DNA from: Streptomyces sp. NBC_01571
Lineage (GTDB): Bacteria; Actinomycetota; Actinomycetes; Streptomycetales; Streptomycetaceae
NCBI RefSeq assembly: GCF_026339875.1
Contig: NZ_JAPEPZ010000001.1
Span: 3,162,001-3,226,000, forward strand
Reading direction: 5' to 3'
Length of the DNA stretch: 64,000 bases
Part shown: positions 1 through 64,000 of the stretch, piece after piece
Position numbering within the stretch: position 1 is the first letter of the stretch
Layout: each line of letters starts with the position of its first letter
Position numbers and translations under genes: made by a program
Notes under the pieces: model-generated
What the model saw: only the letters and a program-made list of their open reading frames with translations
The model's database searches: none
What the model was told of the DNA's origin: nothing

Positions 1-817
1 GGAGTTGAGCCCCACCCCGCCGCCCCGACCCGCCCGCCCGGCCCGCTCTCCCCCGGGGCCGGCCGGACGCGAACCGGCCACGCTCCTCGCCCGCGCCCCT
101 GCCGCGACCAAGACCTCCCCGCCTGACGCCTCCTCATGAAGCCGTGATCATGCGGGACATGGCGATCGACGCCGCCAACTCCAGCCGTACGGCGCCGAGT
201 CACACGCCGTTCACCCCGACTCGGCTCGCCCGGAACCCAGTTGCGACGTCTCCACCGCTTACGGGATCACCACGCCTTCGCCGGACTTCACGCCCGGACC
301 CCACCGCATGCGCCCTTTCCCGCGCGCGCCGGGACAACCCACCTGATCACGGTCCACATCTCCGTGACCGAGCGTTCCGGACTCCCCCTCGACACCGGAC
401 TCCCCGCCCCCGACGTAACGCTGCGTAACACGCGCGCAATACAGCACCGGAGTTCCCCCCTCGAAGCCCCGTGCTCCAGGGGATCTTTCCGCGCTCCTCC
501 ACGCGACCTGCGACGCCGTCCGCCCCGGACGCTCACCCACGCACAACCGGAAGTGCGGATTCTCAACATGTGGACTTCGCAGAATTTCCGCCAAACCGGC
601 CGAGAGCACCCTTCCTCGAAGCTCACCAACCAGCACGTCATAACAAGAAAGTCACAAGCCAGCCCACCACGATGCCGGGGCCCACAGACAGGCTTAGAGT
701 CACGGCCAGTCACCGCGCCGCCGGGCGCGTCTGCAGCACGGCATCTGTACCACCAGTACGGCCCGGCGAGACTCACAGCGGCTCAGCCGAGCTGCTGCGC
801 CAGGGAGAGGAATCATC
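1..817. other. Non-coding leader upstream of livJ
   Basis: Nothing in this stretch has the codon bias of its neighbours, and the open frames in it look like chance frames. It probably holds the livJ promoter and a long 5' leader, because the next gene begins only at 818. A weak -10-like TAGAGT lies near 693 without a convincing -35 box. The segment around 560-660 is less G+C-rich than its surroundings, as expected for a control region. I see no tRNA, terminator or repeat I can name. Confidence 0.5.
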
Positions 818-2038
818 GTGCGACAGCGTTCTTTGGTCATACTCACCTCCGTGCTCACCACAGGAGCACTCACGCTGACCGCCTGCGGTTCGCGCGACGA
901 CGGTGGGAACAAGGACAGCGGCAAGAAGACCGAGATCATCATCGGTGTCGACGCCCCGCTGACCGGTCAGAACTCCGCCACCGGCCTCGGCATCCAGGGC
1001 GGCGTCCAGATCGCCGTCGACGACGCCAACAAGAACAACACCGTTCCCGGCGTGACCTTCAAGGTCCAGGCGCTCGACGACAAGGCGATCCCGGCCAGCG
1101 GCCAGCAGAACGCCACCGCCCTCGTCGGCAACGACAAGGTCCTCGGCGTCGTCGGCCCGCTCAACTCCGGTGTCGCCACCCAGATGCAGCAGGTCTTCGC
1201 GACCGCCAACCTGGTCGAGATCTCGCCCTCGAACACGGCACCCGAACTCACCCAGGGCAAGAACTGGCAGACCTCGAAGTCCCGCCCGTTCAAGACGTAC
1301 TTCCGCACCGCGACCACCGACGCCCTCCAGGGCGGCTTCGCGGCCGAGTACGCGAGCACCACGCTCAAGAAGAAGAACGTCTTCGTCGTCGACGACAAGC
1401 AGACCTACGGCGCGGGCCTGGCCAAGCTGTTCAAGGCCGGCTTCACCAAGAGCGGCGGCAAGGTCGCGGGCGAGGACCACGTCAACACCGGCGACACCGA
1501 CTTCTCCGCCCTCGTCACCAAGATCAAGAACTCCAAGGCCGACCTCGTCTACTACGGCGGCCAGTACGACGAGTCCGAGAAGCTCACCAAGCAGCTCAAG
1601 GACGGCGGCGCCAAGATCCCCGTGTTCGGCGGTGACGGCATGTTCAGCGACACCTACATCCAGACCGCCGGCAAGACCTCCGAGGGCGACCTCGTCACCT
1701 CGGTCGGCCAGCCCGTCGACTCCCTGGCCTCCGCCGCCGACTTCATCAAGAAGTACAAGACCTCCGGCCTCAAGGGCGACTACGGCACCTACGGCGGCTA
1801 CTCCTACGACGCCGCCACCGCCATCATCAAGGCGATCGGCAACGTCGTGAAGGACGGCAAGGTCCCGGACGACGCCCGCGCCAAGATCGTCGACGAGGTC
1901 CAGAAGACGAAGTTCGACGGCATCGCCGGCCCCGTCTCCTTCGACGAGTTCGGTGACACCACCAACAAGCAGCTCACCGTCTACCAGGTCGTCGCCGGCA
2001 AGTGGAAGGCCGTGAAGAGCGGCACGTTCAACGGCTGA
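818..2038 (+). CDS. livJ: Branched-chain amino acid ABC transporter, substrate-binding lipoprotein
   Basis: This 406-residue protein is the extracellular binding component of a Leu/Ile/Val-type (HAAT) ABC importer. It opens with a lipoprotein signal: basic start, hydrophobic stretch, then lipobox LTAC with the Cys at about residue 23, so it should be tethered outside the membrane. The rest is a type I periplasmic-binding fold (Peripla_BP_6 type), with an early APLTGQNSATG ligand-loop region and a central VVDDKQTYG segment. The GTG at 818 follows a GGAGAGG ribosome site. It is first in a five-gene operon with two permeases and two ATPases. The exact ligand (branched-chain or another amino acid or amide) cannot be told from sequence. 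Confidence 0.93.
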   Translation: MRQRSLVILTSVLTTGALTLTACGSRDDGGNKDSGKKTEIIIGVDAPLTGQNSATGLGIQGGVQIAVDDANKNNTVPGVTFKVQALDDKAIPASGQQNATALVGNDKVLGVVGPLNSGVATQMQQVFATANLVEISPSNTAPELTQGKNWQTSKSRPFKTYFRTATTDALQGGFAAEYASTTLKKKNVFVVDDKQTYGAGLAKLFKAGFTKSGGKVAGEDHVNTGDTDFSALVTKIKNSKADLVYYGGQYDESEKLTKQLKDGGAKIPVFGGDGMFSDTYIQTAGKTSEGDLVTSVGQPVDSLASAADFIKKYKTSGLKGDYGTYGGYSYDAATAIIKAIGNVVKDGKVPDDARAKIVDEVQKTKFDGIAGPVSFDEFGDTTNKQLTVYQVVAGKWKAVKSGTFNG

Positions 2039-2168
2039 TCCGATCTGATCCCATCGGATCCGATCCGCCGCTAGCACAACCCCAGGGCCGCGCGGCCTCG
2101 ACCACACGTCACCGCGCGGCCCGCTCCATACTCCCGTTCACTCTCCCCACCCACATGGAGGCCATGCG

Positions 2169-3101
2169 GTGAACACTCTGCCGCAGCAGCTGGCCAACGG
2201 GCTGTTCCTCGGCTCGATGTACGGGCTGATCGCCATCGGCTACACGATGGTGTACGGCATCGTCCAGCTCATCAACTTCGCCCACGGCGAGATCTTCATG
2301 ACCGGAGGCTTCGGCGCACTCACGGTCTACCTCTACGTCCTGCCCGACGGCACATCCATGTGGATAGCCCTTCCGGCGATGCTCATCGGCGGAGGCCTCG
2401 TCGCCGTCCTGATCGCCGTCGGGGCGGAACGGTTCGCCTACCGTCCGCTGCGCGGCGCACCACGCCTCGCACCACTCATCACCGCCATCGGCCTCTCCCT
2501 CGCACTCCAGCAGGCCGTCTTCAACTGGTACCCGGACGCCAAGACCGACCGCAAGTTCCCCCAACTCGACTTCGGCCCCTGGCACCTCGGCTCCATCAGC
2601 GTCCAGAGCGGCTCCGTCTTCGTCATCATCGCCGCCCCCCTCTGCATGGCAGCCCTCGCGATCTTCGTCCGCATGTCCCGCACCGGCCGCGCCATGCAGG
2701 CCACCGCACAGGACCCGGACACCGCCCAGCTCATGGGCATCGACACCAACAAGATCATCGTGATCGCCTTCGCCATCGGCGGCTTCTTCGCCGCCGTCGC
2801 CGCCATCGCCTACGGCCTCCGCTACGGCACGATCCAATACAACATGGGCTTCCAGATGGGCCTCAAGGCCTTCACCGCGGCCGTCCTCGGCGGCATCGGC
2901 AACATCTACGGCGCCATGATCGGCGGCCTCGTCCTCGGCCTCGCCGAAACCATGGCCACCTCCTACATCGACGGCATCCCCGGCATGCAGCAGCTCGGCG
3001 GCGGCGGCTGGTCCTCCGTCTGGGCCTTCGTCCTCCTCATCCTCGTACTGCTGTTCAGACCACAGGGTCTGGTCGGCGAACGCGTCGCGGACAGGGCGTG
3101 A
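2169..3101 (+). CDS. livH: Branched-chain amino acid ABC transporter permease LivH
   Basis: A 310-residue integral membrane permease of the LivH family, usual in length, with about eight hydrophobic segments starting close to the N-terminus (LFLGSMYGLIAIGYTMVYGI). The INFAHGEIFM motif is typical of LivH. GTG 2169 is preceded by ATGGAGG at a suitable distance. It lies about 130 bp after livJ, a gap seen in other liv operons where the binding protein is made in excess. The stop overlaps the GTG start of livM (GTGA), which implies translational coupling. It should form the channel together with LivM. Confidence 0.93.
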   Translation: MNTLPQQLANGLFLGSMYGLIAIGYTMVYGIVQLINFAHGEIFMTGGFGALTVYLYVLPDGTSMWIALPAMLIGGGLVAVLIAVGAERFAYRPLRGAPRLAPLITAIGLSLALQQAVFNWYPDAKTDRKFPQLDFGPWHLGSISVQSGSVFVIIAAPLCMAALAIFVRMSRTGRAMQATAQDPDTAQLMGIDTNKIIVIAFAIGGFFAAVAAIAYGLRYGTIQYNMGFQMGLKAFTAAVLGGIGNIYGAMIGGLVLGLAETMATSYIDGIPGMQQLGGGGWSSVWAFVLLILVLLFRPQGLVGERVADRA

Positions 3102-4899
3102 GCACCATGGCAACCACCGAGAACACCGCAGAGAACACCACCGGGGCCACCACACCCACGGCCGGCCTGATCTCGCTCCCGCAGACGGCCGCCCGCGTCC
3201 TCATCGCCGTCGGCGCCATCGGCACCATCGCCAGCACCTTCATGTCGTGGACCTACACGGCCGACTTCCCCGGCGACCTCACCTACTACGGCTCCCCCGC
3301 GGGCCTCCAGGTCCTCGACCTCGTCGCGGGCGCCCTCACCCTCCTCTTCGCGCTCACCCAGTACGGCGTCCGCGGACTGCGCTGGCTCAACCCGACCGGC
3401 GCCACCGCACCGGTCGTCCTCGCCACCGCCTCCGCGTTCGCCATCAGCTGGTTCAGCGCCATCGCCATCGCCGTCGACCTCAAGGGCCTCGTCGCCCTCG
3501 ACCCCGGCGCCTACGTCGCCGCCGTCGCCTCCCTCATCGCCCTGCTCGGCGCCCTGGCACTCCCCAAGCCCGGTGACACCTTCAAGGACTACGTCACCAA
3601 ACCCGAACACCTCCCCACCGCCGCAGCACTCCCCGCCTGGGGCGAACGCCTCGTCATCACCGGCGCCACCGCCGTCGCACTGATCGTCTTCACCTACGGC
3701 ATCGGCGTCGACCCCGACGCCAGCGAGACCTTCATCGGCTACCTGCTGCTCGTCGTCCTCGGCGTCTGGGCCCTCCAGTCCGCCGGACTCTTCGACCGCT
3801 TCGCCCAACTCAACGCCCAGCACAAGGGATTCGCCACCTCCATGGCGTTCCTCGCCGCGGCGATCTTCCCCTTCGTGGAGAACGACGAACACAACGCCAA
3901 CCTCGGCGTGAACATCCTCGTCGTCGCCACCGTCGCCCTCGGCCTCAACATCGTCGTCGGCCTCACCGGCCTCCTCGACCTCGGATACGTCGCCTTCCTC
4001 GGCGTCGGCGCCTACGCCGCCGCCCTCGTCTCCGGCTCCGAGTTCTCCCGCTTCTCCGGCGTCCAGTTCCCCTTCTGGGCCGCCATGCTCACCGGCATGG
4101 CCGCGTCGCTCGTCTTCGGCGTCCTCATCGGCGCCCCCACCCTGCGACTGCGCGGCGACTACCTCGCCATCGTCACCCTCGGCTTCGGAGAGATCTTCCG
4201 CATCACCGTCAACAACCTCGACGGCTCCTCCGGACCCAACCTCACCAACGGCCCCAACGGCATCTCGATGATCCCGGACCTCAACATCTTCGGGTTCAAC
4301 TTCGGCAACACCCACGAGATCGGCTCGCTCACCCTCGGCCGCTTCGCGAACTACTTCCTGCTGATGCTGATCATCACCGGCATCGTCGTGATCGTCTTCA
4401 ACCGCGCCGCCGACTCCCGCATCGGCCGCTCCTGGATCGCCATCCGCGAGGACGAGACCGCCGCCACCGCCATGGGCATCAACGGCTTCCGCGTCAAGCT
4501 CATCGCCTTCGCACTCGGCGCCTCCCTCGCCGGCCTCGCCGGCACGGTCAGCGCCCACGTCGGCTACAGCGTCAACCCGGCCCCCTACCAGTTCGCCGGC
4601 TCCGTACCCCCGAACTCCGCGTTCCTGCTCGCCGCGGTCGTCCTCGGCGGCATGGGCACCGTCAACGGCCCCATCCTCGGCGCCACCCTGCTCTACCTCC
4701 TCCCCGAGAAGCTCGGCTTCCTGAAGGAGTACCAGCTCTTCGCCTTCGGCCTCGCGCTCGTCATCCTCATGCGCTTCCGCCCCGAAGGAATCATCGCCAA
4801 CCGTCGCCGCCAACTCGAGTTCCACGAGGCCGACGAGACCATCGACATCCCCGAACAGGGCCTGCCCGACTCCACCGTCGGCGTCACCAAGGCAGGGGC

Positions 4900-4903
<4 letters not shown>
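3098..4903 (+). CDS. livM: Branched-chain amino acid ABC transporter permease LivM, with N-terminal membrane extension
   Basis: A 601-residue second permease. The C-terminal roughly 350 residues are a standard LivM domain (GLTGLLDLGYVAFLGVGAYA; later VAFLGVGAYAAALV and RLRGDYLAIVTLGFGEI). The first 250 residues carry extra hydrophobic segments not found in E. coli LivM (about 425 residues). I place the start at GTG 3098, which overlaps the livH stop by four bases; an in-frame ATG at 3107 is the alternative. The stop overlaps the livG start in the same way. The N-terminal extension seems common in Streptomyces, and I know no function for it. Confidence 0.9.
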
Positions 4904-5987
<1,084 letters not shown>

Positions 5988-5991
<4 letters not shown>

Positions 5992-6704
5992 CCGCACTGC
6001 TCGAGGTCGAAGACCTCAAGGTCGCCTACGGCAAGATCGAAGCCGTCAAGGGCATCTCCTTCTCCGTCGAAGCCGGCCAGATCGTCACCCTCATCGGCAC
6101 CAACGGCGCCGGCAAGACCACCACCCTGCGCACCCTCTCCGGCCTCCTCAAGCCGACCTCCGGCCGCATCACCTTCGACGGCCAACCCCTCGACGGCATC
6201 CCCGCCCACAAGATCGTCTCCCTCGGCCTCGCCCACTCCCCCGAGGGACGCCACATCTTCCCCCGGCTGACGATCACCGAGAACCTCCAGCTCGGAGCCT
6301 TCCTCCGCACCGACAAGGCAGGCATCGAGAAGGACATCCAGCGCGCCTACGACCTCTTCCCCATCCTCGGGGAACGCCGCAAGCAGGCCGCGGGAACCCT
6401 CTCCGGCGGCGAACAGCAGATGCTCGCCATGGGCCGCGCCCTCATGTCCCAGCCCAAGCTGCTCATGCTCGACGAACCCTCCATGGGCCTCTCACCGATC
6501 ATGATGCAGAAGATCATGGCCACCATCGCCGAACTCAAGTCCGACGGCACGACCATCCTCCTCGTCGAACAGAACGCCCAGGCGGCGCTCTCCCTCGCCG
6601 ACCAGGGACACGTCATGGAAGTCGGCAACATCGTGCTCTCCGGAACCGGACAGGACCTCCTGCACGACGAGTCCGTACGCAAGGCCTACCTCGGCGAGGA
6701 CTAG
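5988..6704 (+). CDS. livF: Branched-chain amino acid ABC transporter ATP-binding protein LivF
   Basis: A 238-residue second ABC ATPase, of normal LivF length. Visible are Walker A GTNGAGKTT near residue 38, signature LSGGEQQMLAMGRALM, Walker B LLMLDEPSMGLSP and the VEQNA switch typical of LivF. It starts at GTG 5988 in a four-base overlap with livG and ends the operon. A strong hairpin 17 bp downstream is the likely operon terminator. Confidence 0.94.
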
Positions 6705-6720
6705 CACCCCGCCCACAGCC

Positions 6721-6759
6721 GAAGAGGCCCGCGCCCCTCGTGGGGACGCGGGCCTCTTC
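6721..6759. terminator. Hairpin between livF and the convergent response regulator
   Basis: The arm GAAGAGGCCCGCGCCCC pairs with GGGGACGCGGGCCTCTTC across a 3-nt TCG loop, with one bulged A. It sits between two convergent genes and can serve both strands. Confidence 0.8.
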
Positions 6760-6780
6760 GCGCGCTCGCACGCGACGGGA

Positions 6781-7437
6781 CTAACCCTTCGACGACTTCT
6801 TCTCCGCGGCGTCCGCGATGACCGCCTCCGCCACCTGCTGCATCGACATCCGACGATCCATCGACGTCTTCTGGATCCACCGGAACGCCGCCGGCTCCGT
6901 CAGGCCGTACTCCGTCTGCAGCACCGACTTCGCCCGGTCCACCAGCTTCCGGGTCTCCAGCCGCAGGCTCAGGTCCGCGACCTCCTGCTCCAACTGCTTC
7001 AGCTCCGCGAACCGCGACACGGCCATCTCGATCGCCGGCACCACATCGCTCTTGCTGAACGGCTTCACCAGGTACGCCATCGCGCCCGCGTCCCTCGCCC
7101 GCTCCACCAGATCGCGCTGCGAGAACGCCGTCAGCATCAGAACAGGGGCGATGCCCTCCTCCGCGATCTTCTCCGCCGCCGAGATCCCGTCCAGCTTCGG
7201 CATCTTCACGTCGAGGATCACGAGGTCCGGCTTGTGCTCACGGGCCAGCTCGATGGCCTGCTCACCGTCCCCCGCCTCACCCACGACGGAGTAGCCCTCT
7301 TCCTCGAGCATCTCTTTCAGGTCGAGACGGATCAGCGCCTCGTCCTCGGCGATGACGACACGGGTCGTCAGCGGAGGCACGTGCGACTTGTCGTCGTCGG
7401 GCGCGTCTACGGGCTGGGGCGACTCGGGGGCGGTCAC
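6781..7437 (-). CDS. pdtaR: ANTAR-domain response regulator (PdtaR-like)
   Basis: A 218-residue two-domain regulator. The N-terminal receiver has the acidic pair in VVIAEDEALIR, a phospho-acceptor Asp in LVILDVKMPKLDG, a Thr in MLTAFS and a Lys in YLVKPFS. A coiled linker (ELKQLEQEVADLSLRLE) leads to a C-terminal ANTAR domain (RKLVDRAKSVLQTEYGLTEPAAFRWIQ). ANTAR domains bind two-hairpin RNA targets and prevent transcription termination. I choose GTG 7437 over the upstream 7473 start because AGGAG lies 5 nt ahead of it. No histidine kinase is adjacent, so the partner (PdtaS-type) must be elsewhere. Confidence 0.9.
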   Translation of the reverse strand: MTAPESPQPVDAPDDDKSHVPPLTTRVVIAEDEALIRLDLKEMLEEEGYSVVGEAGDGEQAIELAREHKPDLVILDVKMPKLDGISAAEKIAEEGIAPVLMLTAFSQRDLVERARDAGAMAYLVKPFSKSDVVPAIEMAVSRFAELKQLEQEVADLSLRLETRKLVDRAKSVLQTEYGLTEPAAFRWIQKTSMDRRMSMQQVAEAVIADAAEKKSSKG

Positions 7438-7535
7438 GGGGGCTCCTCGTTCAGGGGCGGGTACTGCTCCCAAGAGCCTACCTAGCTGCGGTAAGGTGGT
7501 GGCCCGAGGGGTTGGGCTAATCCTTCCTTTCTAAG

Positions 7536-7610
7536 GCCCCAGTACTCCAACCGGTTAGAGAGGCCGCTCTCAAACAGCGGACAGTGTGGGTTCGAATCCC
7601 ACCTGGGGCA
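7536..7610 (+). tRNA. tRNA with CAA anticodon (Leu) but a short class I variable loop
   Basis: The 75-nt cloverleaf closes fully. The acceptor GCCCCAG (7536-7542) pairs with CTGGGGC (7603-7609), with discriminator A 7610 and no encoded CCA. The D-stem CTC/GAG has GG in its loop. The anticodon stem CCGCT/AGCGG (7564-7568/7576-7580) holds loop CTCAAAC, giving CAA at 7571-7573. The T-arm GTGGG-TTCGAAT-CCCAC is perfect. The variable loop is only five bases (ACAGT). A CAA anticodon would read UUG (Leu), yet bacterial leucine tRNAs normally have a long variable arm, so the charging identity is uncertain. Confidence 0.85.
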
Positions 7611-7640
7611 CTTTTCCTTCGTTTCCAAGGTTGTCACCCG

Positions 7641-7677
7641 AAAGCGGATGTTCCCATTCTCGTGAATATCCGCTTTT
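7641..7677 (+). terminator. Factor-independent terminator after the tRNA
   Basis: AAAGCGGAT pairs perfectly with ATCCGCTTT across an 18-nt loop, and the right arm runs into a T stretch. It lies 31 nt after the tRNA and 40 nt before the next start codon. Confidence 0.7.
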
Positions 7678-7716
7678 CGCTGCATGTCGTCACGATCATG
7701 CGCACAAAGTGGCCGC

Positions 7717-8493
7717 ATGTACGACGTGGGCACACGCAAACGAGCTCTGGCGCTGGTCACTCAGGGGCGCAGCCTGAACTCCGTGAGCAAGGAGACCGGG
7801 GCCTCCCGGTCGGCGATCCGGTCGTGGCAATCACGCCTCGACCCGCTGCCGCGGATGCTGAACCCGCCGTGCGCCAGGTGCAGCCCGATGACCATGACGC
7901 CTCCCGACACGGCGGCCTACAGCTACCTCTTGGGGCTCTACCTCGGTGACGGCTGCATCAGCCCACACCGGCGAGCGGGCTACTTTCTCCGCATCGCCTG
8001 CGCCGCCGCCTGGCCAGGTCTGATCGAAGCATGCGCCGCCGCTGTCGAAGCTGCCAACCCCCGCGGGAAGTCGAGCCGCGTCCAGGAGATCGGGTACGTA
8101 TCGGTCGTCGGCTACAGTCGGCACTGGCCCTGTCTCTTCCCCCAACACGGCCCCGGCAAGAAGCACGAGCGCCCCATCGTCCTCGAACCCTGGCAACAGG
8201 AGATCGTCGGCGCTCATCCCTGGGAATTCGTCCGGGGACTCGTCCACTCCGACGGATGCCGGATCACCAACTGGACCACCCGCATGGTCGGCGGTGAACG
8301 CAAGCGCTACGAATATCCCCGGTACTTCTTCACCAACGTGTCCGACGACATCCGGCGGCTCTACACCGACACCCTCGACACGCTCGGCGTCCGGTGGACG
8401 CACTGCACCCGCGACGGAAACCCATACAACATCTCCGTCGCCCGTAAGGCCTCCGTCACCCTCATGGACACCCACGTGGGCCCCAAGTACTGA
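7717..8493 (+). CDS. HTH plus LAGLIDADG-like DNA-binding or endonuclease-like protein
   Basis: A 258-residue protein. Residues 5-40 form a helix-turn-helix (RKRALALVTQGRSLNSVSKETGAS...). Two dodecapeptide-like LAGLIDADG motifs follow, LLGLYLGDG near 71-79 and FVRGLVHSDG near 171-180, with the acidic residue kept in each; this spacing fits a single-chain pseudo-dimeric fold. CxxC near residues 52-55 may bind metal. I start at ATG 7717 because the family begins MYDV; an ATG at 7684 is also in frame. It is separated from the tRNA only by a terminator. It may be a homing endonuclease relic turned regulator, as proposed for WhiA. Function unknown. Confidence 0.75.
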   Translation: MYDVGTRKRALALVTQGRSLNSVSKETGASRSAIRSWQSRLDPLPRMLNPPCARCSPMTMTPPDTAAYSYLLGLYLGDGCISPHRRAGYFLRIACAAAWPGLIEACAAAVEAANPRGKSSRVQEIGYVSVVGYSRHWPCLFPQHGPGKKHERPIVLEPWQQEIVGAHPWEFVRGLVHSDGCRITNWTTRMVGGERKRYEYPRYFFTNVSDDIRRLYTDTLDTLGVRWTHCTRDGNPYNISVARKASVTLMDTHVGPKY

Positions 8494-8503
8494 CGAGGCC
8501 CGT

Positions 8504-9940
8504 CTACTTGGGGCTGTCGTCCTCTCCGACGTGGTGGACGCGGACCAGGTTCGTCGTGCCGGAGACGCCGGGCGGGGAGCCGGCCGTGATGACCACGATG
8601 TCGCCCTTCCGGCAGCGGCCGTACTTCAGCAGCAGTTCGTCCACCTGGTCGACCATCGCGTCCGTGGAGCCGACGTGCGGGCCGAGGAAGGTCTCCACGC
8701 CCCACGTCAGGCTGAGCTGGGAGCGGGTCGCCGGGTCGGAGGTGAAGGCGAGCAGCGGGATCGGGGAGCGGTAGCGGGAGAGGCGTCGGACGGTGTCGCC
8801 GGACTGGGTGAAGGCGACGAGGAACTTGGCGCCGAGGAAGTCGCCCATCTCGGCTGCGGCGCGGGCGACGGCGCCGCCCTGGGTGCGGGGCTTGTTGCGT
8901 TCGGTGAGGGGTGGCAGGCCGGTGGCGAGGATGTCCTCCTCGGCGGCGGCGACGATGCGGGCCATGGTGCGGACGGTCGCGATGGGGTATTTGCCGACGC
9001 TGGTCTCGCCGGAGAGCATCACGGCGTCGGTGCCGTCGATGACGGCGTTGGCGACGTCGGAGGCCTCGGCGCGGGTGGGGCGGGAGTGGTCGATCATCGA
9101 GTCGAGCATCTGGGTGGCGACGATGACCGGTTTGGCGTTGCGCTTGGCGAGTTTGATGGCGCGCTTCTGGACGATGGGCACCTGTTCGAGGGGCATTTCG
9201 ACGCCGAGGTCGCCGCGGGCGACCATGATGCCGTCGAAGGCGGCGACGATGCCGTCGATGTTGTCGACGGCCTGGGGCTTCTCGACCTTGGCGATGACGG
9301 GGAGGCGGCGGCCTTCCTCGTCCATGATGCGGTGGACGTCGTGGATGTCTTCGCCGGTGCGGACGAAGGAGAGGGCGATGACGTCGAAGCCCATGCGCAG
9401 GGCCCAGCGGAGGTCTGCTTCGTCCTTGTCGGAGAGGGCGGGGACGGAGACGGCGACGCCGGGGAGGTTGAGGCCCTTGTGGTCGGAGACCATGCCGCCT
9501 TCGACGACGGTGGTGTGGACGCGGGGGCCGTCGACGGTGGTGACTTCGAGGCAGACCTTGCCGTCGTCGACGAGGATGCGCTCACCGGGGGTGACGTCGG
9601 CGGCGAGTCCGGTGTAGGTGGTGCCGCAGGTGTGGCGGTCGCCTTCGACGCCTTCTTCGACGGTGATGGTGAAGGCGTCTCCGCGTTCAAGGAGTACGGG
9701 ACCTTCGGTGAAGCGGCCGAGTCGGATCTTCGGGCCTTGAAGGTCGGCGAGGAGTCCGATGCTGCGGCCGGTTTCGTCGGCGGCCTTGCGTACCCGCTGG
9801 TAGCGGTCCTCGTGTTCGGCGTAGGTGCCGTGGCTGAGGTTGAAGCGGGCTACGTCCATTCCGGCGTCGACCAGGGCTTTGATCTGGTCGTAGGAGTCGG
9901 TGGCGGGGCCCAGGGTGCAGACGATTTTTGCTCGGCGCAT
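8504..9940 (-). CDS. pyk: Pyruvate kinase
   Basis: A 478-residue glycolytic enzyme converting phosphoenolpyruvate and ADP to pyruvate and ATP. The family features are all present: N-terminal RRAKIVCTLGPA, metal and substrate segment DLQGPKIRLG, RGDLGVEMPLEQVP, the active-site signature VIAKVEKPQ, and TRAEASDVANAVIDGTDAVMLSGET. The C-terminal regulatory domain is complete. A TAGGCT -10-like box lies about 6 nt upstream of the ATG with no clear ribosome site, so the mRNA may be leaderless. It converges on the LAGLIDADG gene with only a 10-bp gap. Confidence 0.96.
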   Translation of the reverse strand: MRRAKIVCTLGPATDSYDQIKALVDAGMDVARFNLSHGTYAEHEDRYQRVRKAADETGRSIGLLADLQGPKIRLGRFTEGPVLLERGDAFTITVEEGVEGDRHTCGTTYTGLAADVTPGERILVDDGKVCLEVTTVDGPRVHTTVVEGGMVSDHKGLNLPGVAVSVPALSDKDEADLRWALRMGFDVIALSFVRTGEDIHDVHRIMDEEGRRLPVIAKVEKPQAVDNIDGIVAAFDGIMVARGDLGVEMPLEQVPIVQKRAIKLAKRNAKPVIVATQMLDSMIDHSRPTRAEASDVANAVIDGTDAVMLSGETSVGKYPIATVRTMARIVAAAEEDILATGLPPLTERNKPRTQGGAVARAAAEMGDFLGAKFLVAFTQSGDTVRRLSRYRSPIPLLAFTSDPATRSQLSLTWGVETFLGPHVGSTDAMVDQVDELLLKYGRCRKGDIVVITAGSPPGVSGTTNLVRVHHVGEDDSPK

Positions 9941-10168
9941 GGTGTGAGCCTAGGCCTTACCCGTGGGTAGAGAATTGGCCGTGCATGACTACTCAACAAC
10001 CTTTGCGTGAAGGATTATTGACAACTGTTGAATTGTGCGTGGGGCCGCTCCTATGAGCAGATTAGGGGCCTGGTGTGTGCGTCGCGGCCCGGTGGCGCTG
10101 TGCGGATGGGCCGGCCGATGGACCGCGCGGAGGGATCGTCCCGTCACCGAGTGTGACGGTTTCGGTGG

Positions 10169-10882
10169 TCACAGCTGGGGTGGGGTCATCGTGAATCGGG
10201 CGTTGACCTGGGCGTGGACGTGCTGGCGTTGGGGTTCGAGGTCCAGGGCCGGGGCTTCTTCGGGGGCGGCTCCGGCGAAGGACATGGAGCGCATGCCGCG
10301 GCCGGGGGCGGCGGGGTAGGGCGGGGTGTTCTCGGCGCCGATGTCGGCGAGTTCGACGAGGGCGGCGAGGGTGGTGCCGAGGGCTTCGGCGTATTCGCGG
10401 GCGCGTTGGACGGCTTCGTGGACGGCTTGTTGGCGGGCTCGGCGGTGGGCGGGTGAGTCGGGGCGCAGGTCCCACCAGGGGCCGTCGACGCGGGTGAGGT
10501 CGAGGTCGGCCAGTCGGGTGGTGAGTTCGCCGAGGGCGGTGAAGTCGGTGAGTTCGGCGGTGATGTGGACGCGGCCGTGGTAGGCGCGGATGCGTTCGCC
10601 GCGGCCGTGTTTGGTGAGTTCGGGGCTGATGGAGTAGGTGCCGGTCTCGATGTGTTCGACGGCGTCGCCGTAGGACTTGATGAGGTCGAGGGCGGTGGTG
10701 TTGCGGCGGGTGAGGTCGGTGAGGGCTTCTCGGCGGTCCGTGCCGCGGGCGGCGACGGTGATGCCGATGCGGGCGATTTCGGGGTCGACTTCGAGGTGGG
10801 CTTCGCCGCGGACGGCGATGCGGGGTGCTTCGGGGGTGCCGTAGGGGAGGGAGGGTTGGGGTTCTTCCGGGGTGGGGGTCAT
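10169..10882 (-). CDS. SIMPL-domain (DUF541) protein
   Basis: A 237-residue protein with the SIMPL/DUF541 pattern: IAVRGEAHLEVDPEIARIGITVAARGTDRREALTDLTRR, a central region (SISPELTKHGRG) and a terminal RARRQAVHEAVQRAREYAEALG helix. The family occurs in many bacteria and has no agreed biochemical role. I use ATG 10882, preceded by TGGAG at close spacing; an upstream in-frame start at 10978 would add a low-complexity His/Pro stretch. No signal peptide is visible from this start, unlike many SIMPL proteins, so it may be cytoplasmic. Confidence 0.82.
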   Translation of the reverse strand: MTPTPEEPQPSLPYGTPEAPRIAVRGEAHLEVDPEIARIGITVAARGTDRREALTDLTRRNTTALDLIKSYGDAVEHIETGTYSISPELTKHGRGERIRAYHGRVHITAELTDFTALGELTTRLADLDLTRVDGPWWDLRPDSPAHRRARQQAVHEAVQRAREYAEALGTTLAALVELADIGAENTPPYPAAPGRGMRSMSFAGAAPEEAPALDLEPQRQHVHAQVNARFTMTPPQL

Positions 10883-11031
10883 GCGCTCCACTCTGTCATC
10901 GTGCGGGTGGGTGTGGGGTTGGTCGTGGGGTGGCTGGTCATCAGATGGATACCTTCGGGGCCTGTTCGGGAGTGTCATGCGTGGGTCAGAATCTACGCGC
11001 GTCGTTGACCGATTCCCGAGGAGTCTGTGAC

Positions 11032-12846
11032 ATGTCTTTGAACCGCCGGAAGTTCCTGGAGAAGTCCGCCGTGACGGGTGCGGGGGTGGCGCTCGCGGGT
11101 GCGGTAGCGGCTCCGTCCGCGCAGGCCGCGACGGAGTCGGTGGCGGGGGGTAGGAAGAAGCCTGTGAAGCGGTACTCCCTGACGGTGATGGGCACGACGG
11201 ATCTGCACGGGCACGTCTTCAACTGGGACTACTTCAAGGACGCGGAGTACCGGGACGGTGCGGGCAACGCGCAGGGTCTGTCGCGGATCTCGACGCTGGT
11301 GAACGCGGTCCGCAAGGAGAAGGGGCGTTGCAACACGCTGCTGTTGGACGCGGGTGACACGATCCAGGGCACTCCGCTGACGTACTACTTCGCGAAGGTC
11401 GATCCGATCACGGCCAAGCACGGTCCGGTGCACCCGATGGCGCAGGCGATGAACGCGATCGGGTACGACGCGGTGGCGCTCGGGAACCACGAGTTCAACT
11501 ACGGGATCGAGACGCTGCGGAAGTTCGAGTCGCAGTGCGATTTCCCCTTGTTGGGTGCGAACGCGCTGGACGCGAAGACGCTGAAGCCGGCGTTCCCTCC
11601 GTATCTCATGAAGACGTTCCGGGTTCCGGGTGCGCCGGCGGTGAAGGTGGCGGTGCTGGGGCTGACGAACCCGGGTATCGCGATCTGGGACAAGGCCTAT
11701 GTGCAGGGCAAGTTGGTGTTCCCGGGGCTTGAGGAGCAGGCGGCGAAGTGGGTGCCGAAGCTGCGTTCGATGGGGGCGGACGTGGTCGTGGTGTCGGCGC
11801 ACTCGGGTGCGTCGGGCACCTCGTCGTACGGTGATCAGTTGCCGTATGTCGAGAACTCGGCGGCGTTGGTGGCGCAGCAGGTGCCGGGGATCGACGCGAT
11901 TCTGGTCGGGCACGCGCATGTGGAGATTCCGGAGTTGAAGGTCACCAACGCGAAGTCGGGGCGGACGGTGGTTCTTTCGGAGCCGTTGGCGTTCGCGGAG
12001 CGTTTGTCGGTGTTCGACTTCGAGTTGGTGTTCGAGGAGGGGCGGTGGCAGGTCGAGTCGGTGGCGGCGTCGGTCCGCAACTCGAACTCGGTGGCTGACG
12101 ACCCGAGGATCACCCGGCTGCTGAAGGACGAGCACGCGTTGGTGGTGGAGTACGTCAATCAGGTGGTCGGTACGGCGACGGAGACGTTGACGACGGTCGA
12201 GGCGCGGTACAAGGACGCTCCGATCATCGATCTGATCACGAAGGTGCAGGAGGACGTGGTCAGGGCGGCGCTGGTCGGGACGGAGTACGCGTCGCTGCCG
12301 GTGATCGCGCAGGCGTCGCCGTTCTCGCGGACGTCGGAGATTCCGGCGGGTGAGGTGACGATCCGGGATCTGTCGAGCCTGTACGTGTACGACAACACGT
12401 TGGTGGCGAAGGTGCTGACGGGTGCGCAGGTGCGGGCGTACCTGGAGTACTCGGCGAACTACTTCGTGCGGACCGCGGCGGGTGCGGTGGTGGACGTCGA
12501 GAAGCTGACCAACGCGAACGACCGTCCGGACTACAACTACGACTATGTGTCGGGGCTGGCGTACGACATCGACATTGCGCAGGCGGAGGGTTCGCGGATC
12601 AGGAATCTGACGTACGGGGGTGTGGCGCTGGATGACGCGCAGCAGTTCGTGTTCGCGGTGAACAACTACCGGGCGAACGGTGGTGGCGCGTTCCCGCATG
12701 TGGCGTCGGCCAAGGAGGTGTGGTCGGAGTCGACGGAGATCCGTACGCGGATCGCCGAGTGGGTGACGGCGAAGGGCACGCTGGACCCGAAGGAGTTCGC
12801 GTCGGTGGACTGGAGGCTGACGCGGGAGGGCACGCCCGTCTTCTAG
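11032..12846 (+). CDS. Tat-exported 5'-nucleotidase / 2',3'-cyclic phosphodiesterase family protein
   Basis: A 604-residue secreted phosphoesterase. The first 40 residues are a twin-arginine signal (NRRKFLEKSA, then a hydrophobic run ending PSAQA). The metallophosphatase domain shows TTDLHGHV, GDTIQGTPL, GNHEFNYG, SAHSG and GHAHVE, the ligands of a two-metal centre. The C-terminal 5_nucleotid_C domain ends with NNYRANGGGAFP, a substrate-binding segment. ATG 11032 follows GAGGAG at 8 nt. It probably releases phosphate and nucleosides from extracellular nucleotides. No PHO box was clear in the 149-bp upstream gap. Confidence 0.92.
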   Translation: MSLNRRKFLEKSAVTGAGVALAGAVAAPSAQAATESVAGGRKKPVKRYSLTVMGTTDLHGHVFNWDYFKDAEYRDGAGNAQGLSRISTLVNAVRKEKGRCNTLLLDAGDTIQGTPLTYYFAKVDPITAKHGPVHPMAQAMNAIGYDAVALGNHEFNYGIETLRKFESQCDFPLLGANALDAKTLKPAFPPYLMKTFRVPGAPAVKVAVLGLTNPGIAIWDKAYVQGKLVFPGLEEQAAKWVPKLRSMGADVVVVSAHSGASGTSSYGDQLPYVENSAALVAQQVPGIDAILVGHAHVEIPELKVTNAKSGRTVVLSEPLAFAERLSVFDFELVFEEGRWQVESVAASVRNSNSVADDPRITRLLKDEHALVVEYVNQVVGTATETLTTVEARYKDAPIIDLITKVQEDVVRAALVGTEYASLPVIAQASPFSRTSEIPAGEVTIRDLSSLYVYDNTLVAKVLTGAQVRAYLEYSANYFVRTAAGAVVDVEKLTNANDRPDYNYDYVSGLAYDIDIAQAEGSRIRNLTYGGVALDDAQQFVFAVNNYRANGGGAFPHVASAKEVWSESTEIRTRIAEWVTAKGTLDPKEFASVDWRLTREGTPVF

Positions 12847-12863
12847 GACTGCGCGGTGACGTG

Positions 12864-12902
12864 AACGGCGTCGGCGTTCCCTTTCGGGGGGCCGGCGCCG
12901 TT
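12864..12902. terminator. Hairpin between the 5'-nucleotidase and N-monooxygenase genes
   Basis: AACGGCGTCGGC pairs with GCCGGCGCCGTT (one G-T pair) across a 15-nt loop, followed by TTTGG on the plus strand. The two flanking genes converge here. Confidence 0.65.
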
Positions 12903-12962
12903 TGGCGTGCGGGCCCGTGTACGGCGCGGTCCGCGGGGGCCGGGGTCGTGGGCCGGCCGGTT

Positions 12963-14381
12963 TTATCGTCCGTCGACGAGGGGGGTGAGGGTCGGGATGT
13001 GCCGGGTGGCCGGGACCTGTGGGTGGGGTTCGAGTCCGAAGGTGGTGAAGGCCGTCCGGCGTGGGAGCGGGTAGGGGTCCTTGCCGGTGAGGGAGTTGAG
13101 GATGGTGGCGCTGCGCCAGGCGGCGAGGCCGAGGTCGGGGGCGCCGACGCCGTGGGTGTGGAGTTCGGCGTTCTGGACGTAGACGCGGCCGGTGACGGAG
13201 GGGTCGAGGTGGAGGCGGAACTGGTCGTCGATGCGGGGGCGTTCGGAGCTGTCGCGGCGTAGGTAGGGGTCGAGTCCGGCGAGGATGCGGTCGAGGGGGC
13301 GTTCGCGGTAGCCGGTGGCGAGGACGACGGCGTCGGTGGTGAGGCGGGTGCGGGTGCCCTGTTGGCCGTGTTCGAGGTGGAGTTCGACCTTGGTGGTGGC
13401 GACGCGTCCCGCGGTGCGGACGGTGACGGCGGGGGTGAGGACGGCGTCGGGCCAGTCGCCGTGCAGGGTGCGGCGGTAGAGCTCGTCGTGGATGGCGGCG
13501 ATGGTGTCGGCGTCGATTCCTTTGTGGAGTTGCCATTGGGCGGCGACGAGGCGGTCGCGTACGGGTTCGGTGAGGGCGTGGAAGTAGCGGGTGTAGTCGG
13601 GGGTGAAGTGTTCGAGGCCGAGTTTGGAGTACTCCATGGGGGCGAAGGCCTCGGTGCGGGCGAGCCAGTGGATCTTCTCGCGTCCTGGGGGGCGGTTTCT
13701 GAGGAGGTCGAGGAAGACCTCGGCGCCCGACTGTCCGGCGCCGATGACGGTGATGTGTTCGGCGGTGAGGAAGCGGTCGCGGTGGGCGAGGTAGTCCGCG
13801 GCGTGGATGACGGGCACGCCGGGGGCTTCCACGAGGGGTTGGAGGGCGTCGGGGATGTGGGGGGCGGTGCCGACGCCGAGGACGATGTTGCGGGTGTGGG
13901 TGCGGCCGAGGGCTTCGGCGTCTCCGTCGGGGTCGAGTTGGGTGAAGTCGACTTCGAAGAGGGTGCGTTCGGGGTTCCAGCGGACGGCGTCGACCTGGTG
14001 TCCGAAGTGGAGTCCGGGGAGGCGGTCGGCGACCCAGCGGCAGTAGGCGTCGTATTCGGCGCGTTGGATGTGGAAGCGCTCGGCGAAGTAGAAGGGGAAG
14101 AGGCGGTCGCGGTCCTTGAGGTGGTTGAGGAAGGACCAGGGGCTGGTGGGGTCGGCGAGGGTGACCAGGTCGGCGAGGAAGGGGACCTGGAGGGTGGCGC
14201 CGTCGATGAGGAGGCCGGGGTGCCAGTCGAAACCGGGGCGTTGTTCGTAGAAGACGGTGTCGAGTTCGTGCAGGGGCTGGGCGAGGGCGGCGAGGGAGAG
14301 GTTGAACGGGCCGATGCCGATGCCCACGAGGTCGCGGGGTGCTTCGGGTTCGTGGCGTGGGAGGAGGGGCGTCGGGCTCAT
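12963..14381 (-). CDS. Diamine/lysine/ornithine N-monooxygenase (DesB/IucD/SidA family)
   Basis: A 472-residue flavin-dependent N-hydroxylase. The FAD site is GIGIGPFNLSLAAL near residue 20, the NADPH site GAGQSGAEVFLDLL near residue 205, and the C-terminal ATGYRERPL motif is present. Such enzymes hydroxylate the side-chain or diamine nitrogen to begin hydroxamate siderophore building. Its ATG overlaps the stop of the upstream decarboxylase by four bases. The same decarboxylase-monooxygenase order opens the desferrioxamine cluster desABCD, but no acyltransferase or NIS synthetase follows here. The likely substrate is cadaverine, inferred from the partner gene. Confidence 0.9.
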   Translation of the reverse strand: MSPTPLLPRHEPEAPRDLVGIGIGPFNLSLAALAQPLHELDTVFYEQRPGFDWHPGLLIDGATLQVPFLADLVTLADPTSPWSFLNHLKDRDRLFPFYFAERFHIQRAEYDAYCRWVADRLPGLHFGHQVDAVRWNPERTLFEVDFTQLDPDGDAEALGRTHTRNIVLGVGTAPHIPDALQPLVEAPGVPVIHAADYLAHRDRFLTAEHITVIGAGQSGAEVFLDLLRNRPPGREKIHWLARTEAFAPMEYSKLGLEHFTPDYTRYFHALTEPVRDRLVAAQWQLHKGIDADTIAAIHDELYRRTLHGDWPDAVLTPAVTVRTAGRVATTKVELHLEHGQQGTRTRLTTDAVVLATGYRERPLDRILAGLDPYLRRDSSERPRIDDQFRLHLDPSVTGRVYVQNAELHTHGVGAPDLGLAAWRSATILNSLTGKDPYPLPRRTAFTTFGLEPHPQVPATRHIPTLTPLVDGR

Positions 14382-15763
14382 CGGGGGGTGTGTCCTTCCA
14401 CCAGTTTCAGGAGCGCGGCCAGGTCGTCCGGCCGGGTGTGGGGGTTGAGGAGGGTGGCTTTGAGCCAGAGGCGGTCGTCGAGCCGGGCGCGGCCGAGGAC
14501 GGCGCGGCCGTCGTGGAGGAGGGTGCGGCGTACGGCGGCGACGGCTTCGTCGGAGGCCCCGGCGGGCCGGAACAGGACGGTGCTGAGGGTGGGTGGGGCG
14601 TGGAGTTCCAGGCCGGGGCGGGCGGCGATCAGGTCGGCGAGCTCGGTGGCTCGGGCGCAGACGTGGTCGACGAGTGCGCCGAGGCCTGTGCGGCCGAGGG
14701 TCTTGAGGGTGACGGCGATCTTGAGGATGTCGGGTCGTCGGGTGGTGCGCAGGGAGCGGCCGAGGAGGTCGGGGAGTCCGGCTTCGGTGTCGTCGTCGGC
14801 GTTGAGGTAGTCGGCCTGGTGTCGCAGTGCGGCGAGGTCGTGGGGGTCCCGTACGGCGAGGAGGCCTGCGGCGATGGGCTGCCAGCCGAGTTTGTGCAGG
14901 TCGAGGGTGACGGTGTGGGCGCGGTCGAGTCCGTCGAGTGCGGCCCGGTGGCGGTCGCTGAAGAGGAGGCCTCCGCCGTAGGCGGCGTCGATGTGGAGGC
15001 GGGCGCCGTGGGTGGCGCAGACGTCGGCGAGGTCGGGCAGGGGGTCGATGAGTCCGGCGTCGGTGGTGCCGGCGGTGGCGGCGACGAGGAGGGAGCCGCG
15101 GGGGCCTCGGAGCGTGGTGAGGGCTTCGTCGAGGGCTACGGGGTCCATGGTGCCGGCGGGGGCGGGGACGACGACGGGGTCGGGCAGGCCGAGCAGCCAG
15201 GCGGCGCGAGGCAGTGAGTGGTGGGCGTTGGCGCCGTGGACGAGCCGGACGCCGTTGTGTGCTTCTCGGGCGAGGAGTACGGCGAGTTGGTTGGATTCGG
15301 TGCCGCCGGTGGTGACGAGGGCGGTGGCGGTGTGCGGCTCGTTCGCCGTTCCGTAGACCTCCGCGGCGAGGGCGGTGGTCACGAGGGATTCGAGTTCCGA
15401 GGCGGCCGGTGCCTGGTCCCAGGAGTCCAGGGACGGGTTGAGGACGGAGGCGGCGAGGTCGGCGGCGGTGGCGACGGCGAGGGGCGGGCAGTGGAGGTGG
15501 GCGGCGCACAGGGGGTCGGCGGGGTCGGCGGAGCCTTCGGCGAGGGCGTGGACGAGGGTGCGCAGGGCGTCGTCGGTTCCGTGCCGGGGAAGGATGTCGC
15601 CGGCCGCGTCCCGTAGGCGTCGGGCGACGTTCTCGGGTCCTCCGGCGGGCAGGGGGCCGCCGCGTGCGGTGCTGCCGGTGCGCAGCGCGTCGAGCACGGT
15701 GTCGAGCAGTGGCCGCAGTGCGCCGGGGCCTTCGGGACCTGAGGCGAGGGGCGGCGTGCTCAT
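14378..15763 (-). CDS. Pyridoxal-phosphate-dependent group II amino acid decarboxylase (DesA-like)
   Basis: A 461-residue PLP enzyme. The PLP region shows TTGGTESNQLAVLLAR, the aspartate in LHIDAAYGGGLL and the Schiff-base lysine in LDLHKLGWQP. Its length and layout match lysine/diaminobutyrate decarboxylases of siderophore clusters. I use ATG 15763, which has GGAGG 6-7 nt ahead. It is the first gene of a two-gene operon with the N-monooxygenase. I saw no good DmdR1/IdeR iron box upstream, so iron control is unproved. DABA decarboxylase is the alternative specificity. Confidence 0.88.
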   Translation of the reverse strand: MSTPPLASGPEGPGALRPLLDTVLDALRTGSTARGGPLPAGGPENVARRLRDAAGDILPRHGTDDALRTLVHALAEGSADPADPLCAAHLHCPPLAVATAADLAASVLNPSLDSWDQAPAASELESLVTTALAAEVYGTANEPHTATALVTTGGTESNQLAVLLAREAHNGVRLVHGANAHHSLPRAAWLLGLPDPVVVPAPAGTMDPVALDEALTTLRGPRGSLLVAATAGTTDAGLIDPLPDLADVCATHGARLHIDAAYGGGLLFSDRHRAALDGLDRAHTVTLDLHKLGWQPIAAGLLAVRDPHDLAALRHQADYLNADDDTEAGLPDLLGRSLRTTRRPDILKIAVTLKTLGRTGLGALVDHVCARATELADLIAARPGLELHAPPTLSTVLFRPAGASDEAVAAVRRTLLHDGRAVLGRARLDDRLWLKATLLNPHTRPDDLAALLKLVEGHTPR

Positions 15764-16531
15764 GGGTGTCCTCCGGTGGGCGCGCGGCAGGGGGGTTCCA
15801 AGCCTGTACGGGTTGGGGGCGGCGCGCCCACAGAGCACAACGATCTGACCCGAATGGGGGTACTGCCGGGGGGAGGAAAGGTGAGCGGAGGGGCGGGGGT
15901 GACGGGGGGTGTGCGGGGGCCGGGTGGGGTGCGGGGCCCTGCCGGGCGGTGCCGGGCCCTGCCGGGCGGTGCCGTGCCTTGCCAGGCGGTGCGGGGCCCT
16001 GCCGTGCCGTGCGTGTCGGGCCGGTGCCGTCGCCGGGGAGGGCGCCGCGGTCGGCGAGCGCGTGCCGGGCCCTGCCGGGCGGTGCCGTGCCGTGCCGTGC
16101 CGTGAGTGTCGGGCCGGTGTCGTCGCCGGGGAGGTCGGCGAGCGCGTGCCGGGGAGTGCCGTGCCGTGCCGTCCGTGAGTGTCGGGCCGATGCCGTCGCC
16201 AGGGAAGTCCCCGCGGTCGGCGAGCGCGTGCCGGGGAGTGCGGTGCCGGGGGCGGCGAGGTGAGGCCGATCGTCCCTGCCGTGCCCCGCGAGGGACGATC
16301 GACCTGCCGTGTGGCCGGAGGGGAGGAGCGGGTCCTCCCCTGCCGGACCCGGCCCTGCCGGACCTGGCCCTGGAGGCACCGGCCCTGCCGGGCATGGCCC
16401 TGCCGGACCCGGCCCTGCTGGATCCAGGGCCGGTGCCTCCAGGGCCGGTGGAATCCGCGGCCGGTGGAACCCTCGGCGGTGGATCCCGGGGCGTGGAACC
16501 CAGGCCCCGGTGGATCCCCGCCCCGATGGAT
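15764..16531. repeat. Repeat-rich non-coding gap between the decarboxylase and pepN
   Basis: This gap has no believable gene. Short GCCGTGCC/GCCGGGC units are reiterated from about 15900 to 16260. Within them a roughly 55-60 bp unit beginning GTGTCGGGCC recurs at 16013, 16106 and 16179 and ends in GCGAGCGCGTGCCGGG each time. A second array, CTGCCGGACC/GGCCCTG, covers 16340-16420. The upstream promoter of the decarboxylase operon must lie in the left part, near 15770-15860. Confidence 0.75.
16366..16446. terminator. Perfect 22-bp inverted repeat downstream of pepN
   Basis: Positions 16366-16387 are the exact reverse complement of 16425-16446, with a 37-nt loop. It lies 86 bp beyond the pepN stop and could end that transcript. 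There is no T run, so a cruciform or structural role is also possible. Confidence 0.5.
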
Positions 16532-19033
16532 CTAGTTCCGGCTCGACTCCCGTACCTTCAGCGCCCTTGACAGGTCGTCGAGTTGGTCGACGAGCTTGCG
16601 GCGCAGTGCCGGGATGGGGTCGGCGTCGCGCAGGCAGGCCTCGCCGAGGCCGAGGGTCTCGGGGGTGACGGCGTGGGCGGGGAAGGCGTAGCGGCCGGCG
16701 GCTTCGGCGATGGCGGGGCCGCGGCGGGCGGCGAGGGCCACGGCGTCGGACCAGTAGCGCTCGACGTACTCCCGTACGAGGTCGGTCTGTTCGGGCTGCC
16801 AGAAGCCCTGGGCGGTCGCGGTGAACAGGTAGTTGGAGAGATGGTCGGAGGCGAACATCTCCTCCCAGGCGCGTCGTTTGGCCTCGGGGTCGGGCAGTGC
16901 GGCGCGGCAGCGGGCGGCGCCTTCCTGGCCGGTGGCGCTGGGGTCCTGGACGAGTTCGGCCTCGATGACGGCGTCGTCGATGGCGCCGAGGACGGCGAGG
17001 CGGCCGAGGACGCGCCAGCGCAGTTCGGGGTCGAGCTCGGGGCCGCCGGGGACGGTGCCCTCGGAGAACCAGGCGCTGATGGTGTCGGGGTGTGCGGCGA
17101 CGTCGATGTAGTGGCGTACGGCGGTGAGGCGCAGCCCCGGGTTGTCGCCGTCCTCGGTGCGGCGCAGGAGGTCGCGGCAGAGGTCGGTGAGGGTGGCGAG
17201 GGCGGTCGGGCGGTCCTCGGCGGGCAGGAGGCGGTCGGCGACGTGGGTGGCGGCGAACGTCAGGACGCCTTGGACGAGGGCGAGGTCGGTCTCGTGCGGG
17301 AGGTGGGTGCGGGCTGCGTCCACGTAGGCCATGGCGGGCAGTTCGCCGTCGCGGACGGCGTCGCGCAGGGCGTTCCAGACGACGGCGCGGGTGAGGGGTT
17401 CGGGGAGGCCGGACAGGGCGGCGCTGACGGTCTGGAAGGAGTCGGTGTCGAAGCGGATCTTGGCGTAGGTGAGGTCGCCGTCGTTGAGGAGGATCAGGGC
17501 GGGGCGGCGGCCGGTGCCGAGTTCGACGGGGGCGTCCTGGGGTACGTCGGTCTCGAAGCGGTCCCGTGGGACGAGTCGCCTGTCCTCGCCGGGGACAGTG
17601 TCGTAGGCGCCGACGGCGATGCGGTGCGGGCGGCTGCCGTGGTGTTCGACGGTGAGGTGCCAGGTGCCCTGGGTCTCGGTGAGCGCGGGGCGCAGGAGGT
17701 CGACGCCGGTGGTGCGCAGCCAGGAGGCGGCCCAGGCGTGGACGTCGCGTTCGGTGGCGGCGGCGAGGGAGTCGATGAAGTCGGCGAGGGTGGCGTTGGC
17801 GAACTTGTGGCGGGCGAAGTGGGTGTTGATGCCGGCCAGGAAGTCCTTCTCGCCGAGCCAGGTGACGAGTTGACGCAGGGCGGAGGCGCCCTTGGCGTAG
17901 GAGATGCCGTCGAAGTTGAGCATGGCGGACGCGGTGTCGGGGACGGCGTCCGGGTCGGGGGCGACGGGGTGGGTGGAGGGGCGCTGGTCGGCGTCGTAGC
18001 CCCAGGGTTTGCGGGTGACGCCGAAGTCCGTCCAGGTGTCGGTGAAGCGGGTGGCTTCGGTGAGGGTCTGGTAGCCCATGTACTCGGCGAAGGACTCGTT
18101 GAGCCAGATGTCGTCCCACCAGCGCAGGGTGACGAGGTCGCCGAACCACATGTGGGCCATTTCGTGGGCGATGACCATGGCGCGGGTCTGGCGTTCGGTG
18201 TCGGTGACGGCGGAGCGGTAGACGAACTCGTCGCGGAAGGTGACGAGGCCGGGGTTCTCCATGGCGCCGGCGTTGAATTCGGGGACGAACGCCTGGTCGT
18301 AGGAGTCGAAGGGGTAGGGCTCGTCGAACTTCTCGTGGTAGCGGTCGAAGCAGGCGCGGGTGACGTCGAGGATCTCGTCGGCGTCGGTGTCGAGGTAGGG
18401 GGCGAGGGAGCGGCGGCAGTGGATGCCGAAGGGGAGGCCGCGGTGCTCGGTGCGGACGGAGTGCCAGGGGCCCGCGGCGACGGCGACGAGGTAGGTGGAG
18501 ATCGGTGGGGTGGGGGCGGCCTTCCAGTGGCCCTCTCCCAGGTGTTCGGTGATGCCGTTGGCGAGGACGGTCCAGCCGTCGGGTGCGGTGACGGAGAGGT
18601 CGAAGACGGCCTTGAGGTCGGGTTGGTCGAAGGCGGCGAAGACGCGCTGGACGTCTTCCATGAAGAGCTGGGTGTAGAGGTAGGTCTCGCCGTCGGTGGG
18701 GTCGGTGAAGCGGTGCATGCCTTCGCCGGTGCGGGAGTAGTGCATGACGGTGTCGAGGCGCAGTTCGTGTTCGCCCTCGGTCAGGCCTTTGAGGGGCAGC
18801 CTGTTCCCGTCGAGGGTTTCGGGGTCGAGGGGCTGCCCGTCGAGGGTGACGGAGCGCAGCTCGGCGGGCTTCAGCTCGACGAAGGTGTCCGCGTCGGCGC
18901 GGGCGGTGAACCGGATGACGGTCCGGGAGTCGAAGGTCTCGTCCCCGCGGGTCAGGTCGAGTTCGATCCCGTAGTGGTGGACGTCGAGGAGCTTGGCACG
19001 GGTCTGCGCTTCGTCGCGCGTCAGTACGGACAT
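16532..19033 (-). CDS. pepN: Aminopeptidase N (M1 family zinc metallopeptidase)
   Basis: An 833-residue cytosolic aminopeptidase of actinobacterial PepN length. The substrate-recognition motif GAMEN sits near residue 245 and the zinc site HEMAH with a downstream NE (HExxH-x18-E) near 290-315. A catalytic Tyr region lies further on, and an ERAP1_C-like helical domain fills the C-terminal third. It removes N-terminal residues from peptides. Start is ATG 19033 at the MSVLTRDEAQ sequence common to the family; no strong ribosome site is visible. It lies downstream of a receiver gene on the same strand with a 70-bp gap. Confidence 0.95.
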   Translation of the reverse strand: MSVLTRDEAQTRAKLLDVHHYGIELDLTRGDETFDSRTVIRFTARADADTFVELKPAELRSVTLDGQPLDPETLDGNRLPLKGLTEGEHELRLDTVMHYSRTGEGMHRFTDPTDGETYLYTQLFMEDVQRVFAAFDQPDLKAVFDLSVTAPDGWTVLANGITEHLGEGHWKAAPTPPISTYLVAVAAGPWHSVRTEHRGLPFGIHCRRSLAPYLDTDADEILDVTRACFDRYHEKFDEPYPFDSYDQAFVPEFNAGAMENPGLVTFRDEFVYRSAVTDTERQTRAMVIAHEMAHMWFGDLVTLRWWDDIWLNESFAEYMGYQTLTEATRFTDTWTDFGVTRKPWGYDADQRPSTHPVAPDPDAVPDTASAMLNFDGISYAKGASALRQLVTWLGEKDFLAGINTHFARHKFANATLADFIDSLAAATERDVHAWAASWLRTTGVDLLRPALTETQGTWHLTVEHHGSRPHRIAVGAYDTVPGEDRRLVPRDRFETDVPQDAPVELGTGRRPALILLNDGDLTYAKIRFDTDSFQTVSAALSGLPEPLTRAVVWNALRDAVRDGELPAMAYVDAARTHLPHETDLALVQGVLTFAATHVADRLLPAEDRPTALATLTDLCRDLLRRTEDGDNPGLRLTAVRHYIDVAAHPDTISAWFSEGTVPGGPELDPELRWRVLGRLAVLGAIDDAVIEAELVQDPSATGQEGAARCRAALPDPEAKRRAWEEMFASDHLSNYLFTATAQGFWQPEQTDLVREYVERYWSDAVALAARRGPAIAEAAGRYAFPAHAVTPETLGLGEACLRDADPIPALRRKLVDQLDDLSRALKVRESSRN

Positions 19034-19103
19034 GGGGACATGCTGCCTGATGGCTCCGACAGGGCACAGGGGTGGCCCGTCATGTGGCTTATGTCCGGTC
19101 CGG

Positions 19104-19574
19104 TCAGGGGGTGCGGCCCTGTTCCAGTGTGGGGTGGGCGGCGTCGGCCTCGGCGCGCAGTTCGCGCACTTCCTGTTCCAGGGCCTGGTGGCGGCGGTGG
19201 GTGTCGTAGAGGTAGCGGACCTTGGTGCGCAGGGTCCAGGGGTCGACGGGTTTCATGACGAGGTCGGCGACGCCGAGTGCGTAGGCGGTGGCGGACAGTT
19301 CGGTGTCCGGGCCGAAGCCGGTGAGCAGGATGACGGGGATGTGCTGGGTCTGCTCCAGGCGCCGCATGTAGCGCACGACGTCGAGGCCGCTGACGCCGGG
19401 CATGCGTACGTCGAGGAGGAGCAGTCCGATCCGGCCGCGCAGGAGTTCCTTGAGGGCACCGTCGCCGCTGGTCGCGCTTGTCACGGGGTGGCCCAGGGGG
19501 GCCAGGGCGTTCTCCAGCGCGTACAGCGTGTCCTCGTGGTCGTCGACGATGAGGATCCTGGCATCCGACGGCAT
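19104..19574 (-). CDS. Stand-alone receiver-domain protein
   Basis: A 156-residue single-domain response regulator. The receiver is complete: acidic pair ILIVDDHEDT, phospho-acceptor LLLLDVRMPGVSG, switch Thr in ILLTGFG and Lys in VMKPVD. A coiled coil of about 30 residues (HQALEQEVRELRAEADAAHP) ends the protein and there is no DNA-binding domain. ATG 19574 has GAGGGGAC about 10 nt upstream. It may relay phosphate or act by protein contact. No kinase lies nearby. Confidence 0.82.
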   Translation of the reverse strand: MPSDARILIVDDHEDTLYALENALAPLGHPVTSATSGDGALKELLRGRIGLLLLDVRMPGVSGLDVVRYMRRLEQTQHIPVILLTGFGPDTELSATAYALGVADLVMKPVDPWTLRTKVRYLYDTHRRHQALEQEVRELRAEADAAHPTLEQGRTP

Positions 19575-19699
19575 GGCCCGATACGTCCCCTCGCTCGGGT
19601 ACCGGCCGGCCCGGGCGTGCATGGACGGGCGGCATGTGCCCTTGGCCTGACACCTGACAGGAGTGCTTCGCGCAGGATGCCCGCTGGGGGCACCCGGTG

Positions 19700-20131
19700 T
19701 CACTCCCCCGTGGTCCCGGTGGCCTGTCCCGTGCCGTCCGCGATGCTCTCGTGGTGGCGGATGACCTCGGCGATGATGAAATTCAGCAACTTTTCCGCGA
19801 AGGCCGGATCCAGCTTGGCGTTCTCGGCGAGCCGGCGCAGCCGGGCGATCTGCTGGGCCTCGCGGGAGGGGTCGGCGGGCGGCAGTTGGTGGGCTGCTTT
19901 GAGGTGGCCGACCTGCTGGGTGCATTTGAAGCGTTCGGCGAGCATGTGGACGACGGCGGCGTCGATGTTGTCGATGCTGTCGCGCAGTCGGGCGAGTTCG
20001 GCGCGCACCGTCGCGTCGGCGTCCGTGCCGGGGGTGCCGGTCGCGTGGCCGGTGTCGGCGATCGTGTCGCCGCTGTCGTCAGTCGCGTTGCCGGTGGGGT
20101 CGGTCGCGTCGCCGGTGTTGCTGGTGGTCAT
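19700..20131 (-). CDS. Chorismate mutase, AroQ type
   Basis: A 143-residue protein. The first 45 residues are Thr/Asp/Gly-rich and look disordered. The remainder is the three-helix AroQ fold: LRDSIDNIDAAVVHMLAERFKCTQQVGHLKAAHQL, a loop with DPSREAQQIARLR, then a final helix (FAEKLLNFIIAEVIRHHESI). The arginines, Lys and Glu expected to hold chorismate are in place. It converts chorismate to prephenate for Phe/Tyr synthesis. It is monofunctional, with no fused dehydratase or dehydrogenase, and no other aromatic gene is adjacent. Confidence 0.88.
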   Translation of the reverse strand: MTTSNTGDATDPTGNATDDSGDTIADTGHATGTPGTDADATVRAELARLRDSIDNIDAAVVHMLAERFKCTQQVGHLKAAHQLPPADPSREAQQIARLRRLAENAKLDPAFAEKLLNFIIAEVIRHHESIADGTGQATGTTGE

Positions 20132-20142
20132 GGTCGACCAGC

Positions 20143-21027
20143 CTACGTGGGAGGCGGGCGCTCGGTCGTGGGCGGATCGTGGGGGTCGGGGGGGCGGTCG
20201 TTGCGGGCGCCGGGCGGGGTGCGGGCCTGTTGTGCGCGGAAGTGGACGGGAGCCATGCCGACACGGCGGGTGAACAGGCGGGAGAAGTAGGCGGGGTCGT
20301 CGTAGCCGACGCGTCTGGCCACGGCGGCGACGGGGAGTTCGGTGGCGGCGAGGAGTTCCTTGGCGCGGCCGAGGCGGATGGCGAGGAGGTAGTCCTTGGG
20401 ACTGCGGCCGGCGGCGCGGCGGACGGCGCCGCGCAGTTCGGCGGGGGTCATGCCGTGCCGGGCCGCGTGTTCGGCGACGGTCAGTGGCTGGAAGGCGTCC
20501 CGGGCGAGGGCGTGCAGTACGGGGTCGCCGTCGGGGGTGAGGTCGGCGCGGGCGCGGCGCAGCGCGACGAGGAGTTCGTGGACGGCGGCGCCGGTCTCGA
20601 CCTCCAGGAGGGGGTTGCCGCTGCGGGCGGCGCGGGCGATGCGGGCGACGGTGGCGCGGGCTCCGGTCGTGTCGGAGAGGGGGACGACGGGCCGGTCCGG
20701 TTCGATGTAGCCGAGTTCGGTGTAGGCGGTGGTCGCGGGGCCGGTGAAGTCGACGAAGCACTCGTCCCAGCTGGGGTCGGGCCCGTAGTGGTGGGGTACG
20801 CCGGGGGTGAGCCAGAGCAGGGCGGGCGCGGTGACGGTGTGGCGGTGTCCGTCGGGGTCCTGGAGCCAGCCGCCGCCCGCGCTGACGACGACGGCGACGT
20901 GGTGGTCGAGGGTGCGTGGCCCGACGGTGGGCAGTTCGCCGTGCTGGAGGCCGACGCCGAGGCAGGTGAGGCCGAGCCGGTGGTGGACGGGGGCGGGGGT
21001 GAGGTACCGCATCCAGGTGTGGTGCAT
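20143..21027 (-). CDS. AraC-family transcriptional regulator, divergent from the beta-galactosidase
   Basis: A 294-residue regulator. The N-terminal half is a cupin-like sensor (DHHVAVVVSAGGGWLQD, LLWLTPGVPHHYGP). The C-terminal 100 residues are two AraC helix-turn-helix units (LTVAEHAARHGMTPAELRGAVRRAAGRSPKDYLLAIRLGRAKELL and VARRVGYDDPAYFSRLFTRRVG). ATG 21027 is chosen over 21093 because GGGAGG lies 7 nt ahead. It diverges from the GH35 gene across 101 bp, so a sugar-responsive activator of that gene is the natural reading. The chorismate mutase gene follows 11 bp downstream. Confidence 0.88.
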   Translation of the reverse strand: MHHTWMRYLTPAPVHHRLGLTCLGVGLQHGELPTVGPRTLDHHVAVVVSAGGGWLQDPDGHRHTVTAPALLWLTPGVPHHYGPDPSWDECFVDFTGPATTAYTELGYIEPDRPVVPLSDTTGARATVARIARAARSGNPLLEVETGAAVHELLVALRRARADLTPDGDPVLHALARDAFQPLTVAEHAARHGMTPAELRGAVRRAAGRSPKDYLLAIRLGRAKELLAATELPVAAVARRVGYDDPAYFSRLFTRRVGMAPVHFRAQQARTPPGARNDRPPDPHDPPTTERPPPT

Positions 21028-21128
21028 CCGCTGTCCTCCCGCCGGTGCGGCCGGTGTCGTTCTTCGGTCCAACCAGAGGTGATCTTTGTCCATGGACGGG
21101 GTCGCCGCCAGGGGGTGAGGGTGGGCCC

Positions 21129-22940
21129 ATGAGCGAGTTCACCGTGGGGGACACGGATTTTCTGCTGGACGGGCGGCCGGTGCGGCTGCTGTCCGGCGCG
21201 CTGCACTACTTCCGGGTGCGTGAGGAGCAGTGGGGGCACCGGCTCGGGATGCTGCGGGCGATGGGGCTCAACTGTGTGGAGACGTACGTCCCGTGGAACC
21301 TGCACGAGCCGCGGCCGGGCGTGTTCCGTGACGTGCAGGCGCTGGGCCGGTTCCTGGACGCGGCGCGGGAGGCGGGTCTGTGGGCGATCGTGCGGCCCGG
21401 CCCCTACATCTGTGCGGAGTGGGAGAACGGCGGGCTGCCGCACTGGCTGACGGGACGGCAGCGCACCAGGGACGAGGAGTATCTGCGGGACGTGGAGCGC
21501 TGGTTCCACCATCTGATGCACGAGATCGTGCCCCGGCAGGTCGACCGGGGTGGCCCCGTGGTGATGGTGCAGGTCGAGAACGAGTACGGCAGTTACGGAT
21601 CCGACCAGGTGTATCTGCGGCGGCTGGCCGACGTGCTGCGGGCCGAGGGGGTGAGCGTCCCGCTGTTCACCTCGGACGGTCCCGAGGACCACATGCTCAG
21701 TGGCGGCTCGGTTCCCGGTGTCCTCGCGACGGTCAATTTCGGCTCCCGCGCGCGTGAGGCGTTCGAGGTGCTGCGCCGGCACCGGCCCGGGGGGCCGCTG
21801 ATGTGCATGGAGTTCTGGTGCGGCTGGTTCGACCACTGGGGCGGTGAGCACGTCGTACGGGATCCGGGGGACGCGGCGGAGGCGCTGCGCGAGATCCTGG
21901 AGTGCGGGGCGTCCGTCAATCTGTACATGGCGCACGGGGGGACGAGCTTCGCGGGCTGGGCGGGTGCGAACCGGGCCGGTGGAGCGCTCCACGAGGGCCC
22001 GCTGGAGCCGGATGTCACGTCGTACGACTACGACGCTCCGCTCGACGAACTGGGGCGGCCCACGGAGAAGTTCTGGCGCTTCCGGGAGATCCTGTCCGGG
22101 TACGCGGAGGGGCCGCTGCCGGATGTGCCGCCGGCTCCGGCGCCGCTGGGCGCGTCCGCGGTCGTGGACCTGCGGGAGTGGGCTCCGCCGGAGGCCGTGC
22201 TGGAGGCGCTGGGGGGTCCGGAGGGCGAGTACGCCGTGCCTCCGACCTTCGAGGAACTGGACGTGGACCGGGGCCTGGTCAGGTACGAGCTGACCGTGCC
22301 GGGGCCGCGGGGGCCGTATCCGCTGCTGCTGCGCGGGCTGCGGGACCTGGCGGTGGTGTACGTCGACGGAGCGGCGGCCGGGGTGCTGACCGAGGACGAC
22401 TCCCGGCTCGAGGAGCCCGTCGCGGGACACGCGCGGGTGGAGATGTGGGTGGAGTCGCTGGGCCGGGTCAACTACGGGCCGCGTTCGGGCGAACCGAAGG
22501 GCATCACCGGGGGTGTGCTGCACGAGCGGCAGTATCTGCACGGGGTACGGGCTCGGGGACTGCGTCTCGACGCGTTCGACGACGGCGTCGGCGCGGTGCC
22601 GTTCGCGGGGCTGCCCGCGGAGGGTGCCCGTGGTCTGTACCGCGGCACGGTGGAGGTGCGCGGCGCCGGGGACGCCTTTCTCGATCTTCCCGGCTGGACA
22701 CGGGGGTTCGTGTGGATCAACGGGTTCAATCTCGGCCGCTACTGGTCGGCGGGCCCGCAGCGGTCGCTGTACGTGCCCGGGCCGGTGCTGCGCGAGGGGG
22801 CCAACGAGGTGTGGGTCCTGGAGTTGCAGGAGTCGGGCGGGGAGTCCGCCGGGCCGGTGCCGCCGGTTCTGCGCGGTCCGGCTCCGCCCGGGGCACACGA
22901 TGCTTCCCCTGTGCCGGGGGACCGGGATCGGACCGTGTAG
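21129..22940 (+). CDS. GH35 beta-galactosidase
   Basis: A 603-residue glycoside hydrolase family 35 enzyme. The TIM barrel starts with the family signature LLSGALHYFRVREEQW and VETYVPWNLHEP, then VRPGPYICAEWENGGLP. The acid/base Glu is in VQVENEYGS (near residue 152) and the nucleophile in LMCMEFWCGWFDHWG (near residue 227). C-terminal jelly-roll domains include FVWINGFNLGRYWSAGPQRSLYVPG. There is no signal peptide, so it is probably cytosolic and acts on imported galactosides. ATG 21129 begins the conserved MSEFTVGD. It is divergent from the AraC gene. Confidence 0.94.
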   Translation: MSEFTVGDTDFLLDGRPVRLLSGALHYFRVREEQWGHRLGMLRAMGLNCVETYVPWNLHEPRPGVFRDVQALGRFLDAAREAGLWAIVRPGPYICAEWENGGLPHWLTGRQRTRDEEYLRDVERWFHHLMHEIVPRQVDRGGPVVMVQVENEYGSYGSDQVYLRRLADVLRAEGVSVPLFTSDGPEDHMLSGGSVPGVLATVNFGSRAREAFEVLRRHRPGGPLMCMEFWCGWFDHWGGEHVVRDPGDAAEALREILECGASVNLYMAHGGTSFAGWAGANRAGGALHEGPLEPDVTSYDYDAPLDELGRPTEKFWRFREILSGYAEGPLPDVPPAPAPLGASAVVDLREWAPPEAVLEALGGPEGEYAVPPTFEELDVDRGLVRYELTVPGPRGPYPLLLRGLRDLAVVYVDGAAAGVLTEDDSRLEEPVAGHARVEMWVESLGRVNYGPRSGEPKGITGGVLHERQYLHGVRARGLRLDAFDDGVGAVPFAGLPAEGARGLYRGTVEVRGAGDAFLDLPGWTRGFVWINGFNLGRYWSAGPQRSLYVPGPVLREGANEVWVLELQESGGESAGPVPPVLRGPAPPGAHDASPVPGDRDRTV

Positions 22941-23068
22941 GGCGAGCCGTCCGCGAGCGGGGTGCCGGCGTCCCGGGAGTCGGCGTGAACGTCTGTGTGT
23001 GAGTGGTGGGGCGGGCGTCCGGGAGTCGGCGGGGGCATCTGCGATGTGGTGCCGGTGTCCGTGAGCGC

Positions 23069-23107
23069 GGCGCGGGCGTCCGTGAGCGGGTCGCGGACGC
23101 CCGCGCC
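23069..23107. terminator. Perfect 14-bp hairpin between convergent genes
   Basis: GGCGCGGGCGTCCG (23069-23082) is the exact reverse complement of 23094-23107, with an 11-nt loop. It lies between the convergent beta-galactosidase and trypsin genes. The preceding 22945-23060 also carries degenerate GGCGTCCGGGAGTC-like direct repeats. Confidence 0.8.
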
Positions 23108-23130
23108 GTGTCATGAGGGCGACCGGTCCG

Positions 23131-25121
<1,991 letters not shown>

Positions 25122-25221
25122 GGGGGTGCCGCGGCGCAAGGGGTGCGCGGGATCCGCAAGGTGAGTCAGAACACCCCAAAAGGCTTTGCCTCGCACGTCC
25201 TTCACGAGCGAGGGTCGAAGG

Positions 25222-26451
25222 ATGAGCACGAACGACCCCGCGGCGCGCCTCCTCACCGCTGTGTACGAGGGTGACAAGGACGCGGTGGTGCGGCTGCTGC
25301 GCTCCGGCGCGAGCCCGGAGTCGGCGGACGCGGAGGGCGAGACGGCCCTGTATCTGGCCGCGGTCAGCGACCGGCCGGACGTCGTACGGCTGTTGCTGGC
25401 CACGGGCGCCGACCCGGACCGGCTCAGCCAGGGCACGGACGCACCGCTGTGCGGGGCGGCCTGCGGCGGCCACACGGAGGTCGTACGGGCCCTGTTGGCA
25501 GCCGGCGCGAGTCCCGACCGCGTGGAGGGGTTCGGATTCACGGCGCTGACCTGGGCGGTGCAGCAGGGCCGGGCCGCGGTGGTGACGGAACTGCTCGCGG
25601 CCGGCGCGGACCCCGACCGCCCGGGACCGACGGGTGAGCCCCCGATCGTGACGGCGACCCGCCGCGGCTCTCCCGGCTGTGTCCGCGCCCTGCTCCGGCA
25701 GGGAGCGCGGGAGCGGTCCGCGGCGCTCGCCGAGGCGCACCGCTGGCTGACCGTCGACGTGGAGGCCGCGCTGCGCGCGGGCCTGGAGCAGACCTACGGT
25801 CCCGGCCACCCGTCGGCCGTCCACCGCTACCCGGAGGACGGCGGCGTCACCGTCGAGGTCCAACTCCTCGACCCAGCCGGGCGTCCCGTGTCCGGCAACG
25901 ACCAGCAGACCGGTCACGCCGCCATCGCCACCCTCCTGGAAACGTCCCTCGGCATCGCCGCCCCTGCCCCCGAACTCGCCGCCCGCGCCCTGCGCCGCGC
26001 CGACCCCGCCGACGACGACTGGACCGAGGCGGCGACGGCTCTCGGGCTGCGCGGTGACGAGGACACCTTCCGTGCGGCGGTGCTGTGGTGCCGCGGCGCC
26101 GAACCGCTCCGGCAGGCCTTCGGCGCGGACGTGCTGGGCCGGTCGCGCACGCCTCGCGGCCGGCAGGTGCTGCGCGAACTCGCCCGCGAGACCGAGCATT
26201 CCGTGGTCGCGCGAGCCGCTGTCGCCGCCCTGGGCCGCCGCGCGGACCCGGCCGCGCTCCCCGAAGTCCTGCGCCACGCGGAGCACCCGGAGCCCGCGGT
26301 ACGCGCGGCGGTCGCCGACGCACTGGCGGGACTGCTGCCGGCCGGCCACCCCGAGGGCATCGAACGACTGCGCGCCCTGGCCGAGGACCACGACGCCGAG
26401 GTCCGCGCACGGGCGGCCCGCGCGCTGACGGTACTGCCCGGGGAGAGCTGA
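25222..26451 (+). CDS. Ankyrin-repeat and HEAT-repeat protein
   Basis: A 409-residue protein built almost wholly from repeats. Residues 1-165 are four to five ankyrin repeats (AVYEGDKDAVVRLLRSGASPES, DVVRLLLATGADPDR, EVVRALLAAGASPDR, AVVTELLAAGADPDR). A middle region (180-260) is unclassified. The C-terminal 110 residues are HEAT-like helices (SVVARAAVAALGRRADPAALPEVLRHAEHPEPAVRAAVADALAGLLP). It is presumably a cytosolic protein-binding scaffold. The partner is not evident from the neighbours. Confidence 0.8.
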   Translation: MSTNDPAARLLTAVYEGDKDAVVRLLRSGASPESADAEGETALYLAAVSDRPDVVRLLLATGADPDRLSQGTDAPLCGAACGGHTEVVRALLAAGASPDRVEGFGFTALTWAVQQGRAAVVTELLAAGADPDRPGPTGEPPIVTATRRGSPGCVRALLRQGARERSAALAEAHRWLTVDVEAALRAGLEQTYGPGHPSAVHRYPEDGGVTVEVQLLDPAGRPVSGNDQQTGHAAIATLLETSLGIAAPAPELAARALRRADPADDDWTEAATALGLRGDEDTFRAAVLWCRGAEPLRQAFGADVLGRSRTPRGRQVLRELARETEHSVVARAAVAALGRRADPAALPEVLRHAEHPEPAVRAAVADALAGLLPAGHPEGIERLRALAEDHDAEVRARAARALTVLPGES

Positions 26452-26559
26452 TGGACCGACAGGGAGAACACACCGGCGGCGGAACGGCCTGTGGGGAGAT
26501 CCGGCCGGCGGGGCAACCCGATCAGGGTTCGACGCGTTTTGCGGCAGCCGGGTACGGCC

Positions 26560-26643
26560 GGTCTCCGCGCACGAACTGCCCGTCCCCGCGCACGAACTGC
26601 TGGCCCTGGGACACGAGCTGCTGGCCCTGGGACACGAACTGCC
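26560..26643. repeat. Four tandem 21-bp units downstream of the ankyrin gene
   Basis: Units start at 26560, 26581, 26602 and 26623, each ending ACGARCTGC plus one base. The first two share CCGCGCACGAACTGC and the last two GGCCCTGGGACACGA. The period is a multiple of three, so every frame shows a 7-residue repeat, but I see no gene here. The gap 26452-26675 holds nothing else. Confidence 0.7.
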
Positions 26644-26675
26644 GGTCCTCGCGCGGGGCGGGCGGGACGGCGGGC

Positions 26676-27191
26676 TCAGGCTCCGGCCGGTATCGCTCCG
26701 GTGGCGGTGATCCGACGCGCTCTGACGCGCACCACGGCGAGCCGGCACACGACCTGGGCCAGGGCCATCAGCAGCAGTGCGGCGGTCCAGGCGTCGGCCC
26801 CGGTGATCAGGTTGTCGCGGCTGAACCGAGCGACGCTGCCCTCACCGCCGTGGGTCGCCCAGAACTCGAATCCGGCGCGGGCCGCCATGCCGGCGATCCA
26901 CAGGACCGCGGCGACCGCCCCGGCCCTGGCGATCGCCACGCCGTCGGACGCCCGGCCGAGCCGGGTGGCCGCGCCGCAGCCCAGGCCCAGGGCCGCGCCC
27001 GCGGCGACGGTGACGGCATCGAGGCGGACGTCGTGCCCCTGGGTCGGGAAGGACTTGAGGTAGTACGCGGCCGCGGAGGCGACGGCGGCCAGCGGCAACA
27101 GCGTGTGGAGCAGGGTCAGGCGGGTGCCGCGGATCTGCGGGATCACGAGAAGGATGAGAGCCGCGGAGATGATGTAGTCGGTCGTCGTCAT
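26676..27191 (-). CDS. Small integral membrane protein
   Basis: A 171-residue protein with about five hydrophobic segments: residues 5-20 (YIISAALILLVIPQIR), 28-45, 62-80, 90-108 and 140-158. There is no signature I can tie to a family; it resembles DUF1453-type small membrane proteins of actinobacteria. ATG 27191 begins MTTTDYI, with only a weak ribosome site (CGAAGAC). It is a single gene on the left flank of the steroid-type catabolic cluster. Confidence 0.6.
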   Translation of the reverse strand: MTTTDYIISAALILLVIPQIRGTRLTLLHTLLPLAAVASAAAYYLKSFPTQGHDVRLDAVTVAAGAALGLGCGAATRLGRASDGVAIARAGAVAAVLWIAGMAARAGFEFWATHGGEGSVARFSRDNLITGADAWTAALLLMALAQVVCRLAVVRVRARRITATGAIPAGA

Positions 27192-27336
27192 GTCTTCGAG
27201 CCTGCCGTTCGCGGCGCAGCGCGTCCTCAACCACCGGGTTGAGCACGGGTTGGTTTCCGGCCTCCACCCAGGGGTTGAGACCGGCGTACGCGCAGGCCGG
27301 CGGACGCGGCCCGCGCGTACCGGCGGGACGGGTCCG

Positions 27337-28290
27337 TCAGCGGCCTCCCACCTGCTCCCCCGCCGCGACGCCCGCTCCCGCTCCGTACACCGCGCCGGGT
27401 TCCTCCGCGCGCGCCAGGAGTTCCAGGGCCGTCTCACCGGCCTCGGAGGGGCTGCGGCGGGCTCCGCTGTCCGCGCCCGGTCCCGGCCGCCAGCCCTCCA
27501 TGACGGTGATGCGGCCCCCCTCGGTCTCGAAGACGCGTCCGGTGACGCCGGCGCTCGCGTCCGCCCCCAGCCACACGACCAGCGGCGACACGTTCGCGGG
27601 CGCCATCGCGTCGAAGGAACCGGCGTCCGGGGCCGCCATCTCCTGGGCGAAGGCACGTTCCGTCATCCGGGTGCGTGCCGCGGGCGCGATCGCGTTGACC
27701 TGGACGCCGTAGCGCCCCAACTCGGCGGCGGCGACCAGGGTCAGCCCGATGATCCCGGCCTTGGCCGCGCTGTAGTTGCCCTGCCCGAGCGAGCCCAGCA
27801 GACCGGCCCCGCTGCTCGTGTTGACGACCCTGGCGCGCGGCGTCCGCCCCGCCTTCGCCTCGGCCCGCCAGTGCGCCGCCGCGTGCTTCAGAGGCAGGAA
27901 GTGTCCCTTGAGGTGGACGCGCAGGACGGCGTCCCAGTCCTCCTCGTCGAGGTTGACGAGCATCCGGTCGCGCAGGAAACCCGCGTTGTTGACGAGGGTG
28001 TCGAGGCGTCCGTACGTGTCCAGGGCGGTGCGCACCAGGGACGCGGCACCCTCGGTGGTGGCGACGTCGCCACGGTGGGCCACCGCTTCGCCGCCCGCCG
28101 CGCGGATCTCCGCCACGACCCGCGCGGCCGGGCCGTCCGCACCCGGGGAGCCGTCCAGCCCGACCCCGAGGTCGTTCACGACGATCCGCGCGCCCTCGGC
28201 GGCGTACGCGAGCGCGTGCGCCCGGCCGAGTCCGCGCCCCGCGCCGGTGACGATCACGACCCGTTCCCGGCACAACAGCGGTCCGCTCAT
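27337..28290 (-). CDS. Short-chain dehydrogenase/reductase of the HIP catabolic cluster (Rv3548c-like)
   Basis: A 317-residue SDR. The Rossmann nucleotide site is VTGAGRGLGRAHALAYAAEGA, then VVNDLG, LVNNAG near residue 95 and the active site with Ser in NTSSGAG and YSAAK (Tyr-xxx-Lys). The protein resembles the larger multifunctional-enzyme-type SDRs acting on hydroxyacyl-CoA. It is second in a two-gene minus-strand operon with another SDR, a 1-nt gap apart, and divergent from echA20, as are Rv3548c and Rv3549c in M. tuberculosis. The likely substrate is a bicyclic steroid-derived CoA thioester; that is inferred from position. Confidence 0.82.
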   Translation of the reverse strand: MSGPLLCRERVVIVTGAGRGLGRAHALAYAAEGARIVVNDLGVGLDGSPGADGPAARVVAEIRAAGGEAVAHRGDVATTEGAASLVRTALDTYGRLDTLVNNAGFLRDRMLVNLDEEDWDAVLRVHLKGHFLPLKHAAAHWRAEAKAGRTPRARVVNTSSGAGLLGSLGQGNYSAAKAGIIGLTLVAAAELGRYGVQVNAIAPAARTRMTERAFAQEMAAPDAGSFDAMAPANVSPLVVWLGADASAGVTGRVFETEGGRITVMEGWRPGPGADSGARRSPSEAGETALELLARAEEPGAVYGAGAGVAAGEQVGGR

Positions 28291-28291
28291 C

Positions 28292-29080
28292 TCAGTCCTC
28301 CTGGTAGGTCGGATCGGCCCGGTTGACGGTCGCGGCGTCGAGGAAGGCGGGCCGCTCCCCTCCCCCGTGGACGAGGAGCGAGGCCCCGCTGATGTAGGCC
28401 GCGGCGTCCGAGGCGAGGAAGACGGCGGCCTCGCCGACATCGGACGGGTCGGCGAGACGGCCGAGCGGGACGGTCCGGGAGACGGCGGCGACGCCGTGCT
28501 CGCCGCCGTAGTGGAGGTGGGACAGCTCTGTGCGGACCATGCCGACGACCAGGGTGTTGACCCTGATGTCGGGGGCCCACTCGACGGCCATCGAACGGGC
28601 CAGGTTCTCCAGGCCCGCCTTGGCCGCCCCGTACGCCGCCGAACCGGGCGACGGGCGTGTCCCGCTCACACTGCCGATCATCACGATCGAGCCCCCGGCC
28701 CGTCTGAGGTGCGCGTACGCGGCGAGCGACGCGGTCAGCGGCGCGACGAGGTTGAGCTCGATCACGCGCGCGTGCCGGTCGGCGCCGGCCTCGGCCAGGG
28801 GCCGGTACGGGGCGCCGCCGGCGTTGTTGACCAGGACGTCGAGCCGGGGCAGCGCATCGAAGAAGGTGTGCACGGCGGGCGGGTCGCGCAGGTCGACCGG
28901 GGTGAACTCCGTCCCCGCGACGGGCACTTCGGGGGGTCTGCGGGCGCAGACCAGCACTTTCGCGCCCGCCCTGACGAAGGCCCGCGCGATCCCGGCCCCG
29001 ACCCCGCGGGTCCCGCCGGTGACGACTACGGTCCGCCCGCCGAGATCCATGCCGCCGTCCGTGCCGTCCACGTTGTCCAC
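28292..29080 (-). CDS. Short-chain dehydrogenase/reductase of the HIP catabolic cluster (Rv3549c-like)
   Basis: A 262-residue SDR with cofactor motif VVVTGGTRGVGAGIARAF, VNNAGG and catalytic YGAAK with a Ser in IGSVSG. The GTG at 29080 has GGGAGG 5 nt upstream; ATG 29050 is an alternative. It is the first gene of the leftward operon whose promoter region shares the operator at 29126-29145 with echA20. The specific reaction of this SDR pair has not, to my knowledge, been settled even in mycobacteria. Confidence 0.82.
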   Translation of the reverse strand: MDNVDGTDGGMDLGGRTVVVTGGTRGVGAGIARAFVRAGAKVLVCARRPPEVPVAGTEFTPVDLRDPPAVHTFFDALPRLDVLVNNAGGAPYRPLAEAGADRHARVIELNLVAPLTASLAAYAHLRRAGGSIVMIGSVSGTRPSPGSAAYGAAKAGLENLARSMAVEWAPDIRVNTLVVGMVRTELSHLHYGGEHGVAAVSRTVPLGRLADPSDVGEAAVFLASDAAAYISGASLLVHGGGERPAFLDAATVNRADPTYQED

Positions 29081-29125
29081 AGGGCCTCCCGCGCGGATGC
29101 ATTCGCTGCTAGCTTCGAGACTGCA

Positions 29126-29145
29126 CCTAACAAACGTTTGGTGGG
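29126..29145. promoter_or_regulatory. KstR2-like operator A
   Basis: The 20-mer CCTAACAAACGTTTGGTGGG has a palindromic core CAAACGTTTG. It lies between the divergent SDR and echA20 genes, 19 bp from the echA20 start. It matches 17 of 20 positions of the site at 36054-36073 read on the other strand. The mycobacterial KstR2 motif (AnCAAGnnCTTGnT) is similar in shape. Confidence 0.7.
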
Positions 29146-29163
29146 AAGGTAGCTGATGCGTCC

Positions 29164-30081
29164 ATGGGTGTCTCCACCTCGTCCCCGGAAAAACGGATCT
29201 CCGTCGTCACGGTCGACTTCCCGCCGGTGAACGCGCTGCCGGTGCGCGGCTGGTTCGACCTCGCCGACGCCGTGCGCGCCGCGGGCCGCGACCCCGGAGT
29301 CCGGTGTGTCGTCCTGACGGCCGCCGGGCGCGGTTTCAACGCGGGTGTGGACATCAAGGAGATGCAGCGGGAGGCCCTGGAGACCGGGGGCCACCACGCG
29401 CTCGTCGGGGCGAACCGCGGCTGCTTCGAGGCCTTCGCCGCGGTCTACGAGTGCGAGGTGCCGGTCGTCGCGGCGGTCCACGGATTCTGTCTGGGCGGCG
29501 GGATCGGACTGGTGGGGAACGCGGACGTGATCGTGGCGAGCGAGGACGCCACCTTCGGCCTGCCCGAGCTGGACCGCGGCGCCCTCGGCGCGGCCACCCA
29601 CCTGGCCCGTCTGGTCCCGGGGCACCTGATGCGCGCGCTGTACTACACCGCGCGTACGGCGACCGCGGCCGAGCTGCACGCGCACGGCTCGGTGTGGAAG
29701 GTCGTACGGCGGGCGGAGCTCCAGGAGGCCGCCTTGGAGCTGGCCCGCGAGATTGCCGCCAAGGACGGCGAGTTGATCAGGCTCGCCAAGGCCGCTCTCA
29801 ACGGCATCGACCCCGTGGACGTCCGTCGCAGCTACCGCTTCGAACAGGGCTTCACCTTCGAGGCGAACCTCAGCGGAGTGGCCGATCGCGTCCGCGACAC
29901 GTTCGGCCGAGAGGCCCCGGAGGCGGCCACGCGGGCCGCCGGCACCCCGCCGCGCGAGGCACACGGGGCACACCAGGCACACCACGAACCCGAGGAGCAC
30001 GGGAACCACGGCAACCACGGGAACCACGGGAACCACGGGAACCACGGGCGAGAGTACGGGAATCGGGAGGCCGCCCAGTGA
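29164..30081 (+). CDS. echA20: EchA20-like crotonase (ring D hydrolase of the steroid HIP pathway), with His/Gly-rich tail
   Basis: A 305-residue crotonase. Residues 1-250 match EchA20: TVDFPPVNALPVRGWFDLADAV, the oxyanion segment GRGFNAGVDIKEMQRE, HGFCLGGGIGLVGNADVIVASEDATFGLPELDRGALGAATHL, and the end SYRFEQGFTFEANLSGVAD. EchA20 opens ring D of the bicyclic CoA thioester. Known homologues end near residue 247. Here 50 more residues follow, rich in His and ending in five GNH triplets (30001-30048). GTGA overlap with ipdA. Read from an ATG 19 bp after operator A, with no strong ribosome site. Confidence 0.85.
   Translation: MGVSTSSPEKRISVVTVDFPPVNALPVRGWFDLADAVRAAGRDPGVRCVVLTAAGRGFNAGVDIKEMQREALETGGHHALVGANRGCFEAFAAVYECEVPVVAAVHGFCLGGGIGLVGNADVIVASEDATFGLPELDRGALGAATHLARLVPGHLMRALYYTARTATAAELHAHGSVWKVVRRAELQEAALELAREIAAKDGELIRLAKAALNGIDPVDVRRSYRFEQGFTFEANLSGVADRVRDTFGREAPEAATRAAGTPPREAHGAHQAHHEPEEHGNHGNHGNHGNHGNHGREYGNREAAQ
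30001..30048. repeat. In-frame 9-bp tandem repeat encoding GNH units
   Basis: Five copies of GGGAACCAC (the second is GGCAACCAC) followed by GGG. Encodes GNHGNHGNHGNHGNHG at the C-terminus of the EchA20-like protein. The low divergence suggests recent slippage. Confidence 0.85.
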
Positions 30082-30935
30082 GCGACAAGACCATGTCGGC
30101 GGACGAGGCCGTCGCCCGTCTCGCGAGCGGGATGACGCTGGGCATCGGCGGCTGGGGTTCGCGCCGCAAGCCGATGGCCCTGGTCAGAGCGCTGCTCCGG
30201 ACGGGGATCACTGATCTCACCGTCGTGTCGTACGGCGGCCCGGACGTCGGTCTGCTCGCCGCCGCCGGACGGATCCGCAAGCTGGTCACCGCCTTCACCA
30301 CCCTCGACTCCATCCCGCTCGAACCGCACTACCGCGCGGCGCGCGAGAGCGGCGCCTTCGAGCTGACGGAGGTCGACGAGTCGATGTTCATGTGGGGTCT
30401 GCACGCCGCCGCGAACCGGCTCCCCTTCCTGCCGGTGCGCGCCGGTCTCGGCTCGGACGTGATGCGGGTCAACCCCGGCCTGCGGACCGTGACCTCCCCG
30501 TACGAGGACGGGGAGACGTTCGTCGCCATGCCCGCTCTCCGCCTGGACGCGGCCCTGGTCCACATGAACCGCGCGGACCGCGCGGGCAACGGCCAGTATC
30601 TGGGCCCGGACCCGTACTTCGACGACCTGTTCTGCGAGGCGGCCGACACGGCGTACGTCTCCTGCGAGCAGCTCGTCGACCATCTCGGCACCGCCGCGCT
30701 CAGCAAGGAGGCCGCGCCGCAGACACTGCTGCTGAGCCGGTCGAGCGTGACGGGCGTCGTCGAGACGCCGAACGGCGCGCACTTCACCTCCTGCGCCCCC
30801 GACTACGCGCGCGACGAACCCTTCCAGAAGCTGTACGCGACCACACCGTACGACCGGTTCGCCGAGCGCTTCCTCGCCGGTGACGAAGAGGCGTACCAGT
30901 CCGCCGTGCGGACCTGGCACAAGGAGCGGCGATGA
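30078..30935 (+). CDS. ipdA: IpdA-like alpha subunit of the COCHEA-CoA hydrolase
   Basis: A 285-residue class I CoA-transferase-fold subunit (Mtb IpdA is 292). The glycine-rich GMTLGIGGWGSRRKPMALVRALLR near residues 18-41 and the GAHFTSCAPDYGRD-like segment near 245 are typical of IpdA. The acidic stretch ELTEVDESM at about 95-103 holds the expected catalytic Glu. IpdAB is not a transferase but hydrolyses the last carbocycle (ring C) in HIP degradation. The GTG at 30078 overlaps the echA20 stop; the end overlaps ipdB (ATGA). Confidence 0.88.
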   Translation: MSDKTMSADEAVARLASGMTLGIGGWGSRRKPMALVRALLRTGITDLTVVSYGGPDVGLLAAAGRIRKLVTAFTTLDSIPLEPHYRAARESGAFELTEVDESMFMWGLHAAANRLPFLPVRAGLGSDVMRVNPGLRTVTSPYEDGETFVAMPALRLDAALVHMNRADRAGNGQYLGPDPYFDDLFCEAADTAYVSCEQLVDHLGTAALSKEAAPQTLLLSRSSVTGVVETPNGAHFTSCAPDYARDEPFQKLYATTPYDRFAERFLAGDEEAYQSAVRTWHKERR

Positions 30936-31705
30936 GCCCGGTCCCCGCGGTCACCCGCGCCGAGTACTGCGTGATCGCCTGCGCCGAGGCCTGGCGGGGC
31001 GACGGCGAGGTGCTCGCCAGCCCCATGGGCACGATCCCTTCCATCGGCGCCCGTCTCGCCAGGCGCACCTTCTCCCCCGACCTGCTGATGACCGACGGCG
31101 AGGCCCTGCTGGTCGGCCTCGACGGCACCCCCGAGGGCTGGCTGCCGTACCGCCGGCACCTCACCGCGGTGACCGGCGGACGCCGGCACGTGATGATGGG
31201 CGCGAGTCAGATCGACCGCTTCGGCAACCAGAACATCTCCTGCGTCGGCGACTGGGCCCGGCCGCGGCGCCAACTGCTCGGCGTGCGCGGAGCGCCGGTC
31301 AACACCCTTAACAATCCGACCAGTTACTGGATCCCGAAGCACTCCCGGCGGGTCTTCGTCGAGCGGGTCGACATGGTGTGCGGGGTGGGGTACGACCGGG
31401 CGGCCGCCGCGGGCCCGAGCGCCACCCGCTTCCACCGCATCCCGCGCGTGGTGAGCGACCTCGGCGTCCTCGACTTCGCCACGCCCGACCACTCCATGCG
31501 CCTGGCCTCACTGCATCCGGGCGTCACCGTGGAGGAGGTGCGGGAGGCCACGGGCTTCGAGCTGTGCGTGCCCGCCGATGTGCCGTACACCCGCGAACCG
31601 ACCGCGCTGGAGCTGGAGTTGATCCGCACCGTGATCGATCCGGGCGCCGACCGGGACCGCGAGGTCGCGGGGCCGGCCCCGCGCGCCGGAGAGGCCGGGC
31701 GCTGA
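30932..31705 (+). CDS. ipdB: IpdB-like beta subunit of the COCHEA-CoA hydrolase
   Basis: A 257-residue partner subunit (Mtb IpdB is 250). Typical segments are ASPMGTIPSIGARLARRTFSPDLLMTDGEA, MMGASQIDRFGNQNIS and LNNPTSYWIPKHSRRVFVERVDMV. It starts at ATG 30932 in a four-base overlap with ipdA and shares one base with the ipdC start (TGATG), so the three are translationally coupled. The order echA20-ipdA-ipdB-ipdC equals that in M. tuberculosis and Rhodococcus. Confidence 0.88.
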   Translation: MSPVPAVTRAEYCVIACAEAWRGDGEVLASPMGTIPSIGARLARRTFSPDLLMTDGEALLVGLDGTPEGWLPYRRHLTAVTGGRRHVMMGASQIDRFGNQNISCVGDWARPRRQLLGVRGAPVNTLNNPTSYWIPKHSRRVFVERVDMVCGVGYDRAAAAGPSATRFHRIPRVVSDLGVLDFATPDHSMRLASLHPGVTVEEVREATGFELCVPADVPYTREPTALELELIRTVIDPGADRDREVAGPAPRAGEAGR

Positions 31706-32841
31706 TGGAGACCGCGCTCACCCGTCTCGTCGGCGTCCGTCACCCGGTCGTGCAGACCGGCATGGGGTGGGTCGCGGGGCCCCGGCTGGTCTCCGCCACG
31801 GCGAACGCGGGAGCGCTGGGCATCCTGGCCTCCGCGACGATGACCCTCGACCACCTGCGGGACGCGGTGCGGGAGGTCAGGTCCCGTACGGACGCGCCGT
31901 TCGGGGTGAATCTGCGGGCCGACGCGGGGGACGCGGGCGAGCGGGTGCGGATCATCGTCGAGGAGGGCGTGCGGGTCGCGTCGTTCGCGCTCGCGCCCTC
32001 CCGTGAGCTGATCGCCGAGCTGAAGGAGGCGGGGGTGGTCGTCGTGCCCTCCGTCGGGGCGCGCCGGCACGCGGAGAAGGTGGCCGGGTGGGGCGCGGAC
32101 GCGGTGATCGTGCAGGGCGGCGAGGGCGGCGGACACACCGGCGAGGTGGCGACGACGGTGCTGCTGCCGCAGGTGGTGGACGCCGTGGACATCCCGGTGG
32201 TGGCGGCGGGCGGTTTCCACGACGGGCGGGGGCTGGTCGCGGCGCTGGCCTACGGGGCGGCGGGCATCGCGATGGGGACGCGTTTCCTGCTCACCTCCGA
32301 CTCCACCGTCCCGGACGCGGTGAAGGCGGCGTATCTGGCGGCCGCCGTCGGGGACGTCACGGTCACGAGAGCCGTCGACGGACTGCCGCACCGCATGCTG
32401 CGTACGGAGTTCGTCGGCTCCCTGGAGCGGGCCGGCCGTGCGCGGGCGCTCGTCCGGGCGGTGCGCCGGGCGGCGGCCTTCCGGCGGGTGTCCGGTCTCT
32501 CCTGGCCCCGGATGGTCCGTGACGGCCTCGCCATGAGGCACGGCAGGGACCTGACCTGGAGCCAGGTGCTGCTGGCCGCGAACACGCCGATGCTGCTCAA
32601 GGCGGCGATGGTGGACGGGCGTACGGATCTGGGGGTGATGGCGTCGGGGCAGGTCGCGGGGGTGATCGAGGATCTGCCGTCCTGCGCGGAGCTGGTCGAG
32701 GGGCTGATGGCGCAAGCGGGGGCGGTTCTCCGGGGGCTTCCCGCACACCCCGGGTGTACGCACCCCGGTGTACAGCCGGCGCATGACCGAGACGCCGGGC
32801 ATCCGCGAGGCCCGTGCCCGGCCGGCCGAAATCCTCAGTAG
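31705..32841 (+). CDS. ipdC: IpdC-like flavin enzyme (nitronate monooxygenase fold)
   Basis: A 378-residue NPD-type FMN protein. Motifs: HPVVQTGMGWVAGPRLVSATANAGALGILASATMT, FGVNLRADA, VVPSVGARRHAEKVAGWGADAVIVQGGEGGGHTG, AAGGFHDGRGL and AMGTRFLLTSDS. IpdC is thought to oxidise the hydroxylated bicyclic CoA ester before ring opening. The match ends at about residue 345 (IEDLPSCAELVEGLM). The last 33 residues (from GLPAHPGCTHP) look unlike the family and run into the antitoxin remnant, as if the native end was lost. Confidence 0.85.
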   Translation: METALTRLVGVRHPVVQTGMGWVAGPRLVSATANAGALGILASATMTLDHLRDAVREVRSRTDAPFGVNLRADAGDAGERVRIIVEEGVRVASFALAPSRELIAELKEAGVVVVPSVGARRHAEKVAGWGADAVIVQGGEGGGHTGEVATTVLLPQVVDAVDIPVVAAGGFHDGRGLVAALAYGAAGIAMGTRFLLTSDSTVPDAVKAAYLAAAVGDVTVTRAVDGLPHRMLRTEFVGSLERAGRARALVRAVRRAAAFRRVSGLSWPRMVRDGLAMRHGRDLTWSQVLLAANTPMLLKAAMVDGRTDLGVMASGQVAGVIEDLPSCAELVEGLMAQAGAVLRGLPAHPGCTHPGVQPAHDRDAGHPRGPCPAGRNPQ

Positions 32842-32911
32842 CCCCGGGGCCGAGGGGTAACCACGGTGATCATCCCGCCGAGGCGGACGCCCCCTCGCTG
32901 CCGCGGCCTGA
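32783..32911 (+). pseudogene. Remnant of a Phd/YefM-type antitoxin gene
   Basis: ATG 32783 reads MTETPGIREARARPAEIL, the usual opening of Phd/YefM antitoxins (MTE-IREAR-LAE). It then hits a stop at 32858. In neighbouring frames TVII (32863-32874) and RRGGRPLAAAA (32876-32908) continue the family pattern TVITRRGRPVAAVV, so at least two small indels broke the gene. It overlaps the tail of ipdC. No toxin is recognisable next to it. Confidence 0.45.
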
Positions 32912-32974
32912 GCGGCCCGGCGAACCTGCGTGGGGCAGAGCGCGCACGCGGGGCACCGACGACGTGCCTTCGCG

Positions 32975-33050
32975 CCGCAGAGGCGCAGAGGCGCAGAGGC
33001 GCGGAGGCGCGGAGGCGCAGAGGCGCAGAGGCGCAGAGGCGCAGACGCAG
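32975..33050. repeat. 8-bp tandem repeat, nine units
   Basis: Nine near-perfect units of GCGCAGAG (two read GCGCGGAG, the last GCGCAGAC) run head to tail. The spacing and unit length exclude CRISPR. It separates the antitoxin remnant from the TetR fragment. The rest of the 32842-33366 gap holds only those remnants. Confidence 0.85.
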
Positions 33051-33072
33051 TGCGCTTTCCAGGGCACAGCGT

Positions 33073-33366
33073 CTCCGCCTCCTGGGCGGTGAGGCGCCCG
33101 GTCGCGATGTGTGCCGCGGCGGTGTGCTGGAGCCCGAGGACGGCGGCGAGCCAGTCCGGGGGAAGTGCCGGGTCGAAGTCGCCCGTGTGCCGGCCTCGCC
33201 GGATGAGCCGTTCGAGCCGCACGGGCGCGAAGTCATGGGGGTCGTCGTCGGGCCGCGGATCCCGGCCGCCGATGCGTTCCGCACGAGGGGATAGCGGACG
33301 AGGAACCGCCGGCCCGCGCCGAGGAACCGGGCCAGGGCATCCGAGCGGTGTCCGGCGCGAGCGCGG
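33073..33366 (-). pseudogene. C-terminal fragment of a TetR-family regulator, frameshifted
   Basis: On the minus strand, right after the fadA6 stop, one frame reads DALARFLGAGRRFLVRYPLVRNA. After a frame change near 33265 another reads VRLERLIRRGRHTGDFDPAL, PPDWLAAVLGLQHTAAAHIA and TGRLTAQEAETL. Both are typical of the ligand domain of small TetR regulators. There is no N-terminal DNA-binding half, and the end merges into the 8-bp repeat. It is not a piece of the intact kstR2. Confidence 0.5.
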
Positions 33367-34524
<1,158 letters not shown>

Positions 34525-34546
34525 GACCACTCCTCCGCAGACGGGG

Positions 34547-35158
34547 CTAGGGACGTACGGAGATCCCGTCCAGCACCATCGACAGGTACTGCCGGGCGAT
34601 CTCCTCCGGGCTGTGCTGTCCGCCGGGCCGGTACCAGGACGCGGCGACCCAGACGGTGTCGCGCACGAACCGGTAGGTGAGCCGGATGTCGAGGTCGGAC
34701 CGGAAGGCCTCGGCGGTGACGCCGCGCTCCAGCGTGGTCAGCCACGCCTTCTCGAAGTTGCGCTGCGATTCCGCGAGGAACGCGAAGCGCTGCTGGGCGG
34801 CGAGGTGCCGGGACTCCTTCTGGTAGATCGCGACGGCGGCCCGGTGCCGGTCGATCTCCCGGAAGGACTCGGTGACCAGGGCCTCCAGGGTTTCCCGGGG
34901 GCCGAGTTCGGCGGCGAGGACGGTGTCGTAGCCGTCCCAGAGCTCGTCGAGGAAGGTCCGCAGGATCTCTTCCAGCATCGATTCCTTGGAGTCGAAGTGG
35001 TAGTAGAGACTGCCCGCGAGCATCCCGGCCTGGTCCGCGATCCTGCGTACGGTGGTGGCGTTGTAGCCCTGCTCGGCGAAGACCTCGGCGGCGAGGCCGA
35101 GGAGTTCACGGCGGCGCTCCGGGGTGGCGGTCACCTGGGGCTTCTTCTTGGTAGGCAC
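34547..35158 (-). CDS. kstR2: TetR-family repressor, KstR2-like
   Basis: A 203-residue regulator. The HTH is RRRELLGLAAEVFAEQGYNATTVRRIADQAGMLAGSLYYHFDSKESMLEEI. The ligand domain shares long stretches with KstR2 (AVAIYQKESRHLA, LTYRFVRDTVWVAASWYRPGG, EEIARQYLSMVLDGI). KstR2 represses the HIP genes and is released by HIP-CoA. Starts at GTG 35158. It lies between ipdF and fadA6, as in M. tuberculosis where the regulator sits near fadA6 and the ipdF gene. Its probable targets are operators A and B. Confidence 0.85.
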   Translation of the reverse strand: MPTKKKPQVTATPERRRELLGLAAEVFAEQGYNATTVRRIADQAGMLAGSLYYHFDSKESMLEEILRTFLDELWDGYDTVLAAELGPRETLEALVTESFREIDRHRAAVAIYQKESRHLAAQQRFAFLAESQRNFEKAWLTTLERGVTAEAFRSDLDIRLTYRFVRDTVWVAASWYRPGGQHSPEEIARQYLSMVLDGISVRP

Positions 35159-35248
35159 CGGTCCATTGTGATGCCGGTGCCGCGGCAGGAGACGTCTGCC
35201 CGTGAAGGAGCGGCGTCCGGGCGGACGACGGGACTTTCGCGACCCGCC

Positions 35249-36040
35249 CTAGGCATGCTGGCTGCTGACGGCGACGACCTCACCGGTCATGTACGAGGAG
35301 TAGCCGGACGCCAGGAACACGATCACGTTGGCCACCTCCCAGGGTTGCGCGTACCGGCCGAAGACCTCACGGCCCGTCAGTTCCGCCAGCAGTTCGGGGG
35401 TGGTCACCTTCGCCAGGTGCGGGTGCATGGCGAGACTTGGGGACACCGCGTTGACCCGGACCCCGTAGGCGGCAGCCTCGATCGCGGCGCAGCGGGTGAG
35501 CGCCATGACCCCGGCCTTGGCGGCGGCGTAGTGCGCCTGGCCCGCCTGGGCGCGCCAGCCGACGACGGAGGCGTTGTTCACGATCACGCCGCCGCCGGCC
35601 TGCTCCTTGAAGCGCCGCAGTGCGGCGCGGGTGCACCGGAAGGTGCCGCCCAGGGTCACGTCGAGGACCTTCGACCACTGTGCGTCGGTCATGTCGACCA
35701 GGGCCGAGGTGCCGCCGAGACCCGCGTTGTTGACGACGACGTCCAGTCCGCCGTGGAGGTCGTCCGCCCGCGCGAACAGGGCCTCCACCTGTCCTTCGTC
35801 CGTCACGTCGCAGGGCAGCGCGGAGACGTTCCCGGCGCCGAACTCGGCGGCCAGGGCTTCCTCGCTCTCGTTCAGGCGGCGCAGGTGCGCGTCGCTGATG
35901 ACCACCCGCGCGCCCTCCTCCAGGAGCCTGCGCGCCGTGGCTCCGCCGATGCCCGCGCCCGCGGCGGCCGTGACGACGGCCGTGCGTCCCCTCAGCAGTC
36001 CGTGCCCCGGTTCGTAGGCGGGAGTCTCGACGTCGCTCAT
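35249..36040 (-). CDS. ipdF: IpdF-like short-chain dehydrogenase
   Basis: A 263-residue SDR closely following IpdF: GHGLLRGRTAVVTAAAGAGIGGATARRLLEEGA, VISDAHLRRL, LVNNAGLGG, NNASVVGWRAQAGQAHYAAAKAGVMALTRC, and the end SSYMTGEVVAVSSQH. The unusual AAAG-GIG cofactor loop is a mark of this subgroup. IpdF reduces or oxidises the ring hydroxyl/keto group of HIP-CoA-type intermediates. It is first in a leftward operon, with its ATG 13 bp from operator B. Confidence 0.87.
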   Translation of the reverse strand: MSDVETPAYEPGHGLLRGRTAVVTAAAGAGIGGATARRLLEEGARVVISDAHLRRLNESEEALAAEFGAGNVSALPCDVTDEGQVEALFARADDLHGGLDVVVNNAGLGGTSALVDMTDAQWSKVLDVTLGGTFRCTRAALRRFKEQAGGGVIVNNASVVGWRAQAGQAHYAAAKAGVMALTRCAAIEAAAYGVRVNAVSPSLAMHPHLAKVTTPELLAELTGREVFGRYAQPWEVANVIVFLASGYSSYMTGEVVAVSSQHA

Positions 36041-36053
36041 ACCGCCAAGCTAA

Positions 36054-36073
36054 CCTACCAAACACTTGTTAGG
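36054..36073. promoter_or_regulatory. KstR2-like operator B
   Basis: The minus-strand reading CCTAACAAGTGTTTGGTAGG matches operator A at 17 of 20 positions and 13 of 14 positions of the KstR2 consensus (ACCAAACACTTGTT on the plus strand). It lies in the 60-bp divergent gap between ipdF and fadE31. In both operators a TAGCT- hexamer follows the GTTTGGT side, a possible -10 element. Confidence 0.72.
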
Positions 36074-36100
36074 GAAGCTCGCCGTCGAGAGGTCACGTCG

Positions 36101-37240
36101 ATGGATCTCACGCACTCCCCCGCCGACGAGGCGTTCCGCGCCGAGGTCCGGGCCTGGCTCGGTGCCCATGTGCCGAGCGTCCCGCTGCCCTCTTTGGAGA
36201 CCGAGGAGGGTTTCGCCGCCCACCGCGCGTGGGAGGCCGAACTGGCCGCGGACCGCTGGTCGGTGGTGTCCTGGCCCGCGGCGTACGGCGGCCGGGACGC
36301 GGACATCGTGCGCTGGCTGGTGTTCGAGGAGGAGTACTACGCGGCGGGCGCGCCGGGCCGTGTCACCCAGAACGGCATCAACCTGCTGGCGCCCTCCCTC
36401 TTCGAGCACGGCACACCGCGGCAGCGGGCCCGGGTGCTGCCCTCCATGGCCACCGGTGAGGTCGTCTGGGCACAGGCCTGGTCCGAGCCGGAGGCCGGGT
36501 CCGACCTGGCGTCCCTCACCTCCCGCGCGGTGCGCGCCGAAGGGGGCTGGCTGCTGAGCGGCCAGAAGACCTGGTCGTCGCGTGCCGCCTTCGCCGATCG
36601 CGCGTTCGGACTGTTCCGCAGCGACCCCGACACGCCGAAACCCCACCAGGGGCTGACCTATCTGATGTTCGGCCTGCGGGCGCCCGGGGTCACGGTCCGG
36701 CCGATCGGCCGCCTCGACGGGAAGCCGGCCTTCGCCGAGATCTTCCTGGACGAGGTCTTCGTCCCCGACGAGGACGTGATCGGCGAGCCCGGCCAGGGCT
36801 GGCGGATCGCCATGTCGACGGCGGGCGACGAACGCGGGCTGCGGCTCCGCTCCCCCGGCCGCTTCCTGGCCGCCGCGGACCGGCTGTTCGCCCTGTGGCG
36901 GAGCCGGGACAGCCCGGCGTGGGCCGCGGACCGGGTGGCGGACGCGCTGATCGGCGCCCGCGCGTACCAGTTGTTCGCCTACGCCCACGCCTCCCGCCTC
37001 CTCGACGGCGGGAGCATCGGCCCGGAGGCCAGTCTGAACAAGGTCTTCTGGTCCGAGTACGACATCGCGCTGCACGAGACCGCGCTCGATCTCCTGGGCC
37101 AGGAGGGCGAGACGGCGGACACGGACTGGTCCGAGGGGTACGTGTTCTCCCTCGCCGGCCCGATCTACGCCGGCACGAACGAGATCCAGCGCGACATCGT
37201 CGCCGAGCGCCTGCTCGGCCTCCCGAAGGGCCGTCGCTGA
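36101..37240 (+). CDS. fadE31: FadE31-like acyl-CoA dehydrogenase
   Basis: A 379-residue acyl-CoA dehydrogenase (Mtb FadE31 is 377). Matching segments are WPAAYGGRDADIVRWLVFEEEYYAAGAPGR, WAQAWSEPEAGSDLASL (flavin site), GWLLSGQKTWSSRA, and the C-terminal GPIYAGTNEIQRDIVAERLLGLP. The FadE31 type, not FadE30, is suggested by the EEEYYAAGAPGR and SPGRFLAAADRL segments. The start follows GAGAGG. It shares one base with the next gene. In the pathway, FadE31 and FadE32 form a heteromeric dehydrogenase acting on a late linear CoA intermediate. Confidence 0.82.
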   Translation: MDLTHSPADEAFRAEVRAWLGAHVPSVPLPSLETEEGFAAHRAWEAELAADRWSVVSWPAAYGGRDADIVRWLVFEEEYYAAGAPGRVTQNGINLLAPSLFEHGTPRQRARVLPSMATGEVVWAQAWSEPEAGSDLASLTSRAVRAEGGWLLSGQKTWSSRAAFADRAFGLFRSDPDTPKPHQGLTYLMFGLRAPGVTVRPIGRLDGKPAFAEIFLDEVFVPDEDVIGEPGQGWRIAMSTAGDERGLRLRSPGRFLAAADRLFALWRSRDSPAWAADRVADALIGARAYQLFAYAHASRLLDGGSIGPEASLNKVFWSEYDIALHETALDLLGQEGETADTDWSEGYVFSLAGPIYAGTNEIQRDIVAERLLGLPKGRR

Positions 37241-38208
37241 TGCGCTTCCTCCTCGATGCCGAACAGCGCGCGTTCGCCGGCTCCCTCGACGCGATGCTGA
37301 CGGCCGCGGACACGCCGTCGGTCGTACGGGACTGGAGCCGGGGCGAGCACGGCAGCGGCCGTGCGCTGTGGTCCCGGGTCGCCGAGGCGGGCGTGTTCGC
37401 GCTGGCGGTGCCGGCCGCCCACGCGGGACTGGGCCCGCTGCCGGTGGAACTGGCCGTGGGCTTCGTCGAGCTGGGGCGGCACGCGGTGCCGGGTCCGTTG
37501 GCGGAGACGGTCGCGGCGGCCGCCCTGCTGGCGGAGCTGGCGGACCCCGGCCCCGCGGAGCGGCTGCTTCCGGCACTGCTCTCGGGCGAGGCGTCGGCGA
37601 CCCTGGCCCTCGACGGTTCGTACGCGCTGGACGGCGACGCGGCGACCGTCCGCCTCGCCCTGACCGCCGGCGGACTGCGTCTGGCCCCCGGCCACGGCCC
37701 GGTCCGCGCCTGTCTGGACCCCGCCCGCCGCCTCACCCCGCTGACGGCGGGCGGCGAACTCCTGTCCACCGCGCCCCCCGTGGAACACGCCCTCACCTGG
37801 GCCCGGCTCGCCACCGCCGCCCAGGCCCTGGGTGTCGGTCTCACGCTCCTCGACCGGACGGTCGCCCACGTCCGGCGCCGCACCCAGTTCGGTGTCCCCG
37901 TCGGCTCCTTCCAGGCCGTCAAGCACCGGCTCGCCGACGCGAGGACGGCCCTGGAGTTCGCGCGCCCGCTGCTCTTCGGAGCGGCCCTGACCATGGCACC
38001 CGCCGATGTCGCCGCCGCCAAGGTCACCGCCTGCGAGGCGGCGTACGCCACCGCGCGCGCCGCACTCCAGCTGCACGGCGCGATCGGCTACACCGCCGAG
38101 TACGACCTGTCGCTGTGGCTGGCCAGGGCCCGCGCCCTGCGCACCGCCTGGGGCGGCCCGGCCGAGTGCCGGGCGGCCGTCCTCAGTGGTCGTGCCGCTC
38201 GCCCGTGA
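37240..38208 (+). CDS. fadE32: FadE32-like acyl-CoA dehydrogenase subunit
   Basis: A 322-residue, shorter dehydrogenase subunit (Mtb FadE32 319, FadE33 318). The N-terminal half is divergent; the C-terminal half has the flavin and tetramer motif LLDRTVAHVRRRTQFGVPVGSFQAVKHRLADA and ALQLHGAIGYTAEYDLSLWLARAR. Such short subunits pair with a full-length partner, here FadE31. FadE33 is the alternative name. TGATG coupling to fadE31. The last 26 bp overlap the convergent cytochrome b gene. Confidence 0.8.
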   Translation: MRFLLDAEQRAFAGSLDAMLTAADTPSVVRDWSRGEHGSGRALWSRVAEAGVFALAVPAAHAGLGPLPVELAVGFVELGRHAVPGPLAETVAAAALLAELADPGPAERLLPALLSGEASATLALDGSYALDGDAATVRLALTAGGLRLAPGHGPVRACLDPARRLTPLTAGGELLSTAPPVEHALTWARLATAAQALGVGLTLLDRTVAHVRRRTQFGVPVGSFQAVKHRLADARTALEFARPLLFGAALTMAPADVAAAKVTACEAAYATARAALQLHGAIGYTAEYDLSLWLARARALRTAWGGPAECRAAVLSGRAARP

Positions 38209-39862
38209 TCTCCCGGTACTCCTCGGCCGTCGGCTTCGGGATCTGCGTACCGGGCCCGTACATGGCCCGCGCCAGCCGGGCACGCAGCCTGCGGCCGGGG
38301 CCGACACGGCGGACGACGCCGTTCGCGTCGACGAGCGGGCCGACCTCGTACGGCGGCGGCTGCTCGTGCTGGGTGAGCGTGAACCGTTGCGCGGGCGAGA
38401 GCGGTTCGTGGACCTCCACGTACTCGCCGTGCGGCAGCCGCCGGATCATCCCCGACTCCCTTCCGTGCAGCACCTTTTCGTGGTCCCTTCGCTGAAGTCC
38501 CAGGCAGATCCGCCGGGTGAGGACGAAGGCGAGCGCGGGCGCGACGAAGACGGCGACGCGGACGAACCAGGTGATCGCGTTGATGGAGAGGTGGAAGTGG
38601 GTGGCCCAGAGGTCGTTGCCGCCGCCGACCAGCAGCACTCCGTACAGCGTCAGCCAGGCGACACCGAGCCCGGTGCGGGTGGGAACGTTGCGCGGCCGGT
38701 CCAGGATGTGGTGCTCGCGCCGGTCCCCGGTGATCCACGCCTCGACGAACGGATACACGGCGATGGCGGTCATGATGAGCGGGAAGAGCGAGAACGGGAT
38801 GAAGACGCCCAGTTGGAGGGTGTGGCCCCAGGCGTTGATCTCCCATCCCGGCATCACCCGGATCAGGCCCTCGGAGAACCCGAGATACCAGTCGGGCTGC
38901 GCGCCGGTCGTCACCAGGTCCGGCCGGTAGGGCCCGAAGGCCCAGACCGGGTTGATGGTCGCGACCGCCCCCATGATCGACAGCACCCCGAAGACCAGGA
39001 AGAAGAACCCGCCCGCCTTCGCCATGTAGACCGGCATGAACGGCATGCCGACGACCGACTTCTGGTCCCGTCCGGGGCCTGGGTACTGCGTGTGCTTGTG
39101 GTAGAAGACCAGGATCAGATGGGCGACCACCAGTCCCAGCATGATCCCCGGCAGCAGCAGGACGTGGATCGGGAAGAAGCGCGGGATGATGTCGTGGCCG
39201 GGGAACTCCCCTCCGAAGAGGAAGAAGGAGAGGTACGTCCCCACGACCGGGACCGACAGGATCGCGCCCTGGGCGAAGCGGACGCCGGTGCCGGAGAGCA
39301 GGTCGTCGGGGAGCGAGTAGCCGGTCAGTCCGGTGATGAGGCCGAGCATCAACAGGGTCCAGCCGAAGAGCCAGTTGACCTCACGCGGCTTGCGGAAGGC
39401 GCCGGTGAAGAAGACCCGCATCATGTGCACGAGCATCCCGGCGAGGAAGACGAGCGCCGCCCAGTGGTGGATCTGCCGGATCAGCAGGCCGCCGCGCACG
39501 TCGAAGCTGATGTCCAGCGTGGACTCGTACGCCCGGGTCATGGTGATGCCGTCGAGCGGTGTGTAGGAGCCGTGGTAGACGACCTCGGCCGCGCTCGGCT
39601 CGAAGAAGAGCGTCAGGTAGACGCCGGTCAGGATCAGGACCAGGAAGCTGTAGAGGCAGACCTCTCCGAGCATGAAGGACCAGTGGTCCGGGAACACCTT
39701 GCGCAGATTGGCCCTGGCCAGCGCGTACAGCCCGAGCCGCCCGTCGGCCCAGTCCGCCAGCCGCTCGCCCCGGCCGGCCGCGTCGCCCCGGCCGGCCGCC
39801 GTTTCCCGGGCACCCCCCGAAGTGTCCTCGTTCTGGCCGGAGTTGCTCTCTCGCACGTCCAT
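38183..39862 (-). CDS. Orphan cytochrome b (QcrB-like) of a bc complex
   Basis: A 559-residue membrane protein of actinobacterial QcrB length. The N-terminal 45 residues are hydrophilic. Transmembrane helices carry two paired heme-ligand sets: IRQIHHWAALVFLAGMLVHMM and FFPIHVLLLPGIMLGLVVAHLILV. A Qo-site PDWYLGFSEG segment (PEWY-type) follows. The long cytosolic tail is typical of actinobacteria. No qcrA, qcrC or oxidase gene is adjacent, so this is a second, stand-alone copy. ATG 39862 has GGGGAG ahead. Its 3' end overlaps fadE32 by 26 bp. Confidence 0.87.
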   Translation of the reverse strand: MDVRESNSGQNEDTSGGARETAAGRGDAAGRGERLADWADGRLGLYALARANLRKVFPDHWSFMLGEVCLYSFLVLILTGVYLTLFFEPSAAEVVYHGSYTPLDGITMTRAYESTLDISFDVRGGLLIRQIHHWAALVFLAGMLVHMMRVFFTGAFRKPREVNWLFGWTLLMLGLITGLTGYSLPDDLLSGTGVRFAQGAILSVPVVGTYLSFFLFGGEFPGHDIIPRFFPIHVLLLPGIMLGLVVAHLILVFYHKHTQYPGPGRDQKSVVGMPFMPVYMAKAGGFFFLVFGVLSIMGAVATINPVWAFGPYRPDLVTTGAQPDWYLGFSEGLIRVMPGWEINAWGHTLQLGVFIPFSLFPLIMTAIAVYPFVEAWITGDRREHHILDRPRNVPTRTGLGVAWLTLYGVLLVGGGNDLWATHFHLSINAITWFVRVAVFVAPALAFVLTRRICLGLQRRDHEKVLHGRESGMIRRLPHGEYVEVHEPLSPAQRFTLTQHEQPPPYEVGPLVDANGVVRRVGPGRRLRARLARAMYGPGTQIPKPTAEEYREITGERHDH

Positions 39863-39920
39863 GCGCCGCTCCCCTCGGCCCACCAGGGTGGCATGGCGCC
39901 TCCCCGAAGCCAACGGGGCG

Positions 39921-40505
39921 TCACGGGTCGGTCGGCGCGGCGAGCGGGGCCCGTGCCGCGAGCCGGACGACGGCGGTGCGGCCGGTCGCCCGCAGCACGG
40001 CGTCCTCGCCGGTCAGCAGCGCGGCGTCGTACCGGTCGAGGGTCAGCCCGGCCACCTCGGCGGTGCCGTCGAGCACGACGATCAGCACGGCCGGGGCCGC
40101 CGGCACGGCGACGGCCGCGCCACCCCGCACGACCGTGACGGCAGGGACCGCCCCGTCGCCCCTGCGCCACATGACGTTGAGGTTCACGACCGGGCCGGCG
40201 AGCAGACGGCAGCCGGTGGGCAGGTCTCCGGGGAAGGACCGGGGCACGAAGGGCGTGTCGACCCGGTGGTGTTCGCCGCCGACGGTCAGGTCCATCCCCG
40301 CGCCCTCGGCCATCGTGAGGGTGCGGTCCACCCCGTCGAACGACGAGAACGGGCCGTCGGCGCCGACGTCGGCGAGGCTCACCCGCCACCGGAAGTCGTC
40401 CATGCCGGCGTCCTCGGGCCACGCGGCGATCTCCCGCGTCACCCCGCCGCCGTTCTTCCAGGGCACCGCCGCACGTCCGGCGGCGGCCAGCAGCCGGGCG
40501 GTCAC
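39921..40505 (-). CDS. HutD/Ves-family cupin protein
   Basis: A 194-residue bicupin of the HutD/Ves family. Typical features are VPWKNGGGVTREIAAWP near the start, FRWRVSLADVGADGPFSSFDGVDRTL, and FPGDLPTGCRLLAGPVVNLNVMWRRG. HutD proteins are often near histidine-use genes and have no firm enzymatic role. The GTG start at 40505 overlaps the stop of the vWA gene by four bases, so the two are coupled. No hut gene lies in this window. Confidence 0.82.
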   Translation of the reverse strand: MTARLLAAAGRAAVPWKNGGGVTREIAAWPEDAGMDDFRWRVSLADVGADGPFSSFDGVDRTLTMAEGAGMDLTVGGEHHRVDTPFVPRSFPGDLPTGCRLLAGPVVNLNVMWRRGDGAVPAVTVVRGGAAVAVPAAPAVLIVVLDGTAEVAGLTLDRYDAALLTGEDAVLRATGRTAVVRLAARAPLAAPTDP

Positions 40506-41221
40506 CGTACGATCCCCCGGGTCCGCGCCGCCGCCAGCCACTGCGGGAACTCGCCGACGATCCGGTCGTACAGCTCCTCGTCGCTCACCTCGCCGGGATA
40601 CGAACCGGCATGGAAGAAACCGGCGTTGTCGACCACCCGCTTCTGCGGGACGGCCAACTCGTCGAGCTTGCGCAGGAAGTCGAACTGCTTGCTGTCCGGG
40701 TCACCGAACCCTATGAACTGCCAGAACAGCGGGAGCTTCGCCGCCTTGCACAAGTACCGCTCGGCGGCAAGCTTGTTGACCGGTCCGCCGTCGGTCTGGA
40801 AGACCACCAGGGCGGGGTCCTTGGAGCCGCTGTCGAGGTAGTGGTCGATGACCGCGTCCATGGCCAGGTGGTAACTGGTCCTGCCCATGTGCCCGAGCCC
40901 CGCGACGATCCGCTCCACCCGCCCCTGGTGGTCGTCGAGCGCGATCTCGGTGACCGCGTCGATGCCCGTGGAGAAGAAGACCACCGGAACCGTGCCGTCG
41001 TCGTCGAGATGTGCCGACAGGCCGAGCACCCGGTCGGCGAGCGCCTGCACACTGCCGTCGCGGTAGTACGGCTTCATCGAACCGGAGTAGTCGACCACCA
41101 GGTACACCGCGGCCCGCTGCCCGCCCAGCCCGTGCCGGGCGAGCGAGACACCGGCGGTCTTGTACAGACTGACCAGCGCGGGCGCGGTCTCCTCCACCTT
41201 GCTGAGACTGATCCCGGGCAT
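40502..41221 (-). CDS. vWA-domain protein (TerF/TerY-like)
   Basis: A 239-residue single-domain von Willebrand A protein. The MIDAS motif is VVDYSGSMKPYY near residue 43, with a Thr in MGRTSYH near 112 and an Asp in FQTDGGP near 143, giving a complete metal site. The N-terminal PGISLSKVEETAPALVSLYKTAGVSL resembles the segment between Ter-type domains. It is cytosolic, with no signal. GGGAG lies 5 nt before ATG 41221. TerD/TerZ partners are absent here. It may act with the HutD protein downstream. Confidence 0.8.
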   Translation of the reverse strand: MPGISLSKVEETAPALVSLYKTAGVSLARHGLGGQRAAVYLVVDYSGSMKPYYRDGSVQALADRVLGLSAHLDDDGTVPVVFFSTGIDAVTEIALDDHQGRVERIVAGLGHMGRTSYHLAMDAVIDHYLDSGSKDPALVVFQTDGGPVNKLAAERYLCKAAKLPLFWQFIGFGDPDSKQFDFLRKLDELAVPQKRVVDNAGFFHAGSYPGEVSDEELYDRIVGEFPQWLAAARTRGIVR

Positions 41222-41420
41222 ACGGGCTCCCTTCGGTACGGCTCCGGTGCGGCTCGGGCAGGGCTTCGATGCGGTGAGCTGGGCGGAAGTGCCGAGATTA
41301 CGTCACCACGGCGGCCCCCTGCCGTCCCGCCCGCACACCCGTGTTCGCTATTTTGTTCGCCGCCGACCCCACCGGCTCACCCCTTCCTCTCCCGCATGTC
41401 GTACCGCCAAGGAGCCGGCC

Positions 41421-42377
41421 GTGGAATCCGAGTCCACCGAACCCGCCGCGTCAGCCGACCCCGTCGAGCCCGCCGCCACCACCTGCTACCGCCACCCCAA
41501 GGTGGAGTCGTATGTGCGCTGCACCCGGTGCGACCGCTACATCTGCCCCGCCTGCATGCGCGAGGCGGCCGTCGGCCACCACTGCGTGGAGTGCGTGAAG
41601 GAGGGCGCCCGGTCCGTCCGGCAGGCCCGCACGGCGTTCGGCGGCCGGATCTCGACGGTGCCCGTGCTGACGTACGTCCTGATCGCGCTGAACGTGCTGG
41701 CCTACCTGGGCGAGGTGGCGCGCCCGGCGATCGTGGACCGGTTCGAGATGCTGGGCGCGGGACTGATGGGGCCGGACGGCGGACACTACCTCTGGCAGGC
41801 ACACCACGCGGCGGACTTCCGTCCGGAAGGCGTGGTCGACGGGGAGTGGTACCGGACGCTGACCGGCGCGTTCCTCCATCTGCCGCCCACCGAGGGCACG
41901 TTCGGGATCGTGCACATCGTGATGAACATGGTCGCCCTGTGGAACCTGGGACGGGTGGTGGAGGCCCAGCTCGGCAGAGTCCGCTACATCGCCCTGTACC
42001 TGCTGTCGGCGCTCGGCGGTTCCGTCCTGGTGCTGCTGCTCGCGCCGGACGAGCCCACGCTCGGCGCGTCGGGCGCGATCTTCGGACTGGGCGCCGCGTA
42101 CTACGTCATGGCCCGCCGCCTGGGCGCGGACATGAACGCCGTCAACCGCATCATGGGGGGCCTGCTGCTGTGGCTGCTGATCTCGGCGGGATACACCTCG
42201 TGGCAGGCGCACCTCGGCGGTCTGCTGGCGGGCGGCGTGGTCACCTTCGCGTACGCGTACGCACCCCGGGACGGCCGGCGTGCCCTCGTCCAAGGCGCCG
42301 TGTGCGCGGGGCTGTTGGTCCTGCTGGTGGTACTGGCCGTCACAAAGGCCTCCGCGCTGCGGAACGGAGCGGTCTAG
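41421..42377 (+). CDS. Rhomboid-family intramembrane protease with N-terminal zinc finger
   Basis: A 318-residue protein. Residues 20-65 form a B-box-like zinc-binding module (CYRHPKVESYVRCTRCDRYICPACMREAAVGHHCVEC). Six to seven transmembrane segments follow. The catalytic Ser is in TLGASGAIFGLGAAYYV near residue 218 and the His in WQAHLGGLLAGG near 270. GTG 41421 has AAGGAG 7 nt upstream. This zinc-finger plus rhomboid layout is common in actinobacteria; substrates are unknown. It diverges from the vWA gene over 199 bp. Confidence 0.9.
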   Translation: MESESTEPAASADPVEPAATTCYRHPKVESYVRCTRCDRYICPACMREAAVGHHCVECVKEGARSVRQARTAFGGRISTVPVLTYVLIALNVLAYLGEVARPAIVDRFEMLGAGLMGPDGGHYLWQAHHAADFRPEGVVDGEWYRTLTGAFLHLPPTEGTFGIVHIVMNMVALWNLGRVVEAQLGRVRYIALYLLSALGGSVLVLLLAPDEPTLGASGAIFGLGAAYYVMARRLGADMNAVNRIMGGLLLWLLISAGYTSWQAHLGGLLAGGVVTFAYAYAPRDGRRALVQGAVCAGLLVLLVVLAVTKASALRNGAV

Positions 42378-42413
42378 TCGGGATCCGCCCCGGCCGGTCC
42401 CTACGCTGGGGGC

Positions 42414-43262
42414 ATGAAACGCGCACGTCTCCTTCTGCTCGCGGTCCTTCCCCTGGTCGCGGCGGCGCTCTACTTCTTCGTCCCCGGGCTCCAGGGCCCG
42501 GGCGAGGCGGCCGGGTCCCCCGGCCGGCAGGGCGCCGGGCGGCCGCGAGGCGCCGGCCTCGCCGCGCCGGACAAGAAGGAACTGGCCCAGGAGATCGTGG
42601 CGAGTGCCGAGAACTCCACACTGGACTGGCGCAGCGCGTACGGCTACATCGAGGACATCGGCGACGGCCAGGGTTACACGGCGGGCCTCATCGGCTTCTG
42701 CACCGGCACCCACGACCTGCTCGTCCTGGTCGAGCGCTACACGAAGGACCACCCGGGCAACGGCCTCGCCCGCTATCTGCCCGCGCTGCGCAGGGTCGAC
42801 GGCACCGACTCCCACGAGGGTCTCGACCCGGGCTTCCCGGCGGCCTGGCGCAAGGAGGCCGGGGTGGCCGCTTTCCGGAAGGCCGAGGACGCCGAGCGCG
42901 ACCGTGTCTACTTCGATCCCGCGGTCCGCCGCGCCGAGCTCGACGGGCTGGGCACGCTGGGGCAGTTCGTCTACTACGACGCCATGGTCATGCACGGCCC
43001 CGGCACCGGCCCCGACGGTTTCTACGGGCTGCGCCGGCGCGCCATGGCCCAGGCCGACACCCCGGCCGAGGGCGGTTCCGAGAAGTCCTACCTCGACATC
43101 TTCCTGGACATCCGCCGCTCCGCGATGAAGTCCGAGAGCGCCCACCACGACACGACCCGTATCGACACGGCCCAGCGGAAGTTCCTGTACGACGGCAACT
43201 TCGACCTGGACACACCGCTGGAGTGGAAGGTGTACGGGGAGACGTACAGGGTGGCGCGGTGA
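42414..43262 (+). CDS. csn: GH46 chitosanase, secreted
   Basis: A 282-residue enzyme with an N-terminal hydrophobic segment (residues 5-25) for export. The mature GH46 domain starts near residue 52. The catalytic Glu is in EIVASAENSTLDW and the catalytic Asp in YIEDIGDGQGYTAG, then LIGFCTGTHDLLVLVERYT. It hydrolyses chitosan outside the cell. A TACGCT -10-like box ends about 7 nt before the ATG, so the transcript may be nearly leaderless. I found no CsnR-type palindrome in the 36-bp gap. Confidence 0.93.
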   Translation: MKRARLLLLAVLPLVAAALYFFVPGLQGPGEAAGSPGRQGAGRPRGAGLAAPDKKELAQEIVASAENSTLDWRSAYGYIEDIGDGQGYTAGLIGFCTGTHDLLVLVERYTKDHPGNGLARYLPALRRVDGTDSHEGLDPGFPAAWRKEAGVAAFRKAEDAERDRVYFDPAVRRAELDGLGTLGQFVYYDAMVMHGPGTGPDGFYGLRRRAMAQADTPAEGGSEKSYLDIFLDIRRSAMKSESAHHDTTRIDTAQRKFLYDGNFDLDTPLEWKVYGETYRVAR

Positions 43263-43285
43263 CCGGCCGGGGCGGGACGCACCAC

Positions 43286-43324
43286 GGCGCCCACCACCGT
43301 CCGGTCGGGGACAAGGCGGGCGCC
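43286..43324. terminator. Possible hairpin between chitosanase and gltD
   Basis: GGCGCCC (43286-43292) pairs with GGGCGCC (43318-43324) over a 25-nt loop. A second small stem CCGTAC/GTACGG lies at 43335-43352. The two genes converge here. Confidence 0.35.
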
Positions 43325-43373
43325 GCGTTCAGTTCCGTACGCCTTTGTACGGGACGTCTGTTGGGGTGGAGCG

Positions 43374-44826
43374 TCAGACCATCAGGGAACGGTCCGTGGG
43401 GCGGATCGGGGCCGGCAGGTCGCTGGCGCCCGTGAGGAAGCGGTCGACCCCGCGGGCGGCCGAACGGCCCTCCGCGATGGCCCACACGATCAGGGACTGG
43501 CCGCGGCCCGCGTCACCGGCAACGTACACGCCGGGCACGTTGGTCGCGAAGTCGGCGTCGCGGGCGATGTTGCCGCGCGCGTCCAGCTCCAGGCCGAACT
43601 GGGCGACCACGCCGTTCTCCACGTCGGTGCCGGTGAAGCCCATCGCCAGGGTGACCAGCTGGGCGGGGATCCTGCGTTCCGTGCCCGGCTTCTGGTTGAG
43701 CCTGCCGTCGACGAACTCGACCTCGGAGAGGTGCAGCCACTGGACGTTGCCGTCCTCGTCGCCCTCGAAGTGGGTGGTGGAGACCGAGTAGACGCGCTCG
43801 CCGCCCTCCTCGTGCGCCGAGGTGACCTTGTAGAGCATGGGGAACGTCGGCCAGGGCTGGCCGGGGTTCCGCTCCTCGCCCGGACGGGGCATGATCTCCA
43901 GCTGCGTGACCGAGGCCGCGCCCTGGCGGTGGGCGGTGCCCACGCAGTCCGCGCCCGTGTCGCCGCCGCCGATGACCACGACGTGCTTGCCCTCGGCCGT
44001 GATCGGGGGCGCCACGTAGTCGCCCTCCTGAACCTTGTTGGCCAGCGGCAGGTACTCCATGGCCTGGTGGATGCCCTTGAGTTCGCGGCCGGGCACCGGG
44101 AGGTCCCGAGCGGTCGTGGCACCGGCGGCGATGACCACCGCGTCGTACCGCTTGCGCAGGTCGGTCGCCTTGAGGTCGCGGCCGATCTCGATGCCCGTGC
44201 GGAAGCGGGTGCCCTCCGCGCGCATCTGCTCGATACGGCGGTTGATGTGCCGCTTCTCCATCTTGAACTCGGGGATGCCGTAGCGCAGCAGGCCGCCGAC
44301 GCGGTCGGCGCGCTCGTAGACGGCGACCGTGTGGCCGGCCCGGGTCAGCTGCTGGGCGGCGGCCAGGCCCGACGGGCCCGAGCCGATGACCGCGACGGTC
44401 TTGCCCGACAGGCGCTCGGGGATCTGCGGGGCGACGTCCCCGCTGTCCCACGCCTTGTCGATGATCGAGACCTCGACGTTCTTGATGGTCACGGCGGGCT
44501 GGTTGATGCCGAGCACACACGCCGACTCGCACGGAGCGGGGCACAGTCGGCCCGTGAACTCCGGGAAGTTGTTCGTGGCGTGCAGGCGCTCGGACGCGGC
44601 CTGCCAGTCCTCGCGGTAGGCGTAGTCGTTCCACTCGGGGATCAGGTTCCCCAGCGGACAGCCGTTGTGGCAGAAGGGGATGCCGCAGTCCATGCAGCGG
44701 CCGGCCTGCTTGGAGATGATCGGGAGCAGCGCACCCGGAACGTAGACCTCGTTCCAGTCCTTGACGCGTTCCTCGACGGGGCGGGTCCTGGCGACCTCGC
44801 GGCCGTGGTTGAGAAAGCCCTTGGGA

Positions 44827-44834
<8 letters not shown>
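43374..44834 (-). CDS. gltD: Glutamate synthase small subunit
   Basis: A 486-residue FAD/NADPH subunit that passes electrons to GltB. Iron-sulfur cysteines are in [17 protein letters not shown] near residue 50 and [15 protein letters not shown] near 100. The FAD Rossmann site is [17 protein letters not shown] and the NADPH site [15 protein letters not shown]. It starts at ATG 44834, eight bases inside the end of gltB, so the two are co-translated. It makes glutamate from glutamine and 2-oxoglutarate with GltB. Confidence 0.96.
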
Positions 44835-49419
<4,585 letters not shown>

Positions 49420-49527
49420 CGGCTCTCCCGTCGTCGTCGTGGCTGGGGGCGCCTCCCAGCGCTTCGAAGGCGTCTGGGGGAGCATGTGCCGAGGGACGAC
49501 TCTGGCCCTCTGCTGGGGGGATGCAAA

Positions 49528-49543
49528 ATTTCGTGCAGGTTAC
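49528..49543 (-). promoter_or_regulatory. GlnR-box-like half site in the gltB leader
   Basis: The minus strand reads GTAAC-n6-GAAAT, near the GlnR pattern gTnAC-n6-GAAAC. It lies 109 bp upstream of the gltB start. Confidence 0.4.
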
Positions 49544-49755
49544 ATGATGGAGCGGTTCTCGGGAACCGGATACTGCGTTCCAACATGCGGACACCGGGGG
49601 TGGCGGCGGGGGTACCGCGCACGGCACTGGAGTAAGAGGGGACCCAGTCGGACAGATCGGTGTCCGCGGGGCCGGGGCGCGGCAGGCAACGTCGCCCGCC
49701 GCGGTGGTGCGGAGCAGGCCTCATTGCCCGCAGCGCTTACGGCTCATGCCCAGTG

Positions 49756-49782
49756 GTTAAGTATTCGAAACCAGCGAGTAAC
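49756..49782. promoter_or_regulatory. Candidate GlnR operator upstream of gltBD
   Basis: The plus strand reads GTTAA-n6-GAAAC-n6-GTAAC, three successive 5-mers at the exact 11-bp phase of a GlnR box (gTnAC and GAAAC alternating). It sits 337 bp upstream of gltB and 39 bp past the end of the VIT gene. A TATGCA/TGCATA inverted repeat follows at 49790-49807. The 401-bp gap 49420-49820 contains nothing else I recognise, and probably a long gltB leader. Confidence 0.5.
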
Positions 49783-49820
49783 GGCTACTTATGCAGTCCC
49801 TTGCATAGCCCCGCTATACA

Positions 49821-50552
49821 TCATCCTACGGCGGTACCGAACAGACTGCCCAGGACGTACGTCACACCCGCCGCGGCGCCCCCGAGCGCGAGCTGCCGGA
49901 TTCCGCTGTACCACCAGGACCGCGCCGTCACCCGGGCCACCACGGCACCGCACGCGAAGAGCCCGACCAGCGCGAGCAGCAGCGCGGGCCACAGGACGGT
50001 CGCGCCGAGCAGGTACGGGAGCAGGGGGAGCAGGGCGCCCAGGGCGAAGGAGCCGAAGCTCGACACGGCGGCGACGGCGGGCGAGGGCAGATCGCCGGGG
50101 TCTATGCCCAGCTCCTCGCGCGCGTGGATCTCCAGGGCCTGCTCGGGGTCGCGGGACAGCTGCCTGGCGACCTCTCGGGCCAGGGCGGGCTCGACGCCGC
50201 GGGTCTCGTAGAGCGCGGCGAGCTCACGCTCCTCGTCCTTCGGGTGCTTTCGCAGCTCCCGGCGCTCCACCTCGAGTTCGGCCTCGACGAGTTCGCGCTG
50301 CGAGGCGACGGAGGTGTACTCGCCGGCGGCCATGGAGAAGGCTCCGGCGGCCAGACCCGCGAGACCGGTGATGACGATCGTCTGGTGGGAGACGGACCCA
50401 CCGGCGACACCCGTCATCAGGGCGAGGTTGGAGACGAGCCCGTCCATCGCACCGAACACCGCCGGGCGCAGCCAGCCACCGTTCACATCGCGGTGGGTGT
50501 GGTTGTCCCGGTGCGCCTCGTGCAGTGCGGCTTCGGTCTCGATGATGGACAT
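49821..50552 (-). CDS. VIT1/CCC1-family iron or manganese transporter
   Basis: A 243-residue membrane protein. The N-terminal helix pair WLRPAVFGAMDGLVSNLALMTGVAGG and AGLAAGAFSMAAGEYTSVASQREL is the signature of the vacuolar iron transporter family. A cytosolic helical, Glu-rich region (ELEVERRELRKHPKDEERELAALYE) may bind metal. Three further membrane helices end the protein. ATG 50552 has GGGGGA 6 nt ahead. It likely removes excess Fe2+ or Mn2+ from the cytosol. Confidence 0.87.
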   Translation of the reverse strand: MSIIETEAALHEAHRDNHTHRDVNGGWLRPAVFGAMDGLVSNLALMTGVAGGSVSHQTIVITGLAGLAAGAFSMAAGEYTSVASQRELVEAELEVERRELRKHPKDEERELAALYETRGVEPALAREVARQLSRDPEQALEIHAREELGIDPGDLPSPAVAAVSSFGSFALGALLPLLPYLLGATVLWPALLLALVGLFACGAVVARVTARSWWYSGIRQLALGGAAAGVTYVLGSLFGTAVG

Positions 50553-50639
50553 ACCGGTCCCCCAGAACATGCGATTGGACTGTTTCTACTTTTCGACAAC
50601 CATAAAAGTACGCCTGGAATTTCCTGCCCGCCAGCAAGG

Positions 50640-50658
50640 AAAGGCTGGGCTAACCTGC
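50640..50658. promoter_or_regulatory. Iron-box-like site upstream of the VIT gene
   Basis: The 19-mer matches TTAGGTTAGGCTAACCTAA at 13 positions, including an unbroken GGCTAACCT core. It lies about 90 bp upstream of the VIT start. DmdR1/IdeR control is the inference. Confidence 0.4.
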
Positions 50659-50800
50659 ACCTTTACCCTTTTCCGCTCATCCGTGGATGGTCATGCACAG
50701 ATGTCGACCGGGTGAATGCGGGGCTGCGCGAGGCTCTGCGCGCCTCCTCCCGTGGGACACATCCCCAAAGGGCTCTGGGCCCTGAGAGGAGTGGCACCGA

Positions 50801-52318
50801 ATGGCTTCCATCGCCTGCATCCCCTCCGTCCCGGCGCCCGGGGACGCCACCGGTCTGCGCGAACGGGCACGCGGGGCGCTGCTCGGACTCGCCGTCGGGG
50901 ACGCGCTGGGCGCGCCCGCCGAGAACATGCGGCCGTCGGAGATCCGTGCGAAGTGGGGCCGGATCACGGGCTACGTCGCCGAGCATCCGGCCGGCACGGA
51001 CGACACGGAGTACGCGATCTTCTCCGGACTGCTGCTGGCCCGGCACGGCTCGGCGCTCACCGTGGCGCACGTCGAGTCCGCCTGGCACCAGTGGATCGCG
51101 GACCGTGACGAGGGGCCCTTCCGCGGCGCCGGCTTCAGCGAGCGCGGCACCCTGGAGAACCTCCGCCGGGGACTGGCGGCCCCCATCTCGGCCCAGCACC
51201 GGCACGCGTGGAGCGACGGCCTGGCGATGCGCGCGGCCCCCTTCGGCGTCTTCGCGGCGGGGCGTCCCGCGGAGGCCGCGCGACTGGTGGCGATCGACGG
51301 TTCGGTGAGCCACGACGGCGAGGGCATCTACGGCGGCCAGGCGGTCGCGGCGGGTGTCGCGGCGGCGATGGCGGGCGCCTCGACGATCGCCGTAGCCGCC
51401 TCCGCGCTCGCGGTGATCCCGGACGACTCCTGGACGGCCCGGTCGCTGCGCCGCGCGATCGCGGTCGCGCACCGCGGCGAACGCGCGGTGCGCTCGGCGG
51501 TCGTCATCGGCGGCTACCCCTGGACGGACCTGGCCCCCGAAGCCGTCGCCCTGGCCTTCGGCGCGTACGCCGCCGCCGACGGCGACTTCACCGAGTCCGT
51601 CCTCACCGCCGTCAACATGGGCCGCGACGCCGACACCACGGCGGCGGTGGCGGGCGCGCTGGCCGGGGCGACCCGGGGCGCCGGCGCGATCCCGGCCGCC
51701 TGGGCGGCGGCCATCGGACCGGCGCGCGGCAGCTGCCTCCCCTCGATGGAGGGCCACCACGTGCTGGACGTGGCGGAACTGCTGACCCCCGGGGACGACA
51801 AGAAGTGGTGTTCGGGTGCCGCCCGGGAGCCGGTCCCGGACGACGGTCCCGCCGTACGGGACCGGAGACGGCCCGCACACGATCCGGACCGCACGAGAGC
51901 GGCCCCGCATCCGGAACCGGGCGTCGCCCTCGGCCCCGGCCCCCGCGTGCTCACCACCGTCTCCGTCAGCACCGCGGGCCACCCCCTCACTGCGGACCGC
52001 ACCCTCACCACCGTCTCCGTCAGCACCGCGGGCCACCCCCTCACCACCGACTCCGTCAGCACCGCGGGCCAGATCCCCACCACCGGCCACGCCCTCGACG
52101 CGGATCACCTCGTCACCGCCGCCCATGCCCTCCCCGCGGACCCGGCCCTCACCGCCGGCCCCCTCTTCACCGCGGACCACCCCGGCGCGGACCACCCCGT
52201 CACCGCGGCCCCGACCCTCACCACCCACCCCGCCCACACCACCCACCCCGCCGTCACCGCGGACCCCGCCCTCGCCACCCCCACTCTTGCCACCACCGAC
52301 GAGGAGGTACGCCCGTGA
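50801..52318 (+). CDS. ADP-ribosylglycohydrolase family protein 1, with repetitive tail
   Basis: A 505-residue protein. Residues 20-330 are a DraG/ARH-type fold with both metal motifs intact: GLAVGDALGAPAE and GTDDTEYA near residue 67, and NMGRDADTTAAVAGALAGATRGAGAIP near residue 270. Family members cleave N- or O-glycosidic bonds of ADP-ribose or nucleosides. From residue 340 the protein is low complexity, with TTVSVSTAGHPLT repeated (nucleotides 51951-51990 and 52005-52044 are almost identical). ATG 50801 has GAGAGGAG upstream. GTGA overlap with the next gene opens a seven-gene operon. Confidence 0.85.
   Translation: MASIACIPSVPAPGDATGLRERARGALLGLAVGDALGAPAENMRPSEIRAKWGRITGYVAEHPAGTDDTEYAIFSGLLLARHGSALTVAHVESAWHQWIADRDEGPFRGAGFSERGTLENLRRGLAAPISAQHRHAWSDGLAMRAAPFGVFAAGRPAEAARLVAIDGSVSHDGEGIYGGQAVAAGVAAAMAGASTIAVAASALAVIPDDSWTARSLRRAIAVAHRGERAVRSAVVIGGYPWTDLAPEAVALAFGAYAAADGDFTESVLTAVNMGRDADTTAAVAGALAGATRGAGAIPAAWAAAIGPARGSCLPSMEGHHVLDVAELLTPGDDKKWCSGAAREPVPDDGPAVRDRRRPAHDPDRTRAAPHPEPGVALGPGPRVLTTVSVSTAGHPLTADRTLTTVSVSTAGHPLTTDSVSTAGQIPTTGHALDADHLVTAAHALPADPALTAGPLFTADHPGADHPVTAAPTLTTHPAHTTHPAVTADPALATPTLATTDEEVRP
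51951..52071. repeat. Tandem repeat inside the tail of hydrolase 1
   Basis: A roughly 40-bp unit (CTCACCACCGTCTCCGTCAG ... CACCCCCTCAC) occurs at 51951-51990 and 52005-52044, with a partial third copy at 52046-52071. All copies are in frame. Confidence 0.8.
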
Positions 52319-53526
52319 GTCCCGGTCTCGTGGGAGACGAAACCGGCGCGGGAGCGGCCTCGGCGCCGGACGTCCTCGTCACGGAGGTCGCCGACCCGGC
52401 GCCCGGCCCGCGCCCCCGCCGTATCGAGGGCCTCCTGCTCGGCCTCGCCGCCGGCGACGCCGCCGGCTGGCCCGCGGCCCGGCACCGCGCCGCCCGCATG
52501 CCCGAGTGGACACGGCGGCTGACCAGGGAACTGGACACGTTCGCCGAACAGAACGCGACGACGACCCTGCCGGTGCCCATCGCCCTGAACCAGCCGCCGG
52601 AGCCCCTGCGGCTCGGCCCCTCGGACGACGCCGAGTGGGCGGCGTTCGCCGCCGAGGCCGTACTGCGCGCCGGGGACGCCGGCGCGCTCGGCGATCTCAG
52701 CCGGGCGCGGCGGATGCGGGCGTCCATCGACCTGTCCTGGAACGCCGTCGCCAGCGAGGTAGCCGCGGCCGCCGAGCGCGCCCCCGAGGTCGAGTCCGCG
52801 CTGCAGCCGCTGCGCGCCCGGATCTCCGTACGGGCCGGGCTCGGCAACCTCGCAACCGGCCTGCGCCCGCCCGCCACCGGCCACGACAATCCGCACTACT
52901 TCGACGACGCGGCCTGCGTCCGGGCCTGCGTGCTCGCCATCGCCCACCCGGGCGACGCACGGCTCGCCGCGGAACTGGCCGAGTTCGACGCCCGCTACAC
53001 CCAGGACGGCGACGGCGTGCACGGCGCCCGCGCCATGGCCGCCGCCCTCGCGCTCGCCCTCGCCGGGGCCGACGTCGAGGCATGCGCGGACGCCGCCCTC
53101 GCCGAACTGCCCAAGGAGACGGAGATCGGCCGCAACGCGCGCCACGCGCTGCGGCTCGCCCGCGACAGCGAGGGCACCTTCGCCCTGGTCCCCCTCCTGG
53201 AGCACCAGATCGTCGACCACGTCTACAGCTACGGCGTCGCGGCGGCGGAAACCGTTCCGGTCGCCCTGGCCCTCGCCACCGCGGCGCGCGGCCGGATCGC
53301 GGAGGCGGTGCCCGCCGCCGCCTGCCTCTCCCGCGTCGCCGACTCCGCCCCGGCCCTGGCGGGGGCGCTGACCGGCGCGCTGGGCGGCGGCGCCGCGATC
53401 CCGGCCACCTGGCGCGACGCCTGTCGGATCCTCTCGGGGTGCGCGCTCCCCCGCCTCACCGGTACGGACCTCATCGGACTCGCCGATCTGCTCGAAGCGA
53501 CGGAACTGGCCCTCCCAGAGGGATGA
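52315..53526 (+). CDS. ADP-ribosylglycohydrolase family protein 2, motif-degenerate
   Basis: A 403-residue paralogue that starts at GTG 52315, with GAGGAGG 7 nt ahead, overlapping gene 1. The fold is recognisable (RIEGLLLGLAAGDAAGWPAARH; QDGDGVHGARAMAAALALALAGADVEACADAALAELP), but the TDDT motif reads SDDAEW. In place of GRDADTT near the C-terminus there is CLSRVADSAPALAGALTGALGGGAAIP. These are metal-ligand positions, so it may be a pseudoenzyme or a structural partner for its neighbours. The length is otherwise full. Confidence 0.8.
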   Translation: MSPGLVGDETGAGAASAPDVLVTEVADPAPGPRPRRIEGLLLGLAAGDAAGWPAARHRAARMPEWTRRLTRELDTFAEQNATTTLPVPIALNQPPEPLRLGPSDDAEWAAFAAEAVLRAGDAGALGDLSRARRMRASIDLSWNAVASEVAAAAERAPEVESALQPLRARISVRAGLGNLATGLRPPATGHDNPHYFDDAACVRACVLAIAHPGDARLAAELAEFDARYTQDGDGVHGARAMAAALALALAGADVEACADAALAELPKETEIGRNARHALRLARDSEGTFALVPLLEHQIVDHVYSYGVAAAETVPVALALATAARGRIAEAVPAAACLSRVADSAPALAGALTGALGGGAAIPATWRDACRILSGCALPRLTGTDLIGLADLLEATELALPEG

Positions 53527-53533
53527 TTCGGGC

Positions 53534-54703
53534 ATGACGCCCAAAAGAGTAGAAATGGGAACCCTCGACGAACGGATCACGGGAGCCCTCGTCGGAGCGG
53601 CCGTCGGCGACGCTCTCGGCGGCCCCGTCGAGGGCTACACCCCCGAGCAGATCACCGAACGGCACGGCGGCCGCGTGCACGGCGTCGTCGGCCCCTGGAA
53701 CGGCGACGCCTGGCGCACCGCCCGCCCCATCGCCCCGTACCACAAGGGCGACGGGCACGTCACCGACGACACCCTCATGACCCACGCGCTGATCCGCGTG
53801 TACACCACGGTCCGCGACCACCTCGACGCCTACGCCGTCGCCGGACATCTGGTCCCCGACCTGATGACCACCCCCCGCTGGATCCCGGAACTGGAAGCGG
53901 AGGCGCTCCCGCTCCAGCGGATCTTCCTCGCCGAGAAGTGGCTGGTCGCCCGGCTCCACTATGGCCATGTGGACCCCCGGGAGGCGGGCGCGGGCAACAT
54001 CGTCAACTGCGGCGCCGCGATGTACATGGCACCGGTCGGACTCGTGAACGCGGCCAACCCGGCGGGCGCGTACGCCGAGGCGCTGGACGTCGCGGGCGCG
54101 CACCAGTCCTCCTACGGCAGGGAGGCGGCGGGCGTGCTGGCGGCGGGGGTGGCCGCGGCGTGCGCGCCGGGGGCGACCCCGGACTCGGTCGTCACGGCCT
54201 GTCTGGCCCTGGCGAAGGACGGCACCCGGGACGCGATCGAGGCGGTCTGCGAAGTCGCCGCCCGCCACTCGGACTTCGAGTCGGCGCTGCGCCCGCTGCG
54301 GGAGGCGGTGGCCCCCTTCGACACGGTGGGCCCGGACTACCGCACCCCGTCGCTCGGCGCCCGCCGCCCCTCCCGTCTGCACTCGATCGAGGAGCTCCCC
54401 GTCGCGCTCGGCATGCTGCTGGTCTCCGGCGGCGACTTCCGGCACGCGGTCCTCGGCTCGGTGAACTACGGCCGCGACTGCGACTCCATCGCCACGATGG
54501 CCGGGGCCCTGGCCGGGGCGCTCGGCTCCGGGATTCCGCGCGACTGGGCCAAGACGGTCGAGGAAGCGAGCCGTCTCGACCTGCACGCCCCGGCGACGGC
54601 CCTCGCCGAGGTGACCCGCGAGATCTTCGACCGGGACGTACGCCGCCGGCGCGCGCACGAGGCGGCGTACGCCGCGCTTGCGGGGATCCCATGCTCCGAC
54701 TGA
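53534..54703 (+). CDS. ADP-ribosylglycohydrolase family protein 3
   Basis: A 389-residue paralogue with complete motifs: GALVGAAVGDALGGPVEGYTPEQI, GHVTDDTLMTHAL near residue 78, GAGNIVNCGAAMYMAPVGLVNAANP, and NYGRDCDSIATMAGALAGALGSGIPRDW near residue 315. The Cys between the two aspartates is typical of a subgroup acting on nucleosides or ADP-ribose derivatives. ATG 53534 lies 8 bp after gene 2. The end overlaps gene 4 by 13 bp. Confidence 0.86.
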   Translation: MTPKRVEMGTLDERITGALVGAAVGDALGGPVEGYTPEQITERHGGRVHGVVGPWNGDAWRTARPIAPYHKGDGHVTDDTLMTHALIRVYTTVRDHLDAYAVAGHLVPDLMTTPRWIPELEAEALPLQRIFLAEKWLVARLHYGHVDPREAGAGNIVNCGAAMYMAPVGLVNAANPAGAYAEALDVAGAHQSSYGREAAGVLAAGVAAACAPGATPDSVVTACLALAKDGTRDAIEAVCEVAARHSDFESALRPLREAVAPFDTVGPDYRTPSLGARRPSRLHSIEELPVALGMLLVSGGDFRHAVLGSVNYGRDCDSIATMAGALAGALGSGIPRDWAKTVEEASRLDLHAPATALAEVTREIFDRDVRRRRAHEAAYAALAGIPCSD

Positions 54704-56109
54704 CCTGGGTCCAGCCCGAGGACCTCCTCGGGCACGAACTCCACCAGGCCGCCCAGGACGGCCGCGAGGCCGATCCCATCGCGGCGCGCTGGCACGCGGC
54801 CGGCGGCCCGCGGGCCCCCCTCCGGGCCGGTGCCTCCGCCACTCCCGCCTCACCGTACCTACGGGCCCTGGCGACGGATCTGCTGGACGAACTCGCGGAC
54901 CTGCCGAGCGAGTCGGCGGATCACGAGCCGACGGAACTGGCCTCCGTCATGGCCCGCTGCCCGGACTGGCCCACGCGGCAGCCGGCCCCGCCCGCCGACG
55001 GCGACGGCGGCACATCCACCGCCGCGCCCGGAGTCCCTGGCGTCTCCCCGGCCGTCGCCGTCCCCCGCCTGGAAGCCGCCTGGCTGGGCCGGGCCGCGGG
55101 CTGCCTGCTGGGCAAACCCGTCGAGAAACTCCCCCTCCGGGGCATCCGCGCACTGGCGAAGGCCACCGGGAACTGGCCCCTCCACACCTGGTTCACCGCC
55201 CGCGGCCTGCCCACGGAGCTGACCGACGCGTACCCCTGGAACAGACGCTCGGCGTCCACCTCGCTCGCCGAGAACATCGACGGCATGCCCGAGGACGACG
55301 ACCTCAACTACCCCCTGCTCAACCTCCTGTTGCTCCAGCGCCACGGGAAGGGCTTCACCACCGCGGACGTGGCCCGCCTCTGGCTGGACGAACTCCCCGC
55401 CGGCCGCACCTTCACCGCGGAACGCGTCGCCTACCGCAACCTCCTCGCCGGCGTCGAACCCCCGCGCACGGCCCACCACCGCAACCCCTTCCGCGAATGG
55501 ATCGGCGCCCTCATCCGCGCGGACGTCCACGGCTGGACGAACCCCGGCGACCCGGCCGCCGCCGCGACCCAGGCCCACCGCGACGCCACCCTCACCCACA
55601 CCGCGAACGGCGTGTACGCAGCCATGTTCACCGCGGCCACCATCGCCGAGGCCGCCACCGGCCGCAGCGACATCCACGCCTGCCTGCGTACCGGCCTGAC
55701 CGTCGTGCCCCCCGCCTCCCGACTGGCGAAGGCGGTCCACCACGCCGTCCGGCTCGCCCACTCGACCGTCGACTTCGAGAAGGTCGTCGACGTCCTGCAC
55801 ACCACCTACGGCGACTACCACTGGGTGCACGCCCTCCCCAACACCGCCCTGATCGCGGCCGCCCTCACCCACGCGGACGGCGACTTCAGCGGATCCGTCT
55901 GCCGCGCCGTGTCCGGCGGCTGGGACACCGACTCCAACGGCGCCACGGCGGGCAGCGTCGCGGGCCTGCTCGCCGGCGCCCCCGCCGCCCTGCCGGAGCG
56001 CTGGACCACCCCGCTCAAGAACCGCCTGGCCACCTCCCTCGCCGACTTCAACGGCATCGGCTTCGACACCCTCGCCCAGCTCACGCACCGGGAGACCCGT
56101 CACCCATGA
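54691..56109 (+). CDS. ADP-ribosylglycohydrolase family protein 4
   Basis: A 472-residue paralogue with an extra N-terminal segment of about 125 residues (MLRLTWVQPEDLLGHELHQA) before the hydrolase domain (RLEAAWLGRAAGCLLGKPVEKLPL). The first metal motif reads MPEDDDLNYPLLNLLLLQRHG and the second SGGWDTDSNGATAGSVAGLLAG, both acidic residues retained but in a distinct form. It begins inside the end of gene 3 and shares four bases with rbsK, so all are co-translated. Confidence 0.84.
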   Translation: MLRLTWVQPEDLLGHELHQAAQDGREADPIAARWHAAGGPRAPLRAGASATPASPYLRALATDLLDELADLPSESADHEPTELASVMARCPDWPTRQPAPPADGDGGTSTAAPGVPGVSPAVAVPRLEAAWLGRAAGCLLGKPVEKLPLRGIRALAKATGNWPLHTWFTARGLPTELTDAYPWNRRSASTSLAENIDGMPEDDDLNYPLLNLLLLQRHGKGFTTADVARLWLDELPAGRTFTAERVAYRNLLAGVEPPRTAHHRNPFREWIGALIRADVHGWTNPGDPAAAATQAHRDATLTHTANGVYAAMFTAATIAEAATGRSDIHACLRTGLTVVPPASRLAKAVHHAVRLAHSTVDFEKVVDVLHTTYGDYHWVHALPNTALIAAALTHADGDFSGSVCRAVSGGWDTDSNGATAGSVAGLLAGAPAALPERWTTPLKNRLATSLADFNGIGFDTLAQLTHRETRHP

Positions 56110-57026
56110 CCCACATCGCCGTGCTCGGCAGCACGAACATGGACCTCGTCACGTACGTCGCCAAGGCCCCGCAGCGCGGAGAGACCGTGACGGGACGGGA
56201 GTTCCGTACGATCCCCGGCGGCAAGGGCGCCAACCAGGCGGTCGCCGCGGCCCACGCGGGCGCCGACGTCACGTTGATCGGCGCGGTCGGCGTCGACTCC
56301 TTCGGCTCCCAGCTCCGCTCCGCCCTGGAGCACTCCGGCGTGGACACCGACCATCTGCGCACCACCGAGGGCCCCTCCGGCACCGCGCACATCGTGGTGG
56401 ACGACGAGGGCGGCAACGCGATCGTCGTCATCCCCGGCGCCAACGGCACCGTCGACCACCTCGCCCCCGGTGACGAAGGCATGATCGCCACCGCCGACGC
56501 GCTCCTGCTCCAGCTGGAGATCCCGCTCGCCGCCGTCGTCGCGGGCGCCGAGGCGGCCCGTCGGCACGGCGTCCGCACCATCCTGACCCCGTCCCCCGTG
56601 CAATCCCTGCCCGCTCAACTCCTCGCCTCCATCGACCTGTTGGTGCCCAACGAGTACGAGGCCGCCGCACTGACCGGCACCCCCGACCCCCGCGAGGCGG
56701 CCACCGCGCTGCTCGACCTGGTGCCGCAGGTCGTCGTCACCCTGGGTGCCGCGGGCAGCCTGTACGCGGCACGGGGCGCCGCCCCCCTCACCGCCCCCGC
56801 GCCCCGCGTCAGCACCGTGGACTCGACCGGCGCGGGCGACACCTTCGTCGGCACCCTCGCGGTCGCGCTCGCGGAGGGCCGGCCGATGCCCGAGGCCCTC
56901 ACCTGGGCGTCGGCGGCCGCCGCGCTGTCGGTACAGCGGATCGGGGCCACGTCCTCGATGCCGTACCGCTCCGAGATCGACGCCCAGGCCTCGCTGCCCG
57001 CGCACCACGCGCAGTCCACGTCATGA
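56106..57026 (+). CDS. rbsK: Ribokinase (PfkB family)
   Basis: A 306-residue sugar kinase. The N-terminal signature GSTNMDLV and TIPGGKGANQAVAAAHAGADV and the C-terminal DSTGAGDTFVGTLAVAL (catalytic Asp, anion hole) are typical of ribokinase. NEYEAAALTG is also in place. It would phosphorylate ribose freed by the upstream glycohydrolases; this link is inferred from the operon. No rbs transporter genes lie in the window. ATGA overlap with both neighbours. Confidence 0.88.
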   Translation: MTHIAVLGSTNMDLVTYVAKAPQRGETVTGREFRTIPGGKGANQAVAAAHAGADVTLIGAVGVDSFGSQLRSALEHSGVDTDHLRTTEGPSGTAHIVVDDEGGNAIVVIPGANGTVDHLAPGDEGMIATADALLLQLEIPLAAVVAGAEAARRHGVRTILTPSPVQSLPAQLLASIDLLVPNEYEAAALTGTPDPREAATALLDLVPQVVVTLGAAGSLYAARGAAPLTAPAPRVSTVDSTGAGDTFVGTLAVALAEGRPMPEALTWASAAAALSVQRIGATSSMPYRSEIDAQASLPAHHAQSTS

Positions 57027-58225
57027 GCGCGCGCCCCGGACCCGGCCCGCTCACCGGCCTGCGCGTCCTCGACCTCGCCACCCTCTTCGCCGGCCCGCTC
57101 GCCGCCACCCTGCTCGGCGACTTCGGCGCCGAGGTCGTCAAGGTCGAGCACCCGGCCAAGCCCGACCCGTCCCGGGGCCACGGCCCGTCGAAGGACGGCA
57201 TCGGCCTGTGGTGGAAACTCCTCGGCCGCAACAAGCGCACGATCACCCTCGACCTGTCGAGACCCGGTGGCCGCGCGACCCTTCTGCGGCTCGCCGCGGA
57301 GGCCGACGTGATCGTCGAGAACTTCCGCCCCGGCACCCTGGAGAAGTGGGACCTGGGCTGGGAGGAGCTGTCTGCCGCCAACCCCCGGCTCGTCCTCGCC
57401 CGCGTCACCGCCTTCGGCCAGTTCGGCCCCTACGCGCACCGACCCGGCTTCGGGACGCTCGCGGAGGCCATGAGCGGCTTCGCGGCGATCACCGGTGAAC
57501 CGGACACACCCCCGGTCCTGCCCCCGTTCGGCCTGGCCGACTCGATCGCGGGCCTGACGACGGCGTACGCCGTGATGACGGCCCTGCGCGCCCGCGAGAC
57601 CTCGGGCCTCGGCCAGGTGGTCGACATGGCGATCATCGAGCCGATCCTCACCGTGCTGGGCCCGCAGCCGCTCTGGTACGACCAGCTCGGCCACGTCCAG
57701 CCCCGTACCGGCAACCGCTCCGCGAACAACGCGCCCCGCAACACCTACCGCACGGCCGACGGTTCGTGGGTCGCCGTCTCGACCTCTGCGCAGTCGATCG
57801 CCGAGCGGGTGATGCGGCTGGTCGGACGCCCGGACCTGATCGACGAACCGTGGTTCGCGACCGGGGCGGACCGGGCACTCCACACGGACGTCCTGGACGA
57901 GGCGGTGGGCGCCTGGATCGCCCGCCGCGAGCGCGCCGAGGTGCTGGAGGCCTTCGAGAAGGCGGAGGCGGCGGTGGCCCCGATCCAGGACATCACCGAT
58001 GTGATGGAGGACGCGCAGTACGAGGCGCTGGACACGATCACCACCGTCGCCGACCCGGAACTCGGCCCCCTGCGCATGCAGAACGTCCTTTTCCGGCTCT
58101 CCTCCACGCCCGGCGCGATCCGCTGGGCGGGCCGGGCGCACGGCGCCGACACGGACGCGGTCCTCACCGAGCTCGGACTGTCCGACGCCGAGATCACGGC
58201 CCTCAGATCGGAAGGCGCCCTGTGA
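57023..58225 (+). CDS. Class III CoA-transferase (CaiB/BaiF family)
   Basis: A 400-residue family III CoA-transferase. It shows PLTGLRVLDLATLFAGPLAATLLGDFGAEVVKVEHP, WWKLLGRNKRTITLDLSRPGG, NFRPGTLEKWDLGWEEL, and GQVVDMAIIEP with the expected catalytic Asp. It should move CoA between carboxylic acids. Together with the following CitE-like lyase it resembles modules handling C4-C5 dicarboxylic or hydroxyacid CoA esters; the substrate is unknown. It starts in a four-base overlap with rbsK. Confidence 0.88.
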   Translation: MSARPGPGPLTGLRVLDLATLFAGPLAATLLGDFGAEVVKVEHPAKPDPSRGHGPSKDGIGLWWKLLGRNKRTITLDLSRPGGRATLLRLAAEADVIVENFRPGTLEKWDLGWEELSAANPRLVLARVTAFGQFGPYAHRPGFGTLAEAMSGFAAITGEPDTPPVLPPFGLADSIAGLTTAYAVMTALRARETSGLGQVVDMAIIEPILTVLGPQPLWYDQLGHVQPRTGNRSANNAPRNTYRTADGSWVAVSTSAQSIAERVMRLVGRPDLIDEPWFATGADRALHTDVLDEAVGAWIARRERAEVLEAFEKAEAAVAPIQDITDVMEDAQYEALDTITTVADPELGPLRMQNVLFRLSSTPGAIRWAGRAHGADTDAVLTELGLSDAEITALRSEGAL

Positions 58226-59073
58226 CGGTCCCGGCCTTCCCGCTCACCTGGCTGTACGCCCCCGGAGACCGCCCGGACGTGGTCGTCAAGGCCCTCGCCT
58301 CGGGCGCGGACATCGTCCTGATCGACCTGGAGGACGCGGTCGCACCGGACCGCAAGGAGTACGCCCGCGACGCCACCGCGGAGCTGCTCTCGGACCCTCC
58401 CCCGATCCCGGTCCATGTACGGGTGAACCCGCTGGACGGCCCCCTGGCCGAGTCCGACCTCAAGACGCTCTCCCCGCTCCCGGGCCTGTCCGGCCTGCGG
58501 CTGCCCAAGGTGGCCTCGCCCACGGACGTCGTCCACGTCGCGGAGCACGCGGCGCCCGCCACCGAGGGCAGCGGGATCCCGCTGTACGCCCTGCTGGAAA
58601 CGGCCCTCGGCGTCGAACACGCCTTCGCCATCGCCTCGGCCCACCCGACCGTGCGCGGCATCGGGCTCGGCGAGGCGGACCTCCGAGCCGACCTGGGCGT
58701 ACGTGACGACGCGGGCCTGGACTGGTCCCGTGCCCGGATCGTGCTCGCGGCCCGGGCCGCCGGACTCTCACCCCCCGCGCAGTCCATCCACCCCGACATC
58801 CGGGACCTGGAAGGGCTGGCGGCCTCCTGCGCCCACGGGCGCACCCTCGGCTTCCTCGGCCGCGCGGCCATCCACCCCCGCCAGCTCCCGGTGATCGAAC
58901 GCGCCTACCTTCCGACATCGGCCGAGGTGGAGAGCGCCGAGGCCATCGTCGAGGCGGCCGGCGTCGAGCCGGGGGCCCAGGCCCTGCCCGACGGCCGTTT
59001 CGTGGACGCGGCGGTCGTGGCGTGCGCCCGCCGCACCCTCGCACTGGCCCGGCGCGACGCCCTGACGGCATGA
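58222..59073 (+). CDS. CitE-like HpcH/HpaI aldolase/citrate lyase family protein
   Basis: A 283-residue TIM-barrel lyase. Motifs: TWLYAPGDRPDVVVKAL, DIVLIDLEDAVAPDRKEYAR (metal ligand), VRVNPLDGP, ALLETALGVEHAFAIA and SIHPDIRDLEGL. Stand-alone CitE-like proteins cleave malyl-, citramalyl- or hydroxymethylglutaryl-type CoA esters. Following a CoA-transferase, it may cleave the ester that enzyme makes. GTG 58222 overlaps the CoA-transferase stop. It is last in the operon, ahead of a terminator. Confidence 0.87.
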   Translation: MTVPAFPLTWLYAPGDRPDVVVKALASGADIVLIDLEDAVAPDRKEYARDATAELLSDPPPIPVHVRVNPLDGPLAESDLKTLSPLPGLSGLRLPKVASPTDVVHVAEHAAPATEGSGIPLYALLETALGVEHAFAIASAHPTVRGIGLGEADLRADLGVRDDAGLDWSRARIVLAARAAGLSPPAQSIHPDIRDLEGLAASCAHGRTLGFLGRAAIHPRQLPVIERAYLPTSAEVESAEAIVEAAGVEPGAQALPDGRFVDAAVVACARRTLALARRDALTA

Positions 59074-59074
59074 A

Positions 59075-59112
59075 CGAGGGGGCGCCGCGTCGTCGGACGC
59101 TGCGCCCCCTCG
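59075..59112. terminator. Hairpin between the CitE-like gene and lgt
   Basis: CGAGGGGGCGC (59075-59085) is the exact reverse complement of 59102-59112, with an inner stem in the 16-nt loop. The genes converge, so it can serve both. Confidence 0.8.
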
Positions 59113-59125
59113 GCGTACCCGGTCG

Positions 59126-60316
59126 TCAGCCCTTCTTGGCCGACTCCGCCTCGCTCTTCACGGCACCGGCGGAATCCTCGGACACCTCGGCGTCGGGCCC
59201 GGCTTCGGCCGCCGCCCCGGACGTCGCACCCGTACCGGGCTCCGGGTCCGCGTCACCGGCCGACCTGCCGGCGGCCTTCTCCCCGGACTCCCCGGCCTTC
59301 TCGTCGGCCTTCTCGCCGGACTCCCCGGCCTTCTCGCCCGCCTCGCCGGCAGCCTTCTTGTCGACGCCGGGCTTCTCGCCGGACTCGACGTCGGCCTTCT
59401 TCTCGGCCTTCTCACCCGGCTCGTCGTCGGCCTTCTTGTCGAGGCCGACCGACGCCCCGGACCCGGCCTCACCGTCACCCTCGCCCTCGCCGGAGGCCTC
59501 CGCACCCGGCTCGACGATCTCCTCACGCCCGGGCCGCAGCCGCGCCGACACCACGATGTAGGCCACCGCGAGCACGAAGACCACCATCGCGGTCCAGTCG
59601 TTGAGACGCAGGCCCAGGAAGTGGTGGGCGTCGTCGACGCGCATGTACTCGATCCAGCCGCGACCGACGCAGTACGCGGCGACGTACAGCGCGAACGCCC
59701 GTCCGTGACCCAGGGTGAAGCGGCGGTCCGCCCAGATGACCAGGAAGCCGACGCCGACGCACCACAGCGACTCGTACAGGAAGGTCGGGTGGTAGTACCC
59801 CGGCACCCGCCCGTCCGTGGCGGACGTGATGTGCAGCGCCCAGGGCACGTCCGTGGCCCTGCCGTACAGCTCCTGGTTGAACCAGTTGCCCCAGCGCCCG
59901 ATGGCCTGCGCGAAGACGATGCCGGGCGCGAGCGCGTCGGCCCAGGCGGGGAGCGGGATGCCGCGCCGGCGGCAGCCGATCCACGCGCCCACCGCACCGA
60001 GCGCGATCGCGCCCCAGATGCCGAGGCCGCCCTGCCACACCTTGAAGGCGTCCACCCAGTCACGGCCCTCGCTGAAGTACAGCTCGTAGTCCGTGATCAC
60101 ATGGTAGAGACGGCCGCCGACGAGACCGAACGGCACGGCCCACACCGCGATGTCGGCCACCGTGCCGGCCCGCCCTCCCCGGGCGATCCAGCGCTTGTTG
60201 CCGAGCCAGACGGCTACGAAGACGCCGATGATGATGCAGAACGCGTAGCCGCGCAGCGGAATGGGGCCGAGGTGCAGCACACCGTGCGACGGGCTGGGAA
60301 TGTAGGCAATTTCCAT
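59126..60316 (-). CDS. lgt: Prolipoprotein diacylglyceryl transferase, with acidic/Lys-rich tail
   Basis: A 396-residue membrane enzyme that attaches diacylglycerol to the lipobox Cys of prolipoproteins. Seven membrane helices carry HGVLHLGPIPLRGYAFCIIIG, the signature GRWGNWFNQELYG near residue 140, and YYHPTFLYESLW. The catalytic core ends near residue 265. The remaining 130 residues are a charged, repetitive tail (GEKAGESGEKADEKAGESGEKAAG) predicted to be disordered in the cytosol. A TAGCGT box about 13 nt before the ATG and no clear ribosome site suggest a leaderless or short-leader transcript. Confidence 0.94.
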   Translation of the reverse strand: MEIAYIPSPSHGVLHLGPIPLRGYAFCIIIGVFVAVWLGNKRWIARGGRAGTVADIAVWAVPFGLVGGRLYHVITDYELYFSEGRDWVDAFKVWQGGLGIWGAIALGAVGAWIGCRRRGIPLPAWADALAPGIVFAQAIGRWGNWFNQELYGRATDVPWALHITSATDGRVPGYYHPTFLYESLWCVGVGFLVIWADRRFTLGHGRAFALYVAAYCVGRGWIEYMRVDDAHHFLGLRLNDWTAMVVFVLAVAYIVVSARLRPGREEIVEPGAEASGEGEGDGEAGSGASVGLDKKADDEPGEKAEKKADVESGEKPGVDKKAAGEAGEKAGESGEKADEKAGESGEKAAGRSAGDADPEPGTGATSGAAAEAGPDAEVSEDSAGAVKSEAESAKKG

Positions 60317-60387
60317 GGCAGGGTCGACGCTACCGTGCCGGACGGGACCCGCGGCGGGCGCCCCGGCAACGGGTCCATAACGGGCGG

Positions 60388-60417
60388 CGCCCCCGGACCC
60401 TTCGCAGGCCGGGGGCG
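60388..60417 (-). terminator. Hairpin downstream of the DsbA-like gene
   Basis: CGCCCCCGG pairs with CCGGGGGCG across a 12-nt loop, 33 bp past the DsbA-like stop and 71 bp before lgt. Confidence 0.55.
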
Positions 60418-60449
60418 TCGCGGGTTCGGAGGCGTCGCGGGTCGGGGGC

Positions 60450-61226
60450 TCAGCGCTTGTTCTCCGCCTGCACCAGTTGCTTGAGCTTCGCGGGGGTCAT
60501 GGTCTGGTCCGCGTAGATGTTCTTGCCGCCCAGCAGCACGGTCGGGGTGCCGGTGAAGCCGCTGGTCTGGAAGGCGGCGTTCGACTTCGTCACCCAGCTG
60601 TCGTGCCTGCCGTCGTTGACGCAGGCACGGAAGCCCGGGGTGTCGAGGCCGCCGACCTTGCCCGCCAGCTCGAGGAGCTTGGCGTTGTCCGCGAACGCGT
60701 CGTCGGTCTCCTTGGGCTGGTTCGCGTACAGCACGTCGTGGTACGCGACGAACTTGCCCGCGTCCTGGGCACAGGCCGCCGCGTTGGCCGCGTGGCGGGA
60801 GCCGCTGCCTCCCGTGTTGCCGTCGATCAGCGTGACCAGGTGGTATTCGACCTTCAGCTGACCGGCGTCCACCAGCTGGTGGATCGTCGGGCGGTACACC
60901 GTCTCGAAGGACTGGCAGGCCGGGCAGCGGAAGTCCTCCCAGACCGTGAGCGTCGACTTGGCGCCGTCCTTGCCCACGGGGATCGCGAGGCCGTCCTTGC
61001 CGGTCGCCCCCGAGGGCGACACCACCGGTCCCGCCGCGGTCTTCTTCTTGTCCTTGCCCGCACCGGCCGCCAGCACGCCCACCACCGCGGCCAGGGCGAG
61101 AACGCACACCACCGACGCGCCCACGATCAGCGCCCGGCGGCGCTTCTCCGCACCCTTCTGCTTCTGTCGCTCTGCCGCCAGCCGCTCACGGGCGGTGCTC
61201 TTTCCCTCACGGTTCTTCTCGCTCAC
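60450..61226 (-). CDS. DsbA-like membrane-anchored thioredoxin-fold protein
   Basis: A 258-residue protein. An N-terminal basic, helical stretch (residues 3-33) is followed by one transmembrane segment (ALIVGASVVCVLALAAVVGVLAAG) and an extracytoplasmic DsbA/Thioredoxin_4 domain. The active site is WEDFRCPACQSFE (CPAC), and the cis-proline region is GFTGTPTVLLGG. It likely forms or exchanges disulfides in exported proteins, like MdbA-type proteins of actinobacteria. GTG 61226 (VSEKNREG) is chosen; the trp operon terminator lies just 15 bp upstream. Confidence 0.88.
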   Translation of the reverse strand: MSEKNREGKSTARERLAAERQKQKGAEKRRRALIVGASVVCVLALAAVVGVLAAGAGKDKKKTAAGPVVSPSGATGKDGLAIPVGKDGAKSTLTVWEDFRCPACQSFETVYRPTIHQLVDAGQLKVEYHLVTLIDGNTGGSGSRHAANAAACAQDAGKFVAYHDVLYANQPKETDDAFADNAKLLELAGKVGGLDTPGFRACVNDGRHDSWVTKSNAAFQTSGFTGTPTVLLGGKNIYADQTMTPAKLKQLVQAENKR

Positions 61227-61241
61227 ATCCGGCAGAACGAA

Positions 61242-61268
61242 CCGGGGAGGCGCAGCGCGCCTCCCCGG
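61242..61268 (-). terminator. Terminator of the trp genes, abutting the DsbA-like gene
   Basis: CCGGGGAGGCGC pairs perfectly with GCGCCTCCCCGG over a 3-nt loop. It is 59 bp after the trpA stop and 15 bp before the next start codon. Confidence 0.8.
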
Positions 61269-61327
61269 TCCCAGGTCCACCCGTTCGAGTGAGTGGATTG
61301 TCCCTTACGTGCCTGGACGGCTGCCCG

Positions 61328-62143
61328 TCACGGTGTTCCGCGCACACCCTTCGCCAGGTCGCCCGCGAGCGCCCGTACGGCCTCCAGGCCCGCCGCCTCG
61401 TCCGGCGCGTCCAGCATCCGCTTCACGAAGGCCGAGCCGACGATCACTCCGTCGGCGAAGCCGGCCACCTCGGAGGCCTGCGCGGCGTCGGAGACACCGA
61501 GTCCGACACAGACCGGCAGAGCGGTGGTGGCCCTGGTGCGCCGCACCAGGTCCTGGGCCTGGGCCCCCACCGACTCCCGGGTACCCGTGACGCCCATCAG
61601 CGAGGCCGCGTAGACGAAGCCGGAACCCGCCGCGGTGATCTCGGCGAGGCGGGCGTCCTTGCTGCTGGGCGCGACGACGAAGACGGTCGCGAGCCCGTGC
61701 TTCTCGGCGTGCTCCCGCCACAGCGCCGACTCCTGCACGGGCAGGTCGGGCAGGATGCAGCCCGCGCCGCCCGCCTCCGCCAGTTCGGCGGTGAAGCGCT
61801 CGACGCCGTAGCGGTCGATCGGATTCCAGTACGTCATCACGAGCACGGGCTTGCCGGTGGCCTCGAAGGCCTCCCGGACGGTCCGCATGACGTCGGCGAT
61901 CTTGACCCCGCCGCGCAGGGCGATGTCGTCGGCGGTCTGGATGACGGGACCGTCGAGGACCGGGTCGCTGTGCGGCAGACCGACCTCGACGACGTCCGCG
62001 CCGCCCTCGAAGACGGCCTTGACCGCCGCGATGCCGCCGTCGACGGTCGGGAAGCCGGCCGGCAGGTACGCGATGAGGGCGGACCGCCCCTCCGCCCTGG
62101 CACCGGCGAGGGTGTCGCTCAACAGCTGGATGTTGCCGCTCAC
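61328..62143 (-). CDS. trpA: Tryptophan synthase alpha subunit
   Basis: A 271-residue TIM-barrel enzyme that splits indole-3-glycerol phosphate to indole and glyceraldehyde 3-phosphate. The catalytic Glu and Asp are in [21 protein letters not shown] near residues 55-65. Phosphate-binding GVTGTRE and [27 protein letters not shown] are present. It begins at GTG 62143 in a four-base overlap with trpB. Full length and last of the trp genes before the terminator. Confidence 0.96.
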
Positions 62144-63432
62144 TTCGCGTCCCCCTCGATCTCGGCGTTCTCGTTGTCCGCGTCCGCCGGGACGGCCGCG
62201 TCGGCGCCCTCGTCGTACAGGCCGAAGTAGCGGGCGGCCGTGTCCATGTCCTTGTCGCCGCGGCCGGACAGGTTGACGATGATCAGCCCGTCCTCGCCCA
62301 GCTCCCTTCCGACCTCCAGGGCCCCGGCGAGCGCGTGGGCGCTCTCGATCGCCGGGATGATGCCCTCGGTGCGGGAGAGCAGGCGCAGTGCCTGCATCGC
62401 CGCGTCGTCGGTGACCGCGCGGTACTCGCCGCGGCCGCTGTCCTTGAGGTAGGCGTGCTCGGGGCCGATGCCGGGGTAGTCGAGGCCGGCCGAGATGGAG
62501 TACGGCTCGGTGATCTGCCCCTCCTCGTCCTGGAGGACGTAGGACCGCGAGCCGTGCAGGATGCCGGGCTCGCCCGCGGACAGGGTCGCGGCGTGCTCAC
62601 CGGTCTCGATGCCGTGGCCCGCGGGCTCGCAGCCGACGAGACGCACACCGGCGTCCGGGATGAAGGCGTGGAAGAGCCCGATCGCGTTGGAGCCGCCGCC
62701 GACGCACGCGATGGCGGCGTCGGGAAGACGGCCGGCACGCTCCAGGATCTGCCGCCTGGCCTCGACCCCGATCACCCGGTGGAAGTCGCGGACCATGGCC
62801 GGGAAGGGGTGCGGACCCGCGACGGTCCCGAAGAGGTAGTGGGTGTGGTCGACGTTGGCGACCCAGTCCCGGAACGCCTCGTTGATGGCGTCCTTGAGGG
62901 TGCGGCTGCCCGACTTCACGGCGATGACCTCGGCGCCGAGCATCCGCATACGGGCGACGTTGAGGGCCTGCCGCCGGGTGTCGATCTCACCCATGTAGAT
63001 GGTGCACTCGAGGCCGAACAGCGCGCAGGCGGTGGCCGTGGCCACCCCGTGCTGCCCCGCCCCGGTCTCGGCGATGACCCGCGTCTTGCCCATCCGCCTG
63101 GTGAGCAGGGCCTGGCCGAGAACGTTGTTGATCTTGTGGGAGCCGGTGTGGTTGAGGTCCTCGCGCTTGAGGAACACCCGGGCGCCACCGGCGTGTTCCG
63201 CGAAGCGCGCCACCTCGGTCAGTGCACTCGGGCGTCCCGTGTAGTGGACGAGGAGATCGTCGAGTTCACGCGCGAACTCGGGATCCGCCTTCGCCTTGTC
63301 GTACTCGACGGCGACCTCGTCCACGGCGGCGACCAGCGCCTCCGGGATGAACTTGCCGCCGAACGCGCCGAAGTACCCCTCGGCGCTGGGAACCTGACCC
63401 TCGGGGTCGGGAATGAAGAACTCGCTGGGCAT
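62140..63432 (-). CDS. trpB: Tryptophan synthase beta subunit
   Basis: A 430-residue PLP enzyme joining indole and serine to make tryptophan. The PLP lysine is in [14 protein letters not shown] near residue 94; the phosphate loop is [10 protein letters not shown] near 238. ATG 63432 ([12 protein letters not shown]) follows GAGG at 8 nt and matches the family start; an upstream ATG at 63477 lacks a ribosome site. A small hairpin GGGGC-TTTC-GCCCC (63447-63460) sits just ahead of the ribosome site and might affect its access. Confidence 0.96.
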
Positions 63433-63816
63433 GCGGTTACCTCGCAGGGGCGAAAGCCCCGGTTGAAGGTCGGACATGGGATCACATCAGCCATGCACGC
63501 ACGCACACACACCGCGTCCTCTTCAGGCCCGCCGGGCCCGGACCGGCACGACCGGCGAACCGTCGCGGCCGGTCGGCCGGACCCGCAGGACGGGCCGGCT
63601 GATCTCCCCGCGACGGCCACGAGAGGGCCTGGGGGGAACGCCCGGGAAACCTCGAGGCGGTTGCACCCCGGGGTGTCCCCCGGGTGCCAGGACGGTCCCC
63701 GGACGATCCTCACGGTGCCGGGACGGTTCGCAGCCGCCGACGGGAATCGGCGGGCCGGAGCGGGTTCCCGCCCGAGGGCGGGCGACCGCGGGGTGGACCG
63801 GTGGTCCTGGCCCCGC
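63433..63816. other. trpM-trpB intercistronic region with hairpins
   Basis: This 384-bp gap holds no believable gene; a short [17 protein letters not shown] upstream of trpB has no Trp codons, so a Trp leader peptide is unlikely. A strong hairpin, GCACCC-C-GGGG / CCCC-C-GGGTGC with a 3-nt loop, lies at 63663-63687. A second small stem is at 63447-63460. Together they could give partial termination or message processing between trpM and trpB. Confidence 0.5.
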
Positions 63817-64000
63817 TCAGCCCGTCCGCGGGGCGGAGCCGGCCGGAGACGACGCGAGTGCGTGTGCGCCGGGGCGCCATCGCATGCCGTTGACCTGGCC
63901 CGGTTCGTCGCCGATGACATAGCGGACCCGGCGTCCGTGGACGCGGCGGGCCGGCGCCCGGCAGCCGCGCGGACGGCAGCCGCGGGCGAGCCGGGCATAC
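63817..64000 (-). CDS. trpM: TrpM, partial (5' end beyond the window)
   Basis: Sixty C-terminal residues are visible, reading from the window edge as YARLARGCRPRGCRAPARRV, then HGRRVRYVIGDEPGQVNGMR and a stop at 63817. This Arg/Cys-rich sequence matches my memory of TrpM, a small protein encoded between trpC and trpB in Streptomyces and thought to modulate tryptophan synthesis. The start codon is outside. The Cys pairs could bind metal, but this is not shown. Confidence 0.7.
   Translation of the reverse strand, partial: YARLARGCRPRGCRAPARRVHGRRVRYVIGDEPGQVNGMRWRPGAHALASSPAGSAPRTG

What the first reader, a model, noticed from the sequence alone, without database searches (positions are those of the whole stretch)
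27337..38208. A KstR2-type HIP (steroid rings C/D) catabolic cluster in a Streptomyces chromosome
Eleven genes match the mycobacterial/rhodococcal KstR2 regulon in identity and mostly in order: two SDRs divergent from echA20-ipdA-ipdB-ipdC, then fadA6-kstR2-ipdF divergent from fadE31-fadE32. Steroid ring degradation is not a usual Streptomyces trait. Several neighbours on each side look like Streptomyces core genes, which suggests an acquired or selectively kept island. No Mce4, KshAB or HsaABCD genes lie in the window.
Basis: partly seen in the sequence, partly recalled or inferred. Interest (0 to 1): 0.75.

Follow-up and report, generated by a model that had tools for sequence, protein, structure and literature searches.

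The report
Headless steroid-ring catabolic cluster in Streptomyces
Eleven neighbouring genes match the enzymes and switch that other bacteria use to break the last two rings of steroids, yet this soil bacterium lacks the genes tested for breaking the first two rings, so it probably eats leftovers released by other microbes; most Streptomyces sampled carry the same half-pathway.

Summary
All eleven genes at 27337-38208 match, in identity and order, the KstR2 (HIP, steroid rings C/D) regulon of an unnamed mycobacterial-type genome (44-68% identity). IpdA keeps the catalytic Glu, IpdB the hydrolase-type Gly. Both divergent promoters carry KstR2-type operators; one keeps 19 of 20 core bases of an EMSA-proven M. 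tuberculosis site.

The reading 'unusual trait, acquired island' does not hold. IpdB orthologues occur in 136 of 199 sampled Streptomyces, under purifying selection. What is unusual is that the pathway is headless. HsaC, KshA, KstD and Mce4 were not found in this genome, and HsaC/KshA occur in only 17/18 of the 199. The cluster also lacks fadD3, fadE30 and fadE33, the first two being HIP's entry steps. It retains the enzymes that Crowe et al. used to turn 5-OH-HIC-CoA into MOODA-CoA. A FadD3-family ligase and a FadE30-family dehydrogenase lie 1.6 Mb away and are gained or lost largely together with the ipd cluster.

Best reading: a KstR2-controlled ring-C/D module kept after loss of the ring-A/B half, to scavenge HIP-type acids released by other steroid degraders. 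The substrate is inferred, not shown.

The parts
27337..28290 (-). SDR1, Rv3548c-type short-chain dehydrogenase
   Evidence: 64% to the G566 gene in the same place; NCBIfam PRK07791 subfamily over cut-off; start at ATG 28290 with AGGAGG
28292..29080 (-). SDR2, Rv3549c-type short-chain dehydrogenase
   Evidence: 56%; PRK07856 equivalog over cut-off
29129..29142 (.). KstR2-type operator 1, AACAAACGTTTGGT, between SDR2 and echA20
   Evidence: same place as the KstR2 site of MSMEG_6000/6001 and Rv3549c/3550 (PMC3068626 passages); over 30 bases it is not close to any of the three M. tuberculosis probes (at most 16 of 30)
29164..30081 (+). echA20, ring-D-opening crotonase
   Evidence: 67%; PRK07938 equivalog over cut-off
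30078..30935 (+). ipdA, ring-C hydrolase alpha subunit
   Evidence: 54%; best PDB hits 6co6/6coj/6con, E 7e-93; catalytic Glu kept, residue 101
30932..31705 (+). ipdB, ring-C hydrolase beta subunit
   Evidence: 54%; best PDB hit 6co6_B, E 1e-88; TDGEA with Gly56 = Gly57 of RHA1 IpdB
31705..32841 (+). ipdC, NMO/FabK-like flavin enzyme (5-OH-HIC-CoA to HIEC-CoA step)
   Evidence: 68%; PF03060
33367..34530 (-). fadA6, beta-ketothiolase
   Evidence: 66%; PRK07801 equivalog over cut-off
34547..35158 (-). kstR2, TetR-family repressor
   Evidence: 51%; best PDB hits 2ibd and KstR2 4w97/4w1u, E 2e-66 and 4e-56
35249..36040 (-). ipdF, SDR acting on the 5-oxo/5-hydroxy group
   Evidence: 63%; PRK07831 equivalog over cut-off
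36057..36070 (.). KstR2-type operator 2, ACCAAACACTTGTT, between ipdF and fadE31
   Evidence: 36049-36068 matches 19 of 20 bases (23 of 30 over the full probe) of the EMSA-positive Rv3560c/Rv3561 site
36101..37240 (+). fadE31, acyl-CoA dehydrogenase
   Evidence: 60%
37240..38208 (+). fadE32, acyl-CoA dehydrogenase (MOODA-CoA step)
   Evidence: 44%; Pfam ACAD domains

Best explanation
The cluster is the KstR2-controlled module that opens steroid rings D and C. IpdF and IpdC turn 5-OH-HIC-CoA into HIEC-CoA, EchA20 hydrolyses ring D, IpdAB hydrolyses ring C, FadA6 thiolyses to MOODA-CoA, and FadE31/32 dehydrogenate that on the way to central metabolism. KstR2 sits on two divergent operators that can cover all eleven genes and is presumably released by a HIP-type CoA ester. 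The ring A/B half and HIP's own entry genes (fadD3, fadE30) are not at the locus, so the cell most likely scavenges HIP-type hydrindane acids that other steroid or bile-acid degraders release. Entry is most likely by the FadD3-family ligase and FadE30-family dehydrogenase at a second, unlinked locus (G000 C1 4.78-4.82 Mb). Shown here: gene identity, order, operator-like sites, no match for four upstream-pathway markers (HsaC, KshA, KstD, Mce4) genome-wide, purifying selection, co-inheritance with the second locus. Inferred: enzyme activities (by orthology), HIP as the substrate, second-locus entry, cross-feeding.
For: Orthology and order of 11 of 11 genes. IpdA Glu and IpdB Gly kept. Two operators: in 77 named loci with a readable gap before echA20 the first is exact in 71 and one off in 6; in 58 with a readable ipdF-fadE31 gap the second is exact in 56 and one off in 2; 0 of 135 single-base shuffles reach an exact match. 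A pattern drawn from the two sites occurs nowhere else in the 11.5 Mb genome. Kept enzymes include those used in vitro from 5-OH-HIC-CoA to MOODA-CoA (PMC5380842). HsaC, KshA, KstD, Mce4 not found. 118 of 136 IpdB+ Streptomyces have neither HsaC nor KshA. dN/dS 0.10-0.26. Second locus: FadD3 equivalog 807 bits against cut-off 657; co-occurrence (both, ipd only, other only, neither) ipd/FadD3 130-6-3-60, ipd/FadE30-like 134-2-4-59 of 199; nine independent pairs: FadD3 same way in 6.8, opposite 0, tie 2.2; FadE30-like 8.0, 0, 1.0. A streptomycete grown on HIP accumulated MOODA (Hashimoto and Hayakawa 1977, as cited in PMC5380842).
Against: No activity or growth was measured. The FadD3/FadE30 copies at the second locus are old paralogues, not the cluster genes moved: the second-locus FadD3 clade is separate from cluster and mycobacterial FadD3 (the cluster clade itself is weakly supported, 81/72), and FadE30-like is sister to all cluster FadE30 in the tree. 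They have no exact operator upstream, unlike fadD3 in mycobacteria; the one site in 80 kb within one mismatch lies inside the ligase gene. The second locus also holds Ltp2- and ChsH2-like genes, which suggests a different upstream substrate. Six IpdB+ genomes lack the FadD3 match. With linked genomes dropped the FadD3 pairing is only p about 0.06. No HIP importer was looked for. The operator pattern is not more frequent in the genome than its reversed control (3 rows against 5); only its position is telling, and the CAAG form of the published motif was not searched genome-wide. I saw no passage saying that wild-type degraders release HIP itself; the passages speak of cholate intermediates and ADDs.
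Confidence: 0.6

Rival explanations
1. The ring-opening module serves a non-steroid substrate, such as a plant or bacterial terpenoid with a methylhydrindane or cyclohexane core. The unlinked FadD3/FadE30/Ltp2/ChsH2-like locus trims it to a HIC-CoA-like ester that enters at IpdF/IpdC.
For: fadD3 and fadE30 are missing from the cluster while the ring-opening enzymes stay. The second locus has an Ltp2-like 'lipid-transfer protein' thiolase (585 bits, cut-off 469), ChsH2-type OB-fold proteins, a crotonase and ACADs, in the same order in three other genomes, and is co-inherited with the ipd cluster.
Against: The core of operator 2 is almost unchanged from the mycobacterial one, and the same C/D genes sit in full steroid clusters of other Streptomyces. 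No such substrate is known to me.
Confidence: 0.25
2. The genome does degrade steroids, by a ring A/B route not covered by HsaC/KshA/KstD (2,3-seco, oestrogen 4,5-seco, or very divergent enzymes).
For: Only four markers were tested genome-wide. The 2,3-seco route also converges at HIP (PMC8399759 passages).
Against: The KstD search gave only short FAD-motif matches of at most 25.5 bits; no HsaC at E <= 1e-50, no KshA at E <= 1e-60, no Mce4_CUP1.
Confidence: 0.1
3. A decaying relic of an ancestral complete pathway.
For: The cluster tree, rooted on mycobacterial-type sequences, puts some full clusters outside the stripped ones, so the upper half looks lost (quick tree, some labels uncertain because stretches end).
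Against: All eleven ORFs are intact; median dN/dS 0.10-0.26; operators conserved; IpdB present in 136 of 199 genomes.
Confidence: 0.04
4. Recently acquired steroid-degradation island, as the first reader leaned to.
For: None specific. One related copy is on a 2.8 Mb linear plasmid of Streptomyces sp. BHT-5-2.
Against: Shared flanks, GC like the flanks, wide presence in the genus.
Confidence: 0.01

Closest known systems
KstR2 regulon / HIP catabolic cluster of M. tuberculosis (Rv3548c-Rv3564), M. smegmatis (MSMEG_5999-6017) and R. jostii RHA1
   Same: Same eleven genes in the same order and divergence (tested against the unnamed mycobacterial-type genomes G566 and G438); KstR2-type sites in the two matching promoters; IpdA Glu and IpdB Gly kept.
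   Different: No fadD3, fadE30 or fadE33 in the cluster; no site within two mismatches just upstream of kstR2, so two operators instead of three; no ring A/B genes found in the genome by the markers tested.
HIP cluster of Steroidobacter denitrificans (no fadD3 in the cluster, a homologue elsewhere; PMC5380842 Discussion)
   Same: C/D cluster without fadD3, with a FadD3-family ligase elsewhere.
   Different: That organism degrades steroids; here the ring A/B markers were not found and fadE30 is missing too.
Full steroid clusters of a minority of Streptomyces (e.g. G161, G103, G076, G162)
   Same: Orthologous C/D core. In G161 and G103 the whole also sits beside gltD, as the stripped cluster does in the window; in G098 fadE30, kshA and hsaC lie 17-44 kb from gltD.
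   Different: Those carry kshA, hsaC and fadE30 near the C/D genes. Streptomyces sp. NRRL F-4489 (L067) has kshA, fadE30 and fadE33 there; its hsaC was not in the 20.7 kb seen. In G012 HsaC lies 5.4 Mb from KshA and IpdB.

Membership tests
KstR2-type HIP cluster | echA20, ipdA, ipdB, ipdC, fadA6, kstR2, ipdF, fadE31, fadE32 and two SDRs in conserved order | tested here: met
   11 of 11 in order
KstR2-type HIP cluster | KstR2 operator (AnCAAGnnCTTGnT type) in the divergent promoters | tested here: met
   Variant sites AACAAACGTTTGGT and ACCAAACACTTGTT, 2 and 1 mismatches to the published consensus; conserved in named Streptomyces loci. Binding not tested.
KstR2-type HIP cluster | fadD3 (HIP-CoA synthetase) and fadE30 in the regulon | tested here: not met
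   No FadD3 match in the window; FadE30 and FadE33 match only the fadE31 and fadE32 genes, at 38 and 34%. Family members at 4.78 and 4.81 Mb, without an exact operator
IpdAB hydrolase (not a CoA transferase) | catalytic Glu in IpdA; Gly in place of the transferase Glu in IpdB | tested here: met
   IpdA Glu101 aligns with the residue changed to Ala in 6coj (that this is the catalytic E105A mutant is recalled); IpdB Gly56 = Gly57
KstR2 repressor | best solved relative is KstR2; ligand is HIP-CoA | tested here: inconclusive
   Sequence relation met (the top hit 2ibd bears no KstR2 name); ligand not testable here
9,10-seco steroid degrader | KshA, HsaC, KstD in the genome | tested here: not met
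Cholesterol degrader | Mce4 uptake system | tested here: not met
   No PF11887 match in the genome. Weak test: no control genome exceeded the cut-off and the reference genome was not searched with it
FadD3-family ligase (second locus) | NCBIfam FadD3 equivalog cut-off | tested here: met
   807 bits against 657; mycobacterial-type reference 845
HIP-catabolic function | growth on or conversion of HIP | not testable with these tools
   needs culture and CoA-ester analysis

The most novel reading that the evidence does not exclude
About six in ten Streptomyces (118 of 199 sampled) keep a decapitated steroid pathway. A KstR2-controlled ring-C/D module survived loss, perhaps repeated, of the ring-A/B half and works with an unlinked, co-inherited FadD3/FadE30/Ltp2/ChsH2-like locus. 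Streptomyces would then be widespread second-stage consumers of hydrindane acids, released by steroid degraders or made from an unrecognised terpenoid.
Probability: 0.4. Interest if true: 0.75.

Novelty: new variant of a known kind. Interest (0 to 1): 0.6.

Why it matters
A genome survey judged 55 of 57 Streptomyces to lack steroid pathways (PMC4810484 passages), yet the marker of the terminal half, IpdB, is in about two thirds of the sampled genus. If it works, HIP-type acids are a public good in soil, steroid mineralisation is split between organisms, and genome-based counts of 'steroid degraders' miss the second-stage consumers. The stripped cluster also marks off which regulon members can be dispensed with: the ring-opening set stays, the entry set goes or is replaced. 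It gives a genetic system outside pathogens for IpdAB and KstR2, and a concrete open question: what feeds the pathway.

Tried and rejected
Rejected: acquired island; relic; IpdAB as a plain CoA transferase. Tried: fadD3/fadE30 relocated from the cluster; the trees show old paralogues instead. Tried: KstR2 control of the second locus; no exact site found, one one-mismatch site inside the ligase gene. A protein search with IpdC filled its 8000-candidate limit; of its 120 listed hits those with an organism name are Streptomyces, which only shows that close homologues abound. Considered: loss of FadE30 as a sign that the substrate is side-chain-hydroxylated HIP from 7-hydroxy bile acids, because HIP-CoA ACAD mutants of P. 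stutzeri Chol1 had no phenotype on them (PMC8399759 passages). An echA13-like gene sits between ipdF/fadE30 and fadE31 in 9 of 67 named loci where both ends are seen (10 of 80 in all), but not in the window (named by place and the description in PMC5380842, not by an orthologue). Left open. KshB, HsaA, HsaB, HsaD and CYP125 were searched in the window but not genome-wide; FadE33 was not searched outside the window and fetched loci. No structure was predicted.

Limits: thresholds for presence (IpdB 1e-80, FadD3 1e-100, FadE30 1e-75, HsaC 1e-78, KshA 1e-60) were set after seeing the tables, and presence was copied by hand into. Of one search's 392 genomes only the 199 also used were counted. For HsaC 16 further genomes with weaker matches (39-45% identity) were not counted. 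The operator consensus used and the pattern were widened or drawn after seeing the window's sites; nine loci with a long ipdF/fadE30-fadE31 gap were set aside. The species tree uses 81 of 199 genomes that I chose (the 36 IpdB-negative ones with listed gltD coordinates plus 45 positives, exceptions included) and one locus pair (gltD plus part of gltB). Trees are quick trees. dN/dS used eight chosen named relatives (seven for fadE32, one for echA20). Literature searches; none of these listings showed a paper on an orphan HIP cluster in Streptomyces, but only open-licence papers are held.
Full report
What is there. Gene calling in the window gives eleven genes from 27337 to 38208 in four divergent runs: SDR2-SDR1 (-), echA20-ipdA-ipdB-ipdC (+), ipdF-kstR2-fadA6 (-), fadE31-fadE32 (+). 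Against a 140 kb stretch of an unnamed mycobacterial-type genome (G566), 11 of 11 match in the same order, 44 to 68% identical. NCBIfam equivalog cut-offs are passed by SDR2, echA20, fadA6 and ipdF and a subfamily cut-off by SDR1; ipdA, ipdB, ipdC, kstR2 and fadE31 pass none. IpdA and IpdB hit the solved chains 6co6/6coj/6con far above glutaconate CoA-transferase, and KstR2 hits 2ibd and the KstR2 entries. The alignment shows that IpdA keeps the Glu that is Ala in 6coj (its identity as the E105A mutant is recalled). IpdB has Gly where CoA transferases have the catalytic Glu, one of the features by which Crowe et al. [quoted passage not shown]).

Regulation. The published KstR2 motif is AnCAAGnnCTTGnT (PMC3068626 passages). 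In the window a two-mismatch scan finds 15 sites against 5.7 expected; what matters is that two of them lie in the two divergent promoters, at 29129 and 36057. In named Streptomyces loci the first site is exact to a widened consensus (CAAA or CAAG) in 71 of 77 and one off in 6. The second is exact in 56 of 58 and one off in 2; a further nine loci had a longer gap there and were set aside. None of 135 single-base shuffles reached zero mismatches. These promoters are related sequences, so the counts are not independent. In the whole 11.5 Mb genome the pattern AMCAAANNNTTGKT, drawn from the two sites, occurs at these two places only; the reversed control pattern is as frequent, so the evidence is position, not number. 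Of the 11 other genomes given to that call, four have one match outside the cluster and two (G159, G161) show only the second site. Bases 36049-36068 equal 19 of 20 bases of the EMSA-positive Rv3560c/Rv3561 probe, 23 of 30 over the whole probe; operator 1 shares at most 16 of 30 with any of the three probes. In mycobacteria the Rv3560c/Rv3561 site lies between fadE30 and fadD3; here its counterpart lies between ipdF and fadE31, as if the two genes next to it had dropped out on either side.

What is missing. The regulon normally also holds fadE30, fadD3 and fadE33 (PMC5380842 Table 1, passages). None is in the window: FadD3 gives no match, and FadE30 and FadE33 match only fadE31 and fadE32, at 38 and 34%. 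Of 67 named loci in which both ipdF and fadE31 are seen, fadE30 is present in two (L067, L080); L022 and L033, whose fetched stretches end before fadE31, have it too. The retained enzymes IpdF, IpdC, EchA20, IpdAB and FadA6 are those with whose relatives Crowe et al. turned synthetic 5-OH-HIC-CoA into MOODA-CoA, and FadE32 acts next. So the cluster is the ring-opening part of the C/D pathway.

No head in this genome. With reference proteins from G566, HsaC (no match at 1e-50), KshA (none at 1e-60), KstD (only short FAD-motif matches, at most 25.5 bits) and the Mce4_CUP1 family (none; a weak test, as no control genome passed its cut-off) are not found.

Genus-wide picture. In 199 Streptomyces genomes, IpdB orthologues (E <= 1e-80) are in 136, HsaC (E <= 1e-78) in 17 and KshA in 18; all of these lie among the 136, and 118 of the 136 have neither. 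Of 80 named loci, 40 show exactly the eleven genes in order and 14 more all but SDR2; the other 26 are cut short, carry extra genes, or lack genes (L052, for example, shows no right half; L060 and L076 no kstR2). A 2016 survey found steroid pathways in 2 of 57 Streptomyces (PMC4810484 passages), which agrees with the rarity of the upper half. In the full clusters inspected (G161, G076, G162) the upper genes surround the C/D genes; in G012 HsaC is 5.4 Mb away, and in G175 HsaC and KshA are on a contig other than that of fadE30 and IpdB. In G161 and G103 the full cluster sits beside gltD, as the stripped one does in the window; in others (e.g. G179, G023, G070, G155, G162) the full cluster is elsewhere. 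A tree of nine concatenated cluster proteins, rooted on mycobacterial-type sequences, puts G179 and G076 with G162, all full, outside the other 78 Streptomyces rows and needs six changes for the nine rows labelled full or fadE30-bearing (quick tree). This suits an ancestral full cluster that lost its head, perhaps repeatedly. Purifying selection on the stripped form is plain: median dN/dS 0.10 to 0.26 across the eleven genes against eight chosen relatives (one usable pair for echA20). Stops seen in some SDR1, echA20 and ipdC alignments I take to lie beyond other proteins' ends, which I did not check one by one. The same decoupling exists outside the genus: 16 of 36 non-Streptomyces IpdB-positive genomes show no HsaC at 1e-50.

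A second locus. A FadD3-family ligase (G000 C1 4782988-4784601; 807 bits against a cut-off of 657) and a FadE30-family dehydrogenase (4810408-4811565) lie 1.6 Mb from the cluster. They share a region, in the same order in G075, G153 and G161 as far as fetched, with an Ltp2-like thiolase (NCBIfam 'lipid-transfer protein'; the name Ltp2 is my inference), ChsH2-type OB-fold proteins, a crotonase, further ACADs and a TetR regulator. They are old paralogues: second-locus FadD3 forms its own clade (98/100) beside mycobacterial (100/99) and Streptomyces cluster FadD3 (81/72), and the FadE30-like clade is sister to all cluster FadE30. Yet they go with the ipd cluster: 130/6/3/60 and 134/2/4/59 (both, ipd only, other only, neither). 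On a gltD-gltB tree of 81 chosen genomes the ipd trait gives nine independent pairs on supported branches. FadD3 follows in 6.8 and FadE30-like in 8.0 on average, with none the other way (median p 0.016 and 0.008). Dropping genomes in which the gene may be linked to the cluster leaves 4.9 of 7 (none opposite, p 0.06) and 6.9 of 8 (0.1 opposite, p 0.016). This is the strongest pointer to how the headless pathway is fed; it is not proof of HIP as the substrate.

Mechanism and confidence. I think it most likely that the cell takes up HIP-type acids released by other degraders. Excretion and re-uptake of cholate intermediates by R. jostii RHA1, and cross-feeding on steroid intermediates, are described in PMC8399759 (passages); release of HIP itself by wild-type cells I did not see there. 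The second-locus enzymes would activate and trim the acid, the CoA ester would release KstR2, and the eleven-gene set would open rings D and C. A streptomycete on HIP was reported in 1977 to accumulate MOODA (cited in PMC5380842; that paper itself was not seen), which shows that the chemistry occurs in a streptomycete; whether that strain had a full cluster is unknown. Enzyme identities I hold at about 0.95, the headless state of this genome at about 0.85, HIP-type acids as the physiological substrate at about 0.6, and second-locus entry at about 0.45.

Verdict. The finding is a new variant of a known kind: a widespread, regulated, selectively kept terminal half of steroid catabolism without its head.

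Noticed in passing
50801-59073: Four tandem ADP-ribosylglycohydrolase-family genes (PF03747) followed by a PfkB kinase, a type III CoA transferase and an HpcH/HpaI lyase, all on the + strand.
   Followed up: partly
32976-33045: Short tandem array, 8.8 copies of CGCAGAGG, in the 525-bp gap between ipdC and fadA6.
   Followed up: no
12963-15697: Lysine/ornithine N-monooxygenase next to a PLP-dependent decarboxylase, like a hydroxamate-siderophore precursor pair.
   Followed up: no
7888-8493: A 201-aa ORF whose start (YLLGLYLGDG) recalls homing-endonuclease-type proteins (recalled, not tested) but has no Pfam match at 1e-8.
   Followed up: no
38183-39862: A cytochrome b-type gene converges on fadE32 and overlaps its end by 26 bp; homologues in 23 of 80 named loci.
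   Followed up: partly
L146, L147, L153 (G000 C1 4.775-4.835 Mb): Conserved Streptomyces region with FadD3-, FadE30-, Ltp2- and ChsH2-like genes, resembling a steroid side-chain degradation set, of unknown substrate.
   Followed up: partly
L019, L028, L033, L039, L056, L060, L067, L080, L085, L086: An extra crotonase next to ipdF/fadE30, in the place of rhodococcal echA13, proposed in print for hydroxylated HIP from cholate.
   Followed up: partly
G402, G404, G426, G458, G494, G504, G513, G523: Small (2.8-4.1 Mb, 86-100% complete) non-Streptomyces genomes with IpdB but no HsaC match at 1e-50, so the headless state may not be confined to Streptomyces.
   Followed up: no
L139 (NZ_CP081497.1): A C/D cluster with fadE30 and a fadE33-like gene on a 2.8 Mb linear plasmid of Streptomyces sp. 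BHT-5-2.
   Followed up: partly
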